A stretch of 64,000 nt of DNA from Verrucomicrobiales bacterium (GTDB lineage Bacteria; Verrucomicrobiota; Verrucomicrobiia; Limisphaerales; UBA11320): the NCBI GenBank assembly GCA_016793885.1, contig JAEUHE010000061.1:1-64000 (forward strand), written 5' to 3'. Made by a program: the position numbers and the translations under genes. Shown piece by piece: positions 1-64,000 of this stretch; position 1 is the first letter of the stretch, and each line of letters begins with the position of its first letter. Under the pieces are notes generated by a model. That model saw only the letters and a program-made list of their open reading frames with translations, searched no databases and was not told where the DNA came from.

Positions 1-54
1 CTCGAACCCAACTGGCTAAACCTAGGGGCATCTCCATGAGCGAACGCGACTCCA

Positions 55-71
55 ACTGCATGGATTGGGCT
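55..71 (+). repeat. 17-bp dispersed word, copy 1
   Basis: The 17-mer ACTGCATGGATTGGGCT occurs here and again, identically, at 2239-2255, so it brackets the serine hydrolase gene. A one-base-shorter version (289-304) forms the right arm of the palindromic insert at 271-304. The function is unknown; it looks like one arm of a dispersed hairpin element. Confidence 0.7.
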
Positions 72-101
72 TCAGGCGGAAAGGGCGACGTATGCAGAAG
101 C

Positions 102-369
102 GAGCCCGAAGTTTTCTACTCGGCCCCCCCGGTAAGCTCTCACCCCACGGGTCATGGCGCACGCGGCCCCCACTGAAGTGGGAACTCCATGCCTCCGAGC
201 CTGAGGTTTTTCTAGCCCCCCCGGTAAGCTCTCACCCTACGGGGCATGGCGCACGCGACCCCCACTAAAGCCCAATCCATGCCGCCCTACTGCATGGATT
301 GGCTAAAGTGGGAACTCCATACCTCCGAGCCTGTGGTTTTCTAGCCCGTCCACGGTAAAGCTCTGTAGC
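102..369. repeat. Imperfect ~95-bp tandem repeat, about 2.5 copies
   Basis: Copy 1 spans 102-196, copy 2 spans 197-326 and a partial copy 3 spans 327-369. Each begins GAGCC(T/C)G(A/T)(A/G)G followed by a T-run, then a C-run, GGTAAGCTCTCACCC, CATGGCGCACGCG and AAGTGGGAACTCCAT. Copy 2 is longer only because the 271-304 palindrome is inserted in it. The region 1-416 has no convincing gene; short reading frames through it merely read the repeat. The role is unknown. Confidence 0.75.
271..304. mobile_element. 34-bp palindromic insert with apparent 4-bp target duplication
   Basis: CCAATCCATGC (272-282) pairs with GCATGGATTGG (292-302) around a 9-nt loop. AAAG stands on both sides (267-270 and 305-308). 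The uninterrupted repeat copy has a single GAAG at the same place (175-178). Subtracting the palindrome plus one AAAG restores the repeat unit. This is what insertion of a tiny palindromic element with target-site duplication would leave. It encodes nothing, so any mobility must come from elsewhere. Mobile origin is an inference from two aligned copies. Confidence 0.5.
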
Positions 370-416
370 TTCCCTGATTCGTTGACTTTCGGTGGCCAGG
401 CAGGAGTATTCCGCAC

Positions 417-2027
417 ATGGCAACCGACATACTTCGCCGACGCTTAGCTGTTCACCCATTGCACTGGTTCGGTCACATGTTCAGTCTTGGTTTTACCTGC
501 ATTTGGATGGCTGCAGCGATCCAAATGCGGTGTGTCGGCGCTTCGCCCGCTTCTTACGTGCAGCCCCGTTTCACCGATCCTCAACGGCTGCAAAAAATTC
601 GAGTCGTGTTGCCCGAGATCGATGAATGGTTTAGCTCTTTCTCGAAGACGGAACACCTTCCGGGCGTGGTGTACGGCGTGGTGGTCGATGGCGAGCTCAT
701 CCACCACGCCGAGCTCGGACTAGCCAACCTGGAACGCAAGATCAAGTGTGGCCCGGACACGGGATTTCGCATCGCATCGATGTCGAAAAGCTTCGTCTGT
801 CTCGCGGTCTTTCGCCTGCGCGACGATCGTAAGCTGGGGCTGGATGATGCGGTTGAAAAGTATCTGCCCGAGCTGCGAAAGGTTCAACTACCGACGACGG
901 ATTCCCCGAGGATCACCATCCGGAATCTCATGACCATGACCACCGGCTTGCCGGAGGACAATCCTTGGGGCGATCGGCAGCTCGAAATTTCCCAGGAGGC
1001 GCTGCGCACGTTCGTCCGCGGCGGCTTGTCGTTCTCTAACCCTCCCGGACAGGAGTATGAGTATAGCAATCTGGGCTATGTGCTGCTTGGTCAGGTCATC
1101 GCGAAAGCCTCCGGGATGTCTTTTCAGAAATACATCAACACCCGGTTGCTGCGACCGTTGGGCATGACCAACACCTGGTGGGAGTTTGCAGATGTTCCCC
1201 CGGATGCCTTGGCCCAGGGCTACCGTTGGGAGCACAACGCCTGGATACCCGAGCCTATCTTGCACGATGGTGAAGGCGCCGCGTGTGGCGGGCTGATTAC
1301 AACGCTCAACGATTTTGCCAAATACATGCGCTTTCACTTGGACGCCTGGCCAGCCCGGGATGGCGCTGAGCTAGGACCGATCCGACGGTCCACTGTTCGC
1401 GAAATGCAGAAGCCCTATGTGGTTTCTCGAGTAGGTGCCCAGGAGACGCTGCTGGACGGCGTCACACCGAATCCCAGCGTTGGTTTTTACGGCAACGGTT
1501 TAGGCTGGTCGATCGATAGCCGCAAGCTCGTGACCTTGGCCCACACGGGAGGCTTGCCTGGCTACGGCAGCCATTTCCGATTTCTCCCTGACTATGGGGT
1601 AGGGGTGTACGCCTTTGCGAATCGCACCTATGCTCCCGCTGCGCGGGCGTGCAGTAAGGCGCTGAATCTTCTGGTCGAGCGTGCGGAACTAAAGCCGCGG
1701 AGCGTTGTGGCTCCAGGTCTGCTTCAGACACGAGCGACCCAGGTCGCCGAGATGATCACTCATTGGCACCCCAAGCTGGAGGGAGAGATTGTCGCGGAGA
1801 ATTTCTTCCTGGATCAAGCTCGAGCGGATCGAATGGCGGTTTCCCGCGATGTTCTGGGCAAGCTCGGTAAGATTCTCTCCATCCAACCAATCGTGCCCGA
1901 GAATCAACTGCGAGGCACCTTCAAGATGATCGGCGAGAATGGTCACATTCATGTTCATTTTACCCTGACCCCCGAGAAGAATCCAACGGTCCAGCAACTC
2001 GACCTGACTTTCGTGCCGAAGCCCTAA
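417..2027 (+). CDS. Secreted serine hydrolase, class C beta-lactamase/PBP4*-like fold
   Basis: Predicted serine hydrolase of the beta-lactamase (class C)/D-aminopeptidase/esterase superfamily, 536 aa. The three active-site motifs are visible: SxxK at S121-M-S-K124, YxN at Y216-S-N218, and HTGG at 376-379 in place of KTG. The N-terminus has arginines (res 7-9) followed by a hydrophobic stretch (about 21-36), so export to the periplasm is likely. AGGAG at 402-406, ten bases upstream, favours the ATG at 417; an ATG at 477 would also give a signal peptide but lacks a ribosome site. The C-terminal ~120 residues after HTGG are an accessory domain I cannot name. The substrate is not predictable; many such proteins are peptidases or esterases rather than antibiotic-resistance enzymes. 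The gene stands alone, followed by a strong hairpin. Confidence 0.88.
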   Translation: MATDILRRRLAVHPLHWFGHMFSLGFTCIWMAAAIQMRCVGASPASYVQPRFTDPQRLQKIRVVLPEIDEWFSSFSKTEHLPGVVYGVVVDGELIHHAELGLANLERKIKCGPDTGFRIASMSKSFVCLAVFRLRDDRKLGLDDAVEKYLPELRKVQLPTTDSPRITIRNLMTMTTGLPEDNPWGDRQLEISQEALRTFVRGGLSFSNPPGQEYEYSNLGYVLLGQVIAKASGMSFQKYINTRLLRPLGMTNTWWEFADVPPDALAQGYRWEHNAWIPEPILHDGEGAACGGLITTLNDFAKYMRFHLDAWPARDGAELGPIRRSTVREMQKPYVVSRVGAQETLLDGVTPNPSVGFYGNGLGWSIDSRKLVTLAHTGGLPGYGSHFRFLPDYGVGVYAFANRTYAPAARACSKALNLLVERAELKPRSVVAPGLLQTRATQVAEMITHWHPKLEGEIVAENFFLDQARADRMAVSRDVLGKLGKILSIQPIVPENQLRGTFKMIGENGHIHVHFTLTPEKNPTVQQLDLTFVPKP

Positions 2028-2034
2028 GGACCTG

Positions 2035-2066
2035 CCTTTCCCCCTTCGTTGACGAAGGAGGGAAGG
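2035..2066 (+). terminator. Strong hairpin after the serine hydrolase gene
   Basis: 2035-2049 pairs with 2052-2066 (15 positions, one mismatch and one G-U), tip TG, 8 nt after the stop codon. No long T-tract follows, so it may be a terminator or an mRNA-stabilising hairpin. Confidence 0.55.
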
Positions 2067-2227
2067 GGATGCGGGCGGGGCCAAATGCCCTCGCTAGACA
2101 CAACCCGCTACATAGGGAGCGGCCCAAGCCTTCTTGGACTTCTCCTTCGTTCTTCGTCGCTTACGTATTTAGTGCAATACGCTCGCTCCTCACGCCTCGG
2201 TTTTCGCAAAAACCTGCTGCGCAACCG

Positions 2228-2255
2228 CATGCAGTCGTACTGCATGGATTGGGCT
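2228..2255 (+). repeat. 17-bp dispersed word, copy 2, with its own hairpin
   Basis: Contains the same ACTGCATGGATTGGGCT (2239-2255) as 55-71. Here CATGCAGT (2228-2235) and ACTGCATG (2239-2246) form a perfect 8-bp stem with a 3-nt loop. The element lies just past the 3' end of the minus-strand gene that ends at 2270. The rest of 2067-2269 shows nothing else I can name. Confidence 0.6.
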
Positions 2256-2269
2256 ACAGGGGGGATGGG

Positions 2270-5200
2270 TCAGTTCTGCTTCCGTAGACGATAGTGCCTG
2301 ACTCGATCAAGGGAACGGTTGGTCAGAACCCATTGCTGATTCTGCAGCACGGGGAGCTGTCTGACTGGACGCCAGAGGTTGGTGTTCGAAAGACTGTCCG
2401 TAAACTCCAGCACATAGTTTGAACCGACATCCGGCCATCCTAATGCGAGACTCACCAAAGGCACCGTGTTCGTTTCGAGAGTTGGCGCGCCCAGGGGCCC
2501 TGTGGCAACGGTCAACCGACTGACGGGATCCACGCGCGATTCCAGTAACTCCAGCCTCGGTGGTGGTGGCAGCCGGTAGGCTGGAGCGAGCAGGGTTAAG
2601 ATCGCTCCATCGACTTTCAGGTCATGATCACCCATTCCCCCATCTCGCACGGTCACCAGGAACTTAATGCCCTCCCCCGCCGAGATGGACACGGATCCGG
2701 ACGGCAACTCGTACCAATGCGGCTGGGGATCCGTCGAGGTTGGGCCGAATGCGAATACGGTGGAGCAGGACACCGGCGAATGGATTCGGTTCGTCAGCAC
2801 CACGTCACTTCCCGGAGACAGCCCGCGGACCCCGACTTGAAGAGCCCCGATCGGGAAGGAATACCCTGAGGGAAGCTGTCCAGAGTGGGGAAGTCTCAGC
2901 GGTGCAACCCCTCTGAATGCGAGCTCGGCTCTGGCGGACAGCGTGATCCAGTCTCCGCTGAGGCCAGGCAGCGAAACCACATTGGCTTGCTGAGAATCCA
3001 AACGCCCATCCCCGTCGCCGTCCCCCTTCGCGATCGTGACATCCGCCAGGGCGACCTGCAGGGCCAATGGTGCGGGCGAGGGTGAGCTCGGGGACGGTAC
3101 CTGGTTCTCCACGTCATCGCTCGCGCCGTCCTGCTCCTCATCGGTCGGACCCTGGACCATCACGCTCGGTGAAACCTCTGAGGTGTTGCCATCGGGATCG
3201 ATGGCGATGGTTGAGATGTATTGTCCGGCGGATAAATCGCCGGTATGTCGGGCTACGAAGGGCGTGGGACGGTCGGGAGACGTGGGTACCTCGATGCTTC
3301 CAAAGAAATTCTCGGGATTAGATGTTCCGGTTCGACCCACGTAGATTTCGATCCGCATCTCCACTGGATCTCTCGTCGCGCTCAGCTGCCCGGTCAATGC
3401 CAGGTGCGACCCGGAGAGCACCGCCGCCTCCAAGGTTGGGAAATTCAGCAACGTGTTGGGGCCGTCGTCCAGGTCTCCCTCGTCGTTGGTAGCGCTGAGG
3501 CTCCCATCCTCGTTGCCGACACCGCGCAGAGAAATCGCAAAACCGGTATTGTCAATTAGGTCATTCCTACTGATGGCATTTCCTAGGCCTGAAACAATAT
3601 GCACCGCCGCCATGCGAGACGCTGGTTCGCCTGCGCGTCCGTTCCAGGAAATCTCATTGTCGACGATATCGAGGCCATCGACCGGCTCACCATTCCCTCC
3701 CACGCGGATGCCTTCGAAGAGTTGGTGGCTGATGAGGTTCCGGCGGATCAGGGCGCCGTCGCTGCCGCTATTGACTACAATGCCCACATACTGGTTCCGG
3801 TTCCCCGGCGAGAATTGATACTTCTCGGTGTCACCAATGGAGTTCTCCTCGATAGTCAGCTCTTGAGCATCCCGGCAGCTAATCCCGTAGCCGTTGAACA
3901 TCAGTAAATTGCCTGCGCCCTGCGCACCAATTTGATTTCCCAGTCCTTCGACGGAGATCCCCACCTCATTTCCCAGGTTGCCGCCATCGAAACCCACGCC
4001 AATCTGGTTTCCCAGGACACGATTGTCCTGCCCTGAAACCGCTATCCCAACGAGGCTGTTGCAGACGATGTTCATTCCCTTCGGATTCTCCGCAGAGTCA
4101 CCTATCCAGTTGCCGTTGGATTGAACGAAAATCCCTATCATCATGAGCCCACCGGAATCCGATGTGCTATCCGTGCCATTCGCAGCGACACCGATATAGT
4201 TGCCTTGGACAATGGTCTCGTCGGCACCTTCCGCCAAAATGAGCGCAGTTCCAGAATACAACGTCACGTCGGGATCAACCTCGGACTCCGCAGCAGTCAC
4301 CGTGTCAACAATCCGGGCGCCGTTGTCCGTTCCGGCGATCAGGTTGCCGGAATCGATGCCCCCGATCTGGTTGCCAGCCCCCGTGACCAAAATTCCACCA
4401 CCTTTGGTGAAGTTCTCCCAGTCGTCGGAAGTAATCCCGTTCGCTCGGGATAGCATTCCGGTGACGTCGGTGCCGATGTAACAGCGAACGACTGCCCCAT
4501 CATTGCCATGTAGTTCCAGTCCATAGGAGGGAAACCATTGGATCACCAACCCGGCGATCACGCACCCGCCCGCTTCCACCACCAGACCACTGGCGGTTTG
4601 ATCCTGTCCGACCGGGGCCGGGGAGATGTTTTCGCCGGAGAGCACCACGGATGGATTCCGGTTGGCCTTGTCCTTCTGGGTGAACCCTTCGATGATGGTC
4701 TGCGAGGTCAGTGGGGGCAGTGGGGTTTTAGGAGCGATGATCGCTGGATCGAGACGATCGCCATTCGCATCCTTGATGGCGAATTGGATCGCCTTCACAC
4801 CCTCCAGATTGTTCGCCACCTGAATTGCCGCCCTCAGCGTGCATTCCTGGGTTCCGTCCGGCAGTTTACGGCCGGTATCGCAGCAGCAGTCGGTCGGATC
4901 CTTGTCGGGAAGGTCGGCCTCCGAGTTGACCACCAATTTCGCTGCGGAGATGGAATTCGCCTGCACGGTATCGAGGATCTCTCCGGGTTCCTTTTCACTG
5001 CTCAAGGCCAGTCGCGAGCGGAAATAGGATTGTTGATCGACGTTGGTCTGAGCCATTGCCACGACGAGGGAGTGGAACTTGCCTGGGGCCAGCGGGGGTA
5101 GCAGATAACCGACGGGAGATCTGATTTCTGCGGTGATGTTTTTGGTATCCAGAAAATAGAGCACTACCCAGTCATTCGATCCCGTCTCTGTGGAGGCAAT

Positions 5201-6811
5201 GCGATAGGATTGGGGCGACAAGGTGTCATTTTGGACGCGGACATCAAACTGAGAAATCCCGGCGGCACCGACTATATTCGTGCGGCTTTGGCGGCCGGAA
5301 GGCGTTTTCTGGTAAACGTCGTCCGCTCCGAACGCGGGGCGACTCTCCGCCGCGGTCTTGATCCAAAGATCCCCGAGGACAGTGACCTTGACCGACTGTC
5401 GCGCCGTGACAGTGGAGACCTGGCCCGCGCCATCCTTCACTAGGATGGTACTGACCAGGCGCGATTCCCCTTGCTCTCCGGCCTCCACTGGAATGGTGAA
5501 GGTGCGTTCCGGCGCCCCTGGCGTGAGGAGCACCGGCCCGGGAAGAGGAATCGAACTGACCCGGAGCACATTGGTTTGTTCCGCCCGCAGAACGACATCC
5601 TTAAATTCGACGGTCCGTGCGGTGGTCTCCCGGAGGCTCAGTTTGATGGTGGCTTCAAACCGTTTGCCGGAGGCGTATTGAAGGCTCGGAGTGGTGATCT
5701 GAATTGCCACCCCGCTGGTGTTGAGCAGCGCATACTGAATGTTGTTGGCGACGAACCCATTGACCGGTCTGATGCTGCCATCACGCTCGCGCACGAACGT
5801 GCCTTGCAGGCTCGCTGGATCGGTTGAATTGCGGGTTTGCGTGAGATAGAGGCGTCCTTCGTCATCCCACGCGCCGGGCCAACTCGTTCGGAGAGTCGTG
5901 TCCAAGAACGGGCTTGGATTCAGATGCTGGGTGACCGGGGCGGCAAGGCCCCCTGAGGAGGGAATCAAGCCGGTGTTGAGCTCGAGGTACTTCCATCCGG
6001 TCGTGATTCCGGTGCCTGGCATGGGATACGTGTGCCAGCGGATAACTCCGTAGTTTCCAGCAATCTGAGTTCCATCGGGCGACCACACCGGAGCAACGAA
6101 GGAGGTTTTCGAGGTCGCGTAGGACGTGTAGGTGGTGTTGTTGTTCGGACCCCCCTTGAATTTGCCCACCTCCACGCTGATATGCGACGGGTCGAAGAGC
6201 TGACGTTTCGCGCCAGTGGCGACATTCAATGCAAAAACCGAACCCACTGGGCTCTTCCTCGGACAGGCCTCGTACTGTTGATCGAAGAACTCGCACCCGA
6301 TTTCGTCAACGAACGCCGTCCCCGTGATTCCGATCTCCGTTTGGTCTGGTGACCAGGTCGGCCGCGGATAGGGCATAAACCGATAGATGTCCGGGAACGT
6401 CTTGACCACGGCTCCCTCGGCTGTGAGCACCAGCAAATCACCTTCCAGATCGAGCAGTGCCACCAAATCTCCGCGGGGTGACCAGGCGGGAACTCTGGAC
6501 CGGGCGCGGAAGAGTCGAGGATTCCGACCACGGACATCGGAGAGGAAGACATTGTTGTTGAACACGTAGAGCACGCGAGTGCCGTCCGGAGACACATTGG
6601 CTTCCGACACATTCTGAAACCACCAGCGCCATCGGCTGGTTTCGAAACTCCAGATGGCCGTGCCGCCGTTCGTGGAGCCGGTTTGGTCCGCTCGCGCATC
6701 GAACATCAACACCCGCTCCTGGCCGCGAAGCGGCAGCGCAGGTCCGCACCAACCAAGCACCACGATCATCCACGCCGTCCACCGCAGAGTCGGATATTTC
6801 CAGGTACGCAT
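2270..6811 (-). CDS. Large secreted protein: PD40-like propeller, CSLREA domain, right-handed beta-helix
   Basis: 1513 aa with an N-terminal signal peptide (hydrophobic about res 12-30, ending ALPLRGQ). The first ~340 residues have repeated 'SPDGT' strands (VSPDGTRV, WSPDQTEI, WSPDGTQI) typical of TolB/PD40 propellers. A Cys-rich segment ending ECTLRAAIQVAN (around res 660) matches the CSLREA domain, which usually precedes a parallel beta-helix. About res 690-1110 are Gly/Asn-rich repeats (GNxIG, GNQIG) typical of that helix. The C-terminus has a short module ending HYRLRKQN that recurs in other proteins of this window. The role is probably extracellular or cell-surface binding; no catalytic residues were recognised. 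ATG at 6811 was chosen as the start because it directly precedes the signal peptide; no ribosome site is visible. Confidence 0.85.
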   Translation of the reverse strand: MRTWKYPTLRWTAWMIVVLGWCGPALPLRGQERVLMFDARADQTGSTNGGTAIWSFETSRWRWWFQNVSEANVSPDGTRVLYVFNNNVFLSDVRGRNPRLFRARSRVPAWSPRGDLVALLDLEGDLLVLTAEGAVVKTFPDIYRFMPYPRPTWSPDQTEIGITGTAFVDEIGCEFFDQQYEACPRKSPVGSVFALNVATGAKRQLFDPSHISVEVGKFKGGPNNNTTYTSYATSKTSFVAPVWSPDGTQIAGNYGVIRWHTYPMPGTGITTGWKYLELNTGLIPSSGGLAAPVTQHLNPSPFLDTTLRTSWPGAWDDEGRLYLTQTRNSTDPASLQGTFVRERDGSIRPVNGFVANNIQYALLNTSGVAIQITTPSLQYASGKRFEATIKLSLRETTARTVEFKDVVLRAEQTNVLRVSSIPLPGPVLLTPGAPERTFTIPVEAGEQGESRLVSTILVKDGAGQVSTVTARQSVKVTVLGDLWIKTAAESRPAFGADDVYQKTPSGRQSRTNIVGAAGISQFDVRVQNDTLSPQSYRIASTETGSNDWVVLYFLDTKNITAEIRSPVGYLLPPLAPGKFHSLVVAMAQTNVDQQSYFRSRLALSSEKEPGEILDTVQANSISAAKLVVNSEADLPDKDPTDCCCDTGRKLPDGTQECTLRAAIQVANNLEGVKAIQFAIKDANGDRLDPAIIAPKTPLPPLTSQTIIEGFTQKDKANRNPSVVLSGENISPAPVGQDQTASGLVVEAGGCVIAGLVIQWFPSYGLELHGNDGAVVRCYIGTDVTGMLSRANGITSDDWENFTKGGGILVTGAGNQIGGIDSGNLIAGTDNGARIVDTVTAAESEVDPDVTLYSGTALILAEGADETIVQGNYIGVAANGTDSTSDSGGLMMIGIFVQSNGNWIGDSAENPKGMNIVCNSLVGIAVSGQDNRVLGNQIGVGFDGGNLGNEVGISVEGLGNQIGAQGAGNLLMFNGYGISCRDAQELTIEENSIGDTEKYQFSPGNRNQYVGIVVNSGSDGALIRRNLISHQLFEGIRVGGNGEPVDGLDIVDNEISWNGRAGEPASRMAAVHIVSGLGNAISRNDLIDNTGFAISLRGVGNEDGSLSATNDEGDLDDGPNTLLNFPTLEAAVLSGSHLALTGQLSATRDPVEMRIEIYVGRTGTSNPENFFGSIEVPTSPDRPTPFVARHTGDLSAGQYISTIAIDPDGNTSEVSPSVMVQGPTDEEQDGASDDVENQVPSPSSPSPAPLALQVALADVTIAKGDGDGDGRLDSQQANVVSLPGLSGDWITLSARAELAFRGVAPLRLPHSGQLPSGYSFPIGALQVGVRGLSPGSDVVLTNRIHSPVSCSTVFAFGPTSTDPQPHWYELPSGSVSISAGEGIKFLVTVRDGGMGDHDLKVDGAILTLLAPAYRLPPPPRLELLESRVDPVSRLTVATGPLGAPTLETNTVPLVSLALGWPDVGSNYVLEFTDSLSNTNLWRPVRQLPVLQNQQWVLTNRSLDRVRHYRLRKQN

Positions 6812-6840
6812 AGGAATGATGGTATCGTGAACCGATTCGT

Positions 6841-6855
6841 AGGATTTACAATCCT
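6841..6855. promoter_or_regulatory. Small palindrome upstream of the propeller/beta-helix gene
   Basis: AGGATT-tac-AATCCT is a perfect 6-3-6 palindrome, 30 bp upstream of the start codon at 6811. It could be an operator or a small transcript hairpin. No convincing -35/-10 pair was found with it. Confidence 0.3.
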
Positions 6856-6972
6856 GAAGAGCGGGTGAAACAGCTATTGCTCACGGGGGCTTCTGCGGTT
6901 CCGAGGCCTTCTCACGTTCCGCCTTCATTTTCGACTACAGCGTGACAAGCGGCTCCCCCACGGAGGTGCAGG

Positions 6973-7938
6973 CTAGCGCTTGGTGACTCGAAAGAACCGA
7001 GCTCTTTGTTCGGGCGAGACCGAGAAGGTCATCGTTCCTCCGGTTCCGATCAGCGTCTGGAGCAGTTGCCACGTCGGGCTGTTGACATCGTCCTTCTGTT
7101 CCACATCGTAGCGCGCCTGCGACTCCGTGGGAAAGTTCCATTCGAGTAGACCTTCTTTCCGCTCGGGGCCGCTTAGCCGCAACTCGGTCTGACTCTCGCT
7201 GACCACGAATTGGGAGTTTGCCACTGCCGCTGATGAGAAGTTCGGCTGCCATCGCAGCCCGGCAGGCGTCCCGATGAAAACCTTTTGGGCCGCTGCACCG
7301 GCGAGATTGTAAGCGATGGAGACCTGGTTCAAACCCGGCAGCAGGTTGAAGGTGGGGGTGTATTCAACAGCGGAACCGGGCAACTGGACGAACCCTTCAT
7401 CAGGATAGGATCCGACCTCGGGACGAAGGCTCACCCCGATTTGATTCGCTTCGGCGGGCCCTGTGAACCGTAGGGTAGGAGTGACGGATATGCCGGTGGC
7501 ATCCAAAGCCGGGAAGAGGAGGGCTGCACTGGGCAGGTCCGCCTCAGAGAAGCCATCGGACGTTACTTCGAACGGGTATTCTCCCAGCGGTGTGCCAAAC
7601 ACCGTCTCAGAAATGGTCCACGTTCCGAACATCGAGCTGGCTGCTTGATCGAAGGAGGTGAATAAAAGTCCGAACGCTCCATGGGTGGATTCCATACTGA
7701 CCACCAGGGTCAGTGATCCATCCGGAGAGGTGAGCTGATAACCATCGACCAGGTCATCGAAGTCATCTGGGGCGGCGTCGAGGGACACGCCGACCCCGTA
7801 TCCCACCGGTTCAGCCCCTTGGGAGTAACTGGAGACATCGAGGAAGAACTGAAGGCCTTGCACCGGCACGGCGGCGAGGGTCAGTGCGAGAAGGCTGCAG
7901 ACAGGCTTAGCAAGATGCTGGCTTCGAGAAAGGCTCAT
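6973..7938 (-). CDS. Secreted protein of unknown function with terminal FFRV-type module
   Basis: 321 aa from the chosen ATG at 7938; an ATG at 7983 would add 15 residues and would place charged/polar sequence before the signal peptide. The N-terminus after MSLSRSQ is a clear signal peptide (PVCSLLALTLAAVPVQG). The body is beta-rich and low in Cys and resembles uncharacterised secreted verrucomicrobial proteins. The last ~50 residues (YDVEQKDD...W...RARFFRVTKR) belong to the module also seen in the proteins ending at 2270 and 36021 and near the N-terminus of the subtilase. There is no PEP-CTERM signal. It lies 161 bp upstream of the 2270-6811 gene on the same strand, so the two could be co-transcribed. 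I do not recognise an enzymatic function. Confidence 0.75.
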   Translation of the reverse strand: MSLSRSQHLAKPVCSLLALTLAAVPVQGLQFFLDVSSYSQGAEPVGYGVGVSLDAAPDDFDDLVDGYQLTSPDGSLTLVVSMESTHGAFGLLFTSFDQAASSMFGTWTISETVFGTPLGEYPFEVTSDGFSEADLPSAALLFPALDATGISVTPTLRFTGPAEANQIGVSLRPEVGSYPDEGFVQLPGSAVEYTPTFNLLPGLNQVSIAYNLAGAAAQKVFIGTPAGLRWQPNFSSAAVANSQFVVSESQTELRLSGPERKEGLLEWNFPTESQARYDVEQKDDVNSPTWQLLQTLIGTGGTMTFSVSPEQRARFFRVTKR

Positions 7939-8259
7939 AATTGATATCAAGAGTTTTGCGCATCCTTGCTGAGACACTAGCATCCTAGCTACTTGCCACC
8001 TGCCAAATCAAGGTTCTTGAACGGCGGGTTCGCGGGGCTTGACCGCGTCATTTTGTGATCAACCAAACCTCGGAGACCTCGCACCCGTAACCATTGCCGG
8101 ACAAGCCAGGTTCGCGATGCCAACGGCTCCTGGTTCAGTTACAGACGAAAGGTTACCCCCGATGAGGACCTCTCGGCTCAGGATGGAACTCAGGTAGAGG
8201 TAGGCGAGGCGCTCGTGCCTCACGCTAACACTCCCGTCGGCTCCTACAGGATGCAGGGT
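7939..8259. other. 321-bp gap, no feature seen
   Basis: Separates two minus-strand genes. I see no RNA gene, strong hairpin or coding segment; it presumably holds the promoter of the 6973-7938 gene. Confidence 0.4.
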
Positions 8260-8811
8260 TCAGAACTTGAAGCTGAGCGCGAGCGAGTGGAGATCGAGGC
8301 CGGGGTTTCGGTCGCCCATGCCAGCATTGGACATGTGCTGCAATCGATAGGATAGCGACCAGCGATCGCTCAGATGCACGTTAAACCCGAGATGACTGGT
8401 GAACTGAAACGGAACGCCGAGATCAACGCCATCGAAACTGTCGCGACTGAGAATGGTGGGGGAGCTACCGATCACCAGATCCACGGGGATGCGCGCACAG
8501 TTCAGAATGAGGACCGGACCCAACGAACCTACAAAGCCTTTGTCTTCCTTGGACAGCCGCCCGAGCATTCCTGCTGAAGCATCGATCCCGGCCCGGAGAC
8601 TCCAATCCCGTCCGAATTCCAGCTGTCCCGGCAGCGCCCAGCGGGCGTAGGCCTCGGCCTGGTAAAAATGTTCGTCGATTCGGGTGGCGGAAAAGGCGGT
8701 TCGTATGCCGGCCATCTCCAGCCTCACCTTGCTGCCCGATTTCGGTTCCTCGGCCTTCGCTGTCACTGCCGCCGTCACCACCCACAAGCTGACTACCGTT
8801 GCAAATTTCAT
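8260..8811 (-). CDS. pagL-like: PagL-like lipid A 3-O-deacylase (acyloxyacyl hydrolase family)
   Basis: 183 aa from ATG 8811, which gives a clean signal peptide (MKFATVVSLWVVTAAVTAKA). An upstream in-frame ATG (8913) would add 34 non-signal residues. The C-terminal strand has the family hallmark H-M-S-N-A-G (H159, S161) followed by NPGLD and a terminal aromatic F, as in small beta-barrel outer-membrane proteins. PagL removes the 3-linked acyl chain of lipid A using a His-Ser-Glu triad. The acidic residue 12 positions after the Ser is Asp173 here rather than Glu. The role would be envelope remodelling at the outer membrane, which implies a lipid A-bearing Gram-negative cell. It is a single gene. 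PagL is the likely family, but the Asp makes activity uncertain. Confidence 0.75.
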   Translation of the reverse strand: MKFATVVSLWVVTAAVTAKAEEPKSGSKVRLEMAGIRTAFSATRIDEHFYQAEAYARWALPGQLEFGRDWSLRAGIDASAGMLGRLSKEDKGFVGSLGPVLILNCARIPVDLVIGSSPTILSRDSFDGVDLGVPFQFTSHLGFNVHLSDRWSLSYRLQHMSNAGMGDRNPGLDLHSLALSFKF

Positions 8812-8961
8812 TTCAAAGTCTGATCGCCATGAGTCCAAACCAGGCGATGGATAGAAGCGGATTTGGAGAATCTTGCAGCAAAAAAATGCACGATTTCCAT
8901 CTGCCGAGACCAAAGGCCAAGAAGGATAAACCCCCAGCTAATCTGATCTAAATTTTCAGAT

Positions 8962-9714
8962 TCAACTTCCGGTCAGTTTTCGCACCCAGACGTTGCGAAA
9001 GCGGACGGGGTTCCCGTGATCCTGCAAATAGAGCGGACCTTTTTCTACCAGGCCATTGAGAGGGGAGGCGGTGGTTCGATCTCCCGCCACGGGGGTATGG
9101 TCTTGGATGAGGATCCCATTGTGGAGCACGGTGAAGGAGCCGGGCACAATCTTGCCGTCCGGCCCTTTCTTGGGCGTACGGAAGATGATGTCGTAGGTTT
9201 GCCATTCGCCTGGCTGGCGACAGGCATTCACCAGCGGGGCTTTGTTTCCATAGAAGGCGCCGCATTGACCATTGGGGTAGGTCTTGTTGTTGTAGTTGTC
9301 CAAGACCTGAATCTCATAGCGGCCCATCAGGTAGACCCCGCTATTCCCCCGGCCTTGTCCATCGCCCTGCACGTTGGAAGGAGTCGCGAATTCCAGGTGA
9401 ACCTGGCAGTCCCCGAACTCTTCCTTGGAGAAGATGCCTCCGGGAGGCGTGCTTTCCATGACTCCGTCATGCACCTTCCAAGTCGGTTCCGCCTTCTTCT
9501 CTCCCCGAAATTGAGACAGATCTTTGCCATCAAATAAAATGATGGCGTCGGATGGGGCGCGGCCAGGGGATCCCGGATCCACGATGGGTGGCTGGGGATC
9601 TTCCTTTTTGGCATCGGCCGCGATGAGTCCGCGGGATTGGATGGCGATCAGGGCGATCAGCGGGAGAGCGAGGCCGCAGGCGACTTTGAGAATGGAAGAG
9701 TTGGATGTTGTCAT
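8962..9714 (-). CDS. DUF1080 (3-keto-disaccharide hydrolase-type) secreted protein
   Basis: 250 aa from ATG 9714, chosen because it gives a typical signal peptide (MTTSNSSILKVACGLALPLIALIA...GLIAADA); an ATG at 9804 would add 30 polar residues. The core matches DUF1080: ILFDGKDLSQF near the start, 'GGIFSKEEFGDCQVHLEF', 'RGNSGVYLMGRYEIQVLDNY', and a final strand 'FRNVWVRKL'. The fold is a concanavalin/laminin-like beta-sandwich. Some members hydrolyse 3-keto-glycosides, others have unknown function. Such proteins are expanded in Verrucomicrobiota and Planctomycetota. It is divergent, across 155 bp, from a Gfo/Idh/MocA oxidoreductase, a frequent partner in 3-keto-sugar pathways. A joint role in periplasmic sugar processing is therefore plausible. 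Confidence 0.88.
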   Translation of the reverse strand: MTTSNSSILKVACGLALPLIALIAIQSRGLIAADAKKEDPQPPIVDPGSPGRAPSDAIILFDGKDLSQFRGEKKAEPTWKVHDGVMESTPPGGIFSKEEFGDCQVHLEFATPSNVQGDGQGRGNSGVYLMGRYEIQVLDNYNNKTYPNGQCGAFYGNKAPLVNACRQPGEWQTYDIIFRTPKKGPDGKIVPGSFTVLHNGILIQDHTPVAGDRTTASPLNGLVEKGPLYLQDHGNPVRFRNVWVRKLTGS

Positions 9715-9869
9715 GGAGCCGAATCTGACTGGTCTGCTGGGCGGCATATTCGATTTCAGTGCCCCGTTCTCAGCCTGGCTTCTCTCCTGCTCGTTCATTT
9801 TCATTGTCTGCTCTGACGTCGCTGGCTAGTTTCGAGAATCATCATTCGAATCGCATCCTTCCATTAGCC
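9715..9869. promoter_or_regulatory. Divergent promoter region between DUF1080 and oxidoreductase genes
   Basis: The 155 bp between the two chosen starts must carry both promoters. TGGC-N8-CTGC at 9776-9790 fits sigma-54 spacing but is no better than chance; no other convincing promoter motif was read. Confidence 0.35.
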
Positions 9870-11219
9870 ATGAAACCTATGCTCAACCGTCGCAGCTTCC
9901 TTTCCAAGTCCGCCACCGCCGGGGGTGGGTTGCTCATTCTGCGCAACAGCAAACTGGCGTTTGCCTATGAGGCGAACAGCAAGCTGAATATCGCCGGGAT
10001 CGGAGTGGGCGGGCAGGGGCGGGGTAGCCTGGATGCCTTCCATCGTATGGGCAACAACCTGGTGGCATTGTGCGATGTGGATGCCAAGCGGGCCGGCGAT
10101 ATCTATCAGAAACATCCCGACGCGAAGTCCTATCAGGATTTCCGCAAGATGTTTGATGAGATGGAAAAGCAGATTGATGCGGTCTTGGTGGCGACCCCCG
10201 ACCATACCCACGCCGTGGCCGCGGTGGCGGCCATGAAACGCGGCAAGCATGTGTACTGCGAGAAGCCGCTCACTCGCACCGTTTATGAAGCGCGCGTGAT
10301 GCGTGAAACCGCCGCGCGGCACCGTGTGGTGACTCAAATGGGTAACCAAGGATCCGCTGACCGAGCGCTGCGTCGGGCAGTGGAACTGGTTTGGGGCGGC
10401 GTCATTGGCGACGTGCGGGAGACGCATGTCTGGTTTGGGGGCGGCAACGGTCCGATGGTGCGTCCCACCGACACACCGGCTGTTCCCGAAGGACTGAACT
10501 GGGACCTTTGGCTGGGCCCCGCCGAAAAACGGCCTTATAGCCCGGTGTATGTGCCGGCGAATTGGCGTGCGTGGCGGGCGTTCGGAAGCGGCATCATCGG
10601 GGATTTTGCCTGTCACACCGCGAACATTATGTTTCGGGCGTTACGGTTGGAACAACTGTGGCAGAAGTCGATGAACCCTGGCGCCAAGCAAGTGGTGATC
10701 CGGGTTCAAGCCTGGCCCAGTGAGGTCGATCTGGAAGGTTACCCCACCTCGTCCAAGGTGGTGATCGACCTGCCGGCACGCGGAGCTCTGCCTCCAGTGA
10801 AATCGACGTGGTATGCGAAGGAAAAGCCATCACCCGATCTCCTGCTCGGTCACAAGCAGGGGGCGTGGGGGGATCTGCTCGTCGGTTCGAAAGGGTCGCT
10901 GTACTCCGACAATCCCTGGAACGCCAATTACGTCCTGCTGCCCGAGAGCCGATTCGAGGATTTCAAAGGCGGGCCGGCAGAATCGCTGCCCCGCATCAAG
11001 AGTCACCAGTGGGAATGGATCGAAGCGTGCAAGGGCAATGGCAAGACCTTCTCCAGTTTCGACATGGGGGGCCCGCTCACGGAGTTGGCTCAGTTGGCGA
11101 ACCTGGCAAGTTTAGTTGAAGGACCGATCGAGTACGACACTCTCAGCGGCAAGATCCTAAACTCGCGGCCCGCCCGCAAACTGCTCCATCGAGAATACCG
11201 CAAAGGCTGGTCGCTCTGA
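9870..11219 (+). CDS. Tat-exported Gfo/Idh/MocA-family oxidoreductase
   Basis: 449 aa from ATG 9870. A twin-arginine signal (N-R7-R8-S-F-L followed by the hydrophobic stretch about 15-32) marks folded export with cofactor. The Rossmann motif GIGVGGQGRG is at 43-52. The family signature E131-K-P sits in the nicotinamide site, with DHTHA at 111-115. The C-terminal alpha/beta domain contains 'IGDFACHTAN', a common substrate-side motif in this group. Expected reaction: NAD(P)-dependent oxidation or reduction of a sugar or sugar derivative. Export via Tat is typical of the planctomycete/verrucomicrobial subgroup. The in-frame extension back to 9759 has no signal and is unlikely. The divergent DUF1080 neighbour supports a role in 3-keto-sugar metabolism. 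Confidence 0.9.
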   Translation: MKPMLNRRSFLSKSATAGGGLLILRNSKLAFAYEANSKLNIAGIGVGGQGRGSLDAFHRMGNNLVALCDVDAKRAGDIYQKHPDAKSYQDFRKMFDEMEKQIDAVLVATPDHTHAVAAVAAMKRGKHVYCEKPLTRTVYEARVMRETAARHRVVTQMGNQGSADRALRRAVELVWGGVIGDVRETHVWFGGGNGPMVRPTDTPAVPEGLNWDLWLGPAEKRPYSPVYVPANWRAWRAFGSGIIGDFACHTANIMFRALRLEQLWQKSMNPGAKQVVIRVQAWPSEVDLEGYPTSSKVVIDLPARGALPPVKSTWYAKEKPSPDLLLGHKQGAWGDLLVGSKGSLYSDNPWNANYVLLPESRFEDFKGGPAESLPRIKSHQWEWIEACKGNGKTFSSFDMGGPLTELAQLANLASLVEGPIEYDTLSGKILNSRPARKLLHREYRKGWSL

Positions 11220-11475
11220 CGTGACAAGCAGCTCCTACAGAGCTTGAAGGGAAGGCCGGGACTCACTCGCGGCGGAAGTTTGGCCCACGGAACACGCGGA
11301 GCACACGGAGTCGGAGGGGATTCTGAAGAACATTACCGGCAGTCGGCACGGCCCTGGCAAGTCCTTTCAGATCCGTGTGGTCGGCCTCGTCCGTGGGCAA
11401 TATGTTCGGGCTCCTTGTGGTTTTCCACCCCCTCCACAGCCGTGTCATCGCGTCGGCGGCGTTTGCTGCTCGCGG
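11220..11475. other. Convergent intergenic gap
   Basis: Lies between two converging genes. It carries a CACGGA/CACGCGG-rich run (about 11288-11312) of the low-complexity type often seen between genes in such genomes. No clear terminator hairpin or RNA gene was seen. Confidence 0.35.
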
Positions 11476-13437
11476 TCAGAGGATGTCACTTAAAGCTTCG
11501 ACCAAGGTTGGCGCTGCTAGGACCTGGGTCTCGGCTCCCAGGGCTTCTCCGCCGGGTCTCACTACCTTGGTGTCGATCCGTGCCAGGTCGGTCAGCTTGA
11601 ATCCGGTTCGTTTCTCGATCTCGGAGACCTTGACTTGGTACATTTGGAAACGTTCCAGGTCCAAGGCTTCGGCGGCGATGGATTCCAGTTTTCCCTGGAT
11701 CAGCTTGGCTTGCGACAGGATGAAGGCATGGGCTTTAAACCCGCCGTCGGCGCTGTCGCGGTAAGCCACGATTTTGAAGTATTCGCGCGGGATTCGGATC
11801 TTCGGTGTTCCGGCTGGCGCACCTGAAGCCACAAATTCAAGGTCATCAGGACGGAATAAAGGGCCTCCAAAAACGCTCAGTCGGAGGCGTTGTGGCGCCA
11901 GCTGCGACATCAGTTCATCTTCGAGCGACTTCCAGAGCGCCGGCGCGAGTCGGTTGAACTTCTCGTGCTGGGGAGTGGCGTTCGAATAGCAGAATGAATC
12001 GTCGTTAGCTCGCTTCGCTTCGGCTGGAGGGCCCCAGACGAGGTCCTCTCGTTTGGCGATGTGTCCCTTGTCAAACTTGGTCCGGGCGTAGAGCACGTCC
12101 CCGATCTGTGCGGTGTCGGGGATGCGCGAGTCTAGCGCCCAGCTTGCCTCCTTGCTGACCTTGGTGAGCCTGGCTCCATCAATGTTCCACGCCGCCAACG
12201 CGCATAGGCGACGCGATTTCCTCTGGGTGAGAGAAAAATGTGTGTAATGGGCATAACGCTGTCCGTTGGCACCGATCAGGTCCTTGGCGAGTGCCGAGGT
12301 AGGGACCGGCAAGCGAAGCGGAGTGCCGAGGAAGGACTCGTCGTAGCCCTTGCCTCCAAACGTTCGCGCCGCTTCTGCCCCGACGCCTGTGATGAGTGCC
12401 GAGCTGGCCTGGGGCGGGCGGAATGAAATGTTAAGCTTCTCGAAGACCGAGTGCGCGTTGCAGGCGAGGGCGAACTCAGGAGATTCTTCATCGGTCTCGC
12501 CGGCGAAATGCAACCCGAGCAGGACATCGGTCAGCTTCCCGGTTTTGGGATCCAGAGCTACCCACGGGGCTCCCGAGTCGCCGGGCTTGGTGAGTTCGCC
12601 ATCGGATGGTTTGCGGCGGGGATCGAAGCCTATTTCGAATCCTCCAATCACCACCTCTCGATCGCCGTAGGTCATCTTGGTCTGAACCTCAACCCGGACG
12701 ACCTTCCCGCGCGTGACTCCGGTGGTCCGTCCGGACTTGACCACGCGATCATCCAACTCCGCCTTGCCTAGACGCTGAAGAACGGTCGATATGCCCAACA
12801 CCTCTGGGTTTATGGCACGGCCCTCGATGGTAGCCACGGCGCAATCTCCAGCGGCTCCCAGATGGCTTCTCAGCAAATGGCCGGCGAAATTGTTCCCCGT
12901 ATCATTGTCATCGAAAGGCCCGGGTTGAACCACAGTATCCCCAATCTGGCCTTCCGTGGTTTGCAGCACATGCCAATTGCTAAGCAGCAGCGGGCTGCCG
13001 GTCTCTCGATCGTAGACGATCGCCCCAATCGTGCCGGCGGTTCCCGAGATATTGGCGACGCTGAGGCCGGGGCGTAATACCTCCTGTCGGCGCTTTCGCG
13101 GCTCCTTGACGGCGGCCTCCTCCGGGACGATCTGAAACGCGTGGGCATAGCGGCGTTCCAGGACATCGGTTGGCACCAGGTACCCGTCCACCAGGAACAG
13201 CGGTGGTATCAACCTGGATCTGACCGACTCCAGGCCTTCGGGAGCCATTTTGCGGTCCACGGTGAACTGCAGGCACAGCTGGCCTTCTTTGGTTTTGTCC
13301 GAGCTTTGTTTGCGTCCGATCCCGACCGAATTGATATTCGGAACCAATAGGTAGCGAGCGGCCTCGGTTCGGACAAACTCCTGCAGGGCTTCAGCGGAGG
13401 GGCCAGACGGTGGCGGTTGGTTCTTAGGAGATGGCAT
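11476..13437 (-). CDS. Trypsin-like serine protease fused to DNA/RNA non-specific endonuclease (NUC1)
   Basis: 653 aa from ATG 13437; an earlier in-frame ATG at 13533 adds 32 unlikely residues. Res ~1-110 resemble the N-terminal region of Nal1-like bacterial S1 peptidases (VPNINSVGIGRK..., ...VDGYLVPTDVLE). The protease domain follows, with a His-Asp-Ser triad: SNWH156VL, GD198CAV, KPGDS288GAP. From ~385 on the sequence is a beta-beta-alpha-metal nuclease: D456KGH459 (usual DRGH), then N486-A-T-PQ, N495 and W-x-x-LE. The order protease then nuclease in one chain is unusual. No signal peptide is visible, so it is probably cytoplasmic. No toxin-immunity or defence gene is adjacent. Possible roles are proteolytically released nuclease, abortive-infection effector, or secreted hydrolase exported by an unknown route. 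Domain assignments are firm; function is not known. Confidence 0.85.
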   Translation of the reverse strand: MPSPKNQPPPSGPSAEALQEFVRTEAARYLLVPNINSVGIGRKQSSDKTKEGQLCLQFTVDRKMAPEGLESVRSRLIPPLFLVDGYLVPTDVLERRYAHAFQIVPEEAAVKEPRKRRQEVLRPGLSVANISGTAGTIGAIVYDRETGSPLLLSNWHVLQTTEGQIGDTVVQPGPFDDNDTGNNFAGHLLRSHLGAAGDCAVATIEGRAINPEVLGISTVLQRLGKAELDDRVVKSGRTTGVTRGKVVRVEVQTKMTYGDREVVIGGFEIGFDPRRKPSDGELTKPGDSGAPWVALDPKTGKLTDVLLGLHFAGETDEESPEFALACNAHSVFEKLNISFRPPQASSALITGVGAEAARTFGGKGYDESFLGTPLRLPVPTSALAKDLIGANGQRYAHYTHFSLTQRKSRRLCALAAWNIDGARLTKVSKEASWALDSRIPDTAQIGDVLYARTKFDKGHIAKREDLVWGPPAEAKRANDDSFCYSNATPQHEKFNRLAPALWKSLEDELMSQLAPQRLRLSVFGGPLFRPDDLEFVASGAPAGTPKIRIPREYFKIVAYRDSADGGFKAHAFILSQAKLIQGKLESIAAEALDLERFQMYQVKVSEIEKRTGFKLTDLARIDTKVVRPGGEALGAETQVLAAPTLVEALSDIL

Positions 13438-13762
13438 GGTGTGGATTGTCCAAAGAGTGGTCGTTTGAGCGGCCCAACATCCGGCTGACACCGGTTTTCC
13501 CGACGGCGTCCAGCGGACTTGGAGTTCTGCCAAAGGTTATGCTTGCCTCCCGACCCGACTGCAAGGTCGGATTGTGTGGCCGGGCGGGGTTGAGCGCAGT
13601 TCTGTTGAGCTGAGGGCTTGTCTTGCGAACCTCACTCCTTCTTGAATCCATCCCATTCAGAAAATCACGGTTGATCCTGCTTGCCTCCCGTAGGGAGCCC
13701 CGCTAATACGCGCGGAAGCAGGATGCCCCTGCAGGGTTCACCTGCCCACGGTCTGACGACGC
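13438..13762. promoter_or_regulatory. Divergent intergenic region with a structured leader
   Basis: This 325-bp region separates the protease-nuclease (-) from the transporter (+). ATCCTGCTT (13674-13682) pairs with AAGCAGGAT (13716-13724). Inside the loop CTCCC (13685-13689) pairs with GGGAG (13693-13697). The nested hairpins end 38 nt before the transporter ATG, so they probably lie in its 5' leader. They match no riboswitch class I know. The rest shows nothing recognisable. Confidence 0.4.
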
Positions 13763-15121
13763 ATGATTCCGGCCCAAACTAACTCGGCTTACGAACGTTG
13801 GCGCCGTCGCATTTTTGCCATCACCTGGCTGGCCTATGCGGGGTTCTATCTCACCCGCAAGGGGTTTTCGGTAGCGAAGAATGAGCTGAAGCAGGCGGAT
13901 GTCATGGGCCTGACCAAGTCCCAGATGTCCGCCATGGACGGTGCCTATTCGGCGGCCTATGCCGTCGGTCAGTTTGTTTGGGGGCCACTGGGGGATCGGC
14001 TGGGGACCCGTCGCGTGGTTCTGGTGGGAATGATGGGGTCGATCCTGGCGGCGGTCTGCATGGGCTTCTCCCACGGAGCCCTGGGCCTCGGTATCTTTTT
14101 CTTCCTGCAGGGATTTTTTCAATCGAGCGGCTGGGCTCCCTTGGCGAAGAACTTGGGCGAGTTTTTCTCCCAACGTGAACGGGGTGGGGTCATGGGTTTT
14201 TGGTGCACGAATTACGCCTTGGGGGGAGTGTTGGCGACGCTCTTGGCCAGCTATGCCGCCAGCCGTTTCGGATGGCGATTCGCCTTTTGGGTCCCGGCGC
14301 TGGTGCTGCTGGTCATCTGGGGATTGTTCTGGCTGCTGCAGCGCAATCGGCCTGAGGACGTAGGGCTGCCACCCATTGAGGTGTATCATGCTGCCCTGGC
14401 CGACGCCCCTCTGTCGGAGCCTGTGGCGCCTGCTTCTGGTTCTGCTTCGGCTGTGGCAGCGGTGCCGCCCTCCCGCTCGGCTTCGGCGGATTCCGGCGAG
14501 AGCTGGGAGGTGGTGAAAGCAGTGTTGCGAAGCCCCATGGTGTGGATCCTGGCCGCGAGCTACTTTCTGGTGAAGCCGACGAGGTATTTGCTCCTGTTTT
14601 GGTCTCCGGTGTACATCAACGAGCGATTGGGGACGACCACTGCCGAGTCAGGATTTTTGAGCAGCATGTTCGATTTTGCCGGTCCGTTGGGAACGCTCTT
14701 CGGAGGTCTTTTTTCCGACAAGATTTTTGGGGCTCGCAGAATCCCGCCAGCGGTCATTGCGCTGGCGGCCCTCGCGGCGCTCATGATTGCGTTTCCCTAT
14801 CTTCCCATGTCCCGCACCGGAATGGGCATTGGCATGTTCTTGCTGGGCTTCTTGGTCTTTATTCCGGACTCCCTGATCTCGGGGACGGCTGCGATCGATT
14901 TTGGAACCAAGCGGGGAGCTTCCACGGCCAATGGGCTGATCAACGGAGTTGGCTCACTGGGCCAGATGGTTGGGGTGATGCTTCCAGGTGCCGTCGAAGC
15001 GTACCTGCGGGCGGGCCAGGACATTTGGCTGCCGATTTTTGTGGGCTTGGGTATCGCACTGGCGCTGGCGGCTTTGCTGCTTGCCCCGCAATGGAACCGA
15101 GTGCCGCCCCAGGGGGGGTAG
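13763..15121 (+). CDS. Organophosphate:phosphate antiporter (OPA/GlpT-UhpC family MFS)
   Basis: 452 aa inner-membrane transporter with about 12 membrane segments and a cytoplasmic central loop rich in Ala/Ser/Pro (about 210-245). The signature GDRLGTRR (77-84) is the MFS loop 2-3 motif. R32 in YLTRKGF and R274 in TRYLLLFWSPVY sit where GlpT has its two phosphate-binding arginines (R45 and R269 in E. coli), which supports import of a phosphorylated small molecule such as glycerol-3-phosphate or a hexose phosphate in exchange for phosphate. The exact substrate cannot be read. ATG 13763 is preceded by a hairpin leader. It is followed at 15122-15339 by a 14-bp repeat tract and then an oxygenase operon; a functional link to that operon is not evident. 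Confidence 0.88.
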   Translation: MIPAQTNSAYERWRRRIFAITWLAYAGFYLTRKGFSVAKNELKQADVMGLTKSQMSAMDGAYSAAYAVGQFVWGPLGDRLGTRRVVLVGMMGSILAAVCMGFSHGALGLGIFFFLQGFFQSSGWAPLAKNLGEFFSQRERGGVMGFWCTNYALGGVLATLLASYAASRFGWRFAFWVPALVLLVIWGLFWLLQRNRPEDVGLPPIEVYHAALADAPLSEPVAPASGSASAVAAVPPSRSASADSGESWEVVKAVLRSPMVWILAASYFLVKPTRYLLLFWSPVYINERLGTTTAESGFLSSMFDFAGPLGTLFGGLFSDKIFGARRIPPAVIALAALAALMIAFPYLPMSRTGMGIGMFLLGFLVFIPDSLISGTAAIDFGTKRGASTANGLINGVGSLGQMVGVMLPGAVEAYLRAGQDIWLPIFVGLGIALALAALLLAPQWNRVPPQGG

Positions 15122-15131
15122 GGATAAGTTT

Positions 15132-15180
15132 AGATTTTAGATTTTGGATTTTAGATTTTGGATTTTAGATTTTGGATTGG
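15132..15180. repeat. 14-bp tandem repeat AGATTTTGGATTTT, 3.5 copies
   Basis: Full units at 15139-15152, 15153-15166 and 15167-15180 (the last ends GG), preceded by a half unit at 15132-15138. It lies 10 bp after the transporter stop codon and is strikingly AT-rich against its surroundings. Similar word repeats are scattered in many genomes between genes. Short reading frames through it are artefacts. Confidence 0.85.
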
Positions 15181-15339
15181 CCGACCTGGGCTGGCAGCTG
15201 GTCTTTCCCAGCACGAACAACTCCTGGTGTGCCACCGAACGATTGAAAACGTATCCTCTACCATTCCGACTGAGATGTGGCGCCCTCGTTCATTTGAGCG
15301 TTGCCAGTTCGGCCACTTCTCGGGACAATCATCTCCACA

Positions 15340-16602
15340 ATGGATCCGACGCATATTGACTCATTGTCGCTCTCTCCTCGAGTGCGAAGCCTGCTCTCCT
15401 CCCAACCTCCCCATCACACGCTGGCCGGCGAACTGTATCGCGACCCGGAGGTTTACCGAGCGGACCTGGACCGTGTTTGGCGCCGGGGCTGGCTGTTTGC
15501 CGGACATGGCTGTGAGATCCCTGCCGCGGGGGATTATTTCGCCATGGATGTGGGAGCAGACTCGATCTTGGTGGTGCGATCCGAGACGGGCGAGGTCCGG
15601 GCGATGCACAACCTCTGCCGTCATCGTGGATCGTTGCTTTGCGATGAGCCCTGCGGACGGGTTAAGAAGTGGGTTTGCCCCTACCATCGGTGGGCTTACG
15701 ATTTGGATGGGCGCCTCATCCACTCTCCGGCGATGCCGGAATCTTTCGATCGTTCGCAGTATGGATTGCGGACTGTTCAGGTGCGCGAGGTGGAAGGACT
15801 CATCTTTGTATCGCTGGCCGCATGTCCGCCGGATTTCACGGAGGCGGGGGAGATGTTCGGAGCCCTGGCCCGGCCGCAGGGTTTTCGTAAGGCCAAGATC
15901 GCCAAGATCGTGGATTACCATGTGAAAGCGAACTGGAAGCTGGTTTGGGAAAACAATCGTGAATGCTTTCACTGCAACGCGAATCATCCCCAGTACATCA
16001 AGGCCAACTTTGATCACTACAATGCGGATGACACCTCGCCCCAGATCCGCGCGGAGATGGAGACGGCGGTCAAGCGCAGCGAGGCTCGCTGGGCGGCCAC
16101 CGGCTTGGCCGTGAGCCACAAGCAAACTGGCATGACCACGTTTCCTGATGCCGAGCGCAACATTTGGTTTTCAGCGAACCGGACCGCCTTGGTGGAAGGT
16201 TATCTGAGTGAGACCATGGATGGCCGGCAGGTTGCGCCCCTGATGGGAGATTATCGGGATGCGGACGTCGGCACCCTCCGCATGCGAGCGCTTCCCAATT
16301 TTTGGAACCACTCCAGCTGCGATCATGCGGTGAGCACGCGACTCCTTCCGGCCGGTCCCGAGGCCACCGCAGTCCGGGTTTACTGGCTGGTGGACGAGAA
16401 GGCCCAGGAGGGACGCGATTACGAGCTGTCGGCCGTGATGCCCTTCTGGCAGCTCACCTCCGAGCAGGATTGGGTGATCTGCGAACGCCAGCAGCGCGGC
16501 ATCAATTCCAGCGCGTATGCGCCGGGGCCGTACTCGCCTTACAAGGAATACAACGTGGATGCCTTCATACGCTGGTATCTCAAACAAATGGAGTCCAAAT
16601 GA
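15340..16602 (+). CDS. Rieske non-heme iron oxygenase, GbcA/Stc2/CntA-like
   Basis: 420 aa from ATG 15340; a TTG at 15301 is the only extension. Rieske [2Fe-2S] ligands are C93-x-H95 and C113-x-x-H116. The catalytic domain has E208-C-F-H211-C-x3-H216, giving two His ligands to the mononuclear iron. The EC(Y/F)HC...HP arrangement and the ~420-aa length are those of quaternary-ammonium oxygenases (glycine betaine monooxygenase GbcA, stachydrine demethylase Stc2, carnitine monooxygenase CntA). A Glu just before the first His, as in CntA, bridges the two metal centres. The downstream gene overlaps by 4 nt and is an FAD amine oxidoreductase, fitting sequential N-demethylation. No ferredoxin reductase (GbcB/CntB) is nearby, so electrons must come from an unlinked partner. 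Substrate remains an inference. Confidence 0.85.
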   Translation: MDPTHIDSLSLSPRVRSLLSSQPPHHTLAGELYRDPEVYRADLDRVWRRGWLFAGHGCEIPAAGDYFAMDVGADSILVVRSETGEVRAMHNLCRHRGSLLCDEPCGRVKKWVCPYHRWAYDLDGRLIHSPAMPESFDRSQYGLRTVQVREVEGLIFVSLAACPPDFTEAGEMFGALARPQGFRKAKIAKIVDYHVKANWKLVWENNRECFHCNANHPQYIKANFDHYNADDTSPQIRAEMETAVKRSEARWAATGLAVSHKQTGMTTFPDAERNIWFSANRTALVEGYLSETMDGRQVAPLMGDYRDADVGTLRMRALPNFWNHSSCDHAVSTRLLPAGPEATAVRVYWLVDEKAQEGRDYELSAVMPFWQLTSEQDWVICERQQRGINSSAYAPGPYSPYKEYNVDAFIRWYLKQMESK

Positions 16603-17822
16603 CAGAGCTCAAGGATGCCGAATATGTGATCGTGGGCGGCGGAGCGGTAGGGTGTGGAGTTGCATACACCCTGGCTGCCGCGGGCAAGCGGGACATTCTC
16701 CTGGTGGAACGGGCTTCGGATGTGGCCCAGGCGACGTCGTCCCAAGGCGCCGGCCTGTGTGGCCAGCCGCGGCCGAGTGAGGAACGCACCCGTCTGGCGA
16801 TGCACTCCGTCGCTACCTTTCGCGAGTTGCAGCGCGACCCTAAAGTGCAACCAGAATGGCACGAGGTGGGCTCGCTTCGAGTGGCCTTGACGGAGAAGCG
16901 CGCGGCTGAGCTTCGTGAGTTGAAACGAGTTGCTGACCGGGTGGGGCTGGAAACGGAGCTGATTGATGCGAAGGAGGCCCGGGTGCTTTGTCCGCCGCTT
17001 CAATTGCAGAAGGCCCAAGCGATCTTGTGGTGTCCCTCGGATGGCTACATGCGTCCGTATGCAGTAGCCAGTTCCTATGCCTATCAGGCGAGGAAGCTCG
17101 GTGTGAGCCTGGTGACCGACACCGTGGTTGAGGGAATTGTTTGCCGTGACGGCCGGGTGACGGGAGTCCGAACCAATCGGGGTCAGATCTCGTGCCGTTA
17201 CGTCATCAACGCGGCGGGAGCACATGCCTATCATGTGGCTCAGCTGGTTGGACTGGAGCTTCCCATTGTTCCGGTGCGCCACGAGTACTTTGTCACCATG
17301 GCGTTGTCGGGATGGACACCCGAGCTTCCGTGTTTTCGGGTTCCCGAGCTCACCCTTTATGGCCGGGCGTGTGATGGGGGGCTCTTGTTGGGTGGGTGGG
17401 AGAAACAGGCCCTGAACACGGATCCACGCAGCTACGCTTTGGCCGCTCAGCCGCCACCGGTCGAGCCGGACTGGCCGGTATTGCAGAGTTTTGAAGACGA
17501 TTTTGCGGCCCTGGTGCCAGAAGCCCGTGGGACCCAAAAATCTCGAGTGGGCAAGGGATGGCCCACCTTCACTCCCGATGGACGGTTTATCATTGGGGAG
17601 TCCTCGCGAGTCAAAGGCTTCGTCATGGCCGGAGGCTGCAATGCGCACGGGATCAGCGGTTCGGCGGGAATCGGCCGACTGCTCTTGGAGTCGTTGACGG
17701 ATCCCAAGCCTTCAGAGTATGTGCGCAGCCTGAGTCCGGATCGATTTACCGAGACGACCTGGACGTGGGAAGATGCCCGGCGGCAAGCGGCTCATGTGTA
17801 CGAGACCTACTACGGAGTCTGA
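16599..17822 (+). CDS. FAD-dependent oxidoreductase (DAAO/sarcosine-dimethylglycine dehydrogenase-like)
   Basis: 407 aa. The ATG at 16599 overlaps the upstream stop codon (ATGA), so translation is coupled to the Rieske oxygenase; the open frame further upstream is only a shadow of that gene. The dinucleotide-binding fold is at the N-terminus: VIVGGGAVGCGVA (10-22) followed by LLVERA. 'TSSQGAGLCGQP' after it matches the FAD-contacting loop of the DAO family. Near the C-terminus 'GFVMAGGCNAHGISGSAGIGR' is the second FAD motif of SoxB/DMGDH-type enzymes. There is no folate-binding GcvT domain, unlike full dimethylglycine dehydrogenases. Likely reaction: oxidation of a methylated amine or amino acid (for example dimethylglycine or sarcosine) made by the oxygenase. 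Its last 13 bases overlap the convergent gene that ends at 17810. Confidence 0.87.
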   Translation: MTELKDAEYVIVGGGAVGCGVAYTLAAAGKRDILLVERASDVAQATSSQGAGLCGQPRPSEERTRLAMHSVATFRELQRDPKVQPEWHEVGSLRVALTEKRAAELRELKRVADRVGLETELIDAKEARVLCPPLQLQKAQAILWCPSDGYMRPYAVASSYAYQARKLGVSLVTDTVVEGIVCRDGRVTGVRTNRGQISCRYVINAAGAHAYHVAQLVGLELPIVPVRHEYFVTMALSGWTPELPCFRVPELTLYGRACDGGLLLGGWEKQALNTDPRSYALAAQPPPVEPDWPVLQSFEDDFAALVPEARGTQKSRVGKGWPTFTPDGRFIIGESSRVKGFVMAGGCNAHGISGSAGIGRLLLESLTDPKPSEYVRSLSPDRFTETTWTWEDARRQAAHVYETYYGV

Positions 17823-20329
17823 GCGGGCTCGTGGTAGGGTTTGCCGTTTCGGTACAGCTGGAGCAGTTGTTGGTTTCGGGAGAGGAGTACATCGTCTCCC
17901 GCCTGAGCGGCGAGGGCGCAGGCCTTTTCGGCGGTGGCAACGGCGTCGGCGAAGCGTCCGGCTTCGGCGTACGCGGCCGCCAGAGTGCCGACCAGGAACG
18001 TGCGTTGATAGCCGGTCAGTTCGCAAGCCCGCTCCGCGAGTTGGACTGCTTCCGCTCCTTGGCGCAGTGCGGGGTCAGGACCGGCAGCGAGCAACCAGGC
18101 TAGGTTGTTCAGGGCGTCAACGAAGTTGGGGTCTCTTTCCAAAGCAGAACGATAGCGAGCGATGGCGCCGACGAAATTCCCCTTTTGCGTCAGGTGAATC
18201 GCGTTCTCGATCAGCGACTTTCCTGGATCCACCTCCACCGCCGCGTTCGTGCGGGACCTCAGGATGGGGTAAATGCTGGCGAAGTCATCGGTCCACAGGC
18301 GAACTGTCTCGGGTTGCGTCTGGGCGGGCACTGCCGCCGAGCCGATCGATGGGTGACTCAGAAGGCTGGCCTGTTTCGTCAGGATCATCCAAACGGAATT
18401 CATCAGCCACCATTTGTCATCCGGAGCCTCGTCTCGGACCACGGCGGCTTGATAGCCCGCGTGCTGCGCTACTGCGGCGACCACTGGCTCCAGGTTCAGG
18501 TGGCGGTTGGAAATGTGGACCGCGATGACGCCGTTGGTTTTGAGGTGGCGTTCGTAGAGTTGGAAGGCCTCCTGAGTGAGAAGATGCATGGGAATCGCAT
18601 CGCTGCTAAAGGCATCCATCACCAACAGGTCAAAGTGCTGGGCGGGCTCCCGCTCCAACGTCAACCGGGCGTCGCCCAGGACGACATTCAGGGTCCCCTT
18701 GCAGTCGGAGAGGTAAGTGAAGTGATGTCGAGCCAGAGCCTCCACCTCCGGGTTTATCTCGTAGATGCGAAGCCCGTCCCCCGGGCGGGCATAGGTTGCA
18801 AGGGTCCCCACACCGAGGCCGATCACGCCGATCTGCCGAGTCTCAGCGGCCAAGGATCGGAAGGTCCGGCCGACGCCGCTGTTCTCTCCGTAGTAGGTGG
18901 TGGGCATGGCGCGGAGCGCGGGGTCGAGCAATTGCATTCCGTGGGCGGTGATCCCGTGGGTCAGCTTGAGAGCATACGATCCAGAGTGGCTGGGATCGAT
19001 TTTGAGGACGCTCAGAACGCCGTAAAAGTTCCGGGTCCTTCGGATCTGGTCTTGGCTCGAATCGTGCGCCTGGGCCCAGAGCGAGGCGGCAAGGCAAGCG
19101 ATCCCGGCCAATCCTCCCCCGAAGGTGTGCCAGCGCCAGCGACTGAAGCGTCCCCAGTCCGACGCCTGCAGCCAAGCGGTCAGGCTCAGTCCCGCACAAA
19201 GCAGTAATCCCCAGTGCAGCTCATAATAATCGGTGAAGATGAGCGGAGCTACCAAAGTCACCAACAGGCCACCCAGCGCGCCTCCGGCTGCCATCGTGAG
19301 ATAGAAGTGAGTGAGGTAAGCGGAGGACGGTCGAAGTCGATAGAGTTCTCCGTGGCACACCAGGCAGCAGATCAGCAGTCCGACTGCATAGACGCCAATT
19401 TGGACCGTCATGCTCAACTCTGAATCACCGAACAGCACCCAGCAGAGAGCAGTCAGGGATGCGACGAGGGCGATCCCGAAAGGCATCCGTTGGTACCATC
19501 GAGGGCTGTCGAAGCAGATGATGAAGCTGAGCAGGTACAGCGCCAGCGGCACCACCCAGAGCAACGGGATAACCGTGACGTCCTGGCACAGTTTGTTTGT
19601 GGTGGCGAGCAAGAGCAGCGAGGCACAAGCGGGCAGGAGGAGCCAGAGCGACCAGGTGAGGAACGGGGGGCGCGATTCCTCTCCGCTGGGTGTTCTCGGG
19701 AGAGTCGCTTGGGCACCTTCCTGCGGGGAGGTGGCAGGAGGTGCGTTGGACGCTCGCCAGACAGAGCGGGCGGCGAATCCGCTGCTGATAACGAAGGCAC
19801 AGAGCCCCCAGGACCAGATGCTGGCCTGGGTAATTCGCGAAAAGGTGGACTCGAAGTAGAAAGGGTAGCTGAGCAATGCCAACAGAGAGCCGGCGTTGGA
19901 CAAGGCGTAGAGGCGGTAGGGGGAGGCGCCCGGGCTGACCAGGCTAAACCAGTGTTGCATCAACGGACCGGTCGCCGAGAGTGCGAAGTAGGGAAGCCCG
20001 ACGCAGGCTGCCAGGAGCAGCAGGATCTGAATTCGAGGATCTCCTACTGCTTGCGGCTTCCAGCTGTCCGAGGGGACAACGGGTAGCAGGCACAGGGCGA
20101 GTCCGAGCAAGAGGTGATGAACGAGCACTTGTCGACGTGGGGAGTTCCAGCGCGAAAGCAGATGGGCATACGCATACCCGGCGAGCAGCAGGAGCTGAAA
20201 GAACAGCATGCAGGTGCTCCAAATCCCGGGGCCTCCACCAAACCACGGAAGGATGTACTTCCCGATCATCGGCTGGACCTGGAACAACAGGAAGGCTCCC
20301 AAAAAGATGGTGAGGGCAAAAATCGGCAT
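17810..20329 (-). CDS. Multi-spanning membrane protein fused to spermidine synthase-like and TPR domains
   Basis: 839 aa. Res 1-~440 hold about a dozen hydrophobic segments, starting MPIFALTIFLGAFLLFQVQPMIGKYI, the signature of 'fused MFS/spermidine synthase' proteins. Then follows a SAM-type methyltransferase/SpeE-like fold: GLGVGTLA near res 500, an acidic YEINPE strand, GDAR, and DAFSSDAIP. Res ~690-800 form three or four TPR helices (ALNNLAWLLA, AAAYAEAGRFADA). Classical spermidine synthases have the same fold, but membrane-fused versions have not been shown to make spermidine. The TPR tail suggests protein partners. The 3' end overlaps the convergent oxidoreductase gene by 13 bp. ATG 20329 starts right at the first membrane segment. 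Confidence 0.83.
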   Translation of the reverse strand: MPIFALTIFLGAFLLFQVQPMIGKYILPWFGGGPGIWSTCMLFFQLLLLAGYAYAHLLSRWNSPRRQVLVHHLLLGLALCLLPVVPSDSWKPQAVGDPRIQILLLLAACVGLPYFALSATGPLMQHWFSLVSPGASPYRLYALSNAGSLLALLSYPFYFESTFSRITQASIWSWGLCAFVISSGFAARSVWRASNAPPATSPQEGAQATLPRTPSGEESRPPFLTWSLWLLLPACASLLLLATTNKLCQDVTVIPLLWVVPLALYLLSFIICFDSPRWYQRMPFGIALVASLTALCWVLFGDSELSMTVQIGVYAVGLLICCLVCHGELYRLRPSSAYLTHFYLTMAAGGALGGLLVTLVAPLIFTDYYELHWGLLLCAGLSLTAWLQASDWGRFSRWRWHTFGGGLAGIACLAASLWAQAHDSSQDQIRRTRNFYGVLSVLKIDPSHSGSYALKLTHGITAHGMQLLDPALRAMPTTYYGENSGVGRTFRSLAAETRQIGVIGLGVGTLATYARPGDGLRIYEINPEVEALARHHFTYLSDCKGTLNVVLGDARLTLEREPAQHFDLLVMDAFSSDAIPMHLLTQEAFQLYERHLKTNGVIAVHISNRHLNLEPVVAAVAQHAGYQAAVVRDEAPDDKWWLMNSVWMILTKQASLLSHPSIGSAAVPAQTQPETVRLWTDDFASIYPILRSRTNAAVEVDPGKSLIENAIHLTQKGNFVGAIARYRSALERDPNFVDALNNLAWLLAAGPDPALRQGAEAVQLAERACELTGYQRTFLVGTLAAAYAEAGRFADAVATAEKACALAAQAGDDVLLSRNQQLLQLYRNGKPYHEPAQTP

Positions 20330-20584
20330 GGTGGCTCAGGAGTGCCTGGTGATGCAGAGGTTGGTTCGGCACCCGCGTTGCCTCGGGTCCAGAATGAAAA
20401 TGCGGCCGGCTGCGGTCATGATTCCAGACCAGTGAGGAGCGATTGGGGTCGGGTGACAAGAAGAAACCGCGAACCAAGGAGGCGTTCTTCGAGTCCCTGG
20501 TCTGGAAGCTGCTTTGCTCCGGATAAGCAGATCACTCATGGAAAAGATGAGACTCAACCAGTGGTCTGGCGTAGAAAATTGACC

Positions 20585-21550
20585 ATGCGGGACATTTCGC
20601 CACTCAAAGATCAAATCTCGGCACTGTACGAGAAGTATAAGGACGACGATGAAGGGGACATCGCCACCTACATCCCCGAGCTCGGGAAAGCGAATCCGGC
20701 CGATTTTGGCATCAGCCTCGCGACGGTTTCCGGGGAAGTGTTTTCGGTGGGCAATTGTCAGCAGGAGTTCACGATCCAGTCCATTTGCAAGCCTATGGCG
20801 TTCTTAATGGCCTTGGAGAGGCACGGACGTGAAAAGACACTGCAGCATGTGGGGATCGAACCCAGCGGTGATCCTTTCAACTCCATTGAGTTGGACCCGA
20901 AGCACGGGCGCCCTAGGCCCTTTAATCCGATGGTGAACGCCGGAGCTATCTCGGTTGCCTCGCTCATCAAAGGCCCAGGGGGCACCGGGGTGGCGGAGTA
21001 TGTGCAGCGGCTGGGACTGGCGGCGGGAAGAACACTGCGAATCGACGAGGCGGTTCGGGATTCCGAATCCGCTACCGGGCATCGCAACCGTGCAATCGCC
21101 TGGCTGATGCGCAATTTTGACATCATTGACGAGGAAGTGGACCAAACGTTGGATCAGTATTTCTCTCAGTGTTCGGTGTTGGTGAACTGCGCGGATTTGG
21201 CTCTGATTGGAGCTACTTTGGCGAACACGGGTGAGAACCCGGTGACTCAGAAGGATGTCTTCAACGTGCAGTATGTTAAGGATGCCTTGGCGGTGATGTT
21301 TACCTGTGGCATGTATGACTACGCGGGCGAGTGGGCCTATCGGGTGGGGGTGCCGGCCAAGAGCGGTGTGAGTGGGGGGATCATGGCGGTGGTGAACCGT
21401 CAACTGAGCATTGCGGTCTATTCGCCGCGCTTGGACACCCGCGGTAACAGCGTGCGTGGCATCAAGGTGTGTACCGAGCTTTCCAACGAGTTTGGACTGC
21501 ACGCCTTCGACTTCATGAATGTCGGTTCAAACTTTATTGGGGCGATGTGA
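20585..21550 (+). CDS. glsA: Glutaminase A
   Basis: 321 aa from ATG 20585, a length normal for the GlsA/GlsB family; the in-frame extension back to 20114 is antisense to the neighbouring gene and unlikely. Hydrolyses L-glutamine to glutamate and ammonia in the cytoplasm. It has the serine-dependent beta-lactamase-like fold with the catalytic S66-I-C-K69 (usual SISK), NPMVNAGAI, the tyrosine segment of the active site in 'CGMYDYAGEWAYRVGVPAKSG', and the C-terminal 'VSGGIMAVVN'. Cys68 replaces the usual Ser between the two catalytic residues and should be tolerated. It is divergent from the membrane/SpeE-like gene (255 bp apart) and converges on the aldolase gene. Confidence 0.93.
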   Translation: MRDISPLKDQISALYEKYKDDDEGDIATYIPELGKANPADFGISLATVSGEVFSVGNCQQEFTIQSICKPMAFLMALERHGREKTLQHVGIEPSGDPFNSIELDPKHGRPRPFNPMVNAGAISVASLIKGPGGTGVAEYVQRLGLAAGRTLRIDEAVRDSESATGHRNRAIAWLMRNFDIIDEEVDQTLDQYFSQCSVLVNCADLALIGATLANTGENPVTQKDVFNVQYVKDALAVMFTCGMYDYAGEWAYRVGVPAKSGVSGGIMAVVNRQLSIAVYSPRLDTRGNSVRGIKVCTELSNEFGLHAFDFMNVGSNFIGAM

Positions 21551-21749
21551 TGAGTGATGGGTGACGAGTGACGAGTGACGAGTGACGAGTGACGAGGTCG
21601 TCGGTCGTAATCGTAATCGTAATCGTAATCGTAATCGTCCCTCGTCAGTGGTCAGTGGTCAGTGGTCAGTCGCCCGAGTTGCGAATGAGTTGTTCATTTT
21701 CCACACAACTCATCACTCGTCACTCGTCACTCATCACTCATCACTCATC
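21549..21749. repeat. Long inverted repeat enclosing hexamer and heptamer tandem repeats
   Basis: The 37-bp arm 21549-21585 is the reverse complement of 21713-21749 with two mismatches. It starts inside the glutaminase stop codon. Within and beside it are GTGACGA x5 (21561-21595), TCGTAA x5 (21605-21634) and GTCAGTG x3.9 (21644-21670). The arms are themselves built from GAGTGA(T/C) words, so the inverted symmetry may come from opposite-strand copies of one microsatellite. No coding capacity. It could fold as a very long hairpin in either transcript. Confidence 0.85.
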
Positions 21750-21769
21750 CGTCGGGAGACCTCGACGAT

Positions 21770-21810
21770 CGCACACTGCTCAGCTTCTTTTCGGACCTGA
21801 GCAGTGTGCG
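21770..21810. terminator. Perfect 14-bp hairpin between convergent genes
   Basis: CGCACACTGCTCAG (21770-21783) pairs perfectly with 21797-21810, 13-nt loop. It is centred 20-60 bp past the 3' end of the aldolase gene and downstream of the glutaminase gene, so it can serve both. T-tracts are poor, so it is a bidirectional terminator only by position and stem strength. Confidence 0.65.
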
Positions 21811-21830
21811 GTTGGTTCCCAATCCGGTCG

Positions 21831-22895
21831 TTACGCGATGGTGATATCCTTGTCCAGGTAGACGTCTTGGATGAGGTTTAGGAGCTTGGCGCCTTCTTTC
21901 ATCGGACGTTGGAAGGCTTTTCGGCCCGAGATCAAACCCATGCCTCCGGCCCGTTTATTGATCACGGCAGTCATGACGGCTTCAGCAAAATCGTTTTCTC
22001 CTGAGGCCCCGCCTGAGTTGATGAGCCCCGCTCGACCCATGTAGCAGTTGGCGACTTGGTAGCGGCAGAGGTCGATGGGATGATCCGAGGTGAGCTGGCT
22101 GTAGATGCGCTCGTCCAGTTTGCCGTAACTCGATCCTCCGCTATTGAGTGCCTTGAAGCCTCCGTTGTTCTCGGGGAGCTTCTGTTTGATGATGTCCGCC
22201 TGGATGGTCACTCCTAGATGGTTGGCTTGTCCCGTCAGATCGGCGCTGACGTGGTAGTCTTTATCCTTTTTGAAGGCATTGTTCCGGAGGTAGCACCAGA
22301 GAACTGTAGCCAGGCCATGATCGTGGGCGGCAGCGAAGGCCTGAGCTACTTCTACGATTTGCCGACCACTGTTCTCCGATCCAAAGTAGATGGTGGCTCC
22401 GATAGCCGCGGCCCCCATGTCGGCGGCTTCCTTGATGGTTCCGAAGAGGATTTGATCGGCCTTGTTCGGGTAGGTAAGCAGCTCGTTGTGGTTGATCTTA
22501 ACCATGAACGGGATTTTGTGGGCATACTTGCGTGCCACGGTGCCGAGCACGCCATAGGTGGACGCGACGGCGTTGCATCCCCCTTCGATGGCGAGTTTGA
22601 CGATGTTTTCCGGATCAAAGTAAACCGGGTTCTTCGCAAAGCTAGCTCCGGCGGAGTGTTCGATTCCCTGGTCCACGGGCAAGATAGACAGGTAGCCGGT
22701 GCCGCTCAGGCGCCCACTGCGAAAGAGGCGTTCCAGATTTCCGAGCACCCGGTTGCTCCGATCCGAAGCCGACCAGACCCGGTCGATGAAGTCGCCGCCT
22801 GGCAGGTGGAGCATGGAGCTGGGAACGGTCTTGGATTGGTGTTTGAGGAGGCCGTCGGCCTTGTCGCCGAGCAATTGAAGGAGTTCAGAATTCAT
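21831..22895 (-). CDS. fbaB: Class I fructose-bisphosphate aldolase, DhnA/FbaB type
   Basis: 354 aa, almost exactly the length of E. coli FbaB. Catalyses reversible cleavage of fructose-1,6-bisphosphate to dihydroxyacetone phosphate and glyceraldehyde-3-phosphate through a lysine Schiff base, with no metal. Key segments: [14 protein letters not shown] (res ~70-83), KINHNE (133-138), ADIIK237QKL with K237 the probable Schiff-base lysine, and 'SGG...GENDF' phosphate-binding region near 297-306. The archaeal-type class I enzyme serves glycolysis or gluconeogenesis. The start ATG (22893-22895) is preceded not by a ribosome site but by a GAACTT hexamer repeat. Confidence 0.93.
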
Positions 22896-22897
22896 GA

Positions 22898-22920
22898 GTT
22901 CAAGTTCAAGTTCAAGTTCG
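22898..22920 (-). repeat. Hexamer repeat directly upstream of the aldolase start
   Basis: On the minus strand GAACTT is repeated about 3.8 times and ends two bases before the ATG, exactly where a ribosome-binding site should be. Copy-number change would alter spacing or leader length without changing the protein. Confidence 0.75.
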
Positions 22921-23299
22921 TCAAACCGTGTGGGCGTTGTTACATCGCTAAACGACTGCCGGCAAGGGCATACTAACCACGCCGTCTTCGAAAGCCAAAC
23001 GGTAAACGGCAGTGAGGCCTCGCCGGTGAACGCTTAGGCCCGATTCCTCCTCGTGCCGGTGAAAGCGTCTGAAGATCCGGGTGGTTTGCCGCTCTGCGCC
23101 CATCCGCGCAAGACTCAGGTCCACCTCAACTTGCTCAACTGGGGGCTGGAAACAGCCGATGGAAGCAGGAATGGACTTGGGGAGAGCCACGCACTCATGG
23201 TTTCAATGCTGCCAATTCATCCAGAGGTGGAAGCATCGGCCTTCCAGCCGTTCTTGGCGCTGTCCCGAGTGGTTGTCCGGAACAGGACTGCTGCCTTGG
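22921..23299. other. ~380-bp gap upstream of the CsgG-like operon
   Basis: No gene is convincing here. A minus-strand GTG frame (22948-23190, 80 aa) and plus-strand frames leading into the next gene lack family resemblance. The region should hold the promoter of the 23300-29959 operon and of the aldolase gene. Confidence 0.4.
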
Positions 23300-24223
23300 A
23301 TGCTGCTTCCCCTCTTGCTACTCGAATGCCGTTCCCTCGCGGACACCGGATCGATCACCGTAGCCATACTGGACTTCGAGTCCAAGGAGGATGCGATTCG
23401 CGATGCGGGGGCGAAGTTTTCAGCGGTTGTGGCGGCTCATCTGAGCGCGAGTTCGAAAGTGTGGCTGGTGGAGCGAGCCGAGCTGGCTCTTTTGCTGAAG
23501 GAACAAGCAAAGGGTCTCTCGGGCACAGTCACCCCTGAGAGCGCCGCCAGGATCGGCCATCTCACCGGTGCCAAAGTGCTGGTGAGCGGCAAGGTGGTGC
23601 GCATCGGGGCGGACTATCTGATCGTCGCGAAGGTCATGGGCAGCGAGACGGGCCGCACGTTTGGCGAAACGGTTCGGGGTAAGGCCGTCGACGCCTACAC
23701 AACGGTGGCTGAGGAACTCAGTCGAAAGCTGCTGGCGGCAATTGAGGTTAGTGCCGACCAGTTGGTTGCGCCGCCTCCGACCGCGACCGACCATCAGAAG
23801 CTCCTGCTTGAACGACTGGGAGCCAAGGCGAGGCCGACCGTTTCCATTTTGATTCCGGAACAGCATTCCGGGTCACCCGTCAACGACCCGGCCGCCCAGA
23901 CCGAAATTTCATGGTGGCTGACCCAGACCGGGTTTGGGGTGGTGAACACGACCCGTTCAGGTGAGGCGGATGTTCAGATTTCCGGCGAGGCTTTCAGCGC
24001 GTTTTCGACGCGCAACGGCAGCTTGGTGTCCTGCCGAGCTCGGGTTGAGCTCAAAGCTGTCGATCGCCGAGGAACAGTCCTTTACGCGGATCGAGAGACC
24101 TCGGTTTTCGTCGACAACACCGAGCAAACAGCTGCTAAAGGTGCACTCCAGCGTGCAGCCGCTTCACTATCGCTCCGTTTACTTCCCGCGCTGGTTAACT
24201 CGGGTAGCTCCACGAACCGCTGA
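23300..24223 (+). CDS. Exported CsgG/TolB-N-like protein, first gene of a three-gene operon
   Basis: 307 aa from ATG 23300, which opens a hydrophobic leader (MLLPLLLLEC); upstream ATGs in the same frame only add Arg/Cys-rich sequence. Res ~19-150 fit the CsgG/FlgO/TolB-N type: ITVAILDFESKED, then WLVERAELALLLKEQ, then 'GAKVLVSGKVVRIGADYLIVAKVM'. These domains sit in periplasmic or outer-membrane-associated assembly and secretion factors. Res ~180-300 form a second alpha/beta domain (VSILIPEQ...VQISGEAF). C10 follows LLLLE, which is not a good lipobox, so lipidation is doubtful. The next gene starts 9 bp downstream and has a related N-terminus with the same VERAEL-LLKE motif. The role is unknown; an exported sensor or assembly platform is a guess. 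Confidence 0.72.
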   Translation: MLLPLLLLECRSLADTGSITVAILDFESKEDAIRDAGAKFSAVVAAHLSASSKVWLVERAELALLLKEQAKGLSGTVTPESAARIGHLTGAKVLVSGKVVRIGADYLIVAKVMGSETGRTFGETVRGKAVDAYTTVAEELSRKLLAAIEVSADQLVAPPPTATDHQKLLLERLGAKARPTVSILIPEQHSGSPVNDPAAQTEISWWLTQTGFGVVNTTRSGEADVQISGEAFSAFSTRNGSLVSCRARVELKAVDRRGTVLYADRETSVFVDNTEQTAAKGALQRAAASLSLRLLPALVNSGSSTNR

Positions 24224-24232
24224 TTCCCTACC

Positions 24233-27200
24233 ATGATTTCCTCTATGCTACCCGATCTGAGACTCGTTGATCCGCCCCCTCAGCGAGCGGGTGGTGCCGT
24301 CGCGCTCGCTCGCGTGCTCCGGCATGCCTACATTCTGATCGCGGCCTTCTGCTGGCTGTCGATGGGTTCCGCCCAAGGTGCCACTCCACCCACGGCAAGG
24401 CTGAAGGCGGCCTTCGCTCCCTTCTCGGTCGATGGCACCTCGTATCGTGCCGCGACTACTGCTCGCGAATTCTCGGACGCGTTGTTCGCGTCCGTCATGG
24501 AGTTTGATGGAGTGGAGTGGGTGGAGCGGGCTGAGCTTCACCTGTTGAAGGAGGAACTGGAACTGTCGAAATCAGGTTTTGGGAATTTGGAATCTCAGGC
24601 CCGAGCGGGACGGTGGAGTGAATGCGACCTGCTCATTTCGGGACGCTTTGAGGACGGTTCAGGCCCTGGTTCTACCCTGGTCATGGAGATTGTGAATCCG
24701 CGTCGGGGCGAGCTGTTGATCTCGACCAACCTGGTCTTGAACGCCCGACTGAGCAAGGATTCCAAGGCGGTGCTCGAGGAGTTGGATCGAGTTGCCGGGG
24801 TGACGCGGCAGTTGCTGAGCGCTGCCGGCGACCTAGCGGCACACCAACGTCAGTTGGTTTCCATCGCCCTGGTGACGACCTTCAACCAGCTGCAACCGCA
24901 AAAGGGGATGCACCCGCCCAATGTTCCTAAACTGATCTCCGACACATTTCAGCGTCAACTGCAGTCCAAAACGGGGCTCCGCTCCTGGCGGCATTCTCGG
25001 CATCAGCAAGGCCGTGAGGAAGCCCGGTTGATCCGAAGCGGCCTGCTGGGTTCTGAGTCTCGCGATTGGAGCCGCCTCAATTCGAGCTATGTGGTGGTGA
25101 ATGCCACCAATGTCGCCGTCTTCGCCCGATCCGGTCCGGATGCGGGATGGACCGATCGCTACGACTTACGCTTTGCCATTCTGGATGTTCTGGGTCGAGT
25201 TCACCTGGAGGTCCGCACTAACCTGCGCAACGCCGAGTTGGTCGAAGCCGCGGAGGAACTCACCAAACGAGCTTTGAGCCTGGCGACTAACCGAGCACCC
25301 CAACAAGTTCCGGAGGGATCCATCCAACGGTTCGCGTCCCTGGTCAGCGAGTGGTCGGGCGAGCGTTCCTACAATCTCGCTGACTATGACGGTCGGTTGA
25401 GTTGGCTGGAGCATGTGGGTGGGTTGGAGATTGCCGCACAATTGGGGTGGCAGGTCCCGTCGATTCGGGCGCAAGTTCTCCGTGCTACCTACGATGCCGT
25501 GACGGGGCTCCCACGTCAGCCCAGTTTTCGGGAGCATCTTGAAATGCATGACCGGTGGCAGATGCTGTTGGATGAGTTTACCTCCGCCGATCACCCTCAA
25601 CGAGCGGAAACGCTGCAGGTGTTGGGAGCCCGTAAACTCCACCAGCTGGCTTTGTCCAGTTTGAAGCTGGTCGAAACCGTTCGCATCGGCTCGCAGACAT
25701 TCGGTGATTTTCCGCCCAGCATTGTGCAGGCTCTAGGCGTCCGACTGGAACGCCAATTCCTTCAGCGCGCCCGACTGACGCTGCGAGCTCCGGACTACAC
25801 GCCGGCCGATGGACAGTGGATGATAGCTGATCGACTTCTGACGGCTTCCGAGGTGGTTGCCTTAAGTCAGGAGATCGCGGGGGTGAACGCGACGGCTACC
25901 CGGCGCGACGCGATTCCACGCCAGCCGTCCCCGTCGTCGGCCGCCCCCGTCGCGGCCGATCCTTATTCCTTTACCAATCTTCCCCGATTTCCTCGAGCCG
26001 TCGACAGCGATAAGACCGTGGTAACGGATCTTCGAATGGCTTCCTCGCTTCCTCCTCGCCTGGACTTGCCGATCGAATCCTTTACTCCCGAGGGACTGTC
26101 GTCGGTCAAAGGCCTGATCGACATGGTCTGCGGAGGCGATGAAGTCTTCCTGCTGCTCGGCCAGGAGGAAGAGGTGCAGGATCTCGAGCGCGAGAGGAAC
26201 CTGGGGGTTAAGCTGGGCCTTGCGAAAGTCCCTGTGACTCGGATCTGGGCGTTCAACCCCGCGCTTGGGCGAACCAGGAAAGTGGCTTCTTTGCCGTTAA
26301 CCAATCGCTTCCAACGATTGGCCTGGCATGAGAATCGACTTTGGGCGGCGGGTGATTTTATCGTTTCAGTGGATCCCCGTTCTTTGGAAGCGGGTCGGCG
26401 ATATAACTTGCCAGATGGTTTTCGAAGCCCGCTGCTCGGGTTTACCTGGCATGAGGGGGGGCTGGTGGTTGCGTCCGACCGAGAGATTGCGCAACTCGAT
26501 CTGAAGTCGGGACAGTGGAACGCGGTTGCGGTGCCGCCCGTGATGGGAGGCGGGAGATTAGTGTCTTCGGCTCGCGGCGTTTTTTTGGCGTCGAACCGTC
26601 ACTTTGGATTCATCGAGCGAAGCGCGCTTCAGGCCATCACGCCTCAGCTTTTCAGGGAAGGAGTCCCTCCTGAGGGCTTTGCCTCGCTCATCGAGCCCAG
26701 CTGCTTCGGGGGAATCTGGGTTGCAGGGCAATACGGGTTGATGCATTACGACGCCTCGAATCGGTTTGGGGGTTTTCAAGCGCCCTCACCTCAGTATCCC
26801 GCGTTCGACAACTTCTCCGCGTTTGCCAGCTATTGCAAGCGGCAGCGTGAGAGCCATGCCAGCGAGACGAATTACCATCCCTTTCGTCCACTCAGCCGGA
26901 TCAACGGACCAATCCAGGACGTGCGGGGGGACGGAGAGTTTTTATGGGTTGTCACGGCTGGAGGTGAGCCGATGGGCTATGGTCGAAGGTTCATGCTGAT
27001 GCACCAGCCCACGCGGCAGTGGATCGGTTATGTGCCGGTTCCCAGTATCGGCAGTCCGATCGCCTTGGGGAATGGCTATTTGTGGGTACTCAACTCGCCC
27101 TTCAACTCAGGCGATGGCTTTCAACTCGGGCGGGTGGATTGTCGACGCGCTTACGCGACTCCTCGATCCTCCTGGGTGGACTCTCAGCCGGACCGAGCGG

Positions 27201-28162
27201 AGCTTGATTTGCAGGTGTCGAGTTGGTCACTCAAGGAACGTATCCTGGATGCCTTCGTAGCAGGCAGCTACTCCAATTGTGTGCGACTCATCGGATTGGT
27301 TTCTCCGCTCGACGAAGATCCGCAGCTGGGCTTCATCCTGGCCCTGGCTGCGCAGTCCCCCGAAGTCATGCGTCCGGATCTGAGCGTGGGAGCGCTTCGA
27401 TCTTTGATGGTTCGGGAGCCGGAAACTTACCCCTGGCACCTGTTGGCCAAAGCCAATTTGGGTGGCGCGCAACTCATGCTTTCCCAGTCCTCCGCGAAGG
27501 CTGCGGGGGGCACGCCGACGAGTGGGGCCAGCCTTCCTTTTGAGTTGGCCGAAGCCACGCTCCGAGACCCAGCTGTGGTGAAAACTCTGTTCAGCCAATT
27601 TGATTTGGACGCCAACGGCCGTCTGGATCTCGACGAGCTGAGGGCGATGGACATCGAGCGGGAAGCGTACGCTCCTCATATTGCGGTGCGTTTGTTTCTC
27701 GTGGATGTCAACCGCAATCAGGAGCTGGACCTCACGGAGCAGCACCTTCTGTATGCAGCGTTGCGTGCTCAAGCGGAGCCCTTGTTGCTTCCCTATGATC
27801 TCGACCGCGATGGCGGCGTCAGCCGGGTGGAGGCGAAGGCCATGCACGAAAAGTTCCCCAATACGGTCGGTGGTTTTTGGCCGCTGCATCGGTTTGACTC
27901 CATCGATCTGGATCAGGACGGCAAGCTCTCTATTCGCGAGATTTCCTGGACCCTCACCACGCTGTTTGTCCAGCGGGCCACCCCGTCCGACGGTTTCGGT
28001 AATCGCATCTACCCGGAACTCCCGCAGCTTCCCTCCTACGATTCTAATTCCAACCGGCTTTGGGATCCGCCAGAGGTCGCCGCTCGCCTGAAACAGATCT
28101 ATCAGCTCAACCGTACGGCGACAAACGCCCCCTCCGGGTTGCAGGCTCTAACCAAACCCTAA
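24233..28162 (+). CDS. Large exported protein: CsgG-like N-terminus, propeller-like middle, C-terminal EF-hands
   Basis: 1309 aa; signal peptide at about res 28-50 (HAYILIAAFCWLSMGSAQGA). Res ~55-350 repeat the two-part architecture of the preceding gene (WVERAELHLLKEEL near res 98-111, then a second alpha/beta part beginning LVSIALVTTF). Res ~610-1000 contain repeated Trp/Gly strands (LAWHENRLWAAGDFIVSVD, FTWHEGGLVVASDREIAQLD, WIGYVPVPSIGSPIALGNGYLWVL) suggesting a beta-propeller. From ~1120 there are four or five EF-hand loops: DLDANGRLDLDE, DVNRNQELDLTE, DLDRDGGVSRVE, DLDQDGKLSIRE and a degenerate DSNSNRLWDPPE. Calcium binding outside the cytoplasm is likely. The gene starts 9 bp after the previous one and ends 6 bp before the next. 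No known family covers the whole protein. Confidence 0.78.
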   Translation: MISSMLPDLRLVDPPPQRAGGAVALARVLRHAYILIAAFCWLSMGSAQGATPPTARLKAAFAPFSVDGTSYRAATTAREFSDALFASVMEFDGVEWVERAELHLLKEELELSKSGFGNLESQARAGRWSECDLLISGRFEDGSGPGSTLVMEIVNPRRGELLISTNLVLNARLSKDSKAVLEELDRVAGVTRQLLSAAGDLAAHQRQLVSIALVTTFNQLQPQKGMHPPNVPKLISDTFQRQLQSKTGLRSWRHSRHQQGREEARLIRSGLLGSESRDWSRLNSSYVVVNATNVAVFARSGPDAGWTDRYDLRFAILDVLGRVHLEVRTNLRNAELVEAAEELTKRALSLATNRAPQQVPEGSIQRFASLVSEWSGERSYNLADYDGRLSWLEHVGGLEIAAQLGWQVPSIRAQVLRATYDAVTGLPRQPSFREHLEMHDRWQMLLDEFTSADHPQRAETLQVLGARKLHQLALSSLKLVETVRIGSQTFGDFPPSIVQALGVRLERQFLQRARLTLRAPDYTPADGQWMIADRLLTASEVVALSQEIAGVNATATRRDAIPRQPSPSSAAPVAADPYSFTNLPRFPRAVDSDKTVVTDLRMASSLPPRLDLPIESFTPEGLSSVKGLIDMVCGGDEVFLLLGQEEEVQDLERERNLGVKLGLAKVPVTRIWAFNPALGRTRKVASLPLTNRFQRLAWHENRLWAAGDFIVSVDPRSLEAGRRYNLPDGFRSPLLGFTWHEGGLVVASDREIAQLDLKSGQWNAVAVPPVMGGGRLVSSARGVFLASNRHFGFIERSALQAITPQLFREGVPPEGFASLIEPSCFGGIWVAGQYGLMHYDASNRFGGFQAPSPQYPAFDNFSAFASYCKRQRESHASETNYHPFRPLSRINGPIQDVRGDGEFLWVVTAGGEPMGYGRRFMLMHQPTRQWIGYVPVPSIGSPIALGNGYLWVLNSPFNSGDGFQLGRVDCRRAYATPRSSWVDSQPDRAELDLQVSSWSLKERILDAFVAGSYSNCVRLIGLVSPLDEDPQLGFILALAAQSPEVMRPDLSVGALRSLMVREPETYPWHLLAKANLGGAQLMLSQSSAKAAGGTPTSGASLPFELAEATLRDPAVVKTLFSQFDLDANGRLDLDELRAMDIEREAYAPHIAVRLFLVDVNRNQELDLTEQHLLYAALRAQAEPLLLPYDLDRDGGVSRVEAKAMHEKFPNTVGGFWPLHRFDSIDLDQDGKLSIREISWTLTTLFVQRATPSDGFGNRIYPELPQLPSYDSNSNRLWDPPEVAARLKQIYQLNRTATNAPSGLQALTKP

Positions 28163-28168
28163 CTCGTT

Positions 28169-29959
28169 GTGAATCCTCTCAATCATCCATTCGTGCTGGC
28201 CGTGGTCGCCTGCGTGACCCTTCTTCAGGCTGCATCGGGACAAATCAATTATCGTGGGATCTCGGAGGAAGTTCGCACCGAACGGCGCAAAGGACTGGCG
28301 GCCCTTCAGCGTGGGGCGGCCGAGGGGAATGTCGCCGCCATGACCGCGCTCGGACTCGAGTATGTTGGGCGGCTGGAACACTTGGATGATCTGGCTGAAG
28401 CCGAGCGCTGGCTGCGCCGGGCCAGCGAGAAGGGATATGCCCCGGCACAAACTGAACTGGGCATCCTGTTGGTGGACTACCGCAGGACCCAGGCCGCGCT
28501 CAAGGAAGCGGATGAGTGGCTGGGGAAGGCCACCGCGCAGGGTTTCCAGCCCGCTCTTCATTTTCGCGTGTATGTGTACGTGAATTCGCTGGGCTCCCTG
28601 CGCGATCCGGAACGGGCAATTCAATTATTGATTCCGTCTGCCGAGGCAGGAGATCGGGAGTCCCAATTCTTGCTGGGATCAGCCTATTCCAAACGCGCTT
28701 TGACATCGCAGGGTGTCGTCGTGGGTAATCAGGAGATCGCGATCGAGTGGTATGAGAAGGCGGCTCAACAAGGTTTGGTCGAGGCTCAGTTTGAAATGGG
28801 CAACTCCTTTTACTATGGGTCCAAAAATGATTTCCATCGCGCTGCGGCATGGTTTCGGGTTCCCGCAGAACAGGGTAATGCCGAAGCGATGCGGAAGATC
28901 GCTTTTTGCATGCTGGCCGGGAACAAAGCTTCGGAAGATGAAAAGCGGCAGGCGATTCGGTGGCTCGAGCGCGCGATCGATGCCGGGGACACCGAAGCTG
29001 CGAGCCTGCTTAAGAACATCCGTGACACCGGCTATATCTCCGCCCATTTCCGGCCCGACCCGGCCTCCCTGGCCGATGCGCTAGGTCGCGCGGAGAAGGG
29101 CGATGTCGATTCGATGCTGTTTCTGGCCGTCTCGTTTTGGAATGGTAGCAACACTCCGGTGGACCGCTCCAAGGGGGCTAGCTGGTTTCGAGCGGCTGCT
29201 GAGAAAGGCAATGCCTGGGCGATGTATCGTTACGGGATGGCGGTGGAGGGGGGGCAGGGCGCGGCGGCTTCGTTTCCGGAGGCGATCGGCTGGTACGAGC
29301 GTGCGGCGGCGGCAGGCCATCGCCGCGCGAATCGCGAATTGCTCCGGCTCTATGCGCTGGGGCTGGCCTCGTTCCCGGCGGGAAAGTCATTCCCAAGCTG
29401 GCTCAGGGAAAAGCGCGAACATCTTATGCAGGACAGCCTCGGCTTTCTCGGCGAACTTTATTGGAAGGGCGAGTTGGTTCCCAAGAATGTGGGACGCGCG
29501 ATCTATTGCTACACGCAGGCGGCGGATCAGAAGGACCCGCTGGCTTTGAACCGACTGGGGGAGATGCATCTCCAAGGGATCGGCGGGACCACCAATCTCA
29601 ACGAGGCCCTGTATTGGTTTAGAGCCGCCGCGAAGCAACATTGGGCGCCGGCTCAGCTGAACCTGGCGGATCTTTACGTCCAGGGTTCGGTGGACTCTAC
29701 GAACCTGCCCAAAGCCTGGATTCTGGCATCGCTGGCGGCGCACAGCCGAATCCCTCGCGCCTCCAGCCTGGCGTTCGAATTGGAGTCGAAGTTGGATGCC
29801 CTGACCCTCGTGGCGGCTCGGACGCATCTGAACTCCGCTCTGGCATCGATTGTCACCGCACCAGGAGAGGCGGAGGATTGGCGTAACTTCCGGGTAGGCG
29901 GGTTCGGGGATCCGACGTACAAGTGGGGACGCCAGCTGGACGGCGCGCTTCTTCCCTGA
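28169..29959 (+). CDS. Exported Sel1-repeat protein, third gene of the operon
   Basis: 596 aa, GTG start at 28169, 6 bp after the previous stop; a signal peptide follows (FVLAVVACVTLLQAASGQ). Most of the protein is Sel1-like repeats of about 36 residues, for example AAEGNVAAMTALGLEYV, SEKGYAPAQTELGILL, AQQGLVEAQFEMGNSFY, AEKGNAWAMYRYGMAVEGG, AAAGHRRANRELLRLY and AAKQHWAPAQLNLADLYVQG. These alpha-solenoids mediate protein-protein contacts. With two CsgG-like partners in front, it may be the scaffold of a periplasmic complex. No enzymatic motif was seen. It is followed after 50 bp by a convergent signalling operon. Confidence 0.85.
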   Translation: MNPLNHPFVLAVVACVTLLQAASGQINYRGISEEVRTERRKGLAALQRGAAEGNVAAMTALGLEYVGRLEHLDDLAEAERWLRRASEKGYAPAQTELGILLVDYRRTQAALKEADEWLGKATAQGFQPALHFRVYVYVNSLGSLRDPERAIQLLIPSAEAGDRESQFLLGSAYSKRALTSQGVVVGNQEIAIEWYEKAAQQGLVEAQFEMGNSFYYGSKNDFHRAAAWFRVPAEQGNAEAMRKIAFCMLAGNKASEDEKRQAIRWLERAIDAGDTEAASLLKNIRDTGYISAHFRPDPASLADALGRAEKGDVDSMLFLAVSFWNGSNTPVDRSKGASWFRAAAEKGNAWAMYRYGMAVEGGQGAAASFPEAIGWYERAAAAGHRRANRELLRLYALGLASFPAGKSFPSWLREKREHLMQDSLGFLGELYWKGELVPKNVGRAIYCYTQAADQKDPLALNRLGEMHLQGIGGTTNLNEALYWFRAAAKQHWAPAQLNLADLYVQGSVDSTNLPKAWILASLAAHSRIPRASSLAFELESKLDALTLVAARTHLNSALASIVTAPGEAEDWRNFRVGGFGDPTYKWGRQLDGALLP

Positions 29960-30009
29960 AGCGGTACGGCCCGAGGGTTCTGCGCGAGGGGGGACAGCTG
30001 AGCGGTGAC

Positions 30010-31950
30010 TTAAGGTTTGCTGGAAGCCTCCTTGAGCGTGTCGAGTAGCTTTTCCACACCGTACGGTTTGGTCAGCAAGGCGTACCCCCCGGATTCCGCC
30101 AACTCGGCCAGGCGATCCAGCCAGTTGCGATCATCGGCGATTCCGCTGGAAACCACCACCTGGATGGACGGGTTCAGTTTTCGGATGGCCCGAGTCAGCG
30201 CGACCCCATCCATTAGAGGCATTTCGAGATCGGTAACCAGCAATTGAATCTCCTTTTGCCGTTGAGTGAATTGGACGAGGGCATCCACGCCGTCACGCGC
30301 CAGGAGGGTCCGATAGCCGTTGCGAGTGAGATATTGATCGGTTGCCTTGAGGATTTCGGGCTCATCATCGACGACCAAAACGAGTTCGCCGTTGCCCTGC
30401 GTCAGCGGTTTGGAAGGCTGCAGGTCCAACGCCGGCGCCGTGACTCCCGGCGTCGCGGGCAGATGGACGGAAAAGGTGCTGCCTTCATCGACCTGACTTT
30501 GGACTTCCAAAAATCCACCGTGTTTTTTCACGATACCCAAAGCCGTCGACAATCCCAGCCCGGTGCCGGAGCCGGGCTCCTTCGTGGTGAAGAATGGATC
30601 GAAGATGCGTTCCAGCACTCCTGCCGGGATGCCCGTTCCGGTATCCCGGACGCGTAGCCGCACATAGTCTCCCACGCCAGGTTCCCCTGAGTGTTGGGTG
30701 GCGCTCGGAGTGAGCCGGAGATTCTCAGCCAATAAAGTGATCTTGCCCCCGCTGGGCATCGCATCCCGCGCGTTCACGCACAGGTTCAGCAGCACCTGAT
30801 GGAGCTGAGTGGCGTCCCCCTGCACAGTCCACAGTTCGGGAGATACCCTGGCCTCGATCATGATGCCTTTCGGAAAGGTTTCGCGGATCATCTGGAGCAG
30901 GTCGCGGATCAAATGCTTGAGATCGGTGGTGCAGCGCTTCGCTTCCATACCGCGTCCGAACAGCAGGAGCTGCTTGACCAGTTCGGCCCCTCGTTGGGCA
31001 CTTGTTTCAATGGAGGTGAGGATCTCCTCTGAATCGTGGGCTGGCAGATTCCAGCGCAGCATGGGGGCGGACATCATGATGGGAGCCAGGATGTTGTTCA
31101 GATCGTGGGCGATTCCGCTCGCCAAGGCCCCGATGCTTTCGAGTCTTTGAGCGCGGAGAAGTCTGGCCTCGTTCTGCTTGCGCTCTGTCACGTCCTGCTG
31201 GACGGCGACGAAATGGGTGATACGACCCTGGCCGTCCGGCAGCGGAACCGTGGACCACTGCATGTGGAACTCCTCGCCGTTTTTTCGGTAGTGGATCGTT
31301 TCGCCGCAGAACCCCTCGCCTCGTGCCAGGCTGTCCAGGAGCCGGCTGATGAGGTTCTGGTCGGTTTTGGGGCCGTGGAGGATCCGCATGGTCTTGCCCA
31401 GGACCTCATCGGCAGTATAGCCGGTGATGTTCGTGAAGCCCGGGTTCACAAAGACAATTCGGGGTCCTGGGCTATCGAGATCTGCCGTCGTGATGATGAT
31501 GGACTCCGTGACCTGCTGGATGGCCGTTTCGAGCAGCCGCAAACGTTCGTCCGCCTGCTTCCGGGCCGCTCGCTGCTCAGCTTCATTCAGGGCGCGCCTA
31601 ACGGCCGGCACCAGTTTCGAGAGTCGGTGCTTAAGAATGTAATCCGTGGCGCCGGTTTTAAGGCTCTCCACCGCCGCCTCCTCCCCCAGGGTCCCGGACA
31701 CAAAGATGAACGGAACATCCGTATTGGAACCACGCACTAGGTCGAGCGCGGACATGCCGTCATAACCCGCGAGTGCATAGTCCGAGAGAATCAGATCGTA
31801 GTCGCCCTGACCCAGGGCGGATTGGAAATCGTCCGCCCCCGCAACGAGCACCCATTCACAGACGATGCCGGCGCCCTGCAGCGCGGAGTGGATCAGCTCG
31901 GCGTCCCGGGCGTTGTCTTCGAGATGGAGGATTCGCAGCATTTCTTTCAT
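30010..31950 (-). CDS. Hybrid histidine kinase: REC-PAS-HisKA-HATPase-REC
   Basis: 646 aa from ATG 31950; an upstream in-frame start at 32049 would run into the neighbour gene. N-terminal receiver with phospho-acceptor D57 (LILSDY). Then a PAS domain (IVFVNPGFTNITGYTADEVLGK; PAC end VQQDVTERKQ), kinase H-box GIAHDLNN with His near 281, N-box LCVNARDAMPSGG, G boxes DTGTGIPAG and GSGTGLGLS, and a C-terminal receiver (VTDLEMPLMDG, Asp near 576). It has no membrane segment, so it is cytoplasmic. Third gene of a likely operon with the Rcp1-like regulator 25 bp upstream and the PAS kinase before it. It probably relays the upstream kinase signal; no DNA-binding output is present. Confidence 0.9.
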   Translation of the reverse strand: MKEMLRILHLEDNARDAELIHSALQGAGIVCEWVLVAGADDFQSALGQGDYDLILSDYALAGYDGMSALDLVRGSNTDVPFIFVSGTLGEEAAVESLKTGATDYILKHRLSKLVPAVRRALNEAEQRAARKQADERLRLLETAIQQVTESIIITTADLDSPGPRIVFVNPGFTNITGYTADEVLGKTMRILHGPKTDQNLISRLLDSLARGEGFCGETIHYRKNGEEFHMQWSTVPLPDGQGRITHFVAVQQDVTERKQNEARLLRAQRLESIGALASGIAHDLNNILAPIMMSAPMLRWNLPAHDSEEILTSIETSAQRGAELVKQLLLFGRGMEAKRCTTDLKHLIRDLLQMIRETFPKGIMIEARVSPELWTVQGDATQLHQVLLNLCVNARDAMPSGGKITLLAENLRLTPSATQHSGEPGVGDYVRLRVRDTGTGIPAGVLERIFDPFFTTKEPGSGTGLGLSTALGIVKKHGGFLEVQSQVDEGSTFSVHLPATPGVTAPALDLQPSKPLTQGNGELVLVVDDEPEILKATDQYLTRNGYRTLLARDGVDALVQFTQRQKEIQLLVTDLEMPLMDGVALTRAIRKLNPSIQVVVSSGIADDRNWLDRLAELAESGGYALLTKPYGVEKLLDTLKEASSKP

Positions 31951-31975
31951 GGGGTCTTCTGGACTGCGTGCTTTC

Positions 31976-32446
31976 TCACAGGCCGCCGACTGGAAGGGGT
32001 TTGGCGAGCGCGCCGGGGGGAGGCTCGTTGAGCAGCACCCAATACACACTCAGGCTCTTCACCGCCTCGACGAATTGCTGGAAGCGAACCGGCTTGACGA
32101 GATACGAGTTCACTCCCAGCTCGTAGCTCCGCAAGAGGTCCTGTTCCTCGCGTGAGGAGGTCATCATCACGATGGGGACACGTTTCAGAGTAGGATCGGA
32201 CTTGATCTGACGCAAAACCTCGAGTCCATCCACCTTGGGCATTTTTAAATCCAGCAGCACGACCACCGGCAGGCCTTCAATGCGGTTCGCGTAGGCCCCG
32301 CGACGGAAGAGGTAATCGAGCGCTTCAGCCCCGTCTCTCGCCACGATGACCTCATTAGCCAGATGGTTTTGTTCCAGGGCATTCAAGACGAGTTCCACGT
32401 CGTTCGCGTTGTCTTCGGCGAGCAATATCCTTCCGATGGCAGTCAT
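31976..32446 (-). CDS. Rcp1-type single-domain response regulator
   Basis: 156 aa CheY-like receiver. Acidic pair E11-D12, phospho-acceptor D66 in VVLLDLKMPKVDG, MMTSS and the conserved K in LVKPV. The longer insertion between beta3 and its helix (NRIEGLP) and the C-terminal extension are typical of Rcp1 partners of phytochrome-like and PAS kinases. It starts 3 bp after the kinase gene, so the two are almost certainly a cognate pair. Having no output domain, it must act by protein contact or by passing phosphate to the hybrid kinase downstream. Confidence 0.92.
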   Translation of the reverse strand: MTAIGRILLAEDNANDVELVLNALEQNHLANEVIVARDGAEALDYLFRRGAYANRIEGLPVVVLLDLKMPKVDGLEVLRQIKSDPTLKRVPIVMMTSSREEQDLLRSYELGVNSYLVKPVRFQQFVEAVKSLSVYWVLLNEPPPGALAKPLPVGGL

Positions 32447-32449
32447 AGT

Positions 32450-34291
32450 TTAAGGCTTCTTTGCGGGTGGTAGCGAAAAATAGAATGTTGCCCCGGCGTC
32501 CATAACGCTTTCGGCCCAGACCCTTCCGCCATGCCGGGTTACGATGCGGCGAACATTGGCCAGGCCGACGCCGGTGCCCTCGAACTCTTCTGGCCGGTGG
32601 AGCCGCTGGAAAACGCCGAACAGCTTGTCGACGTACTTCATCTCAAACCCCGCGCCGTTGTCACGGACCGAAATCACCACCTCTTCGGATGTTTCGTGCA
32701 CCAGGCTAATTTCAACCTCCGCGCGACTTCGGCGACGGGTGTATTTCACCGCGTTCGACAGTAGGTTCACGATTACTTGGAGGAGCATTGCCTGATCGCC
32801 ATGGACAGCAGGGAGAGCTCCGATCTTCCAATCGATCTGGCGTCCTTGGGTTTCGGGATGCAGGGTGTTGAGGGCCTCGGGGATCAGCACGTTCAGATCA
32901 ACCGTCCCCAGTTTCATTTCCTGGCGGCCCATTCGTGAGAAGGCCAGCAGATCATCGATCAACTGTCCCATCTGCGCGGCCGACTCGGAAACAATGCTGA
33001 GGTAGCGCCGTCCTTTGTCGCTGAGCGAGCTGCCGAGGTGATCTCCCAGCATTTCCACGTAGCCATTGATGTGACGGAGCGGGGCGCGGAGATCATGGGA
33101 GACGGAGTAGGAGAAGGCCTCCAGTTCCTGGTTGGCTGCATGCAGCTTTTGGTTGGCGGTCTGAACCGCTTGCGAGCTCTGGAAGATTTCAGCCTCCATT
33201 AGCTCCATCCGAGCGACGAGCTTTGCTCGACTTCGATCATCGCTCTCGCGCGCGGGCGTCGTGCTCCCTCGCTTGCTGAGCACGAATTCGGTCACGTCTT
33301 CGACCCGATGAATGATGAACTGGACTTCCCCCCCCGCTCCCAGCACCGGACGATTGACCGGGCTCCAGAACCGTTCTTCAAAACTGCCGTCGGGACGACG
33401 TACATCGTACTTTTGAATCGCCATGGTGTCGGTCGTCCGCGTTTGTCTCACTCGATTCAAGGACGACCGGAGGTTGGAGACACCGGTGGCGCCGGGGTCG
33501 TCGGGGTTGTCAGGAAACACGTCGAACAGGTGACGGCCGCAGATGGCCTCACGTCGGGTCAGGGTCGCGGCCAGGTAAGCGTCGCTCACCGCGATGATCT
33601 GGAGATCCGTCGTCAGAACCAGATAGAGGCCTGGAAGCGATTCGAACAGGCTTTGGAGCTGGGCACGGCTCTTTTGGAGCTCCTCGTTGGCTGCGCGGAG
33701 CGCTTCTTCTGCCTGCTTGGTGTCGGTTACGTCGCGTGCGGTGGCATACATGAGCCCATCCGGTTGAGGCACGGACCTCCAGGAGAGAACCCTCCAGCTC
33801 CCGTCCTTGTGTCGGTAGCGGTTCTCGAAACGGAGCACTTTTTCCCCGGTCGTGCGCTGCCTTTCCACTTCGCGGAGTGTGGCTTGGTGGTCCTCCGGGT
33901 GCACGAAGGAGAGAAACGGTTCAGCCATGAATTCCTTCGGCGTCCAACCGAGAATATCTGTCACTGCCGGGCTGACCCTTTTAAAGTAGCCGTCCGTGCT
34001 GGCGATGCAGAGGAAGTCCAGCGAGAGCTGGAAGAACCGATCGAGCTCTGCACGGGCTTGGCGTTGAGCCTTCACAAACCAATAGCTCGCGGTGAGGAGG
34101 GCTAGGACAATGAAGCCCGCGATGACGTAGTGCTGCCGGAGTTGGGCCGCGGGCGAGGCAGCCTCCGCCGAGGTTGCTTCCGCTGGGCCAGAGGCGTGCA
34201 AGTTTAAGACAAGAACGATGTCGCTGGTCGCGACAATGGCGGCCAGTAGCAGCGGGCAGCGATGGAGGTGGCTTGGCTTCCGTGCCGACAT
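32450..34291 (-). CDS. Membrane sensor histidine kinase with two PAS domains
   Basis: 613 aa. Two hydrophobic segments (about 12-31 and 54-72) bracket a very short periplasmic loop. PAS 1 follows ([29 protein letters not shown] end [14 protein letters not shown]), then PAS 2 ([20 protein letters not shown]), a coiled linker, and a HisKA with [16 protein letters not shown] (His near 402). HATPase: N-box [13 protein letters not shown] boxes [15 protein letters not shown] and [12 protein letters not shown]. This DHp type ([10 protein letters not shown]) is that of phytochrome-related kinases paired with Rcp1 regulators. First gene of the operon. The ligand or redox signal is unknown; no haem or flavin site could be identified by eye. 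Confidence 0.9.
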
Positions 34292-34777
34292 GGTTGGCTA
34301 GAGCATTGCTAAGTACTGATCGTTGAGAGCCTTCCGTTCCGGTAACAGCAGGAAAGCTCGTTTTCCGAGGCAAATCAACCCTAGATCCGGCTGACCGCAA
34401 GATTCTTGAGAAACTTAAGCAAGTCTTAGTTTTTGCAAAACCTGCGAAATGCAATGCGAGACATTGGTCATCCCGCAAAATGCAATGCGAGACGTGCAGA
34501 CTGTCCAGCACAACTGACAGCGAAAGGCGCAGTGGCAGTCAGGCATCGGAGCTAGGATATTTCGTCCGGTGCTGTTTTGGGAGCCTTCGGAACCTGAACG
34601 ACGAAACATCACTTCCTTCCGAACGGTTGAGCGCTCTGGACCCCGTGGGGCGGGGGGGAGAAGGATTTCGTTTCGGCACGAATGTTGCAGTTCCGTGGAC
34701 AATATCCGTTGGAGGCAGCGCCAACGCAACCCGATGAACGAATGTTGATCGATCCAGCCACCACACCGAGAGCCGCT
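34292..34777. promoter_or_regulatory. Divergent control region with 31-bp-spaced direct repeats
   Basis: This is the region between the kinase operon (-) and the Rieske oxygenase gene (+). AAATGCAATGCGAGAC occurs at 34447-34462 and 34478-34493, exactly 31 bp apart, i.e. three helical turns on one DNA face. That is what a dimeric or tandem activator site looks like. No recognised regulator matches it. The remaining sequence shows no RNA gene or strong hairpin. Confidence 0.5.
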
Positions 34778-35887
34778 ATGTCCACCCAAACCCTACCCTC
34801 CCCCGACGTGGGGCGTAATACCTTGACGCAGCCTGATATTCGCAAAGTGAGAATCTGCCCCGATTTTTGGTATCCCGTGGCATGGTCGCGCGAACTGCGA
34901 GTTGGCAAGGCGCACGCCACCTCGTTTGCCGGGCAACCTGTGGTTCTGGTCCGGGGTGAAGCGGGAGATGTTTTTGCGCTCGAGAACCGTTGTGCGCATC
35001 GCCAGGTTCCGCTGCATCTGGGGGTGGTGGAGGACGAATGCATCCGGTGCACCTACCATGGATGGAAGTACAATGCCGACGGCCGGTGCGTGGCGGTTCC
35101 CTATCTGGAAAAATGCAGCCTTCGCCCCGGGAATGTTCGCAGCTATCCGTGTCGGGAAGCGTATGGGATGATCTTTATTTTTCCAGGCGATGTGGCCAGT
35201 CCGAATCGGGCCGACTTTCCCGAAATTCCGACCGCTGCGAATCCCGATTATAAAACCCGTCGATTGGATAGCATAGTGGGGTGCCACTTCACCTTCATGC
35301 ACGAGAATCTCATGGATATGAACCATCAGTTCCTGCACCGCAGCCTGATGGGCGGCATCAAGACCACCTTGCTGGACACGCGTGTGGGGAATGATTGGAT
35401 CGAAGCGGACTACACCTTTTCCCGTCCTCGAGGGAAACAGCCTTTGGGAGAAAAGCTCATGTTGGGCAAACGAAAAACATCGGGGCAGGACTCACGCGAT
35501 GTCATGACGATCCTGACTAAATACCCTTACCAGTTGCTGCGGTTTACCACGGGAGGCAGCCAGAAGCCCGTCCTCGATTTGTGGAACGTGTATGTTCCGC
35601 AGGACCTGGAGCAGCGCACCAATCGCACTTTTGGTCTCATGATGATCAAACGGCCTTCTGTTCCGGGTTTGATCGAGTTGTTCTGGCCATTCATTGTGTG
35701 GTTCACCAACGGAATTTTTCTGCAAGATCGTCGGATCTGCGAGTTGGAGCAGGCCGCCTTCGATCGTCAAGGGGCCGATGCGAACCAGGAAATTTTCCCT
35801 CTGATTGTTTCCCTCAGAAAAGTCCTGACTGCGAACAGTGTGTGTTCTGATGTTCACGCGGATGAGAATGGCTCCGAATCTCCCTGA
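34778..35887 (+). CDS. Rieske oxygenase, VanA/pheophorbide a oxygenase-like
   Basis: 369 aa from ATG 34778; ATGs at 34742 and 34682 are in frame and cannot be excluded. Rieske cluster ligands C72-x-H74 and C91-x-x-H94 (CTYHGW). The mononuclear iron site is ENLMD180MNH183QFLH187, the D-x2-H-x3-H arrangement of vanillate O-demethylase-type oxygenases. It differs from the GbcA-like enzyme at 15340 both in this motif and in length. Such enzymes demethylate or hydroxylate aromatic or tetrapyrrole substrates with electrons from a separate reductase, which is not encoded nearby. The C-terminal ~60 residues are hydrophobic in part (LIELFWPFIVWFTNGIF), suggesting membrane association as in plant-type PAO proteins. 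Substrate unknown. Confidence 0.83.
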   Translation: MSTQTLPSPDVGRNTLTQPDIRKVRICPDFWYPVAWSRELRVGKAHATSFAGQPVVLVRGEAGDVFALENRCAHRQVPLHLGVVEDECIRCTYHGWKYNADGRCVAVPYLEKCSLRPGNVRSYPCREAYGMIFIFPGDVASPNRADFPEIPTAANPDYKTRRLDSIVGCHFTFMHENLMDMNHQFLHRSLMGGIKTTLLDTRVGNDWIEADYTFSRPRGKQPLGEKLMLGKRKTSGQDSRDVMTILTKYPYQLLRFTTGGSQKPVLDLWNVYVPQDLEQRTNRTFGLMMIKRPSVPGLIELFWPFIVWFTNGIFLQDRRICELEQAAFDRQGADANQEIFPLIVSLRKVLTANSVCSDVHADENGSESP

Positions 35888-35960
35888 TGGACCTGGGGCC
35901 AGCCCCCAAGCATCTGGTGAGATTGAGAAAGAGGGAGGGGGCGGTGAGGGTGAAAACAGA

Positions 35961-35998
35961 CCGGCCGTTGAATCCTGCGAACAGGATCCAACGGCCGG
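35961..35998. terminator. Strong bidirectional hairpin
   Basis: CCGGCCGTTG (35961-35970) pairs with 35989-35998. After one mismatch ATCCTG (35972-35977) pairs with CAGGAT (35982-35987) around a CGAA tetraloop. It lies 74 bp past the oxygenase stop and 22 bp past the stop of the convergent surface-protein gene. Confidence 0.75.
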
Positions 35999-36020
35999 GT
36001 GAACTTAGGTCAGATCAGGC

Positions 36021-39000
36021 TTATTCCTGGATCCGATAGAACTTGCGCGTTCCGGGTGTGGCAGCCTGGTAAGGGCTGGCCGGGTTTCCGGCCACGGCAG
36101 TCCACGTGGTGAGGTCGGTCGATTCCTGGAGCACTCCAGTGCCGACCCAGCTGATCACGACTTGGCCGCCCGCGAGGACCGGGGCGTTGAACCGGGCCTG
36201 AGGCGCCGGAGCGAGCGAGGACAGGAACTCGGCCGGGATCGGTTTCAAGGAACCCGCGGGGGTGGTGTCCGTCTCTTCTCGCCAGGCCACTTCGACAAAG
36301 TCTCCGCCGCCGCCCTCTTTGTTGAGGACTTCGATGAAGTACTTTTGTCCTCCGATCAGCGCCTGCGGAGCGGAGGTTTCGGTGACTCCTTCGGCCGGCT
36401 CCTTGAAGCCTTCACAGCAGGCGGCTTCGAAGGCGATCTGGGTGGTCGCCGTGCTTTCGTCACCGCTGAGGAGGAGTTCGGAAGCGTCGTCGCTTCGGAG
36501 GAAGAACGTGTAGTTGCCGCTCTTAGGAGGAGTGATCCAACCATAGATGCGAACGCCGTAGTCCGAACCGAGGTTGCGAGGTCCAAACGCCGGGTTGCTA
36601 TTCCAGTCCCCGGCGGTCAGCGCCAGGGTGCTGAAGTTGGTGAGAACCAGGTTGGTGTAGACCCCGTTGGGGTACTGCGCGTCGGTGCGCAAGCTGTCAA
36701 CGCTAGTGCCGGGGATCTTGGCGTAGAAGTCCAGGGCCAAGGTTCCCGGTGTCAGCACGTAAGACTTGAAGGTCGTGCTGTTCGGTTGAATGAGGTTTTG
36801 GCTCGCGCGTTGGTCCTTCACCCCGCTGATGCTGAGGGTGTAGGAGGTGTTGGGCGCGAGTCCGGTGGTGATCACGTCGAGGACGGCGGGATCGGTGGTC
36901 AAGGCCACGCCGGTGGCGGTTACGCCTTTGTCGAAGACGTAGTTGGCCGGTACGCCGGCGGTGTCGGGCGACACCCATCGGTCGAAGGCGACCCGCACGC
37001 GGGAAGCGCTGGCATCGGCCGTCACGTATTGGATGGTGGGAGACGTCAGATCAGCCGCGACGGTGAGCGCCACATTGACCGTGGTGAGGTTCAGCAGGGG
37101 ATGACTGATCTCGAGATGGTAGGTGCCCGAGTCTTCCAGAGTTCCCTGGGCGATCACCAGGGTGGGAGAGGTGACCCCCTGGGGGTAGTGAGGGGTGCCA
37201 TCTTGGTTGTTCGCTGCTTCGATGGCGACGCCATCCTTGAACCATTGAAAGGTGTTGGGATAGCCCGTCACGGTGGCCGCGATGGTGATGGTGCTGGCTT
37301 CCACTGCATTGAGGGTTTCCGGAGGCTGCTGGGTGATGACTGGGTTTACCCACGACGCGCTCCAGTGCTGCCGGATTTGGTCGGCGCTCAGCGTGCTTTG
37401 GTAGAAGGCAACTTCATCGATCGTACCGTTGTAGGGCACGGATCCGTTGAAGCGGCTGCCGATTTCAAGCGGCTGGCTGAGGTTGTTTCGATGCGGTCCG
37501 TTGACCGTTGCACTGGCTGTGTCATCCACGCCGTTGACATAGATCTTGGCGATGGTGTTCCCGTCCCAGGTCACCACGACATGGTCCCATCGGCCGGCCG
37601 TCGGGGCGGTTCTTCCTTGAATGAAGAGCACCGTTTCAGCGAAGCCGAGATGAGCTTCCCATCCATTGACGTTGAAGCCCTGGTAAACCGCCCAGCCGGC
37701 GCGGCCGGTGTTACGGTTTTGGGTGCCGATGACTGCACGGGCAATGTTGCCCGAGACATTCGGCTTAGCCCAGAACTCAACCGAGAACGGTCCGGTCGGG
37801 TTGTGGTTGGGAGTGTAAGGAACCACGGCATTGGCGACGGGGCTGGCGGAGCCGCTGAAGGTCGCGGCCAAGTCAGGGATTGTGTCCTGTCCGGGCACGC
37901 CGAGACCAACGGTGCTGGCATAGACGCCGTCATGTCCGCCGGCGTAATCCTTGAGAACAGTTCCGGCGGTCTCGTTGAGTCGCCAGTAGCTGACCGGGTG
38001 GTCAGCCAGCACGAAGGAGGCGTACTTGTCGTCGGCCGGCGGGGCCGCGAAGTTCACGGTGAACGGATCGCTCGTGATGCTGCCTTGGGGATTGGAGACC
38101 GTGACGGTGTACTCACCTGAGGAGGCAACGGTCGAGTTCATCACAGTGAACGAAGCCGTGGCGGCTGATGGATTATCCAGGATAGGATTTCCGTTCAGCT
38201 TCCACTGGTAGGACAAGGGAGCTGTTCCCGAGGCGTTGACGCGGAACACGGGGGCGCCGCCCGCCAGCAGGTTACGCGTGCCGGAGGGGGAGGCTTGGAT
38301 GGTGGGGGCAGTGACCGCGGTGCCATAGATGAAACGGGAGTTGTGAACGGCGATGGCGCTCTCGGAGAGAGCATCGCTGTAGATCGCGATTTCATCGATG
38401 GTGCCGTTCCAGGCATTCGCCGGGAGTCCTTCGTTGTTGACACCGATGGAGCCGATGTTGGCTTGGAGTCCCGAGGTGGTGCCGAAGCTAGCATGATCCT
38501 TGGTACCCAGGGAGACACCGTCGACGTAAGCCGTCACTTTTCCGGCCGTGAAGACGAAGGCGACGTGTGCCAGGCGACCCAGCAGTGAGGGCGAGACGGA
38601 CCAGCTGGCGGTCACGGCTGCGTCATTGCGATAGACGAGCGCGGTGCCATCGGGGCTGGCTTCGAACGCGTAATAAACCGTGGCGGGGTTGGCCGCCACG
38701 GAGAACAGCGTTTTTGGATTCTGTGTCACCGGGCTGTCCAGGTAGACGAGCGCTTCGATGGTGCCGGTGCCGTCGGTGAACTCGAAACCGGTATTGGCCG
38801 CGAGCATGGCATCTCCGTCACCCTTCAGTCTGAGGGCGCGCTGTCCGTAGGATCGGTTGGAGCGGCCGTCGAAGGAGGCGGTGCCTTTGAGCTCCGCGCC
38901 CGCGCCGGCGTTCTTGACGTTGGTCAGGTTGCCGCCGCCGTCCCCATCCACTGGGAAGAAGGCGATAAGACTCGACTCGGCCTGGATGGCGCTGCGGAAG

Positions 39001-40124
39001 AACTCGTTGTTCTCGGTCTGGTTCGGAACCACCGTCAGGGTGGCATCCGGCGTGGTGGTAGTGACCGTTCCATCACTTACCGAGACGCTGTAGACCTTGC
39101 CGCTGTCCGCCGCGGTGACCGCGGGGATGTAGTATTCGGAAAGGGTTTCACCGGGAAGATCGACTCCGTCGCGCTTCCACTGGAAACTGTTGTCCGGGCT
39201 GAGCGTCGTGATGACTTCGAACGGGGCAGGGCCGCCGCTCCAGACGGTCATGGATTCAGGGCGCTTGATGAAGCCGGGTCCTGCGGGAAGGACCAGGAGA
39301 TCGCTGGGCTGGAAGGCGCCCGGAGCGAAGGTTGAATAGCGCAACTCATCCAGATAGCCGTTGAAGGGGTTGCCGGTGTCTTGTCCGGAACCGATATAGG
39401 GGACCGTCCCGGTGATGGGACCCTGGTCGTACGCGGCACCATCTCCGCTAGGCACCCCGTTGACGTAAAAAGTACTGACTCCGTTGTCATTCACCACCGC
39501 CACATGGATCCAGCGGGTCTTGTCGGACACCGCGGGTTCACCGATCTGGAAATTGCTTTCCGGCGTGGGTCCGATGGCATGGGCCGAGATGATCACCGTG
39601 TCCGTTTCCGCATTGTACGTGGTACGGAAGGCTGCTCCGCGGGGAGTTCCGCCGAAGTGTCCGGTGCCGGTGCTCATGAACTGAGAGGTCTGGCGATTCC
39701 CCGAGCCGCCGTTGCCCACAGGCAGCACCCAGCATTCCATGACCCAGTTGGTGGCGGGCAGGCTCCACTGGCTGGCGGGAGGTACGGTATTGTTGGGACC
39801 TTGAATCCACATTCCAGAGTTGCCACAGCTGAAAGACCCCCATCGCGTGGAGAAGGTACTGGTGGCACTGGTTCCTCCCAGCGGGCCGCCGGCGGCGACC
39901 GCCGAGATGACGGCAGCCGTGAGGCCTCCGCCACCTGCGCCGTCCTGACACCCAGACGAGAAGGCGGCGTTAAAAGGATGATTGCTTCCGCTGGAATCTG
40001 CCATCAGGCCAGCTTCGCCGGCTCGAATCCAGGAGTAGGGAGTCACCGCGGCCGAAGCTGATCCCGCCATCAGGCAGGTGAGCAGCGCGACCCCGGTGGT
40101 TAAGCTCGATTGTTTTCTTTTCAT
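36021..40124 (-). CDS. Giant surface protein: three LamG domains, Ig-like repeats, PA14 domain
   Basis: 1367 aa from ATG 40124 (an ATG two codons earlier, 40130, is equally possible); signal peptide MKRKQSSLTTGVALLTCLMAGSASA. Three concanavalin/LamG sandwiches (about res 40-285, 380-600, 700-935), each ending in 'NGTIDEVAFY'-like or 'NGYLDELRYS'-like strands and carrying 'VTAYVDGVSLG' or 'AKIYVNGVDD' strands. They alternate with Ig-like domains (FQWKRDGVDLPGE, YQWKLNGNPILDN, FQWFKDGVAIEA). Next comes a fibronectin-like/Big unit (about 1030-1120), then a PA14 domain (about 1129-1292; YGVRIYGWITPPKSGNYTFFLRSDDASELLL). The C-terminal module ends FYRIQE. Carbohydrate or surface binding at the cell exterior is the likely role. 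The gene is monocistronic. Confidence 0.88.
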   Translation of the reverse strand: MKRKQSSLTTGVALLTCLMAGSASAAVTPYSWIRAGEAGLMADSSGSNHPFNAAFSSGCQDGAGGGGLTAAVISAVAAGGPLGGTSATSTFSTRWGSFSCGNSGMWIQGPNNTVPPASQWSLPATNWVMECWVLPVGNGGSGNRQTSQFMSTGTGHFGGTPRGAAFRTTYNAETDTVIISAHAIGPTPESNFQIGEPAVSDKTRWIHVAVVNDNGVSTFYVNGVPSGDGAAYDQGPITGTVPYIGSGQDTGNPFNGYLDELRYSTFAPGAFQPSDLLVLPAGPGFIKRPESMTVWSGGPAPFEVITTLSPDNSFQWKRDGVDLPGETLSEYYIPAVTAADSGKVYSVSVSDGTVTTTTPDATLTVVPNQTENNEFFRSAIQAESSLIAFFPVDGDGGGNLTNVKNAGAGAELKGTASFDGRSNRSYGQRALRLKGDGDAMLAANTGFEFTDGTGTIEALVYLDSPVTQNPKTLFSVAANPATVYYAFEASPDGTALVYRNDAAVTASWSVSPSLLGRLAHVAFVFTAGKVTAYVDGVSLGTKDHASFGTTSGLQANIGSIGVNNEGLPANAWNGTIDEIAIYSDALSESAIAVHNSRFIYGTAVTAPTIQASPSGTRNLLAGGAPVFRVNASGTAPLSYQWKLNGNPILDNPSAATASFTVMNSTVASSGEYTVTVSNPQGSITSDPFTVNFAAPPADDKYASFVLADHPVSYWRLNETAGTVLKDYAGGHDGVYASTVGLGVPGQDTIPDLAATFSGSASPVANAVVPYTPNHNPTGPFSVEFWAKPNVSGNIARAVIGTQNRNTGRAGWAVYQGFNVNGWEAHLGFAETVLFIQGRTAPTAGRWDHVVVTWDGNTIAKIYVNGVDDTASATVNGPHRNNLSQPLEIGSRFNGSVPYNGTIDEVAFYQSTLSADQIRQHWSASWVNPVITQQPPETLNAVEASTITIAATVTGYPNTFQWFKDGVAIEAANNQDGTPHYPQGVTSPTLVIAQGTLEDSGTYHLEISHPLLNLTTVNVALTVAADLTSPTIQYVTADASASRVRVAFDRWVSPDTAGVPANYVFDKGVTATGVALTTDPAVLDVITTGLAPNTSYTLSISGVKDQRASQNLIQPNSTTFKSYVLTPGTLALDFYAKIPGTSVDSLRTDAQYPNGVYTNLVLTNFSTLALTAGDWNSNPAFGPRNLGSDYGVRIYGWITPPKSGNYTFFLRSDDASELLLSGDESTATTQIAFEAACCEGFKEPAEGVTETSAPQALIGGQKYFIEVLNKEGGGGDFVEVAWREETDTTPAGSLKPIPAEFLSSLAPAPQARFNAPVLAGGQVVISWVGTGVLQESTDLTTWTAVAGNPASPYQAATPGTRKFYRIQE

Positions 40125-40130
40125 AGGCAC

Positions 40131-40632
40131 CGTATTAGTTTTTCGGTTGGATACAACTGCAGGGAGGTCCCATGAATCGTGCCCGGGGAGTAGGCAGTGA
40201 TTACGCCACCGGGTGGAAACTGGGAACTCCCGGTATGAGTTATCCTGTTGAAAATGCGTGAAGCGCGCAAGCCTATTCTAGGAGTTGGGCTTCAATTGTT
40301 TTCCCATTGAAACTGAATAATTCCCAACATCATGCCGTCCGCGACACCCGGATTCGACATCGGCCGCTCCGAGGTGTAGGGATTCCTCCCGCGAGACGGG
40401 ATGCCAAGATCACCGCCGACCAGGACGGTTTCTACAGTCTCTAAAGCCGGGGCAGCCACTGAAGGTTTCGGGAACGCAGCACTAGGGTCAAGGGGGCAGG
40501 GGCGGCGGTCCGAAAGGCGCGCTGGGCGCGGGCTTTAACCTCAACGTCCTTTAGGACGGGGCTACCAAGGACCAGGAAAGGCAAGCGGCTGATACCTGCG
40601 AGACGTCCTTCGGAGATTTCGTCGGACTTGTC
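40131..40632. other. 502-bp gap upstream of the LamG protein gene
   Basis: No gene is supported. It includes the LamG gene promoter region (a sigma-54-like TGGC-N8-CTGC lies on the minus strand at 40194-40208, weak) and a small CGTCC-ttta-GGACG hairpin at about 40545-40558 downstream of ccoG. The middle part (40320-40500) is featureless to me and might be decayed coding sequence. Confidence 0.4.
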
Positions 40633-42144
40633 TCAACGCGGTCCCACGAAGATGGTCTTGACCGTTTCCAGCAGCTTGTCCCCCGAATAAACACCTACTT
40701 GGATCGGAGTGTTCACGCCGGTCAGAACGTTCGGTGGCAACTCAATCAGCACGGAGCTCTGCAATAGGTTTTCCTTGGGTAGCAGGAGTTTGCTGCCACT
40801 CATCACGTTCAGTTTCCCATCGAGGTGGTGGAGCCGCAGTTCGATGGGGATATCATGGCTGGTTTTGTTGACGATCTTGAGAGTGTAGAGGTTGCTCAGC
40901 TTCCCATCGGCAGTTTGCTGGAACATGGCTCCCGGAGCCCGGAAGAGTGTTGTTTTGACATCGGCGCGCGTGAAGAGCAGGACGAGGAAGAGGGTGATGA
41001 GTCCGCTCAGGACCACGGAGTAGATCTTCATCCGCGGGGTGAAACGCTGAGGCTCGCCTCGTTCGATGTTGTTCGAGGAGGCAAATCGGATCAAGCCCCG
41101 GGGTCGATGGATCTTCTCCATCACGGAGTCGCAGGCGTCGATGCAGGCCGTGCAATTGACGCACTCCATCTGCGTGCCATTTCGGATGTCGATGCCGGTC
41201 GGACAGACCGACACACACTGGTGGCAGTCAATGCAGTCGCCGGCACCCAACTCGGACCGCTTTTGAATCGGTTGATCCCGGTGCAATGGGGCCCTTTTCT
41301 CGCCGCGCTTGTGATCGTAGTTCACGACCAGGGTGTTTTCGTCGAGCAGAGCCGATTGAAACCTTCCGTAGGGGCAGATAAAGGTGCAAGCCTGCTCGCG
41401 GAACCGGGCGAAGATCGCGTAGAAGATCAAAGTGAAGGCGATCATCATGGTCAGCCCGGAGAGATGCCGTCGTGGGTCGTCCGTCACGATCGCGATCAGC
41501 CGGTCGCTCCCGATGATGTAGCTGAGCAGGGTGTTTCCGATCAGAAAGGAGAGGGCGAAGAACACTACTTGTTTTGCTCCTTTCACCAGGAGCTTTCGCA
41601 CGGTCCAGGGAGCTTGGTCCAGCGCGCGTTGTTGGTGGGCGTCTCCTTCGATCAGGTATTCAATCTTCCGGAACACCATCTCCATGAGCAGAGTCTGCGG
41701 GCAGGTCCAACCGCACCAGAGGCGGCCGAACGCGGTTGTAAAAACCATGATGCTCATGAAAAAGATGAGCATGGCGACCGCGAAGATGAAGGTGTCCTGG
41801 GGCCAGAAAATCTGACCCAGGATAGAAAATCGCCGATCGATGATGTTGACCATGAGCAGGGGGTTGCCGTTGATCCGGATAAAGGGACCAGCGAACATGA
41901 TCGTGAGGAGCGCCCAGCTCAAGTACGTGCGCCCGCGATAGAATCTTCCGCTGGGTTTCTTGGGATAGATCCAGCGACGGCTGCCGTCCTTGTCCGCGGT
42001 GGCCAGATGGTCGCGAAAGTCCTGCCAATCAATGTTCTGGGTGAAGTCGGCGGAGCCTGGGCACGCGGGTGTCGCGGAATGGGGGGGGACATTCGGCCTG
42101 GGGGAAGGCTCTGAACCGGATCGCTGCGGATTCTTAATGCTCAT
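40633..42144 (-). CDS. ccoG: Cytochrome c oxidase accessory protein CcoG
   Basis: 503 aa polyferredoxin-type membrane protein (FixG/RdxA), needed for maturation of cbb3-type oxidase through copper reduction. About five membrane segments (for example 74-92, 115-138, 191-213, 229-247, 372-390). Conserved CGWTCPQ at 144-150 and CTFICPYGRFQ at 253-263. Two [4Fe-4S] motifs: C304-x2-C307-x2-C310-x3-CP and C328-x2-C331-x2-C334-x3-C338. The C-terminal ~110 residues form the periplasmic Ig-like FixG domain. No ccoNOQP, ccoS or ccoI is within this window, so it is separated from its usual cluster. A perfect 6-7-6 inverted repeat sits just upstream. Confidence 0.95.
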   Translation of the reverse strand: MSIKNPQRSGSEPSPRPNVPPHSATPACPGSADFTQNIDWQDFRDHLATADKDGSRRWIYPKKPSGRFYRGRTYLSWALLTIMFAGPFIRINGNPLLMVNIIDRRFSILGQIFWPQDTFIFAVAMLIFFMSIMVFTTAFGRLWCGWTCPQTLLMEMVFRKIEYLIEGDAHQQRALDQAPWTVRKLLVKGAKQVVFFALSFLIGNTLLSYIIGSDRLIAIVTDDPRRHLSGLTMMIAFTLIFYAIFARFREQACTFICPYGRFQSALLDENTLVVNYDHKRGEKRAPLHRDQPIQKRSELGAGDCIDCHQCVSVCPTGIDIRNGTQMECVNCTACIDACDSVMEKIHRPRGLIRFASSNNIERGEPQRFTPRMKIYSVVLSGLITLFLVLLFTRADVKTTLFRAPGAMFQQTADGKLSNLYTLKIVNKTSHDIPIELRLHHLDGKLNVMSGSKLLLPKENLLQSSVLIELPPNVLTGVNTPIQVGVYSGDKLLETVKTIFVGPR

Positions 42145-42178
42145 ACTGTCAGTTCGGTCAACCGACCGTGTTGACAGT
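42145..42178. promoter_or_regulatory. Inverted repeats directly upstream of ccoG
   Basis: GTCAAC (42157-42162) - 7 nt - GTTGAC (42170-42175) is a perfect operator-like palindrome. ACTGTCA (42145-42151) and TGACAGT (42172-42178) form an outer pair starting right at the ATG. It is not a canonical FNR box (TTGAT-N4-ATCAA). Confidence 0.45.
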
Positions 42179-42263
42179 GGGTAGTGAGCCGCCGCCTGCC
42201 CAAAAGTTACACTGGATTTGATGGCCTAAATGCGTCGGACGTACGTCCGGCCACCGCCATAGG

Positions 42264-44156
42264 TCACCGTGATGGTGTCCGAGTCCCTGATACCCGCTTC
42301 TTCGCGGCAAGCTTGGAAGGGGAACGATGTGGCTTGCGTTGGCAGACGGTCGCTTCGATCACTGTTCCCTTTCCAGGTGTAGCCTTGATGCTTAACCGTC
42401 CGCCGACCATTTCGATGCGCTCCCTCATGCCTAGCAAGCCTAGGTGCTTTCCGCGAGTGGCAAGCACCCATCCATCCGCTTTGAACGCCTGGCCATCGTC
42501 AGCGATTCGCATTCGGATTCGAGAGCCCACCCGCTCGAGCGTGACCGTCACCTGGGTGGCTTGCGCATGGCGGGCGACGTTGGTAAGGGATTCTTGAGCC
42601 ACTCGAAAGAGGGCGGTGCGGGTGGCGGCGTCCAGCTTCTCCACGCCCGGGAAGGTTTTGAGTCGCGTGACGAGTTTGGTTCGCTCCGCGAAGCTTTGCA
42701 GGAAGGACTGCAGGGCGGGGATCAAGCCCAGGTCATCGAGCACCGCTGGTCGCAACTCGCGGGCGAACTGATGGATCACATCGACCGATTGTTCCACCAA
42801 GTGCTGGGTATCGGTTATGGACTTGCGCAGCTTTCCATCGCTCAGGCTTGAAGCCTTGAGGGTGGCGAGCCGGATGTTGATGCCAGTCAGCGCTTGGGCG
42901 ATGATGTCGTGGAGTTCGCGGCTGATGCTCCGTCGCTCCTCCTCCTGCACGCGAATGACTTTGCGCGCGAGGTACCTCAGTTGTTCCTGAAGCTCCTGCG
43001 ATTGCTCGAGCATCTCGCGCTGCTGCTTCTCGCTGGATTGGAGAGCCTTCTCGCTTTGCTTGCGTCGTCGGACCTCGGCCCTCAATCCCTCATTCGAAGC
43101 AGCCAACACGGCCAAGCGCTGCTGAGCGGCTTCGCCGCGCTTTCGCTCGGTGATATTGTTGAAGAAGCAAACCACCGCAAAATGTCCCGCGGGGAGCCTG
43201 ATGCGTTGCAGCTGCCACTCATAGGACTCTACCATCCCGGTGTCGCGACGGACTTCAGTGAACGCGGTCGAGAGGTAAGACTCCCCTGTTTTGAGAGTCA
43301 GCTGAAAACGGTTGACGATTTCCTCGGCGACATGCTTCGGCCAGAGGGAGCGAACGACCGTCAAAAAGCTCCGATCGGTCTGCTGGGAAGTGCTCTTGAA
43401 GATCTCGGTCGCCAGGGGATTCATCTCCTGGAGGCGGAATCGATCGTCCACGATGTAGACCCCCACAGGTGCCAATCGGATGATGGCCGACAGCATCGCC
43501 TGGTTCTGGCGAAGAGCCGATTCGGCGAGCTTCACCGAGGTGACATCCGAGGCGGAGACGCGGCACCACGGCTTGGTGCGGCTCGGGCCGTGGCCGCGTG
43601 TCCCTCGGAGCAAAGCCCAGAGTGGAGTGGCGTCCTTCCTGAGAAACAGGACTTCGCAAGACGGGTTGTCCGCGCCGGCGCAGGCAGATTTGAGAAATGA
43701 GAGAAAGCCCGGGCGACCTTCGGGAGCCAGATAGGAGAGTAGTCGACGCCTCGTCAGCCCAGAGCGTTCCAGCCCCAGCATGGCGGCCCCCGTGAGATTG
43801 ACCTCCAGAATCGTCGCTTTCTCGTCGAGTGAAAAGTAGCCGACGGGCGCGAAGTCATAGAGATCGGTGTACTTATCCACCTGCAACTCCGTCCGGGTTC
43901 GCGATTCCTGCAGCTCGGCGTTTTGCATTTCGAGCTCGATCTGGTGAACCTGCAGTTCGTGGAGCGCTCCCTCAGCGTCGGTACCTTGTTGGTACGCTGT
44001 TGCTGTGCTCGCCCGCTTGGTCCGTTGAGCCCTGTGCTTGGGACGGGGGGGCCAGCGAGAGGGGGTCCGCCCCTGGGCTTCGGCTTGCTTCAATCTCGCT
44101 TCCGCTTGTCGACGGAGCGCTGAATGCTTTCCGGGAGTGTGCGACGATGCCTTCAT
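42264..44156 (-). CDS. Cytoplasmic NarL-type PAS histidine kinase (HisKA_3)
   Basis: 630 aa, last gene of a coupled three-gene operon; its ATG overlaps the upstream stop (ATGA). A basic N-terminus is followed by LHELQVHQIELEMQNAEL and a PAS domain (LYDFAPVGYFSLDEKATILEVN). A second PAS is at about 225-345 (APVGVYIVDDRFRLQEMNPLATEIF; end NNITERKRG), then a coiled coil. The HisKA_3 dimerisation domain has EEERRSISRELHDIIAQALTGI (His near 414), followed by a short HATPase (N-box ESLTNVARHAQATQ; GLLGMRERIEMVGG). Such kinases usually pair with LuxR-type regulators, none of which is in this window. The N-terminal half is clearly homologous to that of the preceding kinase, indicating local duplication. 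Confidence 0.9.
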   Translation of the reverse strand: MKASSHTPGKHSALRRQAEARLKQAEAQGRTPSRWPPRPKHRAQRTKRASTATAYQQGTDAEGALHELQVHQIELEMQNAELQESRTRTELQVDKYTDLYDFAPVGYFSLDEKATILEVNLTGAAMLGLERSGLTRRRLLSYLAPEGRPGFLSFLKSACAGADNPSCEVLFLRKDATPLWALLRGTRGHGPSRTKPWCRVSASDVTSVKLAESALRQNQAMLSAIIRLAPVGVYIVDDRFRLQEMNPLATEIFKSTSQQTDRSFLTVVRSLWPKHVAEEIVNRFQLTLKTGESYLSTAFTEVRRDTGMVESYEWQLQRIRLPAGHFAVVCFFNNITERKRGEAAQQRLAVLAASNEGLRAEVRRRKQSEKALQSSEKQQREMLEQSQELQEQLRYLARKVIRVQEEERRSISRELHDIIAQALTGINIRLATLKASSLSDGKLRKSITDTQHLVEQSVDVIHQFARELRPAVLDDLGLIPALQSFLQSFAERTKLVTRLKTFPGVEKLDAATRTALFRVAQESLTNVARHAQATQVTVTLERVGSRIRMRIADDGQAFKADGWVLATRGKHLGLLGMRERIEMVGGRLSIKATPGKGTVIEATVCQRKPHRSPSKLAAKKRVSGTRTPSR

Positions 44157-45874
44157 GATCGGTGCTGACGCGCCGGGCGACTGGTGAGGATTTGGTCGAT
44201 GAGGGCGCGGAGCTGGGTAGCCTCAAATGGTTTGGCCAGGGCGGCCTGAAAGCCGTAGGCCGCATAGCTCTGGACCATCGGGTCTTCCCAGTAGCCGCTC
44301 ATGACGATGGCTTTCACCCCCGGATCGATGCGTTGGAGAGCGAGGATGGTCTCCCTGCCGCCCATTCCACCCCGGACGGTGAGGTCCAGCAGTACCACTG
44401 CGAAAGGATTTCCTGAGGAACGAGCGAGTTCATAGGCGCTGAGCGCACCCAACCCGTCCTCCACCAGTTGAACGGTGTAACCCATTCGCTGGAGAGTGGT
44501 CCCCAGGATTTTTCGGATTTCGGCCTCATCCTCCATGACCAGGATTCGGCCACCGGTCCCGGCGGGTGAGGTGGGCGACAACGACGATGTCAGCATCCGT
44601 CGATCGCAAGCGGGGAGATAGATGTGGAACGTGGTCCCGACGCCGGGTTTGGATTCAACCCGGATGGTGCCTTCGTGCATCCGGACTACGGAATGGCAGA
44701 TCGTCAATCCCAGGCCCATGCCTTTCTGGGCCCCGCGTTCCTTGGTGGAAAAATAGGGATCGAAAATCCGCCCGAGGACCTCTGGGGGGATGCCCGTACC
44801 CTGGTCAGCAATGGTCACCTGAATGTAGCATCCGGCGGTAAGCCCCGCCCCATTGTCCGGCGTGAGACTCCGGTTCACGGCGCGGATCTCCACCAGGCCG
44901 TCACCGGTCGTGGCTTCGGCCGCGTTCTGGACGATATTGCGGACGACCTGGCCCAATTGAGCCGGATCCACCTCAACCGGCCACAGGTCGTCCTCCACCT
45001 GGATATGGTAACGGAGCGGACGTCCTCCGAGGGCCAGTCGACTCGATTCTTCGATGACTTTCCCCACCTCGGTCGGAGTGCGGATTGGTGCGCCGCCTTT
45101 GGCAAAGGTGAGGAGCTGCTGCGTGAGTCCGCGAGCCAGGAGCAGCGCCTTCATCGCAGCGTCCAGATGGCTGGCGGCCTCAGGCTCGCAGCTGGGCGTG
45201 CAGCGAGCCACTTCCGTGTTCATCAAGATCACCGAGAGCAAGTTGTTGAAATCATGCGCGATTCCTCCCGCGAGGATGCCGGTTGATTCCAGCTTTCCGA
45301 GCACCAGTTGCTGCGCCTCTGTCCGTTTCCGTTCGGTGATGTCCGTGAGCACAAGTCGGCACTCCCGACCGGAGGCGGTGGCCAGACCCTCGATCCGAAC
45401 CTCCACCGCCGCCCGACCCGCGCGGCAAAGCGCCAGCTCGCAACTGGCCCGCGACTTTAGTTCAAACAGTGTTCTGAGGAGCGCTCCGAAAACCTGCTGG
45501 TCCTTGCTTTCTACATAGCGGCTAAATGGACGGTGGAGCAGCTTGGATCGCTCTGTTTCGAGCAGCCGCGTGCAGGTGAGATTGACCTCTGCGATTCCCC
45601 CTTCGCGGTCGAGGGAGAGATAACTCACCGGTGCGAAATCGTAGAGGTCACTATATTTTTCGCGTTCCAGTTCCAGCCGGTCGCACGTGTGGGTCAGTTC
45701 TTCCTGTTGCATCTCCAACTCAATTTGATGCACTTGAAGCTCGTGGATGAGTTTCGCGCGGTCGGCATCGGACGAGGAGGAGGAGGAGCGATTGAGATGC
45801 TGGTCGCGCAATGCTGCCTCCGCACGTGCTCGCAAGTTGGTTTCGGCGGAGCTGATGGGAGGCTTTGGTTTCAT
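44153..45874 (-). CDS. PAS histidine kinase with C-terminal receiver
   Basis: 573 aa; ATG overlaps the upstream stop by ATGA and its own stop overlaps the next ATG the same way. The N-terminal LIHELQVHQIELEMQQEEL plus a PAS domain (LYDFAPVSYLSLDREGGIAEVN) match the downstream kinase closely. The H-box is GGIAHDFNNLL (His near 207). HATPase: N-box IVQNAAEATTGDG, G boxes DQGTGIPPE and KGMGLGLTICHSVV. The C-terminal receiver has VVLLDLTVRGGMGG with the phospho-acceptor Asp near 497. No membrane segments. The domain plan is that of Caulobacter CckA-like kinases, though no essential-gene role is implied. It probably receives its signal from, or shares it with, the CheB-CheR fusion encoded just upstream. 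Confidence 0.9.
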   Translation of the reverse strand: MKPKPPISSAETNLRARAEAALRDQHLNRSSSSSSDADRAKLIHELQVHQIELEMQQEELTHTCDRLELEREKYSDLYDFAPVSYLSLDREGGIAEVNLTCTRLLETERSKLLHRPFSRYVESKDQQVFGALLRTLFELKSRASCELALCRAGRAAVEVRIEGLATASGRECRLVLTDITERKRTEAQQLVLGKLESTGILAGGIAHDFNNLLSVILMNTEVARCTPSCEPEAASHLDAAMKALLLARGLTQQLLTFAKGGAPIRTPTEVGKVIEESSRLALGGRPLRYHIQVEDDLWPVEVDPAQLGQVVRNIVQNAAEATTGDGLVEIRAVNRSLTPDNGAGLTAGCYIQVTIADQGTGIPPEVLGRIFDPYFSTKERGAQKGMGLGLTICHSVVRMHEGTIRVESKPGVGTTFHIYLPACDRRMLTSSLSPTSPAGTGGRILVMEDEAEIRKILGTTLQRMGYTVQLVEDGLGALSAYELARSSGNPFAVVLLDLTVRGGMGGRETILALQRIDPGVKAIVMSGYWEDPMVQSYAAYGFQAALAKPFEATQLRALIDQILTSRPARQHRS

Positions 45875-48624
45875 GACCTGGACCTTTTGCGAGGAGGGCC
45901 GGACGGGATGATGGTCTCAGCGTTGGGAGACGACTTGGGGGGGGCTCCACTCGCCCGGCGACTGCGCGCTTTTTCTGCCAGCTTGCCCACGTGTTTCGCA
46001 TAGCGCTTGGCCAGAATCGCGTGATCCGCTTTCTGCTTTCTGGCCGTCGCACGCGACGCGCTGATGTCTGCAAAGGTGATCACCACGCCGTCGATCCGGT
46101 CATCCAGTGTTCGATAAGGCATGATGCGCACCGTAAACCATCGGCCGTCCTTGCAACTGATGGGTTTCTCCTGCGCCACCAGGCTGTCGATCACGGAATG
46201 TCCGTCGGCGGCGAGCTGCGGATACTCCAGCTCGGAGGCTAGATCAGTGATGGGACGCCCGATGTCGCTGGGGATGAGCTTGATAATCTTGGCGGTCTGA
46301 GGAGTGAAGCGTCGGATGTGGAGGTCGCGGTCGAGAAACAACGTGGCGATATCGGTGCTGTTCAACAGGTTTTTCATGTCGTCGCTCGCCCGGGAAAGAT
46401 CATCGACTTTGGACTGGAGCTCGGCATTCACGGACTGCAGCTCCTCGTTGAGTGATTGCATCTCCTCCTTGGAGGTCGTGAGCTCCTCATTGGTGGACTG
46501 CAGCTCCTCATTGGTGGACTGGAGTTCCTCGTTGGCAGAGGTGAGCTCCTCCTGCGAGGACTGGCGGTCATCGCGCAGGATCCGTAGATTTTCCCGCGCC
46601 TCGTGCAACTCCCGCTCCAGTTCCGCCACCTTCGCCTGGTGGCGGATGGATTTCGAAGGATGTGATGGGCGAACGGTGAGTGCCGTTGTCGGGAGGTCCC
46701 GAAAGATAATCATCAGGGCCCCCTGGAGGGGACCGGGGTCCTCCATTCGCTCCACAGTGCCCTCGATGGAGCGGTGATCCTCTTTCTCACCGGCGAGAGA
46801 ACCGCGAAAGGGGACGGGGCCAGGTTCTCGAAGCGCTCTCTGAAAGGCGCTGGCGAGTTCGTAGCGCAGGCCTTCGCGAGCCATCGCGAAGATGTTCCAG
46901 TTGGCCTTGCCGGCGGCTGGCTCGAGGTAGCTTCCCGTGCGCCCGCTCACGTACAGGATGTCGCCTTTGGTGTTCACCAGGGTGGCTGGCGGAGCGTAGC
47001 GCTGCAGAATCAGCTGATCGGCCAGGCTTTGTAGGTTGGGAGGCGATAAGGGCGACTGCACAGCCGAGGCGCTTGGTATCGAGGCAGTGCTGAGTGGAGA
47101 AGGAAAGGAGAGGGGTTCAGGACGAATGACTGACGCATTTCTGCGGTAAATCCTCACCTTGGTGCTCACGGGCGCGAAAAGCTCGCTGGAGCTGCCAACT
47201 GTTTCTGAACTGCCTAGGAATAGCAGTCCGCCGGGATTCAGGTTGTAGTGGAACAGGGGTATCAGCCTCTTTTGCAGCTCAGGGCTCAGATAGATCAGCA
47301 GATTTCGGCAGATCAGGATGTCCAGCTTGGTGAAGGGCGGATCCATGATCAGGTTCTGCGGCGCGTAGATGACCATTTCTCGGATTTCTTTGCGCACTCG
47401 ATACGATTGTTCCTCCTTGCTGAAGAACCGGGTCAAGCGCGCTGCGGAGACTTGCGATGCGATGGTGGCTGGAAAAGTGCCGCGTCGTGCTTTGTCGATG
47501 GCATCGCGATCCAAATCGGTGGCGAAAATCTGAAGGGTGAGGTTTCCCTTGGGTTTGATGTCGTCAAGCGCCTCGCGGAAGATCATGGCAAGAGAGTAAG
47601 CTTCTTCTCCGGTCGAACAGCCTGCCACCCACGCCCTCAGGGGATGGCTGGAGGATCGGCCTGCTAGAAGCTCCGGAAGCGCCTGCTGCGCCAAGATTCG
47701 CCAGGCTTCCGGGTCGCGAAAGAATTGCGTCACGCCGATCAAAAGCTCTTTGAAAAGGAGGTCCAGCTCCTGCGAGTTTTCCTGCAGGTAGCGGATGTAG
47801 ACAGAAATCTTGTCGATCTGATGGATACCCATTCGACGCTCGATCCGACGGTAGAGCGTGTTTCTTTTGTAGAGGGAGAAATCGTGGCCTGAACGTGCGC
47901 GCAGCAGCGTCACCACCTTTTGCAAACTGCCGTGAAGAGGCTCCGATTCAGGCGAATCCAAACCTGGCGAACTGAGACCCTGGTTCACGGCGGTCAGGAT
48001 CTTGCCTGCCAGTTCCTCGGCGGGTGCCACGATATCGGCGAGACCGGTATCGACAGCGCTGCGGGGCATGCCGTCAAACTTCGCGTTTGCTGGCGTCTGG
48101 ACCACGACCAGCCCCCGTCTTTCCTTGATTGCGCGCAGGCCGAGTGTTCCATCGGAACCCATTCCTGAGAGGATGACGCCCACGCTCCGATCCTGCTGAT
48201 CCTGAGCCAGCGACCGGAAAAAGAAATCGATAGGCAGGCGTAGTCCTCGGGCGCCCGTGGGTGGCAACAGGTGCAGGACGTTGTGCAGCAACGAAAGGTC
48301 CTTGTTGGGTGGGATGATGTATACGCAATCGGAATGGACGCGGGTGTGGTCTTTGACCTGCACCACGGGCATGGAAGTCCCACGCTGTAACAGTTCGGCC
48401 ATGATCCCCTTCCGCGTGGGGTCCAGGTGCTGAACGACGACAAAGGCGAGACCGCTCTCAGGCGGCACGCCCTTGAAGAACTGCTCCAAGGCTTCCAGGC
48501 CACCCGCCGAGGCACCGATTCCGACGACGACCAAGGGCGCGTCCTTCGCGGAGGGTGGTTGGGTCGGGAGGATCTCTGGCAGCGATGCCGCAGATTGGGA
48601 TTTTTTTGTGCGTCTGAGTTTCAT
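45871..48624 (-). CDS. CheB-CheR fusion with coiled coil and PAS domain
   Basis: 917 aa from ATG 48624; the only longer frame begins with TTG at 48654. Res ~30-215 are a CheB methylesterase with the triad S39 (GASAGG), H66 (VQHLDP) and D158 (GMGSDGT). Res ~225-490 are a CheR methyltransferase (GVTQFFRDPEAW, GCSTGEEAYSLAMI, DPPFTKLDILICRNLLIYL). After a linker, about 630-735 is a heptad coiled coil full of 'NEELQSTNEEL' repeats, then a PAS domain (about 745-860; end FADISASRATARKQ). The CheB part has no receiver, so it is not controlled by CheA phosphorylation. No chemoreceptor genes are near. Such fusions head PAS-kinase signalling operons. First gene of the coupled trio. Confidence 0.93.
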   Translation of the reverse strand: MKLRRTKKSQSAASLPEILPTQPPSAKDAPLVVVGIGASAGGLEALEQFFKGVPPESGLAFVVVQHLDPTRKGIMAELLQRGTSMPVVQVKDHTRVHSDCVYIIPPNKDLSLLHNVLHLLPPTGARGLRLPIDFFFRSLAQDQQDRSVGVILSGMGSDGTLGLRAIKERRGLVVVQTPANAKFDGMPRSAVDTGLADIVAPAEELAGKILTAVNQGLSSPGLDSPESEPLHGSLQKVVTLLRARSGHDFSLYKRNTLYRRIERRMGIHQIDKISVYIRYLQENSQELDLLFKELLIGVTQFFRDPEAWRILAQQALPELLAGRSSSHPLRAWVAGCSTGEEAYSLAMIFREALDDIKPKGNLTLQIFATDLDRDAIDKARRGTFPATIASQVSAARLTRFFSKEEQSYRVRKEIREMVIYAPQNLIMDPPFTKLDILICRNLLIYLSPELQKRLIPLFHYNLNPGGLLFLGSSETVGSSSELFAPVSTKVRIYRRNASVIRPEPLSFPSPLSTASIPSASAVQSPLSPPNLQSLADQLILQRYAPPATLVNTKGDILYVSGRTGSYLEPAAGKANWNIFAMAREGLRYELASAFQRALREPGPVPFRGSLAGEKEDHRSIEGTVERMEDPGPLQGALMIIFRDLPTTALTVRPSHPSKSIRHQAKVAELERELHEARENLRILRDDRQSSQEELTSANEELQSTNEELQSTNEELTTSKEEMQSLNEELQSVNAELQSKVDDLSRASDDMKNLLNSTDIATLFLDRDLHIRRFTPQTAKIIKLIPSDIGRPITDLASELEYPQLAADGHSVIDSLVAQEKPISCKDGRWFTVRIMPYRTLDDRIDGVVITFADISASRATARKQKADHAILAKRYAKHVGKLAEKARSRRASGAPPKSSPNAETIIPSGPPRKRSRS

Positions 48625-48943
48625 GTCTCGCCGAGCCGTTTGGACGGGTGACAATCCGCTCAGGGCTGATTGTAGCCCCCAAACCAGGCGCGATTGTGAT
48701 CCTTAAGGGCAATCTGCTCCAAAGCCTCGGAGCCCTGCAACTTGAATCGTCGATGCGAAAGTATCGGGATCCCGGAGCTTCTCGTCTATGGGGTGCATAC
48801 CGGAGGAAAATTCCGCAGCCCCCTTGGTAAACAGGTGGCTGCGGTGGGGAGAAAGGGCCGCCCGTCGCTCCGCCTTCAGTCCTTATCCTGGTATGATGAG
48901 CATTTCCTTCAGGGAGTTATTCGCCTACAAGTCCGACAGGCTG
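48625..48943. other. 319-bp gap with a terminator-like hairpin
   Basis: CCGCAGCC (48813-48820) pairs with GGCTGCGG (48837-48844), 16-nt loop, about 100 nt downstream of the subtilase stop on the minus strand. The part nearer 48625 must carry the promoter of the CheBR operon. No gene was seen. Confidence 0.5.
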
Positions 48944-51900
48944 CTACTGATGGGGGAGCACATGTATCTCTCCCCCTCCAATGGTCAGGACGTCCGTCCG
49001 ACTGTCTCCTGTCAGATCCAGAGCGAAGATGCGTTTGGACTCCGCTTGGTTGCTCGCGGAGGTGTTCATGAAGTGGAATCCAGCTTCGTCAAACCCACCG
49101 GATTGCTGAGCCAAGTAGACTTGGAGGGTCATCGACCCATCCTCCAGGAGCAGATCAAGTAAGCCGTCTTGGTTGATGTCTGCCCATTGCATGTCGACCA
49201 CGGTGGTGCGTGAGGGATCAGTGATCTGAAGCAGCGTTGTGCCGGCCCCGAGTAAGCCGTTGGCCGTGGGGTATACCTTGACCTTCGATTCCGTTTCACT
49301 GTATTCGACGGTCAGGAGGTCGAGATCCCCGTCGTGATCATAATCGGCGAGCAACGTTTTCATCGTCGATGAGCTGTTCGGCAGTGTCTGCGCTGCGACG
49401 ATGCTCGTCCCATTCCAACTTAGAATGTTGATCTCTTCGGCGTAGCCTTGGGCGACGATCTCCTCCTTGCCGTCACCATTGAGGTCGGTGGCGAGCATCG
49501 TTGAAGGGAACCCGATGAGTGCTGAGGCGGTCTGAGGCTGCCAGGTGCCCCCCACCCCTTGGAGGAAAGGCAGAAATCGGAAGTTGTCGCCTCCGATGAA
49601 CAACAGATCCTTGCGTCCATCCCCATTGAGATCCGCCACCACCAGAGACCGTGGAGCTTCTGGAAGCGCGAGAAAGGTGGGTGCAGCGAAAGTGCCATCG
49701 CTCTGTCCCATCATGAAGTGAACCCGATTCGTCCCGCTGACCCTCGTGCCGAATGCGAACGAGGAGGTGTAGGCGATGGCATCGGCGATGCCGTCGCCGT
49801 TGATGTCCTTGAGTTCCAGCCCAGCCAGATTGTTCGTGAGCGTGATGGTCTGGACAATCCGGAGGCTGGCCAGACCGTTGAGTTCCACCACTTCCACCGA
49901 GTTGCTCACGTGATTCAGGGCGGCCCATCGGGGTGGGTGGCCTGCGGTGGTGAGCAGGCCGGGGTGGGACCAATCTTTACCCGCCTGGAACAGCACGACT
50001 CCGGCTTTGAACGACCCGTCGCCGTTCCCCTTGAGAAAGCTGTAGCGACCGCTGATCCCAGTGAGGAGATCCAGCTTCTGATCCTCGTCAATGTCCACCA
50101 CGATCGGAGCTCCTCCGGTGATCGCCGAGATGAGCGATGGACTGGTCAACGTCTGGCCGGATGTTCCCAGGATGCGCGTCACGACCGACATGAGGTGTCC
50201 GATCACCAAATCGCCCTTCCCATCGTTGTTGAGATCTCGAATGATGGGCTTGAGCGGGTTATCGGCGAGTGCGAGTCGGACTTGTCCGGAGAAGTTGCCT
50301 TGACCCAGGCCGAAGAGCACCGACACCGAATCCACGGTGCTGCTGGTGGTCGCGATGTCCGGAAGCCCGTCACCATTCAGATCGCCGACGGCGACATGAT
50401 TAGGGAACAGGTCGACTTCGAAGAATTTCGCAGCCTCGAAATCGCCATTGGCTTTACCCAAGAGCACCACCGCCAGGTTGGCGTTCGCGCTAATGGCGAG
50501 ATCGGCTTTGCCGTCCTGATTCAGGTCCCCGGACGCCAGGTCGTTGAGGAATCCCGTTCCGGGCACGGCCAGTTCACCGAGCGAGGAAAAGGATCCGTTA
50601 GGATTGCCGAGGTATCGGCTGACGGACTTCGACCGTTCGTTGAGTACCACGAGATCCAGGCTTGCGTCCCCGTTGAGGTTCATTGGCAACACCCGTCGGG
50701 GGTTCGATCCGGTGACCAGTTCCAACCGGAACTGGAATCGGCCGTCTCCCAAGCCCTGATAGACGTAGGCCCGCTGCTCCACCAGCGAGGTGATGACCAG
50801 GTCCGGAAGCGCATCCGCATCGAGTTGACCGATCTGCATGTCGGTTATCGAGCTGAACTCCGCGATTCTGGCGCTTTCCAGGCCCGCTTGGAAGCTTTCG
50901 TCGGGGTTGCCCAGCTGGACCAGGATGTTGCCGGTTTGCGGGTGGATCGAGACCATATCTCGTCTTCCGTCCTGGTTCACGTCTTCCAAGAGCAGTGAGC
51001 TGCCGAAGTCCAGCGCCTGGATCTGAGCGGGGTAGAAGCCCGGGTCCGACTCGGGAGGCGCATCGGGCACCTCCGGATTCGTGCCGTTCTCATACTCGGC
51101 CTTGTTCGTGTAGCCGTCGTGGTCGGCGTCCTCACTAGCATCGGTCGGATCCAGTGGATTGAGGATCTGGGGACGGTCCAACTCGTAGAGGTCGTCCAGA
51201 CCATCGCCATCCGCATCGACCGGACGCTCCAGAGGAACAGCCAGCAGGCGGTAGTTTTCGAGCGTGGCTCCAGCCGGGGCGGTGGAGTCGATGAAGGTTC
51301 CGGTTCCGTCGACCCCACGCTGGAGGGCGATCGGAGTCTCGGTATGGGTGATGAGATTGGTTCGGTAGAGCGTGAAATAGAACTCCCGCGAGGAGGAGTA
51401 GGGGATTACGAGCGAGCCATTCGGCTGGAACGATGGGCCGTGGAGTTCGAAGAATCCCCCGAAGTCGCCGTAGCGCATCGATAGACCGCTTCCGTAGCTG
51501 AGAGGATCGCCCACATAGGCCTCCGCAACGCAGTCGCCGTCGCAGGGGTTGTTGATGTTGAGCGGTCCCTTGGCGGTTGCTTGGAGAATGTAGCGAAGCT
51601 CGAATGACGCACCGTCGGCGATGTCGCTGAGGTCGATCTGCCGGGTAACGTCCGGGAACTCGACCGTCATCGAGTAAATGCGCCCTTGGGAATCGCTTTC
51701 AAAAGTGGGAGTTGGAGGGCCAAAGTAGCCTTCATGCGTTTCGATGCGGAAGGTGTGCGCCGTCGTGTCGTCCTGGCCATGACCCACGATGTGTGTGCGC
51801 GCGTAGAAGATGTTCCGCCACTCTGCATTCGTGGCCGCTCCGACTCGGCGCTGCAACAGGATCATGGTCTCGGCGCTCAGTTCATTGGTGTCGGGATGCA

Positions 51901-54900
51901 GATCCTGGTCCGCCAGACGCAGATGGATTGGCTTGATGTGGTATTTGGGAAACGCAACCCCTGGCAGCTTGGTGAAGGAACGCTTCCAGCTCACATCGGC
52001 TCGGTAGTCGGCTTGCTTGTCCGGGGGGGCGGTCTGGAAGGGGGCGCTCTTGGCCCAGGCGTAGAGAGTGGCCTGATCATTGGCATAGGCCTGCGGTGGG
52101 TTGCCGGTGGGGTCGGAAGTGGCCAGCTCGGTGATAAGTGCGGCCACGGCCTTGGCCTTCGGGTCGGAGACCAGCTCGGCGTGCTGAGGGTTTTCGGTGG
52201 CGAACTTCACCGTCATCTCGACGATGGTGAGGTCTACGGCAAAGTCGCCGCCCCGGTGCACCGCAGTGGGTTTCATGGTTCCGATGGAGCGGGCTAGCAC
52301 CACGCGTCCATCGGCCAGTTGAATAGGATCTGTCGCCACGTAGTATTCTTGGCCCACCGGAACCGTATAGATTTGGGTGTCGTTAGTGCGGCTAAGTCGG
52401 AAGGGCTGGTAGAGCTTCGCCCCCGTGGTTGCATTTCTGACCCAGACCAAGGCTTCAGGGAAGGTCGGCTCTTTGATCAGGAGGGACTTCCCGGAAACCA
52501 CCAGGTCCAGGGAATCGATCAGGGTATCGAGATCGGTAACCTGATAGATCGGGTCTTCCCAGAGGCCGGATGCCTGCAACACTTCCAAGTCAGTGTATTC
52601 GATGGTGCCAAGCGAACCGGCCATCTCGAGCGTGTCGCTCCGATTCATAACCCCATCGCCATTGAAGTCCCCGCGGGGGTGAAACTTGATCTCTCGATCG
52701 GCCTGGTACTCGCCGTCCTGGTTGGCGTCGACTTTTGGGTTGGCGTCGGAGCCGTTGAGACTGTGGTTGAGAGTGAACGACTCTTCACCGTTCAACAGCC
52801 AGTCACGCCAGGTTCGGAAGTCGCCCATATCGATCTTGCCATTGCCGCGATGTCCCTGGCCAGGGGTTCCAAACTGAGTGTTGTCCACTGTGCCCGCGAT
52901 GCGATGGAAGCTGCGATCGCCTAGATCCGAAATGGCCGGCACATCGATCCGCGTGACGCCATCAGGGGTACCGTCGTCCACATCGAGCAGGCCGCGTAGG
53001 ATTTCGTTGTTCCGGCCAGGGAGGGAATCGATGGACAGAAGGCTGATGTAGGCGTCGACGGCGCCGGTTCCGGTAGTCAGGAGGAGGTTCCGAATCTCGG
53101 CAACCGTCAGATTGGGATCCGCGGCCCACAGGAATCCCGCGAGGCCGGTAACGAAGGGCGTGGCCATGGAAGTGCCGCTCTTCACCGCGTAGCCGCTGCT
53201 GGGGGCCAAGGACAAAATCGTTCCACCAGGGGCGAGCACATGCGGCCCGGGATTTGAGAAGTCCGACATCGTGCCGTCGGACTCAAAGGATCCGATCACC
53301 AGGACATTGGGTGCGTTGTAGATCAGTCCGGCCGCTCCCCAGGGGCTGTTGTTCGCCGCAGTGACGGCGCCGTAGTCGTTTCCAGCGCTGCAGACGAACA
53401 GGGTGTTGGGATTGGAGATCGCGACCACGTAGGACATCGCGCCGGATTGCAGCGCATACCTTGTCGCGTTGGCCTGCTCGGCTGGGGTCAGAGGAGTTCC
53501 GTGAGGCGACCAGGCGAAACCGATGCTGATGTTCACCAGCTTAGTATCGGGAGCCAGCGTAAGTCCGGTGATGATGTCCTGGTAGAACGAGGAGAGGGTT
53601 GGGAAGTCGAAGGAGTAGCCCCGAAGCACTCCAAACGGATTAACACCATCGATGCCCATTTGGTTTCCATACTTCGCTCCAATGATGCCAGCGACGTGAA
53701 GTCCATGGTCTTCATGTTGGCCTGGCATGGCGGGATTGAGGACGTCGATGTCCAAGTCGGTATGCGTCGGAAAACCGCCATCGACCACCAGAGTGGGTGT
53801 CTTGGGTCCTCCTGCTTTCTCGATGGCTTCGCCGAAGTTCCAAAGTTCCGGAACTCGGCACCATTCGAGTCCCCAGTTGCCGCCGTTGGGATTCCAGTAG
53901 GTATCCCAAAGCCAGGTAAGATAGTTGCCCGCTGAGTCGGATGCTCCCACGGGGGCGGTATCCAGGGTCATGTTGTCCGGGGACAGCTGGATATCGGGGA
54001 TCGCCGCGGCAACTCCGGGCTCGGAGATCAAGGCATCGGCCAGTGACTGCAAGGCTGACGGACTTTCGGTCGGAAAGCGGATCAGGAGGAAGGACTGATT
54101 CGCCTTGGGACTTTGCGGACGACAGGACACGATCGAGCCCTGATATTTGGAAAGGAGGCTGTTGATCTGGGCGACTGTTGCCTCGGGTTTCAACGTGACC
54201 ACTGCGAGTTGTTTCGCGACCCCTTTTCCTGCGAAATTGGGCACCGAGTGATCAAACTCAGAGGCAGCGGGGTAGCGGGGGAAATCCGGGAGGAGAAGGC
54301 CGGTGGGTGTGTTGGCGGCCCCTTTGACCTGGGTAAAGACAGGTGACCCGATCGTTCCGGACAGATCGGCTCCCTGGAGGCCGACGCTGTTGAGGTTGAT
54401 CTTATCGATGTTGGCTCCGGATAGACTGGCCTGGGCTAATTGCGCATCCGTCAGTAGGGCACCGGAGAGGTCCGCGCCTGTGAGGTTGGCTCCGGTGAGA
54501 TTCGCATTGGCCAAGTTGGCTCCCGCCAATTGCGCGCCGCTCAGGTCGGCTCCCCCGAGCTGAATGCCATTCAGGTTGGCACCGGGCTGCTGGAAAGTCC
54601 CGAGCACTCGGAAGAACTGCGCTTGGTCGGAGGTAGGGAACTGTCGTGCCCAGTGGACCGCCGGTTGGGTGGACGATCCGCCGAGGAAGGACGGTTCGGT
54701 ATCGTGCCAAGTGACCAGGTCCGAACTGCGCTGAGGCTGGAAAGTGTTGTGATAGAAAGGAGCCAATGCGGTTAGCGAATGGGAGTCCCACTCGAGCTGG
54801 ATCCCGGCGTCGACGATGGAAATGTTAACGGTCAGATCCGCAGCGTTCCCTGGGCAGGCTCCAGCTAGCATCGCGAGCAATGCCAGCCCCCTCGACCACC

Positions 54901-55018
54901 GGCACACGCTGGATGAGGCTACTGTGCGGTGCTGGTCCCTGGAGAAGAACGACTTCCGCTCTGGGTTGGCCTGCAATCGTGTGGGTCCCGCCGTCCGGTT
55001 CATAGATGTAAGCGTCAT
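48944..55018 (-). CDS. Giant secreted subtilase with pentapeptide repeats and FG-GAP/VCBS repeats
   Basis: 2024 aa from ATG 55018 (a GTG two codons earlier is also possible; numbering below counts from that GTG). Signal peptide ends near GNA-ADL (res 47-62). Res 66-140 hold the W...FFRV module. Res ~148-225 are pentapeptide repeats (A-N-L-x-G, A-D-L-S-G). The S8 domain (about 265-650) includes an inhibitor-I9-like start and the catalytic residues D415 (VVDGG), H440 (HGLHVAG), N549 (SAGND) and S619 (GTSMATP). Then come a dockerin-like region with DFNGDGVMNRSD, TSP3-type Asp repeats (DADGDGLDDLYE), and about 600 residues of FG-GAP/VCBS blades (DLNGDGLPDIATTSS and many relatives) forming a propeller. 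It is probably a calcium-stabilised extracellular protease. The gene is monocistronic. Confidence 0.9.
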   Translation of the reverse strand: MTLTSMNRTAGPTRLQANPERKSFFSRDQHRTVASSSVCRWSRGLALLAMLAGACPGNAADLTVNISIVDAGIQLEWDSHSLTALAPFYHNTFQPQRSSDLVTWHDTEPSFLGGSSTQPAVHWARQFPTSDQAQFFRVLGTFQQPGANLNGIQLGGADLSGAQLAGANLANANLTGANLTGADLSGALLTDAQLAQASLSGANIDKINLNSVGLQGADLSGTIGSPVFTQVKGAANTPTGLLLPDFPRYPAASEFDHSVPNFAGKGVAKQLAVVTLKPEATVAQINSLLSKYQGSIVSCRPQSPKANQSFLLIRFPTESPSALQSLADALISEPGVAAAIPDIQLSPDNMTLDTAPVGASDSAGNYLTWLWDTYWNPNGGNWGLEWCRVPELWNFGEAIEKAGGPKTPTLVVDGGFPTHTDLDIDVLNPAMPGQHEDHGLHVAGIIGAKYGNQMGIDGVNPFGVLRGYSFDFPTLSSFYQDIITGLTLAPDTKLVNISIGFAWSPHGTPLTPAEQANATRYALQSGAMSYVVAISNPNTLFVCSAGNDYGAVTAANNSPWGAAGLIYNAPNVLVIGSFESDGTMSDFSNPGPHVLAPGGTILSLAPSSGYAVKSGTSMATPFVTGLAGFLWAADPNLTVAEIRNLLLTTGTGAVDAYISLLSIDSLPGRNNEILRGLLDVDDGTPDGVTRIDVPAISDLGDRSFHRIAGTVDNTQFGTPGQGHRGNGKIDMGDFRTWRDWLLNGEESFTLNHSLNGSDANPKVDANQDGEYQADREIKFHPRGDFNGDGVMNRSDTLEMAGSLGTIEYTDLEVLQASGLWEDPIYQVTDLDTLIDSLDLVVSGKSLLIKEPTFPEALVWVRNATTGAKLYQPFRLSRTNDTQIYTVPVGQEYYVATDPIQLADGRVVLARSIGTMKPTAVHRGGDFAVDLTIVEMTVKFATENPQHAELVSDPKAKAVAALITELATSDPTGNPPQAYANDQATLYAWAKSAPFQTAPPDKQADYRADVSWKRSFTKLPGVAFPKYHIKPIHLRLADQDLHPDTNELSAETMILLQRRVGAATNAEWRNIFYARTHIVGHGQDDTTAHTFRIETHEGYFGPPTPTFESDSQGRIYSMTVEFPDVTRQIDLSDIADGASFELRYILQATAKGPLNINNPCDGDCVAEAYVGDPLSYGSGLSMRYGDFGGFFELHGPSFQPNGSLVIPYSSSREFYFTLYRTNLITHTETPIALQRGVDGTGTFIDSTAPAGATLENYRLLAVPLERPVDADGDGLDDLYELDRPQILNPLDPTDASEDADHDGYTNKAEYENGTNPEVPDAPPESDPGFYPAQIQALDFGSSLLLEDVNQDGRRDMVSIHPQTGNILVQLGNPDESFQAGLESARIAEFSSITDMQIGQLDADALPDLVITSLVEQRAYVYQGLGDGRFQFRLELVTGSNPRRVLPMNLNGDASLDLVVLNERSKSVSRYLGNPNGSFSSLGELAVPGTGFLNDLASGDLNQDGKADLAISANANLAVVLLGKANGDFEAAKFFEVDLFPNHVAVGDLNGDGLPDIATTSSTVDSVSVLFGLGQGNFSGQVRLALADNPLKPIIRDLNNDGKGDLVIGHLMSVVTRILGTSGQTLTSPSLISAITGGAPIVVDIDEDQKLDLLTGISGRYSFLKGNGDGSFKAGVVLFQAGKDWSHPGLLTTAGHPPRWAALNHVSNSVEVVELNGLASLRIVQTITLTNNLAGLELKDINGDGIADAIAYTSSFAFGTRVSGTNRVHFMMGQSDGTFAAPTFLALPEAPRSLVVADLNGDGRKDLLFIGGDNFRFLPFLQGVGGTWQPQTASALIGFPSTMLATDLNGDGKEEIVAQGYAEEINILSWNGTSIVAAQTLPNSSSTMKTLLADYDHDGDLDLLTVEYSETESKVKVYPTANGLLGAGTTLLQITDPSRTTVVDMQWADINQDGLLDLLLEDGSMTLQVYLAQQSGGFDEAGFHFMNTSASNQAESKRIFALDLTGDSRTDVLTIGGGEIHVLPHQ

Positions 55019-55279
55019 AAACACTTACTGATACCGACCCCAGGGCGGAATCTTTCAGAGAATTTTTTGGCGGCTATGGGATCGCCTTGCGATCGGCACC
55101 AAAACGGTTCGAGATCCAGGTGACGAATGTGAGGTGAGGTAGCGCTTTCTTTCTATTGCACACGAGTTGCTAGGCCAACCGCTGGAATCCCACCGGGATT
55201 CCGCCTCAGAGCCCTGGGTTGGCGCGACGCAGGAGCGCCTACCCGCTTATCGCAACCCCCTAAGCCAGCAATCAATGAC
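55019..55279. terminator. Gap with hairpin downstream of the giant EEP-domain gene
   Basis: GGAATCCC (55184-55191) and GGGATTCC (55195-55202) form a perfect 8-bp stem with a 3-nt loop, 78 nt past the stop at 55280 on the minus strand. A second small hairpin GATCGC-ctt-GCGATC lies at 55080-55094. The rest carries the subtilase promoter, unidentified. Confidence 0.5.
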
Positions 55280-58200
55280 TCACCTGCTTCGATAAGCTTC
55301 ATTGGGAGGATGGCCGTGACTCAGATGATACTGGAACCGATACTGTGGGAAGCGAAAAAAGTGGTTCAAGACAGGATCGTCAGGCGGGATGACCCCATTC
55401 ACGAAGAGCTTGGTGGCATCAACTCGACTGCGTCGGTTACGCGCAAGGGGCTCCACCACGCCGGTTAGAAACTGAAAATCGTTGCGGTTAGCGGTTTCAC
55501 TTTCGTAATGGCCGGTCGCTGGGTTGGAGTCGAAATCCAAAACCGAAGTGCTGTAGAAGGCCACATCGTTCTCTATCAGCTCCAGGTGAAGCGGCTCGTC
55601 CGGGAGGAACGAAATGTTGGGAACCATCGCCTCCATGGATAGAGTCTGACCCTCATCCCACTCGTCCAGCAACGGACCGAGGCGAAGGATCCGCCGGAAC
55701 AGTCCATCATCAGGCACGGAGATTCGGAACACCAGATCGTCATCATCACCCCCGAAGCTATCGCCATCCGTCTGAGTGGCGCAATGCATGGACATCACCT
55801 GAGCCGAGACGCTGCCGTTCGGGTTCGGACTCAAGGTCGTCAAGTCAGTGTCCCAACCGACGTACAGCTCCAGAGCCTCGAGATGCGGTGGAATCTCAAC
55901 CCGCAGGTATCTGGGCTCGCCACCCAAGTCACGATGTTCAATGAAATACGGACGCCTCGGATCAGCAGGGGTTGCTTCCACCCCCAGGTCGGCACGGCGA
56001 AGCTCGACGCTCGGAAGGGTCGTCGTAAACCAATTCGACGCATACGCGTGCAGCAACTGAGGACGCCGGGTCACGGACCGTTCGGTGAAAAACTTAAACC
56101 ACCGAACCTCCGAAGATGCGGGGTTAGCAGCCGCCGAAATCCGAGGTGGTGGAAACCGATTCGGATGGAGATGAACCACATCCCGCAGATCCTGGCCTTG
56201 GTGGTGGCGGAGTTTCAGGCGAAACGCGCCCGTTCGACGAGGATCCTCCGACCACACGCGAATGAAGCACCTGCCCTGGGTGAGCGAGAAAACCTGAGCC
56301 GGAAAGGTGCCTGACTCTCCCACGGCCCGCAACGCTCTGGACTCGCCGAGCAATGGCAACAAGGGACGCGACAGGTCCTCCTCTGTGTAAACATGGAACC
56401 GAAAATCGCCCCCAGAAGTTTCCGAGGAGGGCGAATCCACCTCGATGGCGAACGTCCCGTTGGTATCGAGCCTGAACCAGTGCATGCCGCCCGGCCACGC
56501 GATCCGTCCATTGAACACAACGGCTCCATCAAATGTCGGCCCCGACAAGGAGTGAACCGGGAGATTGCTGGCGGTCTGGGGACTGGAATGGGGTCCTTCC
56601 AGATTCAGATCCGCGATGATCCCCAAGTGGTCGCTCAGATCAGTGACTCCGGCCAGCCCGAAGGCTGCCTCCCGGTAGGGCTCCCCCCAACGCAAGCCAT
56701 AAGCTACCGCGACGTGCTGCACCGTCATTCTGAAACCGGCATCGTCTGGAGGGTTGCTCAGGAGGACATAATCCAGTCGCTCACTCGGTCCCCCAGCACC
56801 ATCCGTCCGTTGGGTAAGGCCCGGATCCCGATGCACCTGACTGGCGACCGGGAAGCCAGTATAGCGCTGATCCTGCCAGGTATCCCTCAGCACCCGGCGG
56901 AAGAACCCGCCCGCGGGACCAAACGTTTGTTGATACTCCGGTAAACCATCACTCCCAACCACGTTGAGATCCCCCATCATGATCACGGTCTCGGTGTTCA
57001 GCTTGTCCCCCAGAAACCGGCGCATGTGCCACTCGATCGTGTCCAACTGATGCTTCCTCGTCCACCGATCGGACACGCTATGGCCGGCATCCAGGTGGGT
57101 AAAAAGCACATTGTAAGGCCTTCCCGTTTCCCGATGCCGGATCCTGACATAGGCACATCCCTTGTTCGCCCAACAATCGTCATTCTCATTGTTCTCGCAC
57201 TCCTCACCAAATGGCACGAAGGCCACATCCCTCCAGTCACCCACTGCCCCCGCGCGCGCCACCAGATTCCCTCCACCGGGACGGTAGTCGGACGCGTTCC
57301 CATCCAGTTCGGTGAAGGGAGCGAACGGATGTCGACTCAGCAACATCAATCCGCTGTCCTGATCGAAGTCCATCCCCGGCACCTCCTGATCGATATGTCG
57401 AATCTGATAGGGGTAATCCGCCAGCAGCAGATCCGGCAGGCGGGTCTGGATGTCGCTGATGAAGGCCTCGGAAAAGGCGATGATATCATAGCCCGTGGCT
57501 CGAATCCGCTCCGCGAGCTTCCCCACCCGGTCAGGGATATCCTCGCAGCAGCCGGAGGTGAGGGTGGGAACCACCAGCAAAGAGGCCATGCTCTGCACAT
57601 TGTAGGCGCCGATCCGGAGCGATTCGCTGCGGAACGTGCGTGGCGCTGGCGGCGAGCAAACATCGGCCAATCGGCAGAGGTTTAGGCGCAAAAACAGATT
57701 CCGAGTCCGGAGCTCTTCCGGCATCCTCACCTCATAGTGAGAGAACGCCCCCGTGGACGGGTCATTGATCGCTCGAATCGGCCCCGGGAATCCTTGCCAC
57801 CCACCCAGGGGGGACTGTCCATCGACCTCCTCGCGATACTCCAGATCAAATCGCAAATCGGTTGCCATCTCGACCGGCTTGAACCGCAGCACAGGAGTGG
57901 GACTCGCCCCCAAATGGGCATCCGGTTCCAGTCTGATGGAAAGGGGGTGGAGCTCGTCCTTGCGGAAGGGATCACCGCCGAACGCATACTCCATGAGATC
58001 CGGCTGACCATCGCCATCGGTATCCTGATCCGGCGCCCCGAGCACGTCCTGCTGGATTGCCGCGTTATTAAGTAGGACCCAATCCCTCCACGGGGTGACG
58101 GACCTGAACTCCGCCCGCTCATCGATGAAGACGGCCGACAACACCTGGTGATCAGGTTCAAAACGGTGGCCGAGTTTGGACGGAATCAGTTGGTAGGTGC

Positions 58201-61200
58201 CCCCGGCCGGCACCGGCCCTACCTCGTAGCTTCCGTCCGCACCGGTGAGCGCTTCGCCCACCGCATCGCCATCCAACTGAACACGAACCCCCGCGGTCGG
58301 TCGCCCCTCCGAATCCACCACCTTGCCACTCAGCAAGACCTTCGGTTCAAGCCGAGCCACCACCACGGAGAAGCTGCACTCCAAACTTTGCCCCGAGCCT
58401 TCCACCCGGCAGTGAACGAGAGTCGTCCCTACCGGAAAACGGGATCCCGGAGGCGGAGTGCAGGTGAGCTTGACGTCCGCCGGATCGAAAAGATTCCCGG
58501 CGCTCACCTCGTAATAGACCAATGCTCCCTGAGCCAGACTGGCCTTCACCAACCGATCCTCCGGACAATGGAGAAAGAGGCAATTACCGCGCAATCGAAC
58601 ATTGTCCAGGTGCACAAAATTGGCACTGTCCGCCTCCCGCGTCCGGAACTCGATCTGTGTTGTGCTGGAGGGGGCAGTGAAACTCAAGGAACGGGATGTC
58701 CAATCGATCGTGGAACCGGAGGTTGAGTGCTCGAACGGATACTCCTCACCATTGATCGAGACCGTTAATGTCGCACGTCCCCCGCGCCCTCGCTCGCGGG
58801 AAGTCCCCAGGGCGAACTCGAGCAGCAATCGTTGGCCGGGAGTGGTGGCCACGCTTTGGCGAATCCCCCCGCCGGCCGGGCTGGCAGCCAGATCCAGCAA
58901 GTAGTTCCCGGCCGCCGCCTGCCCCGAGCTAACCGCCGCGGGAGCCACACGTGGGTTGAACCACTCGACTCCCCCGGCGAGCACGGTCCAATGCGAGGGA
59001 AACGCCGCACCTTCCTCCAGCAGGACATAGCCGTCCGGGACACCCGGTTCTTCGAAGCTTCCGTTTTGAGCGATCTCCCCCAACGAGCAGGAGGGCAACG
59101 AACAGGATCCCACGACGGAAACGACGAAGTTGGTGCGAGACTCATTGCCGCAAGCATCCCGGGCGATACATACAACCTCGGTGTCGCCGGGAGGCAAGAG
59201 CGATCCCGAGGGCGGCTGTATCCGCAAGGTAACCTCTCCGCAGTCGTCCTCGGCAGAGACCGGGAAGTGTACCACGGCGCCCTGAGGTCCCTCGCATTGC
59301 ACCACCAGGTTGGTGGGAGCCAGAATCCGCGGAGGAGTTGCGTCCGGTAACAATCGGCGGGTGATCTGGGCGGAATGTCCCTGTTGGTCTGTGGCCACGA
59401 CCTCCAGCAAACGCTCACGACAGGTTCCCGTCCAGGGCACGATAAATTCGAAGGCACGGCTCGCAGCACAGTCTTCGCAAACGACATGCCGCGCCCCCCC
59501 ATCCACCCTCCACTCAATTCTCCGGAGCGGGATGTTGCAACCGGAGCGTACCTGGCCGGAGACAACCACGCCATCCCGGTTCTGGCAGGTAGCGATTTCA
59601 TTGATCTCCAGGGCCAAACAGGAGGAAAATCGCAGCCGTTGTCCACAGCCGACGGTGAGCGACACCGGAGCGAACTGAACCGTTTCTTGAGCACCATCGG
59701 GGAGCTGCGCCTGCGCGGTGGGTTGGAGAACATATTGGCCCTCCGGGAGGTACACCACCACTTGGGCTCGGGATCCGCCTGCGGCAACCGTGCCGCGAAC
59801 ACCCCGAAGCTCCGCCGTATACCATCTGATCTCGCCGGACGAATCGGGTCCAAAGCTGGGATGCAGTTGTCCGAGCGTCTGAACGGTGGGACGACTGAGT
59901 TGCCGGCCAGCGGCTTCCAACTCGAGCGTCACCTCACTCAGGCAGTAACGCAGGTGGTTGGTGAGGGTTTCCCCGGACGCGACAGTCAGCCGCCCCCCAT
60001 AGCCGGAGTTTCGATACTCAGTCAGAACAAGCTCATGGTCAACGTATTCATCAGGCCGATCCGCGGAGCCGGCCCGCATCGTGAGCCACGCGCCAAATCG
60101 TTCCCAGGTCCCCGGCCTCCCCCCTAGTCCAGCGAGAGCCAACTGATAGGAGCCCCGGAAGGCATCACTCGCCGAATCGTATCTTCCTTCGAAGTTTGCT
60201 CGAGCTTCCGCGCCGCCCGTATCACTCCCTCCGAACGTGCGATAGTCGAGTCCATCGGCAAAGACCCGGTTCTGCATATCCCGCCCGGAAACCAGGGCGG
60301 AATTCTGCAGAGGCGAGGGGTATCCGAGAAGTCGGGGAGACGGGCCACGGAGGATAAGGGCTCCCACTACGAAACCGGGGTTGAACGCGAAGGTCTCTCC
60401 CAGGTCCACGGTCTCTCCCACTCCCACCTCCACAGCCGCATTCAGTCCCAGGCCAAGGGTGGGCGAGCGAAAGTACTGAAACCAGTCACCTCGCTGAACG
60501 TTGAGCGCCACCGAAACGTTGTAGCCGCGGGGCGGTTCCGTTCCCCGGCTGGGCAGAAGCGGGCGAATGTGGAATCTACCGGTCGGAGGACGCGTCAGAG
60601 GCTGCGAGACCACCTCGTTCCCTGGACCCCCAGAGACGGTTACAGTGGTGTTGGCGAGGAACCTTGTACCGGTCGAGATCACCTCATCCCCCACCCAGTC
60701 GACTGTCCCTGTGATCCCACTGGGGCAGGACTCAGCCAAGCCAGGCGCGTAAAGCACATCACAGAAATACAATGCGTTCAGAGTCTCCCCCTCGGAGAGG
60801 ATACCCGGAGACGACGGAAAGGTGTCGATCGCCGAGAAATAGCCGTAGGTGGGTTCCTGCAGAATTCGCAGCCCACTCCGCTCGACAGCGGATGGCAAAG
60901 GAACCGACAGCGCTCCGTATCCAAGCTCCTCCTGGGCCTGAAGCGTGGCCACGAAGAACTGATTCACGTTTACACTCACCCGATAAGTCCGCCCCGCCTC
61001 GACCGAAAGCGGCGGCACGAGTTGAGCCGTTTGCCAACCACTCTCACTTTCCTGCTCGAAGTGGCCCATGGCTAACTGCACACCCGCATCATCCCATACC
61101 TTCCCGCGGTGATTCCCGATTTCCGCCGGCGCCTTCCAGAAGCGGAGACCGTGGAGCACCCCCGCTTCGGAGGCCTGGAAGCGGACACCGATCTCCCGCC

Positions 61201-63880
61201 CGCCGGGGCCGGCTGGGAGATCCGGCCACACGGGAAACTCTCCACGAAACACCCCGCGTGGCGCAGGGTTGCAGTCCACCTCCACCGTGCCCTCGCGCCG
61301 AACCCAGTCGTCCCATCCCTTGATGCGATAAACCCTCACCTCGTTGGCCCAACCACCCAGGTAGAGCACATCCCCGGTCGCGGGGTCCACGCGAACTTCC
61401 CCAGCCCCATTGTCGCCCGCTGTTTGGCAATACATGCCGGACAGCCCGGGAGTGAGGGCCGGGTGGTCGAACAATCTCCCCACCCACAGCCCGTCCCGGT
61501 CCCACACATAGGTTAACGCGGCGGGGTTGTCCGAGGCCAGACAGCCCTGGAAGTCAGCGACGACAACACAGTCCTTCACAACCCCCACGTTGTTACGCGG
61601 AGTGATCACGTAGCCGGGTGCCGGAGGATCAATCCGGGCATGAGAAAGCACCCGGATAAAGGGCGGCTGGTCCTGGTGCCGATTTGCACCGATCACCCAC
61701 CTCAGTTTGCCCTCGGGATCCCAGCGAACCAACCGAACGGCCTCGACCGAATCGAAACCCCGCAGGCCCAACGGGAACGCCCCATACACAGACCCGTCGG
61801 ACCCACCACTCAGCAAATGTGCCTGCCCGTAAATCGCGGGACTGCCTCCTCCTTCGGTCGCGAGTTCCGGAATCGCCGCAAAGCTGGCCGAATGGGCTTC
61901 TGGCCAATCCGGATATTCCGGAACGCCCGAGGTATTCCAAGCTCGCGGGAGCAACCGATGAACCCGGCGCGTGACCTGATCTCGATAGATAATGCCAAAG
62001 CCGGCATCGATTCGGGGATCACTCACCTCGTAGAACCACTTTCGAAAACCTGGAAAGCGACGAAATTCGCCCTCCTGCTGGATCCCATCATCATTTGCAT
62101 CCGTCCAGATAAAGCCGTCGTGCGGAGACCGGAGGATCGAACCGGCCTCCGCGTGAGGGTCACCCGGCCACCCGGCGTTGGCAAGCACGCACGGCTTCAA
62201 TTGCCAGCTGGTTTCATCAACCCGCAGAATTTCCAAACTCCCCCCGGCCATCGAGAGATTACGCTGATTGTCGCGAACCAGAAAAGTAACTCCCTCATGC
62301 TTCCGTACCTTCCAAACATTGATTCCCACTCCCGGCGAGTAAGCCATAGGAACTTGATACGTCGAGTGCACCCGCCAGGACCGCGTGGCATAGTCTACCT
62401 CCAGCCGCATGAGATGCTGACCTCGGGGTCGACGACTGGACTCCGCCCACACAACCGCGGGATTGTCGGGGTCCGCCGAGGCGAAAGGGTTCCAAGGTTG
62501 TCCTCCATACCACTCCCGGATCAAGCGTCCACCCGCGCTGAAGTGAGCCACCCGACGTGGTGCCGTGTTGCCTTCCACCACCCAAAAGCTTCCATCACTA
62601 TCCGCGGCGATGTCGTCAAGATCCAGGAAACCAGCTTCGGGATCATACAACCCGTTCTCCAGCCGTCCCCCCAGTCTCCCGTAGGTAGCCAACAGGACGC
62701 CATCGGCCGAGAAGCGCTTGATCTGTTGGCTGCTGCCCCGTTCGGCGACGAGAATCTCGCGGCTGATCGGATCTACATCTAACCGATGAGGAGACTCCAG
62801 GTGATCGACCACGACCGCAATCGATCTCGTCGTCCGAGAAACCCGGAGCAACCGAGTTTCACTCAGCACCAAAACCGATCCATCCGAATCAATCGCCACA
62901 CTTCGAGGTGAAGGCACCGACATGCGATCAAGGATGCGAACAGAGGGCTGTACTTCCAGGCAAGGCACCGAATAGTCGGCCACATCAAATTCCATGACAG
63001 GATCGATCCATTGGATCTCGTGGTGGTTCAGGTAGCTGAGCACGAGTTGACGTTCACCTGCCACCAGCCGGGCGGCCAGATCCATATCCGCCAGTTGAGT
63101 ATCCCCTCCCGGGATCGGGTCCCCAGGCCAGGCGGCATCGCGGCGGAATCCAACAGGTATGGAAGGGGAACACGGAATTCGTCCCACGGGTCGGTCAGGC
63201 CCGTTGGGTTGGTCGATGGGGTGGCCACCCAGAATATAGTTCTGTTGGAGGTGAAAAACCCAGCCGTCCATGATGGCCAGTGCACAGCGGCCAAGAAAGC
63301 TCGCTGGCGCATCAGCACTCCAGATTCTGCGCGCTCCATCCTTCGTCATGCGAAGAGCCCCAGGAGCCCCCTCAGTCCCCATCGCTCCCACAATCACTGA
63401 GTCGTGATGCACCGCGATGGAACTGGGGCCCCAATGGTTGCCTACCCCGTGCTCCTGCATTCCTTCTCCGGCGGGAAATGAGCTTCCCAAGGAGAGTAGA
63501 TACTCCGCCGTCAGAGGTTTCGGGCTGAGTAACTTCCATCGACACCTCTCCGGGTCTGTTACCGGAGCACCTGCCTCATCTTTGCCATCCCACAACTCCG
63601 TATGGGAGCCGGCTGTCCGAACATCGCCGGCGAGGACGGTGCGGACCATACTCCCGTTCTCAGCATAAACCGCCAGCGACACCGGCCCCGGTTCGGGTAA
63701 GGAGTAGCGGAGGGGATAACTGGCTGCCCCAGCAGAAACCCCGATCAGGCTTAAGGTCAAGATGCACCAAGGCAAGAAGGTCACGCGCGTCGCCACCCGC
63801 CGAAAACCATGCAACCATTGCGGGGAGCGGAAGTAGCAGATGTCTCGCGCTGAGGGTGGGACTAGTGGAAAAGCGTTCAT
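55280..63880 (-). CDS. ~2866-aa secreted mosaic protein with an endonuclease/exonuclease/phosphatase domain
   Basis: ATG 63880 gives the shortest path to the signal region (FLPWCILTLSLIGVSAGA); ATG 63952 adds 24 residues. From N to C (numbered from 63880): a FlgD-like Ig domain (about 52-125; SLPEPGPVSLAVY...LWDGKDEAG); a long NHL/propeller-like region; DUF4082 (about 895-975; GVLHGLRFWKAP...GWQTAQL); HYR domain (about 1517-1592); choice-of-anchor/DUF642-like domain (about 1603-1757; NGSFEEPG...HLDNVRL); second HYR; carboxypeptidase-regulatory-like domain (about 1847-1913); Asp-rich TSP3 loop (DQDTDGDGQPD); EEP domain (about 2081-2430) with AYNVQ, FSEAF, THLDAGH, MGDLNV and LSDHLG, all expected catalytic segments of sphingomyelinase C/DNase I; and a C-terminal pre-peptidase-like beta domain. 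It probably cleaves a phosphodiester (phospholipid or nucleic acid) outside the cell. Confidence 0.85.
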   Translation of the reverse strand: MNAFPLVPPSARDICYFRSPQWLHGFRRVATRVTFLPWCILTLSLIGVSAGAASYPLRYSLPEPGPVSLAVYAENGSMVRTVLAGDVRTAGSHTELWDGKDEAGAPVTDPERCRWKLLSPKPLTAEYLLSLGSSFPAGEGMQEHGVGNHWGPSSIAVHHDSVIVGAMGTEGAPGALRMTKDGARRIWSADAPASFLGRCALAIMDGWVFHLQQNYILGGHPIDQPNGPDRPVGRIPCSPSIPVGFRRDAAWPGDPIPGGDTQLADMDLAARLVAGERQLVLSYLNHHEIQWIDPVMEFDVADYSVPCLEVQPSVRILDRMSVPSPRSVAIDSDGSVLVLSETRLLRVSRTTRSIAVVVDHLESPHRLDVDPISREILVAERGSSQQIKRFSADGVLLATYGRLGGRLENGLYDPEAGFLDLDDIAADSDGSFWVVEGNTAPRRVAHFSAGGRLIREWYGGQPWNPFASADPDNPAVVWAESSRRPRGQHLMRLEVDYATRSWRVHSTYQVPMAYSPGVGINVWKVRKHEGVTFLVRDNQRNLSMAGGSLEILRVDETSWQLKPCVLANAGWPGDPHAEAGSILRSPHDGFIWTDANDDGIQQEGEFRRFPGFRKWFYEVSDPRIDAGFGIIYRDQVTRRVHRLLPRAWNTSGVPEYPDWPEAHSASFAAIPELATEGGGSPAIYGQAHLLSGGSDGSVYGAFPLGLRGFDSVEAVRLVRWDPEGKLRWVIGANRHQDQPPFIRVLSHARIDPPAPGYVITPRNNVGVVKDCVVVADFQGCLASDNPAALTYVWDRDGLWVGRLFDHPALTPGLSGMYCQTAGDNGAGEVRVDPATGDVLYLGGWANEVRVYRIKGWDDWVRREGTVEVDCNPAPRGVFRGEFPVWPDLPAGPGGREIGVRFQASEAGVLHGLRFWKAPAEIGNHRGKVWDDAGVQLAMGHFEQESESGWQTAQLVPPLSVEAGRTYRVSVNVNQFFVATLQAQEELGYGALSVPLPSAVERSGLRILQEPTYGYFSAIDTFPSSPGILSEGETLNALYFCDVLYAPGLAESCPSGITGTVDWVGDEVISTGTRFLANTTVTVSGGPGNEVVSQPLTRPPTGRFHIRPLLPSRGTEPPRGYNVSVALNVQRGDWFQYFRSPTLGLGLNAAVEVGVGETVDLGETFAFNPGFVVGALILRGPSPRLLGYPSPLQNSALVSGRDMQNRVFADGLDYRTFGGSDTGGAEARANFEGRYDSASDAFRGSYQLALAGLGGRPGTWERFGAWLTMRAGSADRPDEYVDHELVLTEYRNSGYGGRLTVASGETLTNHLRYCLSEVTLELEAAGRQLSRPTVQTLGQLHPSFGPDSSGEIRWYTAELRGVRGTVAAGGSRAQVVVYLPEGQYVLQPTAQAQLPDGAQETVQFAPVSLTVGCGQRLRFSSCLALEINEIATCQNRDGVVVSGQVRSGCNIPLRRIEWRVDGGARHVVCEDCAASRAFEFIVPWTGTCRERLLEVVATDQQGHSAQITRRLLPDATPPRILAPTNLVVQCEGPQGAVVHFPVSAEDDCGEVTLRIQPPSGSLLPPGDTEVVCIARDACGNESRTNFVVSVVGSCSLPSCSLGEIAQNGSFEEPGVPDGYVLLEEGAAFPSHWTVLAGGVEWFNPRVAPAAVSSGQAAAGNYLLDLAASPAGGGIRQSVATTPGQRLLLEFALGTSRERGRGGRATLTVSINGEEYPFEHSTSGSTIDWTSRSLSFTAPSSTTQIEFRTREADSANFVHLDNVRLRGNCLFLHCPEDRLVKASLAQGALVYYEVSAGNLFDPADVKLTCTPPPGSRFPVGTTLVHCRVEGSGQSLECSFSVVVARLEPKVLLSGKVVDSEGRPTAGVRVQLDGDAVGEALTGADGSYEVGPVPAGGTYQLIPSKLGHRFEPDHQVLSAVFIDERAEFRSVTPWRDWVLLNNAAIQQDVLGAPDQDTDGDGQPDLMEYAFGGDPFRKDELHPLSIRLEPDAHLGASPTPVLRFKPVEMATDLRFDLEYREEVDGQSPLGGWQGFPGPIRAINDPSTGAFSHYEVRMPEELRTRNLFLRLNLCRLADVCSPPAPRTFRSESLRIGAYNVQSMASLLVVPTLTSGCCEDIPDRVGKLAERIRATGYDIIAFSEAFISDIQTRLPDLLLADYPYQIRHIDQEVPGMDFDQDSGLMLLSRHPFAPFTELDGNASDYRPGGGNLVARAGAVGDWRDVAFVPFGEECENNENDDCWANKGCAYVRIRHRETGRPYNVLFTHLDAGHSVSDRWTRKHQLDTIEWHMRRFLGDKLNTETVIMMGDLNVVGSDGLPEYQQTFGPAGGFFRRVLRDTWQDQRYTGFPVASQVHRDPGLTQRTDGAGGPSERLDYVLLSNPPDDAGFRMTVQHVAVAYGLRWGEPYREAAFGLAGVTDLSDHLGIIADLNLEGPHSSPQTASNLPVHSLSGPTFDGAVVFNGRIAWPGGMHWFRLDTNGTFAIEVDSPSSETSGGDFRFHVYTEEDLSRPLLPLLGESRALRAVGESGTFPAQVFSLTQGRCFIRVWSEDPRRTGAFRLKLRHHQGQDLRDVVHLHPNRFPPPRISAAANPASSEVRWFKFFTERSVTRRPQLLHAYASNWFTTTLPSVELRRADLGVEATPADPRRPYFIEHRDLGGEPRYLRVEIPPHLEALELYVGWDTDLTTLSPNPNGSVSAQVMSMHCATQTDGDSFGGDDDDLVFRISVPDDGLFRRILRLGPLLDEWDEGQTLSMEAMVPNISFLPDEPLHLELIENDVAFYSTSVLDFDSNPATGHYESETANRNDFQFLTGVVEPLARNRRSRVDATKLFVNGVIPPDDPVLNHFFRFPQYRFQYHLSHGHPPNEAYRSR

Positions 63881-64000
63881 AATTTCGCACGCGGTGTTCG
63901 AACCTCCACGGTTCGTTTTGAGGCCTTTGGACGTGCCCTGGCTCCGATCCATCTAACTGCAGTCGGATAAGAATGAGTGTAATCCAGCACGAAGGAAATC

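Follow-up and report, generated by a model that had tools for sequence, protein, structure and literature searches.

Three adjoining genes for exported proteins at positions 23300-29959 (+ strand) of the window, the stretch of 64,000 nucleotides analysed here, form a true system and not a chance row, since a second complete copy of the operon is present in the same genome and homologues of gene 1 were found in 45 of the 320 genomes of the order. The triplet is a reduced, duplicated, local form of a wider, sigma-linked envelope gene set. We predict that the products form a soluble complex of TolB-like adaptors in the periplasm and that the operon was originally controlled by an ECF sigma factor, a reading to which we give about an even chance.

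The row is laid out as the first-pass annotation had it, with intergenic gaps of 9 and 6 bp, and each of the three products carries the hydrophobic N-terminal export segment that had been claimed. The window is part of contig C61 of a draft genome of 8.7 Mb (completeness 95.7%). Gene 1 (23300..24223, + strand) encodes 307 residues from an uncertain start codon. With a start at ATG 23300 the signal has no basic N-region, and there is a further in-frame start at ATG 23171. A sigma-70 promoter scan upstream of gene 1 found no site, searches of plasmids and of PDB sequences with gene 1 gave no match, and neither did an anti-phage defence search with the three genes. The neighbours of the operon are a divergent DeoC/LacD-type aldolase gene (21831-22895, - strand) and, immediately past its end, a convergent gene for a PAS hybrid histidine kinase with its own neighbours (30010-34291, - strand). 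Also on the - strand are two very long open reading frames, one at 48944-55024 (2026 aa) and the other at 55280-63952 (2890 aa).

Structurally, the AlphaFold model of gene 1 (pLDDT 82) consists of two tandem domains of the TolB-N/CsgG fold. Domain 1 (residues 17-151, 23348..23752, + strand) has the fold of the TolB N-domain, and its model (residues 18-150) aligns with TolB (2hqs_B) at Z 15.2 and 2.4 A over 121 residues and with FlgT (3w1e) at Z 13.3 and 21% identity. Domain 2 (residues 161-305, 23780..24214, + strand) has a CsgG/PelC/LptE-like fold, residues 177-303 aligning with CsgG (6lqh) at Z 11.9 and with PelC (5t0z) at Z 11.4. At the level of profiles, Pfam CsgG reaches 28.3 bits on gene 1 (cut-off 20.8), covering only positions 9-100 of the 210 in the profile. 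TolB_N gives 18.1 bits on the window gene, below its cut-off of 22.4, and 25.7 bits on the gene 1 copy of the second operon (with its neighbours); apart from these two copies, TolB_N has no match in this genome.

With Z scores of 11-12 against CsgG and PelC, domain 2 could belong to an outer-membrane ring of the CsgG/PelC kind, in which the Sel1 protein would take the part of AlgK or PelB and the operon would export a polymer or a protein. The Sel1 protein matches the AlgK and MotX models weakly, and in relatives a paralogous sigma factor with the same promoter precedes type II secretion-like genes, both of which speak for such an apparatus. However, a pattern search found no lipobox in the window gene 1, and of 68 gene 1 proteins 65 are without one, whereas CsgG and PelC are known to carry it; the CsgG profile is matched over its first 100 of 210 positions only; and the 59 loci that we read have no recurrent family of porin, polymerase or curli subunit genes. 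We therefore regard export as an unlikely function, and the CsgG-type secretion role raised in the first-pass annotation is unlikely because the lipobox is missing from 65 of 68 proteins and the pore-forming hairpins are absent. Since these proteins have signal peptides and almost all are without a lipobox, we infer that they act in the periplasm.

Gene 2 (24233..28162, + strand) encodes an exported protein of 1309 aa with two CsgG-superfamily-type domains, a helical region, a beta-propeller and an EF-hand tail. The model is weak overall (pLDDT 58), and the fold of the N-terminal domains, which precede the helical part and the propeller, rests on homology to gene 1 together with a modest model. 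Domain 1 (residues 58-207, 24404..24853, + strand) is homologous to domain 1 of gene 1 (hhalign, 97.5%, E 4.9e-12), and the order of secondary structure elements is the same in the two models. Domain 2 (residues 209-352, 24857..25288, + strand) has the topology of gene 1 domain 2 according to DSSP of the model; the hhalign alignment of the two second halves is not significant, and their likeness is one of model topology only. The VERAEL..LLKE motif is present in both genes. Thus, the two-part N-terminal region that the genes were said to share is borne out as homology for the first domain and as topology for the second, and the difference in fold that would have spoken against it was not seen.

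The second complete operon, on contig C79, has the identical gene order, and its products are 50% (gene 1), 29% (gene 2, over its length) and 33% (gene 3) identical to those of the window. In the domain tree, each copy of gene 1 has the other as its partner (100/96), and the same is true of gene 2 (100/99), therefore the operon was duplicated whole or entered the genome twice, and was not assembled by chance. Domains of the gene 1 type and of the gene 2 type fall into two distinct clades (98/90), which extend beyond the order. Because of this wider range, the duplication that gave rise to gene 1 and gene 2 did not take place within this operon; it is ancient. The proposed origin by duplication agrees with the homologous first domains, as an ancient and not a recent event. 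The tree rules out that gene 2 arose from gene 1 by a recent duplication at this locus.

The middle of gene 2, earlier described as propeller-like, is indeed matched by beta-propeller structures with Z about 20 (residues 605-973, 26045..27151, + strand; model confidence is moderate there). The order of N-domains followed by a propeller is that of TolB, and together with the TolB-N fold and the restriction of TolB_N matches to the two gene 1 copies it could indicate a divergent Tol-Pal component in which these genes replace TolB. We find this quite improbable: Tol-Pal is expected to be near universal whereas gene 1 is patchy (45 of 320 genomes), the clusters that we read contain no Pal, TolA, TolQ or TolR, and the structure matches of the propeller are headed by DFPase-type proteins, not by TolB.

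Several EF-hand Pfam models score above their cut-offs on the C-terminal tail of gene 2. Using a 12-residue loop pattern with acidic or Asn ligands at positions 1, 3 and 5 and Glu at position 12, we find five loops, at the upper end of the four to five first noticed, while shuffled sequences give a mean of 0.04 and a maximum of 2. All lie on the + strand: loop 1, DLDANGRLDLDE (27602..27637, also found by Pfam), loop 2, DVNRNQELDLTE (27704..27739), loop 3, DLDRDGGVSRVE (27797..27832), loop 4, DLDQDGKLSIRE (27905..27940), and loop 5, DSNSNRLWDPPE (28040..28075). The gene 2 copy on C79 retains all five despite its overall identity of 29%. Gene 3 (28169..29959, + strand) encodes an exported protein of 596 aa that is a Sel1 solenoid, as first proposed: Pfam Sel1 matches in eight stretches, above cut-off, with 172.6 bits and E 6.4e-52. 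Its matches to the AlgK and MotX models are weak and far under the curated cut-offs.

The gene set is best understood from its relatives. We surveyed the 320 genomes of the order and read 59 loci; a single-sequence search of genome contigs with gene 2 was empty, and an alignment search with gene 1 was productive. None of four genomes of the same genus has a detectable gene 1. Named gene 1 records come from Verrucomicrobia subdivision 3, and remoter ones from Planctomycetota and a few other groups. Among the neighbours in the 59 loci are an ECF sigma factor (33 loci), an anti-sigma-like protein (19) and an exported protein of 280 aa (35), which stands immediately before gene 1 in 28 of its loci and has neither a Pfam family nor a PDB sequence match. 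In the co-directional runs of the 42 loci from the order, many of them interrupted by contig ends, sigma is present in 20, the 280-aa gene in 29, gene 2-type genes in 27, EF-hands in 11 and Sel1 in 8. The usual cluster thus comprises an ECF sigma factor, a one-helix anti-sigma-like protein, the 280-aa exported protein, gene 1, one or more gene 2-type genes and sometimes Sel1; L097/L060 contains the complete set in the order sigma, anti-sigma, 280-aa gene, gene 1, gene 2 and Sel1. At three loci (L112, L116 and L118), gene 1 is repeated in tandem four to six times behind one sigma-type promoter, with up to six repeats in L112.

Co-occurrence is therefore conserved in other Verrucomicrobiota, and the homologues are not mostly apart, as 11 of the 12 strong matches to the N-terminal part of gene 2 in the order lie inside a gene 1 cluster. 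The triplet stands as a conserved unit, but the core of the system is sigma, anti-sigma, the 280-aa protein, gene 1 and gene 2-type genes, and the EF-hands and Sel1, although present in the window, are found in only 11 and 8 of the 42 order loci. These genomes encode Sel1 proteins fairly often, so the association of Sel1 with the cluster, while significant (P about 3e-5 for 8 of 42 clusters at an assumed 3% per cluster), is modest. That the genes are chance neighbours without a common function could be argued from the commonness of each domain and from the variation of Sel1 and EF-hands among loci. The second full copy, the conserved clusters, the shared promoter described below and the frequency of Sel1 just given make this extremely improbable.

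Gene 2 is modular. In one locus (L018) it stops before the propeller, and in another (L124) two adjoining genes, possibly split by a frameshift, encode the N-terminal part (436 aa) and the propeller/EF part (781 aa) and are followed by Sel1. Elsewhere, gene 2-type proteins have TPR, Sel1 or ankyrin repeats at their C-terminus. From these split, truncated and differently ended relatives it follows that the EF-hands are just one of the tails that can be exchanged at this position. Calcium sensing by the EF-hands of gene 2 is thus a plausible, though optional, feature of the system. The periplasmic, calcium-responsive system that had been suggested keeps its conserved unit, its propeller and its shared fold, but the calcium part is optional. 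Nearly every genome of family f7 encodes a stand-alone propeller/EF protein; these exported proteins of 600-800 aa, and likewise that at L020 4735-6615 in genome G010, are related to the C-terminal half of gene 2. In G010 the gene adjoins those for a flotillin-like protein (identified by eye) and valyl-tRNA synthetase.

In the relatives, the sigma factor of the cluster is clearly recognised by Pfam (Sigma70_r2, E 2e-21; r4_2, E 1e-11). Beside it lies the anti-sigma-like family F3, whose members are about 200 aa long and combine a single membrane helix with a conserved outer portion; no Pfam anti-sigma model matches it, and a zf-HC2 anti-sigma takes its position in the Planctomycete loci. Upstream of the sigma genes we find the motif TCAAAGGAWTT-N12-YYGTC, about 27 nt long, with a nearly fixed gap of 15 nt from AGGA to YGTC. 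In 7 loci where the 280-aa gene is the first of its own unit, the same motif stands before it, and in 2 loci the motif precedes gene 1. A whole-genome search finds the motif 38 times in 19 genomes and a reversed-pattern control 3 times; of the 38 matches, 19 are in gene 1 loci, 3 are before unlinked gene 2-type genes and 4 are at further sigma genes, two of which are followed by type II secretion-like genes. The genes that share the motif appear to form a small dedicated regulon, with the motif presumably read by the sigma factor. That unlinked gene 2-type genes share it makes the promoter motif our best evidence for a common function.

One of the unlinked genes (L168 423-4835) starts 127 bp past the motif; its gene 2-type product is 1470 aa long and has a tail of ankyrin repeats. 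At two further loci (L171 263-5521 and L169 614-5900), a paralogous ECF sigma factor with the same motif and a shortened anti-sigma-like gene lies upstream of type II secretion-like E and F genes and pilin-like genes.

The genome of the window appears to lack the motif, the anti-sigma and the 280-aa gene. The motif has no match in it, and scored before its two operons reaches at best -4.8 and -3.3, compared with 19 to 36 at real sites. No sigma gene is near the window operon, no 280-aa homologue is found in the draft genome (95.7% complete), and the best hit of the anti-sigma profile there has E 0.001 and is at an unrelated place. This bears on whether the gene 1 and gene 2 proteins sense the state of the envelope and act on the anti-sigma, making the operon a closed signalling loop. 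The regulon seems to consist mostly of the cluster's own genes, the variable C-terminal modules would suit varied ligands, and 8 of 39 gene 2-type proteins have 'Reg_prop' propeller matches. However, two copies of the structural genes persist here without an anti-sigma or a 280-aa protein, therefore the structural genes must act without the loop, and we assign sensing of this kind a low probability.

We suggest instead that the proteins form the periplasmic complex predicted above, and the complex proposed in the first-pass annotation survives in this form. Gene 1 would be a two-domain TolB-N/FlgT-like adaptor and gene 2 its large TolB-like partner, with two such domains before a propeller; the EF-hands at the C-terminus of gene 2 would bind calcium and so steady or switch the complex, and gene 3 would be a Sel1 scaffold that keeps the partners together, the whole perhaps serving to maintain or sense the envelope. 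In most relatives, an envelope signal would release the ECF sigma factor from the membrane anti-sigma, and the freed sigma would read TCAAAGGAWTT-N12-YYGTC at its own operon, thereby activating itself, at the operon of the 280-aa gene and gene 1, and at the unlinked gene 2-type genes. In the lineage of the window, the anti-sigma, the 280-aa gene and the promoter would then have been lost and the structural operon duplicated.

In the literature covered by our search there is no description of this gene set, no paper joining CsgG, an ECF sigma factor and Verrucomicrobia or CsgG, planctomycetes and anti-sigma, and none on a CsgG/EF-hand/Sel1 operon, and the two that link CsgG to both phyla deal, judging by their titles, with different topics; the first impression that no named system has this gene order agrees with this. 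It can tentatively be speculated, at somewhat less than even odds, that this is a new envelope-response system of Verrucomicrobiota and Planctomycetota, in which an ECF sigma factor that regulates itself and uses a very specific promoter would control periplasmic TolB-like proteins with interchangeable calcium-binding, ankyrin, TPR or Sel1 tails, and some lineages would keep the structural genes after losing the switch. Little is known of the envelope biology of these phyla, and targets have been assigned to few of their sigma regulons. Here a concrete regulon is supplied, with a sigma factor, a candidate anti-sigma, a promoter-like motif and targets that include unlinked genes, and an orphan TolB/FlgT-fold family is linked to envelope signalling, so that its function becomes testable.

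Compared with known systems, TolB is similar in that gene 1 has the TolB-N fold (Z 15.2), gene 2 has N-domains predicted to be of this type ahead of a beta-propeller, and both proteins are exported and apparently soluble. However, gene 2 has two N-type domains, a long helical region, a propeller of another group and an EF-hand tail, and no Tol-Pal genes adjoin the window operon. FlgT of the Vibrio flagellar H ring, a multi-domain soluble periplasmic protein, shares the fold of gene 1 domain 1 (Z 13.3, 21% identity), but the clusters examined are without flagellar genes. CsgG of curli and PelC of Pel export share the superfamily fold, and Pfam CsgG is above cut-off on gene 1, whereas gene 1 has no lipobox, leaves half of the CsgG profile unmatched and has no recurrent curli or Pel genes beside it in the loci that we read. 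Gene 3, although far under the curated cut-offs of the AlgK, MotX and ExoR families, is like them an exported Sel1 solenoid. Finally, the clusters of the relatives resemble regulons of ECF sigma factors and membrane anti-sigmas in their co-transcribed one-helix anti-sigma-like protein, their self-promoter and their envelope targets; the window copy is without the regulator, and the targets here are a TolB-like set.
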